A DNA stretch of 64,000 bases from Antedon mediterranea. Its lineage: Eukaryota; Echinodermata; Crinoidea; Comatulida; Antedonidae. The position numbers were made by a program, and so were the translations under genes. A model generated the notes under the pieces. The model was not told the origin of the DNA. It did no database searches and saw nothing but the letters and a program-made list of their open reading frames with translations. Below are positions 1-64,000 of this stretch, piece by piece. The DNA lies in assembly GCF_964355755.1 (NCBI RefSeq), contig NC_092679.1, positions 14,994,932-15,058,931 of the forward strand, written 5' to 3'. Numbering within the stretch: position 1 is the first letter of the stretch; every line of letters begins with the position of its first letter.

Positions 1-45
1 TTCACTTGCACTGATGAAGGGCTAGTGTTGCCCGAAAGCTCTGCT
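1..45 (+). other. Hammerhead-like core in Penelope-type terminal sequence
   Basis: Bases 9-31 read CTGATGA, then a GGGC/GCCC stem with a 7-base loop, then GAAA. This is the arrangement of a hammerhead ribozyme core with stem II. Penelope-like retroelements are known to carry hammerhead motifs near their ends, and a Penelope endonuclease relic lies about 1.4 kb downstream. A very short helix III (GC/GC) can be drawn. I could not find a convincing stem I, and the window starts 8 bases before the core, so this may be a degenerate copy. Confidence 0.35.
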
Positions 46-1394
46 AACTTTTCTGGCTGTTTACTTTATCGTTTTGATTTAGCTTTTCGCTTTTTATTTT
101 TGTATCTCCATTGAGATCCAGCCACTGATACCCACAGCATTGTCATTTTCTTTTCAGTAATTTGCCTTTGGATTTATATATTTTTTAAATATTTTTCTGA
201 ACCATTCTCAGAATAAATTTCTGACTGTTTGGATTGCTTGTGTGCGTCATCAGAGAGTACGAAAAGCCGGCCACACACTGTGTTCGTGGAAAGCTCCGTC
301 ATATGGGTCGTTGATTTGTCCATAATTATTGCATTTTGCCGGGATTCCACATCATTCATTATGCCGTAGTACCCTATTTATCTTCATTTCCTCCTTACGT
401 CCGTATATTGGGCCCCCGATTGGGCCGAATTTCCGTAGTAATTACAGACGTTCCGAATTCTCAGTGTTCAATTTCTTTTTTTTCTGCAAATTGTGATCAT
501 ATTTTCTTCTTTATCTCTGGGTGTGGTATTAAGTAACACTGTGTTGTACAGTTTATGTTTTTGTTGTTTGCTACTAAAGCCCGATATTTCCGGCGAACTA
601 GAGATGCCATCATTTATTGTACCTGCGAGCATTTCACAAAATCCGCTTCCCTACAGGCCCCGCCATGGGGGACCTGTGGCGCAAATACTCGATATATAAC
701 GCCTTAAACTCTTGGGAAAGAGTCCAGCGATCCGCCACTGATATTTCAGACAATAATTAAATTGGGCAAAAATAATTAAAAGAACAATACGTATGAAGCG
801 TGTTAGAACTTAACTTAGAAATACACTAGCTTTATAAAATAAATGATTGCATGCAATACTTTTAAGACACACACTCACAGATTTACGGACACTGTTTCTC
901 TATTTATTTTCGTTGTTGTTTATTAAAAGTGTCATACTTTTACTTTTTTTAGGCAAAAAATAATTATGACTATTTAAAGTAGGCATTATTGATTAAAACT
1001 AGGCAAGGCCCAGGCCTAGAATAGGCCTACTTACTTTTAATAAAGAAAGCGGGACCGAGTGCGATTTTTATTTTAGAATCGGAAGAAGATTCACCGAGAA
1101 AAGGGGTCAATCTTCATGAAATTGAGATCCGGCCGTTTCCTTTCTCCTGGTGCAATGCTGCAATATTATGTATTCCACTGTTATTTAGCAGGTAACATGT
1201 TAGGAAATTCTGGTAGCCCTTCCGTAATATAATATAAGCATTTTTTAAAATTTAAAACATGAAACAGTGCTTTGGTTATTTTTTTTTGCAATAAGCCTAC
1301 TGAAAGTGAAATTCGATGGAATTAACGCACGAGGACACATTGCAACCTACACATAATACAAATGCTTGTGACCGCATACCTCTAGTATCATCCT
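46..1394. other. No supported gene; probable decayed transposon flank
   Basis: Only short open frames without recognisable domains are seen on either strand. The first 160 bases are continuous with the Penelope-type end at base 1. The rest is AT-rich non-coding sequence. AGGCCTA words occur at 1010-1030. Confidence 0.5.
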
Positions 1395-1966
1395 ATGAAT
1401 AAGAAGGTTATTAACATTGTCCGCGATAACTTTTCAATTTTGACTGAAGATAAATCCGCTACAAAAGATATTTTTCAAGAACCACCCATGATAGCTTACA
1501 GACGTGATCAAAGCATTAAAGACACTTTAGTTAAATCTAAATTACAAAACAAAGGTAATGAATCAACTGGAACATTCAAATGTAATAGAAATAGATGTTC
1601 GACATGTACGTTTCATGTTCAAACCAAATAGTAGGACCTTCTGGTAATTATGTTATCACAGATCGTATTACGTGCACCACTAGAAATCTAGTTTATTGTA
1701 TTTCGTGTACTAAATGTAATATGCTTTATATTGGTGAAACTAAACGCAGGTTAGGTGATAGGTTTGTAGAACATTTAAGGTCTATTAAACTAAAGACTCC
1801 CGGATTACCTGTAGCCACCCATTTTTGTAATAATGAGCATTCCCTTTCGGATATTACAATTTCTGGTGTTAAAGTATGTAATGGTTCTGAGACATCTCGT
1901 AGAATTATAGAAGAAAGAATAATTGTAAAGCTTGGCACTCTTGCCCCTACCGGCATAAATGTACAA
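1395..1966 (+). pseudogene. Penelope-like element 3' end, GIY-YIG endonuclease relic
   Basis: Two overlapping frames together encode the C-terminal part of a Penelope-like retroelement protein. The first (1395-1631) has the linker typical of the family: PPMIAYRRDQSIKDTLVKSK, then GTFKCNRNRCSTC. The second (from about 1632 in the other frame) gives a GIY-YIG nuclease: LVYCISCTKCNMLYIGETKR, RLGDRFVEHLR and PVATHFC. The frame changes near 1620-1632, so at least one frameshift is present. The reverse transcriptase part is missing, as expected for a 5'-truncated copy. The sequence stops matching at about 1966, where the tRNA repeat begins; the open frame continuing to 2041 only reads through that repeat. 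The frames encode a dead remnant rather than a working protein. Confidence 0.75.
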
Positions 1967-1988
1967 TCTGGGAGAATGAGAAAAAGTC

Positions 1989-2059
1989 GCCCCAACCGAG
2001 ACTCGAACTCGGACCGTCTGCTTGATATGCAGTTGCCCTAACCATTAGACCTCTGGGGC
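1989..2059 (-). tRNA. tRNA-like gene 1, anticodon AUC
   Basis: A 71-base cloverleaf can be drawn on the minus strand: acceptor GCCCCAG/TTGGGGC, T-arm CCGAG-TTCGAGT-CTCGG, and anticodon loop AUAUCAA. That loop gives anticodon AUC, which would read the Asp codon GAU. A T5 run three bases after the acceptor end is a pol III terminator. This copy has A instead of the conserved U at position 8, so it may be less functional than copy 2. Confidence 0.6.
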
Positions 2060-2360
2060 TTTCATGGTATTGTTCTTTAACTCGATCGGATAACGACCCT
2101 TTAACATTCTCGGCGTGGTACGGTTGGAACACAACTAGTCCTCAGTTGTACGCACGCGCACCAGAGATCAAATTGATACGCCCTCATCTATAATTCAGTA
2201 TATTTATTCACTAAGCGGGATCTCGAGAGATACTTTTATATATATATAAACACAACAGGCATAGAAATAAATTCCAAACCGCCCGGTGATACACTGAAAA
2301 TTATTTAATTAATTTTTGAAACGATAAAGATGAGGAAATCTGGGAGAATGAGAAAAAGTC

Positions 2361-2431
2361 GCCCCAACCGAGACTCGAACTCGGACCGTCTGCTTGATAT
2401 GCAGTTGCCCTAACCATTAGACCACTGGGGC
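2361..2431 (-). tRNA. tRNA-like gene 2, anticodon AUC (best copy)
   Basis: This is the most canonical of the three copies. It has U8, a D-loop with GG, the B-box TTCGAGT, acceptor, D, anticodon and T stems, U33 and a purine at 37. The anticodon stem has one A-A mismatch at 27-43 and the D stem has two G-U pairs. The anticodon AUC is unusual: eukaryotic tRNA-Asp normally uses GUC. The body otherwise resembles tRNA-Glu around the A box (GTGGTCTAATGGTTAG). A T5 terminator follows after GAC. It could be a real tRNA variant or the head of a pol III-derived repeat. Confidence 0.65.
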
Positions 2432-2478
2432 TTTCATCAAAGATTATAATAGCGGCGCTATATAATCTTTGCTTTCAT
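2431..2478. mobile_element. 34-bp palindrome inserted with 7-bp duplication
   Basis: Only tRNA unit 2 has an extra 34 bp at 2438-2471. Its arms CAAAGATTATA and TATAATCTTTG are perfect reverse complements around a short GC-rich centre. It is flanked by CTTTCAT at 2431-2437 and again at 2472-2478; units 1 and 3 have CTTTCAT once. This looks like a tiny inserted hairpin with a target duplication. Confidence 0.7.
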
Positions 2479-2638
2479 GGTATTGATCGATCGGATAACG
2501 ACCCTTTAACATTCTCGGCGTGGTACGGTTGGAACACAACTAGTCCTCAGTTGTACGCACGCGCACCAGAGATCAAATTGATACGCCCTCATCTATAATT
2601 CAGTATATTTATTCACTAATACCCCTTTGTGGGATCTC

Positions 2639-2675
<37 letters not shown>

Positions 2676-2783
2676 ACAGTAGGCAAAGAACATTAATTCT
2701 AAACCGCCCGGTGATATACTGAAATTTAATTAATTAATTTGAAACGATAAAGATGAGAAAATCTGTGAGAATGAGAAAAAGTC

Positions 2784-2854
2784 GCCCCAACCGAGACTCG
2801 AACTCGGACCGTCTGCTTGATATGCAGTTGCCCTAACAATTAGACCACTGGGGC
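2784..2854 (-). tRNA. tRNA-like gene 3, anticodon AUC, D-loop mutated
   Basis: Same cloverleaf, anticodon AUC and downstream T5 as copies 1 and 2. The conserved GG of the D-loop is changed to TG, which should weaken the D/T-loop contact. This is probably a decaying copy. Confidence 0.55.
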
Positions 2855-3296
2855 TTTCATGGTATTGTTCAAACTCGATTGGATAGCGACTCTTTAACAC
2901 TCTCGGCGTGGTACGGCGGAACTATATATAAACAAATCAGGCAAAGAACATTAATTCTAAACCGCCCGGTATATATAAAAGACACCGGACCAACTACTAG
3001 TTATTCAACTACAAAAACAACATTTAATAGTGTATAATAGTATATTTTTATGTGTATGTATATATGTGTAATTTCGTTTTTATATTTTTATCCTAAATAT
3101 TTTATTGATGTTTCAATAAATTGCAGTACGCACTGAAACAGATGAAAAATTGACTTTTGATTTTATTACAGTACTCTATTTGCCTAGGCCTAACAAACGA
3201 TTTGCTGTCACATTAAAGAAGGTCAAATAGCGGACTTGTATTTATTTCAAGCTGAAGATCTCAACAACCCATAGTTAGAAAATAAACATTGTTTGG

Positions 3297-3425
3297 CTAC
3301 TCATTATTTATAGAAAGTTGTTGGGTTTCTATAGAAAAGTGAATGAAACTTTTCTATATCTATAGAAAATTCTATAGATTTCCTATAGAATTTGTTTTTA
3401 TAGAATTCTATAGTAATTTTTGTTA
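3297..3425. repeat. TTCTATAG palindromic motif cluster (unit A left)
   Basis: About 130 bp built around repeated CTATAGAA and TTCTATAG words, which can fold back on each other. Similar clusters lie at 14814-14945, 35645-35775 and 38277-38398. The matching stretch of unit B is mostly deleted (near 18150). Origin unknown. Confidence 0.6.
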
Positions 3426-3613
3426 GGGTGATCAATAGAAATTTTTTCTGAGGATAAAGCATCTGCCGAAACAGATTGTAATAATATTGGAATCAATCAC
3501 AGATTTTCCAGTTCAGGAATTGTGAAGAATTGCCATTTATTATTGTTTGGCTGAGCTGGCTTTTAAATGGTCTGACCTTGTAAAAATTTTACTTTTACTT
3601 GGTTTTACACAAA

Positions 3614-6600
3614 ATGGCGTTTGAACAAGATAAAGGATGGGCTTATGTTGTTGCTCTAGCAAGCTGGTCAATTATAATATTCACAGATATGGCTTTCAGG
3701 TCTCCGGGAATATATTATACATATATGGCCGAGTATTTTGAAGCTTATGCTGTTAATGTTGGATTTGGTCTTTCTATGATCCGGACTCTCAATTTCTTAT
3801 TAGGTAAGACTGGTTGTAGGTTTAAATCAAGCAAATGCTTTTTTTGAACAGCATTTTCACGCATGCATTTCAGGAAATAGGTGTCATTATGACATTTACA
3901 TTTGCATTAGGTTATTCATTGTTTTAATATTATTATTCATTGTTTTCTGTGAATGGAACACCATCGTTAAACATTTATATTCAACTAGGACACTTAAGCC
4001 TATATATAACAGTGATAAAAGCAGAGGGAAGTAAATGTTTGTGAATATAGAATCTATGTTATTCCTTATGACCATTATTTACACACAATGCACAGCGGAC
4101 GGCCGGTTTCTGAAACAGGTTAACAGATTCTACGTGGGGACAAGCTATCTACGTGGGACAAGCTACGTGGTTTTCAGCTTACTGTGTAAATTGGCCTTTA
4201 CGGTAACCATAACCTACTTTATATAACGCAATAAGAAACCAATTCATATTTGGACACCATCTTTTTTTGGATTTTGAATCTTGTCATTTATAGGTGTGCT
4301 GGGTGCCATTTTGGTGGAAAGATCGAATTGCCGACTAGTTACATTTTTTAGTAGTCTGTTAATGATGTCTGGAACTTTTTTGATTTATATGTCAACAAGT
4401 TTCTACCAACTAATCATCGCATGTACACTTATTGGTTAGTTTAACATTTTCTTTCTCTAAAGCTCTGTCTACACTATCAAACTAGTTTTTGACAAAACAA
4501 AGTGTGATGTGCACAAATATGGCAGTGATATGCCCAAACATAGTAGTGATATGACATCATGATGTCCATACATTTTTTTGTCACATAAAGTTTGATGAAG
4601 ACAGAGCATAATATTCAACGTATATAAAAAGAAACTATTACTGACCTAGGCCTAGTTGGCTTTTGTTTTCCTGTCCTGTTATTATTGTTTTTTATTAGGT
4701 CAAATAAATAAATAAAATTATTGTTTTTCTATAATAAATAATTGGCAAAATGTTATTTTATGTCGTTTAATGTCGATCTTCTTACAAACATCACCTTAAA
4801 AGTGACATGAATTAAATTGCAATATGTCTGCTTCTTCTGAAATTATCATCGTCATGTTTCATTTTATGAAGACATGTAAAAAAAACTAATATGGCCACCT
4901 GAATTGAAAAGAAACACATTAAAAAGTGCGCATCACGCTTTTACATGCCTGATTTTCTCCCAAAATGCTCAGGCATTAATAATAATGTTACCTGGTATAC
5001 CAATATTTTCATTTTGAGGAATTAAAAAATTAATGTGAATAACTTGGATCAAATATTTTCACCTATATACTGAATATTATTTGAATTTGTTATAGCTCCC
5101 AGATATAAAGGTGACGCGGCCCCATATAACGTATTATGGAAGCTGTTAAATTATAAATGTTAATTCATGAGAACAAAAATTGACTATCGTCCAAAGTGAC
5201 GGGTCCACATCTCGCTAATTTAATTTCAGGAATTGGATTAAGTTTGGCGAATTATGTAAGCTACTATATCTTAGATGTTTACTTCAAACAGCACTTTGAA
5301 TTTGTAATATCAGTATTGCTGGTGATTAGAGGTATTGGTGCCATCATTTCAACACCAGTGACACAGGTAAACACAAGGTCACGGTGATCAAGTTTGTTTG
5401 TTTTTAAATTTTAAACCACAGATGGATGGATTTAGGAAGCAATCTGGACCCGGATCTAAATTAATACTTTACTAAAATTATAGTTCAGTCAATCTACAAT
5501 CTTTTTATTGTTTGTACTAATTATATGCCATACGTCAAAACTACAAGACGGATCTTAACGATTCTTTATCCTTTTATCTTTTTACTCTTGCCGGATGTTA
5601 CAACTCTTATATTACTTTTTGTGTTGGGCATCGTCTTCTTTTATTTGTAGGCCTATTTCATCATACATCTTTAGACGAAAGGTTGAATAAAAGTATAATG
5701 TTAGTCTATAGTAATAATCAAGCTAGAGATCTGTTAAAGACTGAAAATCTGCTAAAAAATGCTTTGATTTGTTTAAACAGGTAATGGTTATGGTGTACGG
5801 GTGGAAATCAGCTTTTCTTATTAATGCTGGCCTGTCATATCAGATTTGTGTTTGTGGCTCAGTTTTCAGAACTCCCAAAAAAACAATTAGGAATAAAGGC
5901 AACAACTCGAATATTTACAAACTTTGTCATTTTTCATTGTTTAAAAACAAAATGTTCCGAACTCTGCTAGTTGTATCATGTGTGCAAGCTGCGTCTGAAG
6001 GGATTATCCTAACCATGACAGACGATCTGGAAGAGCGTGGTGCATCGCTGTATTTAAGTCAATCAATTGGTATTATTTATGGCATTGGTAGTTTACTTGG
6101 AAGACCATTTCATTATGTTTTCAGCAAGTGTTTTACAACTGACTTACTTATCCACTTGGCAGTGTGTTTCCTTATCGCAACTTTTTCTACATTTATCAGT
6201 TGTGTATTCACAAGTGTGACGTCAGTGTTTTTGTACATCTTCATGTACAGTTTTTTTACTGGATGGATAGATGCGGTAAAACCATTATTTATGAAATATG
6301 AAATTGATGCTGATGAATTTGCCTATGGGTACGCATGGACATATGTTTTCTATGGCCTAGGATCATGTATAATAATTCCTATAACAGGTATGTAAGAACG
6401 TTTTTATTTTATTTTTAGATTTATTACAGCAGGCAAAATTGTTACAGTAGCAATATAAAATCTGTCCTCAGTAACAATCGTGTATAGTTTGTAGGTATAC
6501 TATATTTGGCGACAAACAGGATGGATAAACTCAAGATAAACCAACTGTTTCATTTTAAGTTTAAAGCTTTGTCTGCACTATCAAACTTTATTTGACAAAA

Positions 6601-7637
6601 AAAATGTGATGTGCCCATATATGGACATGATGATGTCATATCACTACCATATTTAGAAATACAACTACCATATTTTGGCACATCACACTTGTTTTGTCAC
6701 ATAAAGTTTGATAGTGTAGACAAAGCTTTAGGGAGTGGATTAGATGAGTCGACAGTTACGACCATAATACTAGGTCAGCTAAAAGCTACAAGCACACTTC
6801 CTAAAATTGATTATTCACCCTCTTGAAGTTCCACCTTACAGTAAGGGGACACCTGTCTTTTAGGACACCTGTCTTTTAGGACTCAACAAAGTTCCTATTA
6901 TGCTATAGCGTACGGTATACGTACATTTCGCCTCGGTTGGTCTCACATGAAATTGCCGCCGTCATGGGTGTCCGTGGGGAAATTCTAGTAATGTAACCAT
7001 AAAGGCCCATTTACACTAGGACGATAACGATCGACGATAAATAAACAAATATATTTATTTATACATAAAACAAACGAAATATAAAAACTTTTTATAGAAT
7101 AATCATTTATGATGTCTTTGATGAAAATGATATTTTCACACGTCCAATCAAATGACGTCATGATTAGTAAGAGCAATAATAATAATAATATCGTAACAAT
7201 TCAACGATGTTATTGTTTTTATTTATCATGACTTGATTTGAATTGTAAAAATATTATTTTTATCAAAGACAGCATAAATGATTATCTTATAGTTCTAGAA
7301 TAAAAACCTTTCTAATTTTTGTTTTGTTTTAAATCCAATGACATATTAAAAAGTTTATAACAATAAATAAGACAGGATGTTTGGTCCTTTTATGGTTTTT
7401 CATCAGCGCCATGAACAAAAGTGGATATTGGCTTGATGGAACTAAAATGATCAACAAGTATTTTATTTTACAGGGCATTATGTTTAAGAACTTTTGTATT
7501 TTTCAGGGTTACTTAGAGATTCAACTGGTTCTTACTGGGCATCAGAAGTATTATTTTTTGTGCTTAGTGGAATTGGACTCGGAATAGTTCTTAATGTTAT
7601 CTACCATAGAAGGATACATTACAAATTATTACAATAA
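3614..7637 (+). CDS. MFS transporter, SLC16 (MCT)-like, copy A
   Basis: Five exons join in frame to 402 codons including stop: 3614-3803, 4294-4434, 5230-5366, 5781-6387, 7507-7637. All introns are GT-AG. The N-terminus DKGWAYVVALASWSIIIF resembles the [D/E]G-G-W-x-W start of monocarboxylate transporters (SLC16). VLGAILVER and YGWKSAFLINAGL also fit TM2 and TM5-6 of that family. The protein is hydrophobic throughout with short loops and, at 401 residues, is shorter than typical MCTs (450-500). This indicates a plasma or organelle membrane solute carrier; the substrate cannot be read from sequence. The start codon has a CAAAATGG context. Introns 2 and 4 carry MITEs. The gene converges with the EML relic downstream. 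It differs from copy C by having six T in exon 2, which keeps the frame open. Confidence 0.85.
4461..4607. mobile_element. MITE, AGCTCTGTCTACAC family (A, intron 2)
   Basis: Inverted ends AGCTCTGTCTACACTATCAA and TTTGATGAAGACAGAGC. The centre has GTGATGTGC and ATCATGATG palindromic words. One of 11 copies in the window; it lies within intron 2 of MFS copy A. Confidence 0.75.
6565..6727. mobile_element. MITE, AGCTCTGTCTACAC family (A, intron 4)
   Basis: Nearly perfect inverted ends (AGCTTTGTCTGCACTATC and GATAGTGTAGACAAAGCT) around a centre with GACATGATGATGTC. Present at the same place in units B and C, so it predates the duplication. Confidence 0.8.
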
Positions 7638-7813
7638 TATCTTATTTAATTTATTATCATGCACTTTAAGAGCTCCACTTGATTTTCATTCTGAACCATT
7701 ATTTAAGTGAAATCAAATGTACTTAAAATCACTGATCCATTCATAACATTCAAATCTCTATTTTTATGTTCTTGAATTATTTTGTACAGCTACTAACATT
7801 AACAAATATAATT

Positions 7814-8000
7814 TTAGAAATCCACGTGAGATGCTTGTACCACTTCTTAGATTAACCAAATCTAAATACTGTATAAGCCTAACCTACTCAGTACCAACTC
7901 TGTGGAATGATTTAGATGATATACTTACTGGTTGTATTGTAAAACCGTAACAATTTTTAAGAAATGTATAAAGTATTTTTATTTGTCAAATTATCATGAG
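7814..8000 (+). pseudogene. LINE ORF2 C-terminal relic (A)
   Basis: Reads NPREMLVPLLRLTKSKYCIS, then a stretch ending in PTLWNDLDDIL, which is the usual end of a CR1/Jockey-type ORF2 (repeated Arg/Thr stretch, then P-x-LWN-x-L). After one frame change it gives TVTIFKKCIKYFYLSNY. It lies 180 bp past the MFS stop and is present in all three units, so it is old. It could serve as MFS 3' UTR sequence. Confidence 0.5.
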
Positions 8001-8355
8001 TAAAGATATAAATGTTCTCTGCATATATATATTTTGTTTCATACTTATATATTTGAAGTTTAAATATGGCGTTTACCTTTTTCCTTAATAAACTAATCCT
8101 AATATATTGTTTTATGAAGGGGCTGATTGAGACAAGTTTATTACTTCTAAACCAGATCCTAACCAAAAAAAAGGGGAAAATATTATGTTAAAATGTATGT
8201 TAAATAAAATATTTTTTTTTTTGGTTGAATAAATATTACGAAAAAATCCCAAAAAAGTGGTCATTGTATAATTTAAAGCTAGTGATTATAGGTCGTGGGT
8301 TCGAGAGTGGCACCTGAAAGCAATTTGCACCACTATGCTGGTGTTGATTCATAAA

Positions 8356-8500
8356 GTTTGGTTCCCACTAGGAGTCAACATAAGGACGTAGAAACAACTC
8401 AAGCGAATTGACCAATGACAAGCAGCAGCTCAAATAATCCATCGCTCGTGATTGGTCAAATAACATGCGTTACGCTTACTTCCTTGAGTGGAAACCAAGC
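8356..8500. mobile_element. 145-bp MITE, TTTGGTTCCCACT ends (A)
   Basis: Ends GTTTGGTTCCCACTAGGAG and CTTGAGTGGAAACCAAGC are imperfect inverted repeats. The element is flanked by ATAAA at 8351-8355 and 8501-8505. The same element is at 26180-26324 and 43299-43445. Confidence 0.7.
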
Positions 8501-8577
8501 ATAAATTTAATCCAATATACTCCTAAACAACAATAATTACTGTGTACATGTTCACTTTCTTATATTAAGCTCTGTCT

Positions 8578-8659
8578 ACACTATCAAATATGGTAGTGAT
8601 ATTGCCAAATATGGCAGTGATATGACATGACACAAAAACTATGATTGTGTAGACAGAGA
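8578..8659. mobile_element. Short MITE, AGCTCTGTCTACAC family (A, downstream)
   Basis: About 82 bp; a shortened copy with AGCTCTGTCTACACTATCAA at the left and TGTGTAGACAGAG at the right. Orthologous copies are in units B and C. Confidence 0.7.
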
Positions 8660-9206
8660 TTTAGACGTTTAAAAAAAAAAATACACTATTATAAATTATG
8701 TGATGATTGTATAACTTATTTAAATGAATAAGCTTAGAAGAGATATCAGATTTTATAAATGTACACTGCTGTGTTCTTTATTACAACAATAAATATATAC
8801 TAAAAATCAAATCAAAGCAGACTACAAACAACATGTATTCTGTATAACTACTGTATATCAATTTATTTATAATATACTTTCACAATTTTTGTAGCATTAT
8901 TCTCCGCTGCCGCCTCTCAAAAAAATAAATAAAATTATGATTAGGGGTTCTGATGTATACACCTTCAGTGCCATAAATTCACAATTACAATATAGAATGT
9001 ATTTATATTTATCAGGCAATATAATAATGTCTGATTTTAATAAATATTAATAAGTTTAGAGAAACTATGTTATTGAGTGCTGTATGTGCCTAAAATTTTA
9101 GAAAAATATAAAAAGATACAACTTCATTTTTTACAATTGTTAGGCCTTGATCCCGCAATTAGTATAAGCATTTCAAAGTCTTGGATCCATCATGGATAAC
9201 CAACAC

Positions 9207-9381
9207 CAGTGGCGTAACGCAGAGGCCTAAGGCCCCTGGTTTAGGAACGATAAGTGGCTCTCCAACACTGGATGCATCAGGTGTTTATAGCCTTTTTTGA
9301 CATACTTTAATGCTCAGGGCCTCCATAAGCCCCGGGCCCCTGGGTTTAGCCAGTGAGTGCTCATAGCCATTACGCCACGTG
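9207..9381. mobile_element. hAT-type MITE with 8-bp TSD (A)
   Basis: Ends CAGTGGCGTAA and (reverse complement) CACGTGGCGTAA, with ACCAACAC duplicated at 9199-9206 and 9382-9389. An 8-bp duplication and CAGTGGCG-like termini are typical of hAT elements. The 175-bp interior is GC-rich compared with its surroundings and non-coding. Confidence 0.8.
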
Positions 9382-9960
9382 ACCAACACCATTAACCTAT
9401 TCTGTGTTAAAAAACAACACTATTAATCTGTTACACTTAAATTATATTTCTTAATAAATATTGACTTAAGAATATATCAAGGTAATGACATTAGAACCTT
9501 TATTAAGGGGACACCTTACGGAACCAATAAAGTGTCTCCTTAATTGAGTTGATTTGTGTTGAAACATATATTGGCCTTTGTTTATTTTAAGAAAGTGTCC
9601 CCTTAATAGGTGTCTAAAAGGAGAAATTTTCAAATGCATAATTTAATAAATCTATGGTAATTATGTAAGATTGTAGATTTTGTTTTTGTAAATTGAAGTT
9701 TGAATTTAGATTTTAAAAATATTTTAAAGGTTTATTTTGAAATGTCTTATTCTTGTCTGTAATTTTCAAGTTTTAATTTTTTGCTTAAAGCATATTTCTA
9801 AATTATTAAAAATATTAAGCACATTACATTATTCAACAAACATATCTAAAAATATCATCTATCTAATCTAATCTTTAAAACAAAAATGCAGATATACATT
9901 TAAATATAAATATTATGTCAACCACATACAAAAAATGTTACATCTATTTGATGAGGTATA

Positions 9961-10110
9961 CAGTAGAAGCCACATTAAAGAAACATTTTCCCTTATAGGA
10001 GTGTCCCCTGAATATGGGTTGGCCATAGTGTTAAACCATATATTTCAAAATATCACAGTAAAGTGTGGTCCTTTTAATATATAAGGGCGTCCCCTGGATA
10101 GGTTCTACTG
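9961..10110. mobile_element. TA-flanked MITE, CAGTAGAAC ends (A)
   Basis: Inverted ends CAGTAGAAGCC and GGTTCTACTG, flanked by TA on both sides. A related GTGTCC-rich palindromic stretch lies at about 9495-9625. The TA duplication suggests a mariner-type origin, but no transposase is present. Confidence 0.6.
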
Positions 10111-10232
10111 TATTCATCTTTTTGTTCTTATAAATAATTATTACTTTAGTAATGATAGGAACACTGATTTTGTCCATCTTATATCTTCAGCCTTTTATTT
10201 CAGTTGCAAAATCTTGATAAATATTAACCTCT

Positions 10233-10614
10233 TCAACTAGTTTTCCATAAAAACAAACTAAAAAGAATGCTTTAATTTCAAATTTTAATATATCAAATAC
10301 AAAATATAGTTATCAATGCTAGTCATGCTATAATATGGTGTATGAGAATATCAGCATGAGGCAGAAATGTTCGATTTTCTCACTACCCACCCCAATTTCC
10401 CAGTAGTCATATTTTATTTTAATAGTATATTTAAAGCATCTTTGCCTCGTCTGTTTTTAACCTCTCGCTACGCCCTTGGCTTTTGAATTTTGTTTTGTTT
10501 GTTACATGCTTACCAGCAGTCATCGGCACCAGCGGTGATCAAGTAACGGTCATCAAATGTGAATTTTACATTAGTCACATGAGCTGAATGTCCAACATAC
10601 TTCTTATGTGGTGC
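10233..10614 (-). pseudogene. EML gene 3' relic, last two exons only (A)
   Basis: Exons 10514-10614 and 10233-10257 match the last WD40 blade of the EML gene of unit C ([14 protein letters not shown], then LFLWKTS and stop) with splice sites kept. In C the joining codon is Ser (TGCAG then T); here it is Cys (TGCTG then T), and a Gly of the GGDDC motif is Ala. The two preceding coding exons (C 46258-46626) are missing by deletion, leaving only the base of their splice site at about 11210. With no upstream exons it cannot make an EML protein. Confidence 0.85.
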
Positions 10615-11451
10615 CTAACAAAATAGATACATAAATTATGGTATAATTAAGTTATGGGTATTCTGACCAAGGCAATCCGACAACAGGAAACTGAACTCGC
10701 CTTATCAAGATAGGAACTCGTAACAGTCCTTTGATCTTGGGTCTGGCTGCGACAAATACCAACAGTACTGTACTATGTACATATTCTCAACAGAGCATGG
10801 TGTATGTTAAGGGGCATGGAACTGATCTTGTTGCAGCCACAGATAAACCCTTTGACCTCTGGGCTGAAGCTCAGCATCCTGTTTTTAAATTGCATTGTTC
10901 TGACCAATGTTGTTTTAAATGTTTTTAATTGGATTCTATGCTTTATATACCATTTTATAAATATTTATTGTGAGATAACCAATCAATGAGTGGGAATGCA
11001 AATTGTAACCCTACATATGATCAGCGTTATCTTGTCTAAGATTAAACAACATGCTTGTACTGATTGGAAGAATGATCTTGCACTAATATCTTCTCAATCA
11101 GACTATCAAATTATTATTTTTAAAAAACCCTGCCTAATTACTCTGGACACACCTTCTCTCTAGAAGGAGGGTTAGATTGTAGTTGCATTCTTACATATTT
11201 GTTTCCATACCAACCTGTAACAAATAATTAATGATAAAATAGATAACGAGTGTTCAAAATGTTTGAAATCGCGTCCACTACTCACTCACGCAATACTCAA
11301 ACGATTGTCGTATGCAAATAATTTAAGACATTAAAACAAAAATGATTCACAACTGTACTGTGTTCTCATGTATGTGGATTTCATGTTATATAATATTTTA
11401 GATAATTGATAGATAACAGATATGGCGACCTTTTTGAGGTCAAGGACATAA
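10615..11451. other. EML intron remnant (A)
   Basis: Aligns with unit C introns between 45701 and about 47019, minus the segment holding two EML exons. No gene is supported. The short open frames at 10731-10989 lie in this intron-derived sequence. Homology to C stops at about 11451, where a truncated LINE begins. Confidence 0.6.
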
Positions 11452-11767
11452 CTCTTTGCAATACGGTTTTCGTAAATCTCGTTCCACTTCACATGCAATC
11501 CTTGATCTCATAAATAATGTAACAAATTCGTTTGAAAAAAAACCCCATTTTTTGTTATCTGTCTTTGTCGACTTATCCAAGGCCTTCGATATTATAGATC
11601 ACCGTATACTTATTAATAAACTTAACAATTATGTAATCAGGGGTATTACCTTAAACTGGTTTCGTAAATACTTAAGTATGAGGAAGCAATATGTTCCCTT
11701 TGGTATATCTCCGCAGGAGGAGATGGCATGTGGGGTGCCACAAGGCTCTGTTTTTGGTCCTCTCTCA
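11452..11767 (+). pseudogene. LINE reverse transcriptase fragment, part 1 (A)
   Basis: Encodes the finger/palm region of a non-LTR reverse transcriptase: QYGFRKSRSTSHAI, VFVDLSKAFDIIDHRIL and CGVPQGSVFGPL. It is cut at the left against EML intron sequence and interrupted at the right by a Helitron after VFGPLS. The catalytic FADD block continues at 13228. Confidence 0.85.
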
Positions 11768-13227
11768 TCTATATATAAATTTACGTAAGAGCAAAATTCG
11801 GTAAATCGCGCCTTACTTTTAGAATTTTTACTCGATGGTATGTAAAGTTGGTTCGTACTTTCGGTACTGATTTTAACCCCCTGATGTAACCCTGTTTACT
11901 AATTAAATTAAGTTAGATAATTAGTTATTGACGATTAAAACGAATTTAGGTTCAACGATTTGCCCCAGATAGGGGTGTTTTCCGATCGTGGTATACACTG
12001 TCTAATGGATGTCCATCTTGAAAAATACCCGCCACAAAAATGCGAGGAGGCTTCGCATTTTCCTATCTCCTCCTACGATAATTGTTTTTAATAGCTGAAA
12101 ACCGGTTGAACAACTCGAGTACAGTATCATGATGTTGAAGACAGGCCGATTTTCTTAAAAAAATACTATTTTGATAGATTTAATATACGTTTATACAAAT
12201 GTATTGATTTGCGATGAATGGAACATTCCAATCTCTGTGTCGTTCCACAAGTGTCTATTCCCTCAGGCGTCGTAAAGGAAAGTACTGTATACTCATAACA
12301 GAAATTCGATCCATTTTTTTTTTCAATCTGTGCTGCAGAGGTTGGATATAATTTTTTTTAACGGATAATGATGAGCTAGCGTTTTCAGTCGCCGTATATT
12401 ATGTACAAATCTTTATTATTGCAGTTAAACCACCCACGTGACATCATCACCCTTCCCTCACTGGCATGAGTAGCGTTGTAAAGCCAGTAGAGGATAGGCC
12501 TACGGTGCATCACATGCCCTAAACGCAGAACAACTTTGGTGGGTAGGGTTAGGAACCAACTTAAGTATGAATTGGCTCTAAGAAACAATTGAAAACCATT
12601 AGGCCTACTAATTAAGTTGAGTTAGATGATTTAATATTTATTGACGATTAAATCGAATTTATGATTTGCCACGAATAGGGGTGGTTTTCACAAATTGTTT
12701 TACATTATATAAACATATTATACACGTCGTAGTGATGTATCGTTACATGTAGGCCTACTATACTATTTCAATCGACTAGGACGGTGATAGTTTCAACAAA
12801 GTATTACATCGCAATGTTTTACTGTGTTTAGTGGTATATTATTTGTAAAACATGAAAACAATTAATATTTCGTTACTACATGGATAAAGAATATATTTAA
12901 AAATTGTTCCTCTTTGCACCCATTTCCCATCCCTCAACCCTAATGTTACATACAAAACACAAATTAAGTTTGTTTAAATTTGACTTAAACAATTGGTCTC
13001 ATTTTGTGACAAGTTTCTCTTTCGGAAGTAATTCCCAGGGTGCTAATTTTAGTTGAGTACATAAATCACAGTGTCTATTTATTCGTTCCTGTAAACGACA
13101 TGTATTATGTCCTGCGGTACGTACATTTGAAATCGCCAGTTTTTTAACGCTGAAATTATTATGTATTCGAGAACCATCTGTGGGCACGACCTAGATGGTA
13201 CGCGAGCGAAGCGAGCGTACCATCTAG
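11768..13227 (+). mobile_element. Non-autonomous Helitron (A), chimeric
   Basis: Starts TCTATATATAAATTT and ends in CTAG. A 13-bp-arm hairpin sits at the 3' end (arms CTAGATGGTACGC and GCGTACCATCTAG, loop GAGCGAAGCGA). It is inserted between A and T with no target duplication, as Helitrons are. It is 1460 bp with no Rep/helicase coding. Compared with the tandem pair in unit B, its left part matches the first B copy and its right part matches the second, switching at about 12350-12365. The short open frames at 12385-12588 and 12999-13187 are non-conserved interior. Confidence 0.85.
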
Positions 13228-13820
13228 TTTTTCTAATTTACGTAAATGACTTATCCAGTGACACACTCCATGTCATCTCCTTTGCTGATGACACTACACT
13301 TTTTGTTCTCATTCAGATTTAAATGTTTTATTTTCTATAGTTAATAATGAATTGTCAAAATATAATGACTGGTTCATCTCAAATAAACTCCTTATAAACT
13401 CCATGGAAACCAATTACATTCTTTTTCATTTACAACGTCATTCGTTAGACCTCTCAAATTACAATATATTTATTAATGTAGATAACATTAAACAAACGTC
13501 AGAGACTATGTTCCTTGGTGTTTTAATCCAGGAAAACTTGAGATGGACCAGTCATCAGAATCATATTGCAAACAAATTTCTAAACAACCTTAAGCACACT
13601 TTTCCTCAGCGTATTCTTCTTTCATTATCTAATTCTTTAATTTGACCTTATCTTCATTATTGTAACATAATTTGGGCTGCTGATTATTCATCTCATCTCG
13701 ATAAACTTAATTAGCTGATTAAGCGTGCTATTAGAAATATTATTTTTACGTCTCGCATTACTCCATCTGAACTTTTATTTTATGAACTTAAGTTACTGAA
13801 GTTATTAAAAAATTGTTATT
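13228..13820 (+). pseudogene. LINE reverse transcriptase fragment, part 2 (A)
   Basis: Resumes the RT: IYVNDL, then ISFADDTTLF (catalytic FADD), then after frameshifts LSKYNDWFISNKLLIN and TMFLGVLIQENLRW (thumb region). A stop interrupts after SNSLI, and HYCNIIWAADYSSHLDKLN follows. It is clearly inactivated by stops, frameshifts and the Helitron. The same remnant in unit B is at 34061-34653. Confidence 0.8.
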
Positions 13821-14813
13821 AAATTGCTAAGTGCCTCTTTTGTTTTTCAATCTTCCTTCTCCCATGATTATTTTATTTAACATGCACTGCTGATTTCAAC
13901 CATGGTCATACTTTAAGAAGTACTGTTCATAAGTTTCAGTTAACTATTCCTTTTGTAAGATTAAGCAGTTCTTCCCACTTTATTTATGTTTCTGGCCTTT
14001 TAATTTGGAATCAATTAGATACCAGTATTGTTAACTCTTCCTCTCTCCCATTTCATAAAAAAAACTTAAAAATCATTTATTATCATTGTACTCAAACTAG
14101 ACCTCCAAACTGTTTTTTGTTGTCATGGAATGAAGTGGATTGATAATTACATTTTTATTTTGCCAATAACAATAATACCGTTTACATTTTTTTTTCATCG
14201 CTTAAAAAAATATTATATGATAAGCAATTTTGCATGTAAAAGAATAGGATTTTTCTTTACAAGTTTATAGATTGTTGAAAATCAAATTAAAACCTGGACA
14301 AAATACAGAAAAACAATAATAACCCTTTTCTGTAGAATGTAATAAATTACCATTCCCTAACATATACAGTAGTATCTGCATGAACATTCTAGAATAAGAG
14401 TGTTTTGATTTAAGAAACCATGTATAATTAATATAGGAACATTCCAGAAGTGCTATTAATAGAAACTGTAATCCAATAGAATAAGAAGTATAAGGAATGA
14501 TTTAGAAGGTTATGAACATATTGTATATAAGGGGAAGTATGACAATTGTAAGAAGGGAGAAGGATTTTTGATTGAAGCATTTATTTTGAAGAAGGTTGGA
14601 TTAGAGGTAGGATATTCGATTGTAAAAGTTATTGTGAAGCTGTTGTTTAAAGTGCTTACTGGATTGTTGAAAGTTGAAGTTGATTGAAATTAAAGCTTTG
14701 TTTTGAGTTATTTTACAACTTTGTGGATTATTGGTGTATACTTTTATGTCACAAGGGAGTTCCTAAAGTATTTTCAACCGCTCGGAAACATACGTAAAGG
14801 GAGTTCGTGACAA
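13821..14813. other. LINE 3' tail and unassigned AT-rich sequence (A)
   Basis: The first ~350 bp is likely the decayed LINE end. From about 14331 to 14811 there is a TGT...ACA-bounded stretch with TATATAAGG at about 14524 and ATTAAA at about 14690. It could be a solo LTR, but no target duplication was found. Unit B has the same at about 34654-35644. Confidence 0.35.
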
Positions 14814-14945
14814 GAAACTCTATGAAATCTCTATAGAATTTTGATAGAGATTTTATTCAATCATTCTATAGAAAATCTATAAACGAATTCTATAGAATAT
14901 TTGATATAAATTCTATAAAATTATATTTATTTGATTCTATAGAAC
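14814..14945. repeat. TTCTATAG palindromic motif cluster (unit A right)
   Basis: Repeated CTCTATAGAA, TTCTATAGAAAAT and AATTCTATAGAAT words, like those at 3297-3425. Present again at 35645-35775 in unit B. Confidence 0.6.
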
Positions 14946-15988
14946 AAATTTGTAAGGAATATTAACATGAACCAATTATCATTGTGTACTTGAATTATAT
15001 CAACTTTTGCTTGTTTTATATCATCAAGTATTTTCATTTTTCATTGTTGGGAGTGGTTAATTTACTCTCTGGTTTTATTTTAACAAATGGTCATGGTCCA
15101 TGCATGTAGTGCCTTCTGGGGGATAGCTTCTAATTTTATTTGAAGAAAGGTGAATACTTTGAATCATGTACAGTCTTAGCCAAAGGCTGGTATACATAAG
15201 TAGTATTGTATTATTAACCTAGCTTACAAATACCATGAGTTACATAACATAAGAATCTATGCGTTTTTGGCCTAAATAGTAGTATGAGAATTAGGCCTAG
15301 CCTAGGCCAACAAGCCAGCCAAATTAAGGCCTATATATGGTGACTTGGGATTGGTTAGAGAAGCTAGGCCTAGCTAATTGAGAATTTAAATTGTTTTTTG
15401 CCTTCAAAATAAAAAAGACCTACTTGGCCTAAATAAAAACAACAACACGTTTGCAAGCCTATATCATGATATAAACAATTCTGTCTTTTCTTATTCTATT
15501 ATTTTATAGATCTCGCCATCGTTACCATTACATTATTATATAAAGGACCAAATTATACTGTAAAGCGGTATCCAAATGCTTCTGCTACTTTGCTGGACAG
15601 TCATTGGCCAACAAAGTAAAAGAGATGAACAAAACACCGAAGGTTAGCGTACAGGAATCAGCAGGAAGAAGTTACTGGATAGTTTTATGTTTGGTATATT
15701 TTATTGTACCTTGTCATTTACTTTAATTATATGTACATGTTATATATTATTTTATTAATTCTGTTATTCATTAAAACTCCAACTCATAACTGACAGTAAA
15801 GTGTAAGCTTTTGTGTAATTATTAGTTTTATATTTTTAATTCTAAATTTGTTATTTAAGATCCAAAACCTTGATCTTTTAATATATATATCTTTTGATAT
15901 ATTCCCTATTCCCACGTGTAAAGGTACAATTCCAAAACAATCCAGAATATAATATATTCTGGATATATATTATATATGTATATATATA
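14946..15988. other. No gene seen (A)
   Basis: AT-rich sequence with AGGCCTAG words at about 15290-15380. No conserved open frame, splice pair or repeat structure was recognised. Shared with unit B 35776-37440, apart from two insertions there. Confidence 0.5.
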
Positions 15989-15998
15989 TATATCCAAT

Positions 15999-16043
15999 CT
16001 GCAGACAGTACTGTTTCGATCTTATTAGATCTCGTCAGTGCAG
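15999..16043 (-). ncRNA. Hammerhead ribozyme 1
   Basis: On the minus strand: stem I CTGCA/TGCAG (5 bp), core CTGACGA, stem II GATCT-AATA-AGATC, core GAA, helix III ACA-GTAC-TGT (three pairs and a palindromic tetraloop), then C17. The cleavage triplet is GTC, with the cut expected between 16004 and 16003. All invariant core bases are present. The short helix III with a palindromic loop is like minimal animal hammerheads that act as dimers. Activity is inferred, not shown. Confidence 0.85.
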
Positions 16044-16111
16044 CTCAGGTTTCGAAATGAAATGTACCGCAGAACTGGCACAATATATAGGCTGAGCCAG
16101 GTATGCGGGCC

Positions 16112-16948
16112 GCAATTTTTTTTTTCGTACATAAGTTGGGGACCCCACCTCATGAAACGTCACAAAACAAACATGAATAATTCATCAGTTAAATTTTCTT
16201 GTTCCGTGTGCACCCAAGCGTATAGCAACAAGAAGTGATTACACAAGCAAGTGCGGTACGATTCTGGGCCTATCTCCGCTGTTGTTGCGGCGTGCGATTT
16301 CATAGAAGAATAGCCGGGTTTTGTGTGGATTGTCGAAATAATCAGCCTTTAGTTTATGGTGTTTTTAATATTATAATTTATTACTAAAGAATTACGTGTT
16401 ACGTGTGGGTGTGTGTGACGTGTGTGTGTTAGGTATGACACAATCCGAGTACTATAAGTCAGCAAAATTAAACAATAAACATTACACAAAAATACATTTT
16501 TTATTCTCGTGGGTCTAATCTTCCCATCTCATGTGTTCATATACGCGCATTTTTAAAGTTCCTTTGAGTACATGCATATTGTTTGATAATAAAATAGCAG
16601 AATTAAAAAAATACAGTACACAAATTATACACATTCTTTATTCTTGTGGGTCTAAGCTTTCTTTGGGCTATGTCCAATGAATTACTACTTAGTTTAATGT
16701 CTTGCCTAGCTGTCGATTAGCGTCGACTCGACACATTTTGTGTGAAGAAGTGTGCGCGAAGGCAATCCCGTGAATTGACTTAGAATCCTAGGCCTACTGT
16801 AAAGTATCGTATCGCAGTTGTGTAATCACTTCTTGTTGCTATACGCTTGGGTGCAAACGGAACAACAAATATAACTGATGAATTATTCATGTTTATTTTG
16901 TGACGTTTCATGAGGGGTCCCCAAATTATGTACGAAAAAAAAAATCGC
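16112..16948. mobile_element. 837-bp long-TIR element inside hammerhead repeat
   Basis: Inverted repeats of about 135 bp begin GCRATTTTTTTTTTCGTACATAA at both ends. Flanks are ATGCGGGCC (16103-16111) and ATGCGGGAC (16949-16957), a 9-bp duplication with one difference. The uninterrupted site is visible in the repeats at about 17230 and 37555. The interior has two short direct repeats around TTATTCTYGTGGGTCTAA and no clear transposase. A 9-bp duplication with long TIRs suggests a Mutator-like MITE. Confidence 0.8.
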
Positions 16949-17122
16949 ATGCGGGACATGGTACATTGATTATGAACACATAGAGTGCAGAAGCTCAAAG
17001 AGCGTGCTTTGCAAAATGCTAATAGTATTCACAGCAAAAATGCACCGTTTCGAAATGAGTGCTCCACAAAACAACATACTATATATGAATATAGCAGAAA
17101 GTAGAGGAGCGTAATATCCAAT

Positions 17123-17167
17123 CTGCAGACAGTACTGTTTCGATCTTATTAGATCTCGTCAGTGCAG
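17123..17167 (-). ncRNA. Hammerhead ribozyme 2
   Basis: Identical to copy 1 across all helices and core positions: stem I 17123-17127/17163-17167, cleavage after the base at 17128. Together with copy 3 it delimits a 281-bp monomer. Confidence 0.85.
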
Positions 17168-17403
17168 CTCAGGTTTCGAAATGAAATGTACCGCAGAACT
17201 GGCACAATATATAGGCTGAGCCAGGTTTGCGGGACATGGTACAGTGATTATGAACACAAAGAGTGCACAAGCTCAACGAGCGTGCTTTGCAAAATGCTAA
17301 TAGTATTCACAACAAAAATGCACCGTTTCGAAATGAAGAGTGTTCTACAAAACAACATACTATATATGAATATAGCAGAAAGTAGAGGAGCGTAATATCC
17401 AAT

Positions 17404-17450
17404 CTGCAGAGACAGTACTGTTTCGATCTTATTAGATCTCGTCAGTGCAG
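17404..17450 (-). ncRNA. Hammerhead ribozyme 3, two-base insertion at cleavage side
   Basis: Same core and stems, but GA is inserted on the plus strand at about 17409-17411. On the RNA, two bases now separate the GTC cleavage site from stem I. This probably lowers or changes activity. The same change is in copy 5 (37730), so it predates the A/B duplication. Confidence 0.75.
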
Positions 17451-17607
17451 CTCAGGTTTCGAAATGAAATGTACCGCAGAACTGGCACAATATATAGGCT
17501 GAGCCATGTATACGCGATTATGAGATCATGTTCCGAATATGAGCACTGTTTCTATAATTTACAGTATGATTTATATATAATTTACACAGTGCTACGCAAC
17601 ATCATTG

Positions 17608-17776
<169 letters not shown>

Positions 17777-18282
17777 ACACCGGACCAACTACTAGTTATT
17801 CAACTACAAAAACAACATTTAATAGTGTATAATAGTATATTTTTATGTGTATGTATATATGTGTAATTTTGTTTTTATATTTTTATCCTAAATATTTTAT
17901 TGATGTTTCAATAAATTGCAGTACGCACTGAAACAGATGAAAAATTGACTTTTGATTTTATTACAGTACTCTATTTGCCTAGGCCTAACAAACGATTTGC
18001 TGTCACATTAAAGAAGGTCTAATAGCGGACTTGTATTTATTTCAAGCTGAAGATCTCAACAACCCATAGTTAGAAAATAAACATTGTTTGGCTACTCATT
18101 ATTTATAGAAAGTTGTTGGGTTTCTATAGAAAAGTGAATGAAACTTTTCAATATGTATTCAATCACAGATTTTCCAGTTCAGGAATTGTGAAGAATTGCC
18201 ATTATTATTATTGTTTGGCTGAGCTGGCTTTTAAATGGTCTGACCTTGTTAAAAATTTTACTTTTACTTGGTTTTACACAAA

Positions 18283-21200
18283 ATGGCGTTTGAACAAGAT
18301 AAAGGATGGGCTTATGTTGTTGCTCTAGCAAGCTGGTCAATTATAATATTCACAGATATGGCTTTCAGGTCTCCGGGAATATATTATACATATATGGCCG
18401 AGTATTTTGAAGCTTATGCTGTTAATGTTGGATTTGCTCTTTCTATGATCCGGACTCTCAAATTCTTATTAGGTAAAACTGGTTGTAGGTCAAAAACTTT
18501 AAATCAAGCAAATGCTTTATTGAACAGCATTTTCATGCAAATAGGTGTCATTATGACATTTACATTTGCATTAGGTTATTCATTGTTTTAATATTATTAT
18601 TCATTGTTTGCTGTGAATGGAACACCATCGTTAAACATTTATATTCAACTAGGACACTTACGCCTATATATAACAGTGATAACAGCAGAGGGAAGTAAAT
18701 GTTTGTGAATATAGAATCTATGTTATTCCTTATGACCATTTACACACAATGCACAGCGGACGGGTGGTTTCTGAAACAGGTTAACAGATTCTACGTGGGG
18801 ACAAGCTATCTACGTGGGACAAGCTACGTGGTTTTCAGCTTACTGTGTAAATTGGCCTTTACGGTAACCATAACCTACTTTATATAACGCAATAAGAAAC
18901 CACTTCATATTTGGACACTATCTTTTTTTGGTCCTGCTACCGGAATTTTGAATCTTGTCATTTATAGGTGTGCTGGGTGCCATTTTGATGGAAAGATGGA
19001 GTTGTCGACTAGTTACATTTTTTAGTAGTCTGTTAATAATGTCTGGAAGTTTTTTGATTTATTCGTCAACAAGTTTCTACCAACTAATCATCGCATGTAC
19101 ACTTATTGGTTAGTTTAACATTTTCTTTCTGTAAAGCTCTGTCTACACTATCAAACTAGTTTGACAAAAAAAAGTGTGATGTGCACAAATATGGTAGTGA
19201 TATGCCCAAACATAGTAGTGACATCATGATGTCCATATATGGGCACATCACACTTTTTTGTCACATAAAGTTTGATGAAGACAGAGCATAAACGTCAAGT
19301 TTTTTCTCTAGCAATTCAAAAGGGTTTTGCTGTTAGTAATGATAGAACCATGAAAGAAAGAGAAGCATTCACTAAGTTAAAAGGTGAATTAAAAACGCGA
19401 TTAAATGCAGGTGAGAAAGACATAGTTATCCGAAGTGGGAAGATTGTGAAGCTTTTTCGTTCCCAATAAAGAAAATAAAAACAGAAAGTTCTCTAATTTA
19501 AAAGAAAGTACGTTTTCCAATCAGAAATTTAACTTTTGGTACTCAAATTGTGATGGTTTTCTAAATAAGAAGTCAGAGTTACTTTCCCGTTTGGTTTCAG
19601 AAAAAGTTGATTTTATTGCATTGACAGAGATTTTACCAAAGCATTGTTTGTACCCGCCACTGATAAATGAATTTCGTGTCCAAGGTTACCAAGCATTTTT
19701 TTCGAATGAGGATTTTACTTCTGGTCGTGGTGTTTTAATTTATGTCAGAAATGGAATTTCAGTTTCTCAAATTTTCTTTAAGAAGAATAAGTTTGTAGAG
19801 TCAGTTTGGGTTAGAGTAAAAGAAGTAAAAACGGATCTTTTATTAGGTTGTGTTTACCGTAGCCCGACTTGTAGTATGGATAATAATATCAAGCTGAACT
19901 CATTGTTCCGTGAAGTATATAAATCATCTTTTTCTGATTTAATCGTTGTCGGCGATTTTAACTATAAAAGTATTAACTGGGAATTAAATTGTGTGTCTTC
20001 GGAAGATGGAGATTCCAGCAGAAGTTTCTTTGACACCATCAACGATCTATTTTTAATTCAACACGTTATGGAACCTACTAGATACAGAGAAGGCGAAACA
20101 CCCAATGTTTTGGATCTGGTTTTTACAGACAAAGAGAATACTATAAATGGCATTATGCAGTCTCCACCACTGGGTAAAAGCGACCATATGGTGTTACAAT
20201 TTTCATTGGATCTTGTAAGAGATGACAGAATTGAACCAAATATTCGAAGTTACAGGCATGGTAACTATGATTTGCTGCGCGAGAAAATTGGTTTGGTAGA
20301 TTGGGATGTGGTTTTCAATGACAAATCAGGTATTCAATCGTGGGACGAATTCGAGCATATTCTTGCGAAGAATATTGATGAGTGTATCCCGATGAGGAAG
20401 GTTTGCCACGGAAGAAAACCTCTTTGGATGAACAAAAAAATTGAAAAGCAGATTGCCAAAAAGAATAAATGTTGGAAACAGTATGTAAAGGCCAAGAGAA
20501 AACAAAAAGTATGTGTGTCAGCAAAATGGTCGAAGTTTGTCCAAGTAAGAAATCAAACAGTAGATCTGATTCGATGTAGTAAATCTGACTTCGAAAATAA
20601 AATAGCAATTGAGATCAAATCTAATGAAAAGTCTTTTTGGAGGTATCTCAGTTCTCAGATCAATATAAAGTCTGGTATACCCAACTTAACTGATAGTAAT
20701 GGAAGGCATGTGTCTGATGACAAGGATAAGGCTGAGTTGCTAAACACGTTTTTTAGTAGTGTATTTGTCGATGAAAATTTTTCGAATGTACCGGCTATTG
20801 ATGACATTTCAGAGGATTTTTTATCTCAAGTTGACTTTCCTTGTGACGAAATCTTAAATATTTTATCAACGTTGAATATTACTAAAACAGCTGGTCCTGA
20901 TGGTATTCACCCACGCATCTTAGTCGAACTAAAGGATATCATTTGCTATCCCCTCCATATTATTTTTACGAAATTGTTTCAAGAAGGAGCCGTCCCTAAT
21001 AGTTGGAAACGGGCTACAGTGGTACCGATTTTAAAAAAAGGAGTGAAGTCTGACCCAAGCAACTATAGACCTGTGAGTTTAACTTCGGTAGTTGGTAAAA
21101 TTATGGAGAGAATTATCAGGAAGGAATTATTGGACTTTCTTGAACATCACTCACTTATTTGTTATGAGCAATTTGGTTTCCGGCAAGGTCGTTCCTGTGC

Positions 21201-24200
21201 TTTACAATTACTTGATGTTCTTGAAAACTGGTTTTCTTATTTTGATAATCAGGATTGTTTTGATTGTATCTACCTTGACTACAAGAAGGCTTTCGATAGT
21301 GTGCCTCATCATAGACTCCTTCTGAAAATGAGTGCATTGGGTATTAGAGGTAAACTTCTAAACTGGTTTCAAGAATTTCTTAACGATAGACAACAACGGG
21401 TTAGTGTCAATGGATGTGTTTCAGATTGGGCTGATGTTCGTAGTGGTATCCCGCAAGGAAGCGTCGTTGGACCTGTTCTTTTCATTATGTTTATAAATGA
21501 TTTACCTTCTGTTATTTCTTCCTCTGTACGCATGTTTGCAGATGATACTAAATTGTATAGAGTAGTTAACACTGTGAATGATGCTCAAGTTCTACAAGAA
21601 GATTTAGAGAAAGCATGTGACTGGTCTGACAAATGGCAATTACCTTTTAACGAGGGTAAGTGCAAAGTAATGCACTTTGGGAAGAAAAACAACAAACATC
21701 TGTATGCCATGCGTGGTTTCTTATTGAATGAAGTTGATCATGAAAAAGACCTCGGTGTTACTATTGACTCTAAACTTGTTTTTAATGTACATGTGGCAGA
21801 TGTAGCAATGAGAGCAAATCGGAAGTTGGGCATGGTATATCGAGCTTTCAAGTTTTTAAATATGGATGGGTTTCTTCGTTTATATAAAGCTATTATTCGT
21901 CCGACCTTGGAATACTGCAACGTTGTTTTTAACTCGCTACATTGTAAGGAGGAAGACCTATTGGAAAAAGTCCAAGAACGTGCCACCAAGCTTATTTTTT
22001 CCATTCGTCATTTACCTTATTCAGAAAGGCTGAAAATTCTCAACCTACCTACTCTCGCATACAGAAGGCAAAGAGCTCATTTGATACAGATTTTTAAAAT
22101 TTTACATGGAGTGGATAGTATTTCTGCTGATTCTTTTTTTGAGCGTGATGAAGATGTTAGAACACGTGGTCATTCTTTTAAATTAAAATTTAAGTTCTCA
22201 CGCACAAATTGGATGAGGGACTCATTTGGTCGAAAAGCTATTATATTATGGAATTCGTTATCGGAGGATGTAGTAGCTTCAAGATCAACCAATCAATTTA
22301 AGTCCGGTCTTGAACGGGCATGGTCCAACCACCCTCTTAAATTTGCGCCATATTCAAGAGTTGATGTAATTATCAAGAGGGGCTTATAGGCATAGCCTAG
22401 CCTCGACTCCGGACCCAGCATTGCTGAGCTCCGGAAACAAGTAAACAAGTAAACAAGTAATATTCAACGTATATAAAAAGAAACTATTACTGACCTAGGC
22501 CTAGTTGGCTTTTGTTTTTCCTGACCTGTTATTATTGTTTTTTATTTGGTCGAATAAAAAATTAAAGGATTGTTTTTCTATACTAAATAATTGAAAAAAT
22601 GTCGATCTTCTCACAAAGATCACCTTAAAAGTAACAGGAATTATATTGCAATATATAGACCATTATCTTCTGAATTTATCATCGTCATGTTTCATTTATG
22701 AAGACATGTAAACAAAACTAATATGGCCACCTGAATTGAAAAGAAACACATTAAAAAGTGCGCATCTCGCTTTTACATGCCCGATTTTCTCTCCAAATGC
22801 TCAGGCATTAATAATAATAATGTAACCTGGTATACCAATATTTTCATTTTGAGGAATTAAAACATAAAAAATGTGAATAACTTGGATCAAATATTTTCAC
22901 CTATAAACTGAATATTATTTGAATTTGTTATAGCTCTCAGATTTTAAAGGTGACGTATTATGGAAGCTGTTAAAGTATAAATGTTAATTCATGAGAACAA
23001 AAATTGACTATCGTCCAATGTGACGGGTCCACATCTCGCTAATTTAATTTCAGGAATTGGATTAAGTTTGGCGAATTGTGTAAGCTACTATATCTTAGAT
23101 GTTTACTTCAAACAGCATTTTGAATTTGTAATATCAGTATTGCTGGTGATTAGAGGTATTGGTGCCATCATTTCAACACCAGTGACACAGGTAAACACAA
23201 GGTCACGGTGATCAAGTTTGTTTGTTTTTAAATTTTAAACCACAGATGGATGGATTTAGGAATCAATCTGGACCCGGATCTCAATTAATACTAAAATTAT
23301 AGTTCAGTCAATATACAATCTTTTTATTATTTGTACTAATTATATGCCATATGTCAAGGGCTACAAGACGGATCTTAACGATTCTTTATCCTTTTCTCTT
23401 TTTACTCTTGCCGGAAATTACAAGTCTTATATTACTTTTTGTGTTGGGCATCGTCTTCTTTAATTTGTAGGCCTATTTCATCATACATCTTTAGACGAAA
23501 GGTGGAATAAAAGTATAATGTTAGTCTATAGTAATAATCAAGCTAGAGATCTGTTATATATAAATATGCTAACAACTGCTTTGATTTGTTTAAACAGATA
23601 GTGGTTATGTTGTACGGATGGAAATCAGCTTTTCTTATTAATGCTGGCCTGTCATATCAGATTTTTGTTTGTGGCTCAGTTTTCAGAACTCCCAAAAAAA
23701 CAAATAGGAATAAAGACAACTTGAATATTTACAAACTTTGTCATTTTTCATTGTTTAAAAACAAAATGTTCCAAACTCTGCTGGTTGTATCATGTGTGCA
23801 AGCTGCGTCTGAAGGGATTATCCTAACCATGACAGACGATCTGGAAGAGCGTGGTGCATCGCTGTATTTAAGTCAATCAATTGGTATTATTTATGGCATT
23901 GGTAGTTTACTTGGAAGACCATTTCATTATGTTTTCAACAAGTGTTTTACAACTGACTTACTTATCCACTTGGCAATGTGTTTTCTTATCGCAACTTTTT
24001 CTACATTTATCAGTTGTGTATTCACAAGTGTGACGTCAGTGTTTTTGTACATCTTCATGTACAGTTTTTTTACTGGATGGATAGAATCGGTAAAACCATT
24101 ATTTATGAAATATGAAATTGATGCTGATGAATTTGCCTATGGGTATGCATGGACATATGTTTTCTATGGCCTTGGATCATGTATAATAATTCCTGTAACA

Positions 24201-25460
24201 GGTACGTAAGAACGTTTTTATTTATTTTTAGATTTATTACAGCAGGCAAAATTGTTACAGTAGCAATATAAAATCTGTCCTCAGTAACAATCGTGTATAG
24301 TTTGTAGGTATACTACATTTGGCGACAAACAGGATGAATAAAGTCAAGATAAACCAACTGTTTCAGTTTAAGTTTAAAGCTTTGTCTACACTATCAAACT
24401 TTATTTGACAAAAAAATGTGATGTACCCATATATGGACATGATGATGTCATATCACTACCATATTTAGAAATACAACTACCATATTTGAGCACATCACAC
24501 TTGTTTTGTCACATAAAGTTTGATAGTGTAGACAAAGCTTTAGGGAGTGGATTAGATGAGTCGACAGTTACGACCATAATACTAGGTCAGCTAAAAGCTA
24601 CAATCACACTTCCTAAAATTGATTATTCACCCTATTGAAGTTCCACCTTACAGTAAGGGGACACTTGTCTTTTAGGGCACCTGTCTTTTAGGACTCAACA
24701 AAGTTCCTCTTATGCTATAGCCCCGGCTATAGCGTACGGTATACGTACATTTCGCCTCGGTTGGTTTCACATGAAATTGCCGCCGTCATGGGTGTCCGTG
24801 GGGAAATTCTAGTAATGTAACCATAAAGGCCCATTTACACTAGGACGATAACGATCGACGATAAATAAACAAATATATTTATTTATACATAAAACAAACG
24901 AAATATAAAAACTTTTTATAGAATAATCATTTATGATGTCTTTGATGAAAATGATATTTTCACACGTCCAATCAAATGACGTCATGATTAGTAAGAGCAA
25001 TAATAATTATAATATCGTAACAATACAACGATGTTATTGTTTTTATCATGACTTGATTTGAATTTTAAAAATATTATTTTTATCAAAGACAGCATAAATG
25101 ATTATCCTATTATATATTTCTAGAATGAAAACCTTTCTAATTTTTTTTGTTTTAAATCCAATGACATATTAAAACGTTTATAACAATAAATAAGACAGGA
25201 TGTTTGGTCCTTTTATGGTTTTTCATCAGCGCCATGAACAAAAGTGGATATTGGCTTGATGGAACTAAAATGATCAACAAGCATTTTATTTTACAGGGCA
25301 TTATGTTTAAGAACTTTTGTATTTTTCAGGGTTACTTAGAGATTCAACTGGTTCTTACTGGGCATCAGAAGTATTATTTTTTGTGCTTAGTGGAATTGGA
25401 CTCGGAATAGTTCTTAATGTTATCTACCATAGAAGGATACATTACAAATTATTACAATAA
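18283..25460 (+). CDS. MFS transporter, SLC16 (MCT)-like, copy B
   Basis: Exons 18283-18472, 18968-19108, 23054-23190, 23598-24201 and 25330-25460 join to 401 codons including stop (400 residues), with all splice sites GT-AG. Exon 4 is one codon shorter than in A and C (in the NNLN stretch of the central loop). Exon 1 is identical to copy C in protein, with CGCDS differences from A at ALSMIRTLKFL. A 3.2-kb LINE sits in intron 2, making it about 3.9 kb long. Exon 5 lies in the interval where B changes from C-like to A-like. Family, topology and unknown substrate are as for copy A. The open frame suggests it can be functional. Confidence 0.85.
19135..19287. mobile_element. MITE, AGCTCTGTCTACAC family (B, intron 2)
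   Basis: Same element as at 4461 and 39427. The LINE at 19292 is inserted four bases past its right end. Confidence 0.75.
19293..19469 (+). CDS. LINE ORF1 C-terminal fragment
   Basis: About 58 codons, RQVFSLAIQKGFAVSNDRTM and onward, rich in charged residues. It includes LKTRLNAGEKDIVIRSGKIV, which matches the usual tail of CR1/Daphne-type ORF1 proteins (…LRxGExxLVIRxGKIV). The start is lost by 5' truncation. It ends inside the first bases of the open ORF2 frame (overlap 19450-19469), so ORF2 may be translated by reinitiation or frameshifting. ORF1 proteins normally bind the element RNA. Confidence 0.65.
   Translation, partial: RQVFSLAIQKGFAVSNDRTMKEREAFTKLKGELKTRLNAGEKDIVIRSGKIVKLFRSQ
19450..22389 (+). 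CDS. LINE ORF2: AP endonuclease and reverse transcriptase
   Basis: The frame is open for 979 codons with no internal stop; the region recognisable as protein starts at about 19530 (NFWYSNCDGFLNKK). No ATG stands near the start, so the true start is uncertain. The N-terminal third is an apurinic-like endonuclease with GDFNYKSINWE and the SDHMV block at 20179-20193. The centre is a non-LTR reverse transcriptase with AGPDGIHPRIL, YRPVSLTSVVGKIMERII, YLDYKKAFDSVPH, GIPQGSVVGP and the catalytic FADDT at 21535-21549. The C-terminus has LWNSLSEDVV. The protein would nick target DNA and prime reverse transcription there. All catalytic motifs seen are intact. Confidence 0.9.
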   Translation, partial: SFFVPNKENKNRKFSNLKESTFSNQKFNFWYSNCDGFLNKKSELLSRLVSEKVDFIALTEILPKHCLYPPLINEFRVQGYQAFFSNEDFTSGRGVLIYVRNGISVSQIFFKKNKFVESVWVRVKEVKTDLLLGCVYRSPTCSMDNNIKLNSLFREVYKSSFSDLIVVGDFNYKSINWELNCVSSEDGDSSRSFFDTINDLFLIQHVMEPTRYREGETPNVLDLVFTDKENTINGIMQSPPLGKSDHMVLQFSLDLVRDDRIEPNIRSYRHGNYDLLREKIGLVDWDVVFNDKSGIQSWDEFEHILAKNIDECIPMRKVCHGRKPLWMNKKIEKQIAKKNKCWKQYVKAKRKQKVCVSAKWSKFVQVRNQTVDLIRCSKSDFENKIAIEIKSNEKSFWRYLSSQINIKSGIPNLTDSNGRHVSDDKDKAELLNTFFSSVFVDENFSNVPAIDDISEDFLSQVDFPCDEILNILSTLNITKTAGPDGIHPRILVELKDIICYPLHIIFTKLFQEGAVPNSWKRATVVPILKKGVKSDPSNYRPVSLTSVVGKIMERIIRKELLDFLEHHSLICYEQFGFRQGRSCALQLLDVLENWFSYFDNQDCFDCIYLDYKKAFDSVPHHRLLLKMSALGIRGKLLNWFQEFLNDRQQRVSVNGCVSDWADVRSGIPQGSVVGPVLFIMFINDLPSVISSSVRMFADDTKLYRVVNTVNDAQVLQEDLEKACDWSDKWQLPFNEGKCKVMHFGKKNNKHLYAMRGFLLNEVDHEKDLGVTIDSKLVFNVHVADVAMRANRKLGMVYRAFKFLNMDGFLRLYKAIIRPTLEYCNVVFNSLHCKEEDLLEKVQERATKLIFSIRHLPYSERLKILNLPTLAYRRQRAHLIQIFKILHGVDSISADSFFERDEDVRTRGHSFKLKFKFSRTNWMRDSFGRKAIILWNSLSEDVVASRSTNQFKSGLERAWSNHPLKFAPYSRVDVIIKRGL
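24378..24539. mobile_element. MITE, AGCTCTGTCTACAC family (B, intron 4)
   Basis: Orthologous to the copies at 6565 and 41517, with nearly perfect inverted ends. Confidence 0.8.
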
Positions 25461-25636
25461 TATCTTATTTAATTTATTATCATGCACTTTAAGAGCTCCA
25501 CTTGATTTTCATTCTGAACCATTATTTAAGTGAAATCAAATGTACTTAAAATCACTGATCCATTCATAACATTCAAATCTCTATTTTTATGTTCTTGAAT
25601 TATTTTGTACAGCTACTAACATTAACAAATATAATT

Positions 25637-25823
25637 TTAGAAATCCACGTGAGATGCTTGTACCACTTCTTAGATTAACCAAATCTAAATACTGTATAAG
25701 CCTAACCTACTCAGTACAAACTCTGTGGAATGATTTAGATGATATACTTACTGGTTGTATTGTAAAACCGTAACAATTTTTAAGAAATGTATAAAGTATT
25801 TTTATTTGTCAAATTATCATGAG
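25637..25823 (+). pseudogene. LINE ORF2 C-terminal relic (B)
   Basis: Same relic as 7814-8000, with TLWNDLDDIL still readable. One base change gives VQTLWND where A and C have VPTLWND. Confidence 0.5.
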
Positions 25824-26179
25824 TAAAGATATAAATGTTCTCTGCATATATATATTTTGTTTTATACTTATATATTTGAAGTTTAAATATGGCGTTTACC
25901 CTTTTCCTTAATAAACTAATCCTAATATATTGTTTTATGAAGGGGCTGATTGAGACAAGTTTATTACTTCTAAACCAGATCCTAACCAAAAAAAAGGGGA
26001 AAATATTATGTTAAAATGTATGTTAAATAAAATATGTTTTTTTTTTGGTTGAATAAATATTACGAAAAAAACCCAAAAAAGTGGTCATTGTATAATTTAA
26101 AGCTAGTGATTATAGGTCGTGGGTTCGAGAGTGGCACCTGAAAGCAATTTGTACCACTATGCTGGTGTTGATTCATAAA

Positions 26180-26324
26180 GTTTGGTTCCCACTAGGAGTC
26201 AACATAAGGACGTAGAAACAACTCAAGCGAATTGACCAATGACAAGCAGCAGCTCAAATAATCCATCGCTCGTGATTGGTCAAATAACATGCATTACGCT
26301 TACTTCCTTGAGTGGAAACCAAGC
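26180..26324. mobile_element. 145-bp MITE, TTTGGTTCCCACT ends (B)
   Basis: Same element as 8356-8500, with the same ATAAA flanks. Confidence 0.7.
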
Positions 26325-26391
26325 ATAAATTTAATCCAATATACTCCTAAACAACAATAATTACTGTGTACATGTTCACTTTCTTATATTA

Positions 26392-26482
26392 AGCTCTGTC
26401 TACACTATCAAATATGGTAGTGATATTGCCAAATATGGCAGTGATATGACATGACATAAAAACTATGATTGTGTAGACAGAG
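26392..26482. mobile_element. Short MITE, AGCTCTGTCTACAC family (B, downstream)
   Basis: Orthologous to the short copy at 8578. Confidence 0.65.
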
Positions 26483-27029
26483 ATTTAGACGTTTAAAAAA
26501 AAAATACACTATTATAAATTATGTGATGATTGTATAACTTATTTAAATGAATAAGCTTAGAAGAGATATCAGATTTTATAAATGTACACTGCTGTGTTCT
26601 TTATTACAACAATAAATATATACTAAAAATCAAATCAAAGCAGACTACAAACAACATGTATTCTGTATAACTACTGTATATCAATTTATTTATAATATAC
26701 TTTCACAATTTTTGTAGCATTATTCTCCGCTGCCGCCTCTCAAAAAAATAAATAAAATTATGATTAGGGGTTCTGATGTATACACCTTCAGTGCCATAAA
26801 TTCACAATTACAATATAGAATGTATTTATATTTATCAGGCAATATAATAATGTCTGATTTTAATAAATATTAATAAGTTTAGAGAAACTATGTTATTGAG
26901 TGCTGTATGTGCCTAAAATTTTAGAAAAATATAAAAAGATACAACTTCATTTTTTACAATTGTTAGGCCTTGATCCCGCAATTAGTATAAGCATTTCAAA
27001 GTCTTGGATCCATCATGGATAACCAACAC

Positions 27030-27204
27030 CAGTGGCGTAACGCAGAGGCCTAAGGCCCCTGGTTTAGGAACGATAAGTGGCTCTCCAACACTGGATGCAT
27101 CAGGTGTTTATAGCCTTTTTTGACATACTTTAATGCTCAGGGCCTCCATAAGCCCCGGGCCCCTGGGTTTAGCCAGTGAGTGCTCATAGCCATTACGCCA
27201 CGTG
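27030..27204. mobile_element. hAT-type MITE with 8-bp TSD (B)
   Basis: Orthologous to 9207-9381, flanked by ACCAACAC on both sides. Confidence 0.8.
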
Positions 27205-27783
27205 ACCAACACCATTAACCTATTCTGTGTTAAAACACAACACTATTAATCTGTTACACTTAAATTATATTTCTTAATAAATATTGACTTAAGAATATAT
27301 CAAGGTAATGACATTAGAACCTTTATTAAGGGGACACCTTACGGAACCAATAAAGTGTCTCCTTAATTGAGTTGATTTGTGTTGAAACATATATTGGCCT
27401 TTGTTTAATTTAAGAAAGTGTCCCCTTAATAGGTGTCTAAAAGGAGAAATTTTCAAATGCATAATTTAATAAATCTATGGTAATTATGTAAGATTGTAGA
27501 TTTTGTTTTTGTAAATTGAAGTTTGAATTTAGATTTTAAAAATATTTTAAAGGTTTATTTTGAAATGTCTTATTCTTGTCTGTAATTTTCAAGTTTTAAT
27601 TTTTTGCTTAAAGCATATTTCTAAATTATTAAAAATATTAAGCACATTACATTATTCAACAAACATATCTAAAAATATCATCTATCTAATCTAATCTTTA
27701 AAACAAAAATGCAGATATACATTTAAATATAAATATTATGTCAACCACATACAAAAAATGTTACATCTATTTGATGAGGTATA

Positions 27784-27933
27784 CAGTAGAAGCTACATTA
27801 AAGAGATATTTTCCCTTATAGGAGTGTGCCCTGAATATGGGTTGGCCATAGTGTTAAACCATATATTTCAAAATATCACAGTAAAGTGTGGTCCTTTTAA
27901 TATATAAGGGCGTCCTCTGGATAGGTTCTACTG
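27784..27933. mobile_element. TA-flanked MITE, CAGTAGAAC ends (B)
   Basis: Orthologous to 9961-10110. Confidence 0.6.
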
Positions 27934-28100
27934 TATTCATCTTTTTGTTCTTATAAATAATTATTACTTTAGTAATGATAGGAACACTGATTTTGTCCAG
28001 ACAGCTTTCAAAACATGCTATCCATCTAATATGCTGTTCATCCATCTTATATCTTCAGCCTTTTATTTCAGTTGCAAAATCTTGATAAATATTAACCTCT

Positions 28101-28482
28101 TCAACTAGTTTTCCATAAAAACAAACTAAAAAGAATGCTTTAATTTCAAATTTTAATATATCAAATACAAAATATAGTTATCAATGCTAGTCATGCTATA
28201 ATATGGTGTATGAGAATATCAGCATGAGGCAGAAATGTTCGATTTTCTCACTACCCACCCCAATTTCCCAGTAGTCATATTTTATTTTAATAGTATATTT
28301 AAAGCATCTTTGCCTCGTCTGTTTTTAACCTCTCGCTACGCCCTTGGCTTTTGAATTTTGTTTTGTTTGTTACATGCTTACCAGCAGTCATCGGCACCAG
28401 CGGTGATCAAGTAACGGTCATCAAATGTGAATTTTACATTAGTCACATGAGCTGAATGTCCAACATACTTCTTATGTGGTGC
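28101..28482 (-). pseudogene. EML gene 3' relic, last two exons only (B)
   Basis: Exons 28382-28482 and 28101-28125 with intact splice ends, the same as the unit A relic including the Cys at the joining codon and the Ala in GADDC. The upstream exons are missing through the same deletion as in A, which shows the deletion happened before A and B separated. Confidence 0.85.
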
Positions 28483-29222
28483 CTAACAAAATAGATACAT
28501 AAATTATGGTATAATTAAGTTATGGGTATTCTGACCAAGGCAATCCGACAACAGGAAACTGAACTCGCCTTATCAAGATAGGAACTCGTAACAGTCCTTT
28601 GATCTTGGGTCTGGCTGCGACAAATACCAACAGTACTGTACTATGTACATATTCTCAACAGAGCATGGTGTATGTTAAGGGGCATGGAACTGATCTTGTT
28701 GCAGCCACAGATAAACCCTTTGACCTCTGGGCTGAAGCTCAGCATCCTGTTTTTAAATTGCATTGTTCTGACCAATGTTGTTTTAAATGTTTTTAATTGG
28801 ATTCTATGCTTTATATACCATTTTATAAATATTTATTGTGAGATAACCAATCAATGAGTGGGAATGCAAATTGTAACCCTACATATGATCAGCGTTATCT
28901 TGTCTAAGATTAAACAACATGCTTGTACTGATTGGAAGAATGATCTTGCACTAATATCTTCTCAATCAGACTATCAAATTATTATTTTTAAAAAACCCTG
29001 CCTAATAAAATTACTCTGGACACACCTTCTCTCTAGAAGGAGGGTTAGATTGTAGTTGCATTCTTACATATTTGTTTCCATACCAACCTGTAACAAATAA
29101 TTAATGATAAAATAGATAACGAGTGTTCAAAATGTTTGAAATCGCGTCCACTACTCACTCACGCAATACTCAAACGATTGTCGTATGCAAATAATTTAAG
29201 ACATTAAAACAAAAATGATTCA
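28483..29222. other. EML intron remnant (B)
   Basis: Near-identical to 10615-11345 of unit A. No gene is supported. Confidence 0.6.
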
Positions 29223-29232
29223 CAACTGTACT

Positions 29233-30988
29233 GGGTGTGTAGAAAGCGACGACCTCGAATTGGACGACCCCAACGACCCGGGCGACCTCGAATTGGACGA
29301 CCTAGAATTGGACGACCCATAACACGAAACCGACGACCCCTATAATAGCCTAGCCTAGCCTAGGCCTAAGTATGGTATAACATCCCGAAGCCGAACATAA
29401 CCAAAGATCTTTAAACCATACCTTATATAATACTCGCAAGCAATCAATTGATTGAAAAAATACAGAAATATCGCCATTTGATACTGAATGTGTCGACACG
29501 AACAAACGAACAGATATGGAACGCCAAGAGTGCATCATTAAAACTGCATTCGACTCGATTAGCACACGAAATATCATAAACATGGCAAACCAGGCCCCTT
29601 TTTCAGCGGCAGGTAAGGTTTGACCATGGAGGTACTCCATGGTTTGACCAGCTCCATGGTTTGGTAAAAATATTTTTATACCTCCATGGTTTGACCGTAT
29701 ACAATGCATGTGTGAAATGTAAAGCTTTCTTATGGCCCTCCCCATGCAGGATTAGGCCAAGTTGAGCCGCCGACAAAGGCGCCGCCAGAAAAACGTTATT
29801 TTCTATGAAACGCCAAATGCTTACTTTCGCCGGTGCTCGTTTCTATTTAATAGAAGTTCTATTTATATTAATTATTAGATATAACGATGTATATTCCAAA
29901 GTTTATATATCACGGTTTTTAGTATATATTATTAAATATTATAATTAAAGAGAAATAATTATGAATATCTGACTTGTAGATTCCAAAATATAAGGCCTAA
30001 AACATGACCGAAAATGATCGTTTTTAGCCAAAAATGACGTAAACATGTTGCCCCCTCAGGCGGCAGTTGAAGTAAAATAATTGCATAAAATCACCGTTTT
30101 TTAGTAAAATATTTTGTGTATTAACATTGTAAAATTCAATAAAATATGATATTAAAAGATAGTAAATAAAAAATAATAATTATTTAACCTCATTCGAAGA
30201 ATATCAATACTCTATTAGTCCTGAGAGACAACGTGATTTTACGTGGTAGGCATACACGCGAGAAAAATATTATGGAGTGCACTGCATTTTTACCTTGAAA
30301 GATTAAAAACAAATAAATTATTAAATATGACTACTTTCCTTTGCTGTTTCAAACCAACAAAATTGTAGTATGTAATTATTATTTATTTTCATGACACAAT
30401 AAACCTAAAGACCATGAACTTATGTAGGGCCTACTAGGACACCACTCTATCACTACGCGAAATGTCGTAAAAGACGCACAGGCCGTTTCATAGAAATTAC
30501 CGGCGGCTCAACTTGTCGGCGGCCCAACCGGTCATATCCCCATGCGGATGTTACGCTGCTTGGTAGGCCTATAGTGTTCGTTATAAGAAAACGAGATGTA
30601 ATTATACGTCCATGGTTTAACCATGTATTGTATAATATTTATTTCTTTTTAATTTATTTTTAATATGTCGAATGCAGTTTTAATGATGCACTCTTGGCGT
30701 TCCATATCTTTTCGTTTGTTCGTGTCGACACAATCAGTATCAAATGGCGATATTTCTTTATTTTTTCAATCAATTGCTTGCTTGCGAGTATTATATGATA
30801 AGGTATAGTTTAAAGATCTTTGGCTATGTTCGGCTTCGGGATGTTATACCACACTTAGGCCTAGGCTAGGCTAGGCTATAGGGGTCGTCGGTTTCGTGTT
30901 ATGGGTCGTTCAATTCGAGGTCGTTCAATTCGAGGTCGCCTGGGTCGTTGGGGTCGTCCAATTCGAGGTCGTCGCTTTCTACACACCC
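29233..30988. mobile_element. 1756-bp foldback element with GACGACC repeats
   Basis: Flanked by a perfect 10-bp duplication CAACTGTACT (29223-29232 and 30989-30998); unit A has the empty site. Inverted ends start GGGTGTGTAGAAAGC and contain short repeats of the type GACGACCTCGAATTG, then continue as long arms (more than 250 bp) including CCATGGTTTGACC repeats. A 10-bp duplication with long structured TIRs suggests a Mutator-like or foldback transposon. The 131-codon minus-strand open frame at 29350-29745 lies in the left arm and has no recognisable domain. Confidence 0.85.
29750..30537. mobile_element. Nested insertion within the foldback element
   Basis: Bounded by CCCCATGCAG (29740-29749) and CCCCATGCGG (30538-30547), a 10-bp near-duplication. 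The ends share GTTGAGCCGCCGACA-type sequence in inverted orientation and are GC-rich. The interior is AT-rich and non-coding. It separates the two arms of the outer element. Confidence 0.5.
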
Positions 30989-31090
30989 CAACTGTACTGT
31001 GTTCTCATGTATGTGGATTTCATGTTATATAATATTTTAGATAATTGATAGATAACAGATATGGCGACCTTTTTGAGGTCAAGGACATAA

Positions 31091-31406
31091 CTCTTTGCAA
31101 TACGGTTTTCGTAAATCTCATTCCACTTCACATGCAATCCTTGATCTCATAAATAATGTAACAAATTCGTTTGAAAAAAAACCCCATTTTTTGTTATCTG
31201 TCTTTGTCGACTTATCCAAGGCCTTCGATATTATAGATCACCGTATACTTATTAATAAACTTAACAATTATGTAATCAGGGGTATTACCTTAAACTGGTT
31301 TCGTAAATACTTAAGTATGAGGAAGCAATATGTTCCCTTTGGTATATCTCCGCAGGAGGAGATGGCATGTGGGGTGCCACAAGGCTCTGTTTTTGGTCCT
31401 CTCTCA
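31091..31406 (+). pseudogene. LINE reverse transcriptase fragment, part 1 (B)
   Basis: Same as 11452-11767 apart from a few changes (KSHSTSHAI). Interrupted by Helitrons after VFGPLS. Confidence 0.85.
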
Positions 31407-32603
31407 TCTATATATAAATTTACGTAAGGGCAAAATTCGGTAAATCGCGCCTTACTTTTAGAATTTTTACTCGATGGTATGTAAAGTTGGTTCGTACTTT
31501 CGGTACTGATTTTAACCCCCTGATGTAACCCTGTTTACTAATTAAATTAAGTTAGATAATTAGTTATTGACGATTAAAACGAATTTAGGTTCAACGATTT
31601 GCCCCAGATAGGGGTGTTTTCCGATCGTGGTATACACTGTCTAATGGATGTCCATCTTGAAAAATACCCGCCACAAAAATGCGAGGAGGCTTCGCATTTT
31701 CCTATCTCCTCCTACGATAATTGTTTTTAATAGCTGAAAACCGGTTGAACAACTCGAGTACAGTATCATGATGTTGAAGACAGGCCGATTTTCTTAAAAA
31801 AATACTATTTTGATAGATTTAATATACGTTTATACAAATGTATTGATTTGCGATGAATGGAACATTCCAATCTCTGTGTCGTTCCACAAGTGTCTATTCC
31901 CTCAGGCGTCGTAAAGGAAAGTACTGTATACTCATAACAGAAATTCGATCCATTTTTTTTTTCAATCTGTGCTGCAGAGGTTGGATATAATTTTTTTTAA
32001 ACGGATAATGAGCTAGCGTTTTCAGTCGCCGTAATTTAATATTTATTACCGATTAAATCGAATTATGATTTGCCCTGAATAGAGGTGGTTTTCACAAATT
32101 GTTTAACATTATATATAAACATACGTCGTAGTGTATCGTTACATGTACTGTACTATTTCAATCGACTACGACGGTGATAGTTTCAACAAAGTATTACATC
32201 GCAATGTTTTACTGTGTTTAGTGGTATATTATTTGTAAAACATGTTAATTAATATTTCGTTACAAAATAAAGAATATATTTAAAAATTGTTCCTCTTTGC
32301 ACCCATCCTCTTCCCCATCTCTCAACCATAATGTTACATACAAAACACAAATTAAGTTTGTTTAAATTGGTCTCATTTTGTGACAACTTTCTCTTTCGGA
32401 AGTAATTCCCAGTGTGCTAATTTTAGTTGAGTACATAAATCACAGTGTCTATTTAATCGTTCCTGTAAACGACATATATTATTGTCCTGCATTATTGTAC
32501 ATTTGAAATCGCCAGTTTTTTAACGCTGAAATTACTGTCTATTCGAGAACCATCTGTGGGCACGACCTAGATGGTACGCGAGCGAAGCGAGCGTACCATC
32601 TAG
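31407..32603 (+). mobile_element. Helitron copy B1 (upstream of a tandem pair)
   Basis: Starts TCTATATATAAATTT and ends with the GCGAGCGAAGCGAGC hairpin and CTAG. It is 1197 bp, with an internal deletion of about 220 bp relative to B2 (after TCAGTCGCCGTA at about 32032). Its CTAG is followed directly by the TC of B2. Confidence 0.85.
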
Positions 32604-34060
32604 TCTATATATAAATTTACGTAAGGGCAAAATTCGGTAAATCGCGCCTTACTTTTAGAATTTTTACTCGATGGTATATAAAGTTGGTTCGTACTTTCGG
32701 TACTGATTTTAACCACCTGATGTAACCCTGTTTACTAATTGAATTAAGTTAGATAATTAGTTATTGACGATTAAAACGAATTTAGGTTCAACGATTTGAA
32801 AATAGGGGTGTTTTCCGATCGTGGTATACACTGTCTAATGGATGTCCATCTTGAAAAATACCCGCCACAAAAATGCGAGGAGGCTTCGCATTTTCCTATC
32901 TCCTCCTACGATAATTGTTTTTAATAGCTGAAAACCGGTTGAACAGCTCGAGTACAGTATCATAATGTTGAAGACAGGCCGATTTTCTTAAAAAAATACT
33001 ATTTTGATAGATTTAATATACGTTTATACAAATGTATTGATTTGCGATGAATGGAACATTCCAATCTCTGTGTCGTTCCACAAGTGTCTATTCCCTCAGG
33101 CGTCGTAAAGGAAAGTACTGTATACTCATAACAGAAATTCGATCCATTTTTTTTTAAATCTGTGCTGCAGAGGTTGGATTTAGATTTTTTTTAACGGATA
33201 ATGATGAGCTAGCGTTTTCAGTCGCCGTATATTATGTACAAATCTTTATTATTGCAGTTAAACCACCCACGTGACATCATCACCCTTCCCTCACTGGCAT
33301 GAGTAGCGTTGTAAAGCCAGTAGAGGATAGGCCTACGGTGCATCACATGCCCTAAACGCAGAACAACTTTGGTGGGTAGGGTTAGGAACCAACTTAAGTA
33401 TGAATTGGCTCTAAGAAACAATTGAAAACCATTAGGCCTACTAATTAAGTTGAGTTAGATGATTTAATATTTATTGACGATTAAATCGAATTTATGATTT
33501 GCCACGAATAGGGGTGGTTTTCACAAATTGTTTTACATTATATAAACATATTATACACGTCGTAGTGATGTATCGTTACATGTAGGCCTACTATACTATT
33601 TCAATCGACTAGGACGGTGATAGTTTCAACAAAGTATTACATCGCAATGTTTTACTGTGTTTAGTGGTATATTATTTGTAAAACATGAAAACAATTAATA
33701 TTTCGTTACTACATGGATAAAGAATATATTTAAAAATTGTTCCTCTTTGCATCCATTTCCCATCCCTCAACCCTAATGTTACATACAAAACACAAATTAA
33801 GTTTGTTTAAATTTGACTTAAACAATTGGTCTCATTTTGTGACAAGTTTCTCTTTCGGAAGTAATTCCCAGGGTGCTAATTTTAGTTGAGTACATAAATC
33901 ACAGTGTCTATTTATTCGTTCCTGTAAACGACATGTATTATGTCCTGCGGTACGTACATTTGAAATCGCCAGTTTTTTAACGCTGAAATTATTATGTATT
34001 CGAGAACCATCTGTGGGCACGACCTAGATGGTACGCGAGCGAAGCGAGCGTACCATCTAG
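32604..34060 (+). mobile_element. Helitron copy B2 (downstream of a tandem pair)
   Basis: A 1457-bp full-length non-autonomous Helitron beginning TCTATATATAAATTT immediately after B1 and ending in CTAG at 34057-34060. Head-to-tail junctions without intervening DNA are expected from rolling-circle read-through. It differs from B1 at many diagnostic sites (CCACCTGATG, GAACAGCTCG, GATTTGAAAATAGG). Confidence 0.85.
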
Positions 34061-34653
34061 TTTTTCTAATTTACGTAAATGACTTATCCAGTGACACACT
34101 CCATGTCATCTCCTTTGCTGATGACACTACACTTTTTTTTCTCATTCAGATTTAAATGTTTTATTTTCTATAGTTAATAATGAATTGTCAAAATATAATG
34201 ACTGGTTCATCTCAAATAAACTCCTTATAAACTCCATGGAAACCAATTACATTCTTTTTCATTTACAACGTCATTCGTTAGACCTCTCAAATTACAATAT
34301 ATTTATTAATGTAGATAACATTAAACAAACGTCAGAGACTATGTTCCTTGGTGTTTTAATCCAGGAAAACTTGAGATGGACCAGTCATCAGAATCATATT
34401 GCAAACAAATTTCTAAACAACCTTAAGCACACTTTTCCTCAGCGTATTCTTCTTTCATTATCTAATTCTTTAATTTGACCTTATCTTCATTATTGTAACA
34501 TAATTTGGGCTGCTGATTATTCATCTCATCTCGATAAACTTAATTAGCTGATTAAGCGTGCTATTAGAAATATTATTTTTACGTCTCGCATTACTCCATC
34601 TGAACTTTTATTTTATGAACTTAAGTTACTGAAGTTATTAAAAAATTGTTATT
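34061..34653 (+). pseudogene. LINE reverse transcriptase fragment, part 2 (B)
   Basis: Same as 13228-13820, with the catalytic FADDT block followed by frameshifts and a stop after SNSLI. Confidence 0.8.
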
Positions 34654-35644
34654 AAATTGCTAAGTGCCTCTTTTGTTTTTCAATCTTCCTTCTCCCATGA
34701 TTATTTTATTTAACATGCACTGCTGATTTCAACCATGGTCATACTTTAAGAAGTACTGTTCATAAGTTTCAGTTAACTATTCCTTTTGTAAGATTAAGCA
34801 GTTCTTCCCACTTTATTATGTTTCTGGCCTTTTAATTTGGAATCAATTAGATACCAGTATTGTTAACTCTTCCTCTCTCCCATTTCATAAAAAAAACTTA
34901 AAAATCATTTATTATCATTGTACTCAAACTAGACCTCCAAACTGTTTTTTGTTGTCATGGAATGAAGTGGATTGATAATTACATTTTTATTTTGCCAATA
35001 ACAATAATACCGTTTACATTTTTTTTTCATCGCTTAAAAAAATATTATATGATAAGCAATTTTGCATGTAAAAGAATAGGATTTTTCTTTACAAGTTTAT
35101 AGGTTGTTGAAAATCAAATTAAAACCTGGACAAAATACAGAAAAACAATAATAACCCTTTTCAGTAGAATGTAATAAATTACCATTCCCTAACATATACA
35201 GTAGTATCTGCATGAACATTCTAGAATAAGAGTGTTTTGATTTAAGAAACCATGTATAATTAATATAGGAACATTCCAGAAGTGCTATTAATAGAAACTG
35301 TAATCCAATAGAATAAGAAGTATAAGGAATGATTTAGAAGGTTATGAACATATTGTATATAAGGGGAAGTATGACAATTGTAAGAAGGGAGAAGGATTTT
35401 TGATTGAAGCATTTATTTTGAAGAAGGTTGGATTAGAGGTTGGATATTCGATTGTAAAAGTTATTGTGAAGCTGTTGTTTAAAGTGCTTACTGGATTGTT
35501 GAAAGTTGAAGTTGATTGAAATTAAAGCTTTGTTTTGAGTTATTTTACAACTTTGTGGATTATTGGTGTATACTTTTATGTCACAAGGGAGTTCCTAAAG
35601 TATTTTCAACCGCTCGGAAACATACGTAAAGGGAGTTCGTGACA
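34654..35644. other. LINE 3' tail and unassigned AT-rich sequence (B)
   Basis: Matches 13821-14813 of unit A almost base for base. No gene is supported. Confidence 0.4.
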
Positions 35645-35775
35645 AGAAACTCTATGAAATCTCTATAGAATTTTGATAGAGATTTTATTCAATCATTCTA
35701 TAGAAAATCTATAAACGAATTCTATAGAATATTTGATATAAATTCTATAAAATTATATTTATTTGATTCTAAAGA
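35645..35775. repeat. TTCTATAG palindromic motif cluster (unit B right)
   Basis: Same cluster as 14814-14945. Confidence 0.6.
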
Positions 35776-36753
35776 ACAAATTTGTAAGGAATATTAACAT
35801 GAACCAATTATCATTGTGTACTTGAATTATATCAACTTTTGCTTGTTTTATATCATCAAGTATTTTCATTTTTCATTGTTGGGAGTGGTTAATTAACTCT
35901 CTGGTTTTATTTTAACAAATGGTCATGGTCCATGCATGTAGTGCCTTCTGGGGGATAGCTTGGTGCAACCGCAAGAAAATCGGCGGGAGGATTTTAATTG
36001 TGTAGCCAAGCAAGCTATAGCTTCTAATTTTATTTGAAGAAAGGTGAATACTTTGAATCATGTACAGTCTTAGCCAAAGGCTGGTATACATAAGTAGTAT
36101 TGTATTATTAACCTAGCTTACAAATACCATGAGTTACATAACATAAGAATCTATGCGTTTTTGGCCTAAATAGTAGTATGAGAATTAGGCCTAGCCTAGG
36201 CCAACAAGCCAGCCAAATTAAGGCCTATATATGGTGACTTGGGATTGGTTAGAGAAGCTAGGCCTAGCTAATTGAGAATTTAAATTGTTTTTTGCCTTCA
36301 AAATAAAAAAGACCTACTTGGCCTAAATAAAAACAACAACACGTTTGCAAGCCTATATCATGATATAAACAATTCTGTCTTTTCTTATTCTATTATTTTA
36401 TAGATCTCGCCATCGTTACCATTACATTATTATATAAAGGACCAAATTATACTGTAAAGCGGTATCCAAATGCTTCTGCTACTTTGCTGGACAGTCATTG
36501 GCCAACAAAGTAAAAGAGATGAACAAAACACCGAAGGTTAGCGTACAGGAATCAGCAGGAAGAAGTTACTGGATAGTTTTATGTTTTGTATATTTTATTG
36601 TACCTCGTCATTTACTTTAATTATATGTACATGTTATATATTATTTTATTAATTCTGTTATTCATTAAAACTCCAACTCATAACTGACCAGTAAAGTGTA
36701 AGCTTTTGTGTAATTATTAGTTTTATATTTTTAATTCTAAATTTGTTATTTAA
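35776..36753. other. No gene seen; includes a 55-bp indel
   Basis: Matches unit A. Relative to A there is an extra segment at about 35962-36016, bounded by ATAGCTT repeats. Either a small insertion with a 7-bp duplication occurred in B, or A lost it by recombination between the repeats. Confidence 0.5.
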
Positions 36754-37304
36754 AGATGTTACAGTATTGTCCCTTTGACTAATTCCAAAAAAATATTTTT
36801 TTTTTAATTTCGAAAAAAGTGGGTCATTTTGAAGTATCATAATAGTTATTAACTTTCACCAAAAATTAGTAAAAAAAAAAATAATTTAACCGAAATACAG
36901 ATGTTTTTTTGTTCAAAAAATAACTTTGACTTCCAGTCAAAGTTTTCAATCAAAACATATCCCATAATGCAATGCGCTTGTTTGGCTACTCTGTATGCAT
37001 AATCATAAAACTTCCTCGCGATCTGTGTGAAAACACCTTCTCAACCGTGATGAGTTGTAAACAATCCTAATTAGCATCATGCATAATGCATACTCATGGT
37101 TTGAAATCTTTGTTTACTTTCGCTTGCGACGATTTCTCAGACGAAATGTAATCTAATTAATTTACCTGTTAATTACGTAAACTGTTGTTTTTGGCTTGAA
37201 TTTTCGACTTAAAGTGAATAACTTTAATATTACTTTGATATGGCCAATTTAAATTTAGAATATTTTTTTTTTCATTTTTTTGTGTTTCAAGGGACAATAC
37301 ATCT
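36754..37304. mobile_element. 551-bp MITE flanked by TTAA
   Basis: Ends AGATGTTACAGTATTGTCCC and (reverse complement) AGATGTATTGTCCCTTG, with TTAA at 36750-36753 and 37305-37308. Unit A has the empty site with a single TTAA (about 15858). TTAA duplication points to a piggyBac- or Kolobok-type family. The interior has no coding potential. Confidence 0.85.
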
Positions 37305-37448
37305 TTAAGATCCAAAACCTTGATCTTTTAATATATATATCTTTTGATATATTCCCTATTCCCACGTGTAAAGGTACAATTCCAAAACAATCCAGAATAT
37401 AATATATTCTGGATATATATTATATATGTATATATATATATAGCCAAT

Positions 37449-37493
37449 CGGCAGACAGTACTGTTTCGATCTTATTAGATCTCGTCAGTGCAG
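37449..37493 (-). ncRNA. Hammerhead ribozyme 4, stem I mismatch
   Basis: Core CTGACGA and GAA, stem II GATCT/AGATC, helix III and the GTC site are intact. Stem I has one C-U mismatch because the plus-strand CTGCA is CGGCA here. It may still fold with four pairs. Confidence 0.75.
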
Positions 37494-37729
37494 CTCAGGT
37501 TTCGAAATGAAATGTACCGCAGAACTGGCACAATATATAGGCTGAGCCAGGTATGCGGGACATGGTACAGTGATTATGAACACAAAGAGTGCACAAGCTC
37601 AACGAGCGTGCTTTGCAAAATGCTAATAGTATTCACAACAAAAATGCACCGTTTCGAAATGAAGAGTGTTCTACAAAACAACATACTATATATGAATATA
37701 GCAGAAAGTAGAGTAGCGTAATATCCAAT

Positions 37730-37776
37730 CTGCAGAGACAGTACTGTTTCGATCTTATTAGATCTCGTCAGTGCAG
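37730..37776 (-). ncRNA. Hammerhead ribozyme 5, two-base insertion
   Basis: Equivalent to copy 3: intact core and stem II, but GA is inserted between stem I and the cleavage triplet. Confidence 0.75.
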
Positions 37777-37831
37777 CTCAGGTTTCGAAATGAAATGTAC
37801 CGCAGAACTGGCACAATATATAGGCTGAGCC

Positions 37832-37951
<120 letters not shown>

Positions 37952-38276
37952 CACCGGACCAACTACTAGTTATTCAACTACAAAAACAACATTTAATAGT
38001 GTATAATAGTATATTTTTATGTGTATGTATATATGTGTAATTTTGTTTTTATATTTTTATCCTAAATATTTTATTGATGTTTCAATAAATTGCAGTACGC
38101 ACTGAAACAGATGAAAAATTGACTTTTGATTTTATTACAGTACTCTATTTGCCTAGGCCTAACAAACGATTTGCTGTCACATTAAAGAAGGTCTAATAGC
38201 GGACTTGTATTTATTTCAAGCTGAAGATCTCAACAACCCATAGTTAGAAAATAAACATTGTTTGGCTACTCATTAT

Positions 38277-38398
38277 TTATAGAAAGTTGTTGTGTTTCTA
38301 TAGAAAAGTGAATGAAACTTTTCAATATCTATAGAAAATTCTATAGATTTCCTATAGAATTTGTTTTTATAGAATTCTATAGTAATTTTTGTTAGGGT
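38277..38398. repeat. TTCTATAG palindromic motif cluster (unit C left)
   Basis: Equivalent to 3297-3425. Unit B lacks most of it. Confidence 0.6.
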
Positions 38399-39426
38399 GG
38401 TCAAGAGAAATTTTTTCTGAGGATAAAGCATCTGCCTAAACAGATTGTATTCAATCACAGATTTTCCAGTTCAGGAATTGTGAAGAATTGCCATTATTAT
38501 TATTGTTTGGCTGAGCTGGCTTTTAAATGGTCTGACCTTGTAAACATTTTACTTTTACTTGGTTTTACACAAAATGGCGTTTGAACAAGATAAAGGATGG
38601 GCTTATGTTGTTGCTCTAGCAAGCTGGTCAATTATAATATTCACAGATATGGCTTTCAGGTCTCCGGGAATATATTATACATATATGGCCGAGTATTTTG
38701 AAGCTTATGCTGTTAATGTTGGATTTGCTCTTTCTATGATCCGGACTCTCAAATTCTTATTAGGTAAAACTGGTTGTAGGTCAAAGACTTTAAATCAAGC
38801 AAATGCTTTATTGAACAGCATTTTCATGCAAATAGGTGTCATTATGACATTTACATTTGCATTAGGTTATTCATTGTTTTAATATTATTATTCATTGTTT
38901 TCTGTGAATGGAACACCATCGTTAAACATTTATATTCAACTAGGACACTTACGCCTATATATAACAGTGATAACAGCAGAGGGAAGTAAATGTTTGTGAA
39001 TATAGAATCTATGTTATTCCTTATGACCATTTACACACAATGCACAGCGGACGGGTGGTTTCTGAAACAGGTTAACAGATTCTACGTGGGGACAAGCTAT
39101 CTACGTGGGACAAGCTACGTGGTTTTCAGCTTACTGTGTAAATTGGCCTTTACGGTAACCATAACCTACTTTATATAAAGCAATAAGAAACCACTTCATA
39201 TTTGGACACTATCTTTTTTTGGTCCTGCTACCGGAATTTTGAATCTTGTCATTTATAGGTGTGCTGGGTGCCATTTTGATGGAAAGATGGAGTTGTCGAC
39301 TAGTTACATTTTTTTAGTAGTCTGTTAATGATGTCTGGAAGTTTTTTGATTTATACGTCAACAAGTTTCTACCAACTAATCATCGCATGTACACTTATTG
39401 GTTAGTTTAACATTTTCTTTCTCTAA

Positions 39427-39580
39427 AGCTCTGTCTACACTATCAAACTAGTTTGAGAAAAAAAAAGTGTGATGTGCAAAAATATGGTAGTGATATGCCC
39501 AAACATAGTAGTGACATCATGATGTCCATATATGGGCACATCACATTTTTTTCTCACATAAAGTTTGATGAAGACAGAGC
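39427..39580. mobile_element. MITE, AGCTCTGTCTACAC family (C, intron 2)
   Basis: Orthologous to 4461 and 19135. The downstream sequence CATAATATTC is the empty site for the unit B LINE. Confidence 0.75.
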
Positions 39581-41516
39581 ATAATATTCAACGTATATAA
39601 AAAGGAACTATTACTGACCTAGGCCTAGTTGGCTTTTGTTTTTCCTGACCTGTTATTATTGTTTTTTATTTGGTCGAATAAATAAATAAAATGATTGTTT
39701 TTCTATACTAAATAATTGAAAAAATGTCGATCTTCTCACAAAGATCACCTTAAAAGTGACAGGAATTATATTGCAATATATAGACCATTATCTTCTGAAT
39801 TTATCATCGTCATGTTTCATTTTATGAAGACATGTAAACAAAACTAATATGGCCACCTGAATTGAAAAGAAACACATTAAAAAGTGCGCATCTCGCTTTT
39901 ACATGCCCGATTTTCTCCCCAAATGCTCAGGCATTAATAATAATAATGTAACCTGGTATACCAATATTTTCATTTTGAGGAATTAAAACATAAAAAATGT
40001 GAATAACTTGGATCAAATGTTTTCACCTATAAACTGAATATTATTTGAATTTGTTATAGCTCTCAGATTTTAAAGGTGACGTATTATGGAAGCTGTTAAA
40101 TTATAAATGTTAATTCATGAGAACAAAAATTGACTATCGTCCAAAGTGACGGGTCCACATCTGGCTAATTTAATTTCAGGAATTGGATTAAGTTTGGCGA
40201 ATTGTGTAAGCTACTATATCTTAGATGTTTACTTCAAACAGCATTTTGAATTTGTAATATCAGTATTGCTGGTGATTAGAGGTATTGGTGCCATCATTTC
40301 AACACCAGTGACACAGGTAAACACAAGGTCACAGTGATCAAGTTTGTTTGTTTTTAAATTTTAAACCACAGATGGATGGATTTAGGAATCAATCTGGACC
40401 CGGATCTCAATTAATACTAAAATTATAGTTCAGTCAATCTACAATCTTTTTATTATTTGTACTAATTATATGCCATATGTCAAGGGCTACAAGACGGATC
40501 TTAACGATTCTTTATCCTTTTCTCTTTTTACTCTTGCCGGAAGTTACAACTCTTATATTACTTTTTGTGTTGGGCATCGTCTTCTTTAATTTGTAGGCCT
40601 ATTTCATCATACATCTTTAGACGAAAGGTGGAATAAAAGTATAATGTTAGTCTATAGTAAAAATCAAGCTAGAGATCTGTTATATATAAATATGCTAACA
40701 ACTGCTTTGATTTGTTTAAACAGATAGTGGTTATGTTGTACGGATGGAAATCAGCTTTTCTTATTAATGCTGGCCTGTCATATCAGATTTTTGTTTGTGG
40801 CTCAGTTTTCAGAACTCCCAAAAAAACAAATAGGAATAAAGACAACAACTTGAATATTTACAAACTTTGTCATTTTTCATTGTTTAAAAACAAAATGTTC
40901 CAAACTCTGCTGGTTGTATCATGTGTGCAAGCTGCGTCTGAAGGGATTATCCTAACCATGACAGACGATCTGGAAGAGCGTGGTGCATCGCTGTATTTAA
41001 GTCAATCAATTGGTATTATTTATGGCATTGGTAGTTTACTTGGAAGACCATTTCATTATGTTTTCAACAAGTGTTTTACAACTGACTTACTTATCCACTT
41101 GGCAATGTGTTTTCTTATCGCAACTTTTTCTACATTTATCAGTTGTGTATTCACAAGTGTGGCGTCAGTGTTTTTGTACATCTTCATGTACAGTTTTTTT
41201 ACTAGATGGATAGAATCGGTAAAACCATTATTTATGAAATATGAAATTGATGCTGATGAATTTGCCTATGGGTATGCATGGACATATGTTTTCTATGGCC
41301 TTGGATCATGTATAATAATTCCTGTAACAGGTACGTAAGAACGTTTTTATTTATTTTGAGATTTATTACAGCAGGCAAAATTGTTACAGTAGCAATATAA
41401 AATCTGTCCTCAGTAACAATCGTGTATAGTTTGTAGGTATACTATATTTGGCGACAAACAGGATGAATAAAGTCAAGATAAACCAACTGTTTCAGTTTAA
41501 GTTTAAAGCTTTGTCT

Positions 41517-41668
41517 ACACTATCAAACTTTATTTGACAAAAAAATGTGATGTACCCATATATGGACATGATGATGTCATATCACTACCATATTTAGAAA
41601 TACAACTACCATATTTGAGCACATCACACTTGTTTTGTCACATAAAGTTTGATAGTGTAGACAAAGCT
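41517..41668. mobile_element. MITE, AGCTCTGTCTACAC family (C, intron 4)
   Basis: Orthologous to 6565 and 24378. Confidence 0.8.
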
Positions 41669-42760
41669 TTAGGGAGTGGATTAGATGAGTCGACAGTTAC
41701 GACCATAATACTAGGTCAGCTAAAAGCTACAATCACACTTCCTAAAATTGATTATTCACCCTATTGAAGTTCCACCTTACAGTAAGGGGACACTTGTCTT
41801 TTAGGACACCTGTCTTTTAGGACTCAACAAAGTTCCTCTTATGCTATAGTCCCGGCTATAGCGTACGGTATACGTACATTTCGCCTCGGTTGGTTTCACA
41901 TGAAATTGCCGCCGTCATGGGTGTCCGTGGGGAAATTCTAGTAATGTAACCATAAAGGCCCATTTACACTAGGACGATAACGATCGACGATAAATAAACA
42001 AATATATTTATTTATACATAAAACAAACGAAATATAAAAACTTTTTATAGAATAATCATTTATGATGTCTTTGATGAAAATGATATTTTCACACGTCCAA
42101 TCAAATGACGTCATGATTAGTAAGAGCAATAATAATTATAATATCGTAACAATACAACGATGTTATTGTTTTTATCATGACTTGATTTGAATTGTAAAAA
42201 TATTATTTTTATCAAAGACAACATAAATGATTATCCTATATTTCTAGAATGAAAACCTTTCTAATTTTTTTTGTTTTAAATCCAATGACATATTAAAACG
42301 TTTATAACAATAAATAAGACAGGATGTTTGGTCCTTTTATGGTTTTTCATCAGCGCCATGAACAAAAGTGGATATTGGCTTGATGGAACTGAAATGATCA
42401 ACAAGCATTTTATTTTACGGGGCATTATGTTTAAGAACTTTTGTATTTTTCAGGGTTACTTAGAGATTCAACTGGTTCTTACTGGGCATCAGAAGTATTA
42501 TTTTTTGTGCTTAGTGGAATTGGACTCGGAATAGTTCTTAATGTTATCTACCATAGAAGGATACATTACAAATTATTACAATAATATCTTATTTAATTTA
42601 TTATCATGCACTTTAAGAGCTCCACTTGATTTTCATTCTGAACCATTATTTAAGTGAAATCAAATGTACTTAAAATCACTGATCCATTCATAACATTCAA
42701 ATCTCTATTTTTATGTTCTTGAATTATTTTGTACAGCTACTAACATTAACAAATATAATT

Positions 42761-42947
42761 TTAGAAATCCACGTGAGATGCTTGTACCACTTCTTAGATT
42801 AACCAAATCTAAATACTGCATAAGCCTAACCTACTCAGTACCAACTCTGTGGAATGATTTAGATGATATACTTACTGGTTGTATTGTAAAACCGTAACAA
42901 TTTTTAAGAAATGTATAAAGTATTTTTATTTGTCAAATTATCATGAG
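42761..42947 (+). pseudogene. LINE ORF2 C-terminal relic (C)
   Basis: Same relic as 7814-8000. Confidence 0.5.
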
Positions 42948-43298
42948 TAAAGATATAAATGTTCTCTGCATATATATATTTTGTTTCATACTTATATATT
43001 TGAAGTTTAAATATGGCGTTTACCTTTTTCCTTAATAAACTAATTCTATGAATTTTATGAAGGGGCTGATTGATACAAGTTTATTACTTCTTAACCAGAT
43101 CCTAACCAAAAAAAGGGGAAAATATTATGTTAAAATGTATGTTAAATAAAATATGTTTTTTTTTTGGTTGAATAAATATTACGAAAAAAAAACAAAAAAG
43201 TGGTCATTGTATAATTTAAAGCTAGTGATTATAGGTCGTGGGTTCGAGAGTGGCACCTGAAAGCAATTTGCACCACTATGCTGGTGTTGATTCATAAA

Positions 43299-43445
43299 GT
43301 TTGGTTCCCACTATAGGAGTCAACATAAGGACGTAGAAACAACTCAAGCGAATTGACCAATGAAAAGCAGCAGCTCAAATAATCCATCGCTCGTGATTGG
43401 TCAAATAACATGCGTTACGCTTACTTCCTTGAGTGGAAACCAAGC
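43299..43445. mobile_element. MITE, TTTGGTTCCCACT ends (C)
   Basis: Orthologous to 8356-8500, with a two-base insertion (CTATAGG). Confidence 0.7.
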
Positions 43446-43512
43446 ATAAATTTAATCCAATATACTCCTAAACAACAATAATTACTGTGTACATTTTCAC
43501 TTTCTTATATTA

Positions 43513-43603
43513 AGCTCTGTCTACACTATCAAATATGGTAGTGATATTGCCAAATATGGCAGTGATGTGACATGACACAAAAACTATGATTGTGTAGACA
43601 GAG
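43513..43603. mobile_element. Short MITE, AGCTCTGTCTACAC family (C, downstream)
   Basis: Orthologous to 8578 and 26392. Confidence 0.65.
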
Positions 43604-44154
43604 ATTTAGACGTTAAAAAAAAAAAAGAAATACACTACTATAAATTATGTGATGATTGTATAACTAATTGAAATGAATAAGCTTAGAAGAGATATCAGAT
43701 TTTATAAATGTACACTGCTGTGTTCTTTATTACAACAATAAATATATACTAAAAATCAAATCAAAGCAGACTACAAACAACATGTATTCTGTATAACTAC
43801 TGTATATCAATTTATTTATAATATACTTTCACAATTTTTGTAGCATTATTCTCTGCTGCCGCCTCTCAAAAAAATAAATAAAATTATGAGTAGGGGTTCT
43901 GATGTATACACCTTCAGTGCCATAAATTCACAATTACAATATAGAATGTATTTATATTATCAGGCAATATAATAATGTCTGATTTTAATCAATATTAATA
44001 AGTTTAGAGAAACTATGTTATTGAGTGCTGTATGTGCCTAAAATTTTAGAAAAATATAAAAAGATACAACTTCATATTTTACCATTGTTAGGCCTTGATC
44101 CCGCAATTAGTATAAGCATTTCAAAGTCTTGGATCCATCATGGATAACCAACAC

Positions 44155-44330
44155 CAGTGGCGTAACGCAGAGGCCTAAGGCCCCTGGTTTAGGAACGATA
44201 AGTGGCTCCCCAACACTGGAGGCATCAGGTGTTTATAGCCCTTTTTCGACATACTTTAATTCTCAGGGCCTCCATAAGCCCTGGGCCCCTGGGTTTAGCC
44301 AGTGAGCGCTCATAGCCATTACGCCACGTG
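44155..44330. mobile_element. hAT-type MITE with 8-bp TSD (C)
   Basis: Orthologous to 9207-9381, flanked by ACCAACAC. Confidence 0.8.
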
Positions 44331-44998
44331 ACCAACACCATCAACCTATTCTGTGTTAAAACACAACACTATTAAACTGTTATACTTAAAATTATATTTC
44401 TGAATAAATATTGACTTAAGAATATATCAAGGTAATGAGGTTAGAACCTTTATTAAGGGGACACCTTACGGAACCAATAAAGTGTCTTCTTAATTGAGTT
44501 GATTTGTGTTGGCTGTAATATTAAAACATATATTAGCCCTTATTTATTTTAAGCGTCCCCTTAATAGGTGTCTAAAAGGAATGGCTGTACTGTAATTTCT
44601 AATTCAATAGAAGTTTTCAAATGCATTATTTAATAAATCTATGGTAATTATGTTTGACGATTTTTGCTTTTGTAAATTGAAGTTTGAATTTAAAGATTTA
44701 TTTTGGAATGTTAAATTGCTTAGAGCACATTTTGGCACACATTCAAGCCAGTGCTAAGACACAAAAATCAGAAATGAACATCTTATTCTTGTCCGCAATT
44801 TTCAAGGTATAATTTTTTGCTTAGAGCATATTTCTAAATTATTACAAATATTAAGCACATTACATTATTCAACAAACTTTTCATATCTAAAAATATTCTA
44901 TCTAATCTAATTAAAAAAAAAAAATGCAGATATACATTTTAATATAAATATTATGTCAACCACATACAAAAAATGTTACATCTATTTGATGAGGTATA

Positions 44999-45148
44999 CA
45001 GTAGAAGCCACATCAAAGAGATATTTTCCCTTATAGGAGTGTCCCCTGAATATGGGTTGGCCATAGTGTTAAACCATATATTTCAAAATATCACAGTAAA
45101 GTGTGGTCCTTTTAATATATAAGGGTGTCCCCTGGATAGGTTCTACTG
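44999..45148. mobile_element. TA-flanked MITE, CAGTAGAAC ends (C)
   Basis: Orthologous to 9961-10110. It lies just downstream of the EML polyadenylation signal. Confidence 0.6.
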
Positions 45149-45277
45149 TATCCATCTTTTTGTTCTTATAAATAATTATTACTTTAGTAATGATAGGAAA
45201 ACTGATTTTGTCCAGACAGCTTTCAAAACATGCTATCCATCTAACATGCTGTTTTTTTCATCATATATCTTCAGCCT

Positions 45278-45283
45278 TTTATT
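45278..45283 (-). terminator. EML polyadenylation signal AATAAA
   Basis: AATAAA on the minus strand, 27 bases after the EML stop codon. The same signal is preserved in the relics of units A and B. Confidence 0.6.
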
Positions 45284-45309
45284 TTAGTTGCAAAATCTTG
45301 ATAAATACT

Positions 45310-64000
<18,691 letters not shown>

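Follow-up and report, generated by a model that had tools for sequence, protein, structure and literature searches.

Does the 281-nt repeat that bears hammerhead ribozymes on the minus strand of this Antedon DNA represent a retrozyme, and could its locus still serve as a source of circular RNA? The question arises from a 64-kb stretch of DNA (hereafter the window), for which an original prediction had proposed tandem 281-bp repeats, each with a complete hammerhead as its only recognizable feature. From the data presented below, it seems likely that the repeat is a non-LTR retrozyme, a non-coding retroelement of 281 nt that spreads by the cycle proposed here. By the same explanation, the window locus would be a multi-unit copy of this retrozyme, interrupted by a second element and included in a duplication of the surrounding DNA.

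We used a strict descriptor for type I hammerheads, which demands CTGANGA, stem II, GAA followed by A, stem III, H17 and a 5-bp stem I. The descriptor matches the 64-kb window at only two sites, both on the minus strand: hammerhead A1 (positions 15999 to 16043, with C17 at 16004 and a predicted scissile bond at 16004/16003) and hammerhead A2 (17123 to 17167, with C17 at 17128 and a predicted scissile bond at 17128/17127). Both are intact and are built of stem I (CTGCA/TGCAG), CTGACGA, stem II (GATCT/AGATC, with loop AATA), GAA, stem III (ACA/TGT, with loop GTAC) and C17. The topology of these matches is type I, as evident by the open helix of stem I and the loop-closed stems II and III; the window ribozymes are not the type III hammerheads within LTRs by which plant LTR retrozymes are recognized. 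No match was obtained on either strand of 200 first-order Markov simulations of the window. A third hammerhead, A3 (17404 to 17450, minus strand), carries a 2-nt insertion between C17 (17411) and stem I, is missed by the strict descriptor, and is probably impaired.

The Rfam HH9 covariance model matches copies 1 to 3 with scores of 32.5, 29.4 and 27.7 bits (E-values of 7e-6 to 3e-4 in a search space of 1.7 kb), but all three fall below the gathering score of 52, and no hammerhead is listed for the window at the gathering threshold. The minimum-energy fold of the isolated ribozyme differs from a hammerhead (z = -0.76), and strong structure is predicted for the RNA of a single 283-nt unit (z = -4.0). 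By energy computation, a 281-nt circle accommodates all three hammerhead helices for only 3.5 kcal/mol, which agrees with published findings on most animal retrozymes (PMC7229834). The 10-nt sequence of stem III, ACAGTACTGT, is palindromic, and it is therefore possible that two ribozymes pair through it. Dimeric action has been reported for amphibian hammerheads (PMC7229834). The window hammerheads are genuine as motifs, and cleavage itself is predicted from them.

The arrangement of these motifs bears on whether the locus could release RNA. Array A occupies positions 15994 to 17514 on the minus strand, with its RNA-sense 3′ end at 15994 (TGCAGATTGG) and its 5′ end at about 17514. It consists of a 5′ unit that is incomplete but retains its ribozyme, one complete unit, and one unit split by an inverted-repeat element (16112 to 16948, strand undefined). 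This 837-bp element lies inside unit A1, has inverted repeats of about 150 bp and is flanked by ATGCGGG at both ends. Because it interrupts unit 1, A1 and A2 stand 1,124 bp apart, and only A2 and A3, separated by 283 bp, are spaced near unit length. The pair that bounds a 283-nt piece therefore has one disrupted stem I, and the intact pair brackets a foreign element, so it is doubtful that a 281-nt RNA is released from array A today. The 3′ flank of the array in the RNA sense (15945 to 15993) is AT-rich and partly (TA)n. The longest stop-free stretch in array A is 82 codons, and the array has no open reading frame for the reverse transcriptase (RT) and GIY-YIG endonuclease that define Penelope-like elements (PLEs). 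The unit GC content of 0.402 is below the 45-50% taken as a criterion for animal retrozymes, and the tandem units of 281 to 283 nt in both window arrays fall within the 150-450 bp expected of them.

A second array, of which the original prediction made no mention, lies at 37440 to 37837 on the minus strand and is the paralogue of array A within a segmental duplication. Array B has one unit fewer and lacks the inverted-repeat element. Its hammerhead B1 (37449 to 37493, minus strand, C17 at 37454) has a stem I mismatch (TGCCG), and its hammerhead B2 (37730 to 37776, minus strand, C17 at 37737) has a 2-nt insertion identical to that of A3.

The original prediction accordingly held for copies 1 and 2, where a minus-strand hammerhead with the proposed stems and C17 is present, and for the absence of coding function in the repeat. 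It failed for copy 3, since not every repeat has a complete hammerhead, and for the clean 281-bp tandem, which the 837-bp element breaks up. The retrozyme-like character that it proposed is upheld for the family as a whole (type I hammerhead, 281-nt unit, 40% GC, no long frame and dispersed exact copies), but this locus is not a clearly working source of 281-nt circles.

A threefold segmental duplication in the window extends over about 17-20 kb (2970 to 10770, 17765 to 28640 and 37939 to 45860), with most listed blocks 97-100% identical and some less. It includes three copies of one open reading frame, one of which matches MFS_1. Elsewhere in the window, a 645-aa open reading frame with a hAT dimerization domain is found at 59756 to 61693. 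Two genomic loci (L010, the same as L004, and L046) have the inverted-repeat element next to the retrozyme unit at the position that it takes in the window. In L010, only about 141 terminal nucleotides of the element match, as if a retrozyme RNA bearing the element had been reverse-transcribed and then 5′-truncated inside it.

Copies of the retrozyme are dispersed through the genome. A 28-nt pattern from the ribozyme end matches 238 sites with up to three mismatches in the 354-Mb genome (18 contigs), and the reversed control matches none. Exact copies of the 28-mer number 97 among the matches listed, on contigs C1 to C11, and no exact copy was found in a collection of viral contigs or in one of genome contigs, from which the organism's own genome may have been left out. 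A BLAST-type search with one unit yielded at least 60 matches (from the best 40 of 331 candidates scored). A genome search with Rfam RF00163 was of no use, giving two sub-threshold matches among the best 73 of 33,051 candidates scored. We analyzed 108 loci, comprising 38 found by BLAST and 70 further exact-match loci.

The RNA-sense 3′ end is fixed. In 99 of the 108 loci, the copy terminates with TGCAGATTGG (two mismatches allowed), 10 nt beyond the scissile bond. This total includes 67 of the 70 exact-match loci, which were selected by a pattern containing the canonical end, so that the fairer figure is the 32 of 38 from the BLAST set, whose whole-unit query itself included the ribozyme. Nine loci fell outside the count: by eye, L029 and L077 are canonical after all, L018 and L038 nearly so, and L031/L032, L046, L050 and L105 deviate. 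Merging four canonical loci with a common flank leaves 96 distinct loci. By contrast with this fixed end, 5′ ends are spread and cluster at AT microhomologies. Across 84 distinct exact-core loci, inserts have a median length of 143 nt, and seven exceed 289 nt; 11 of the 96 distinct loci have inserts longer than 300 nt, and the alignment runs gap-free across the ribozyme junction in nine of these 11. Inserts of one turn (271-291 nt) occur in four of the 84 loci. We dropped a pile-up at this length as proof of circles, given that an AT microhomology is present at this site, as at the other pile-up sites. No terminal repeats were noticed in the fetched copies. One strict ribozyme is present in 65 of the 108 loci, two in 2 and none in 41, and so few candidate sources of circles are seen among the sampled loci.

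The flanks of these copies point to a preferred target. The first 3′-flank base is A in 94 of the 99 canonical loci, followed by T in 83, and the flank begins ATAT in 74. A TA run of at least 10 nt lies within the first 20 nt of the 3′ flank in 62 of the 96 distinct loci (17 of 29 found by BLAST and 45 of 67 others), relative to 8 of 1,373 background 20-mers, which came from a distance of about 330 bp or more upstream in these loci. A TA run of this length adjoins the 5′ junction in 31 of the 96. The 5′ and 3′ runs are not associated across the 96 loci (p = 0.31), and thus part of the 3′ TA could come from stuttering or later expansion. At 36 places, A+T reaches 82 and 87% in the 20 nt at the two junctions and 69% over 600 nt. 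Clean target duplications that are not pure TA, 8-14 nt in length, were read in five of the 96 loci (L037, L043, L068, L080 and L088), when a permutation control gave a mean of 0.78 and a maximum of 4 in 200 permutations; a looser duplication score at the 36 places was equalled by 6 of 300 permutations. These lengths exceed 4 bp, as expected for animal non-LTR retrozymes. The other 91 loci show no clean duplication, most being unreadable because their flanks contain TA.

Copies are dispersed, but dimers with two strict ribozymes are confined to 2 of 108 loci; target duplications exceed the permuted mean, but only in a small minority of copies. The ribozymes are not the sole recognizable feature of the repeat, as evident by its fixed 3′ end and its (TA)n target.

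A fixed start, variable 5′ ends and (TA)n flanks together form the signature of target-primed reverse transcription, and they point to AT microsatellites as the main site of new insertions, with synthesis begun at a single position just past the ribozyme. Because this point lies beyond the cleavage site, we infer that a cleaved linear monomer could not be the template. The template would need an intact junction, as expected of circles, of multimers and of read-through RNA that has stayed uncut.

The last of these templates would permit SINE-like spread with no circles at all. Single copies would then be transcribed into uncut read-through RNA, (UA)n would derive from the downstream flank, and the ribozyme would be a passenger or would act later. 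This course is unlikely in our estimation. In its favor, most of the copies sampled fall short of a full unit, loci with two strict ribozymes are as scarce as noted above, and ribozyme mutants of an anole PLE are reported to have left insertion in vitro unaffected (PMC11167929). However, the target duplication begins immediately after TTGG in four of the five copies where it can be read, with no extra (TA)n tail, and the copies above 300 nt mostly continue without a gap through the ribozyme junction. On the strength of these four duplications, in a sample of five, we favor a circle or multimer as the template of the retrozyme.

The enzymes that might act on such a template were sought among the retroelements of the same genome. 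GIY-YIG matches number at least 94 at E ≤ 0.01 (from the best 150 of 355 candidates scored). In one PLE family, a frame of 857 aa is intact, with RT at its cut-off and GIY-YIG just under; two copies of this family are 99.3% identical, and its ends carry clean AT-rich duplications of about 8-13 nt by eye. None of ten sampled 3′ flanks of this family (eight distinct) has a TA run of at least 8 nt. A second family, PLE family C, shows RT similarity to the 857-aa family, with open frames of up to 681 aa among close matches, and its 25-nt tail has 1,095 exact copies in the genome. In the first 20 tails listed, two of which have an identical flank, TATA comes next in 19 and a TA run of at least 10 nt occurs within 20 nt in 12. 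The same tail lies within 100 nt of a junction at 10 of the 96 retrozyme loci (11 of 192 flank windows), whereas only 3 of 734 background windows, each 100 nt long, contain it. In two other PLE groups, judged by alignment ends, there is no long TA run at this point.

The retrozyme and the family C tail both end with TTGGAT, and homology beyond this motif is not significant (267 of 2,000 shuffles for local and 177 of 5,000 for anchored alignment). In one family C copy, the 3′ end (window positions 1 to 174, plus strand) has a hammerhead-like motif at 9-39 and a tail that ends TTTGGATT at about 174. The motifs of this kind in family C and the 857-aa family (CTGATGAAGGGC…GCCCGAAAG and TTGAGAAGGATCTC…GAGATCGAAAC) were judged by eye and not counted as ribozymes. 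A strict hammerhead scan of the fetched PLE loci (L117 to L138) found none, and Rfam at E ≤ 1 listed no hammerhead in ten of them. In a young PLE family (L137, L138, L142 and L152), copies have a 5′ pseudo-LTR in inverted orientation and terminate at either of two 3′ sites separated by about 30-35 nt, a feature that resembles the tail reported for other PLEs (PMC11167929).

Other repeats also stand beside TA runs. A sequence beginning CGATTATGAGATCATGTTCCG follows array A (17515 to 17612) and also follows the family C tail in L129, and it is thus a further repeat of this kind. The 3′ end of a tRNA-derived SINE (TTCTTTGCCT, then GTTTATATA) runs into (TA)n, and 16 of the 22 distinct matches have a TA run of at least 8 nt in a span of 40 nt; this sample is biased in that most were found in retrozyme flanks. 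The minus strand of the window contains three tRNA-Asp(ATC)-like sequences (1988 to 2059, 2360 to 2431 and 2783 to 2854), apparently heads of this SINE. The window also contains a LINE (19292 to 22457) that encodes an endonuclease and RT in 932 aa and has the 3′ tail (AAACAAGT)3 rather than (TA)n. It is present only in the middle segmental copy, and the other two copies provide the empty site.

We consider PLE family C the best candidate for the mobilizer because it has the (TA)n target in common with the retrozyme, which the 857-aa family and the window LINE do not. The 5′ truncation of the retrozyme copies, their constant 3′ end and their duplications of 8-14 nt also fit LINEs, and mobilization by a LINE-type element rather than a PLE deserves mention on this account. 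This origin is nonetheless improbable, given that the sole LINE examined ends in (AAACAAGT)3 and that, of the two PLE families with sampled ends, family C possesses the (TA)n target.

Spread at the DNA level is far less credible still. The ribozymes would then be fossils within a satellite or tandem duplication that has decayed, and that was distributed as DNA by unequal exchange or circular DNA. Window arrays A and B did spread by segmental duplication, and flanks are shared within L030/L033/L035/L036 and within L031/L032. However, dispersed copies with one fixed end, one variable end and a microsatellite target are the mark of retrotransposition, and the canonical end in 32 of 38 loci found with a whole-unit query argues against an artefact of selection. 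That the ribozymes arose by chance or artefact, as low Rfam scores and the deviant fold of the isolated ribozyme might be taken to indicate, is refuted to near certainty by the empty simulations and by 238 genomic sites with none in the reversed control.

The cycle that we propose for the retrozyme has four steps. In read-through transcripts of multi-unit copies, the type I hammerhead would cut the bond that joins the C of GUC to the U of UGCAG, as its anatomy suggests. Monomers may then be closed into circles, or multimers may stay uncut. Retroelement machinery, most likely that of PLE family C in view of a target of the same kind, would nick (TA)n DNA, and the resulting TA 3′ end would pair with AUAU just beyond ribozyme stem I. 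Synthesis would copy the ribozyme first and proceed 5′-wards for a partial turn, a full turn or more, as is consistent with the fixed 3′ end, the variable 5′ ends, the copies longer than one unit and the (TA)n flanks. Finally, the 5′ side would be closed, often at AT microhomologies, to leave the short target duplications that are readable in few copies. We propose only tentatively, as something that may well not hold in full, that family C uses the hammerhead-made circular RNA, primes from nicked (TA)n on AUAU for less or more than one turn, and serves the tRNA-derived SINE as well. If family C does act on a circular template, the mobilizer of an animal retrozyme would be named.

How, then, does this element compare with known systems? 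tRNA-derived SINEs are non-coding, have a fixed 3′ end and 5′ truncation, depend on borrowed machinery and begin with a tRNA head. The retrozyme differs from them in that it has no tRNA head, carries a ribozyme and includes copies longer than one unit. Plant LTR retrozymes are likewise non-coding retroelements bearing a hammerhead, but as they are described, the ribozyme is of type III, and LTRs, PBS, PPT and 4-bp duplications are present, whereas the Antedon element has a type I ribozyme and readable duplications of 8-14 nt (PMC7229834; PMC7761336). Hammerhead-bearing PLEs such as Poseidon of Anolis are reported to have an AT-rich target and reverse transcription that starts internally, downstream of the hammerhead (PMC11167929). 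The retrozyme resembles them in both respects, lacks their RT and endonuclease, and starts 10 nt past the scissile bond rather than the approximately 85-92 nt (111-118 minus 26) derived for the anole PLE (PMC11167929).

The closest counterparts are the animal non-LTR retrozymes known from the coral Acropora millepora, the mussel Mytilus galloprovincialis and the axolotl (Cervera and de la Pena, 2020; PMC7229834). According to that account, these combine a type I hammerhead whose stem III is short with low GC, a repeat length of about 170-400 nt and a structured RNA able to form the ribozyme, and they lack LTRs and coding regions (PMC7229834). In its anatomy, the Antedon element conforms to the animal non-LTR retrozymes (PMC7229834; PMC7761336). 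Those elements are described as tandem arrays, however, whereas the sampled Antedon copies are mostly single and 5′-truncated. Our literature search, judged mostly by titles and abstract openings, returned no paper that maps the start point or target of an animal retrozyme. For the questions of which enzyme mobilizes these elements and whether the circle is the template, the Antedon loci offer a defined test, based on a start point common to 99 of 108 loci, (TA)n beside 62 of 96 and a PLE family with a like target. The Antedon family would therefore be a new member of the animal non-LTR retrozymes, one whose (TA)n target and fixed 3′ end are new evidence on insertion and for which a Penelope-like element is a candidate partner and a circle a possible template.
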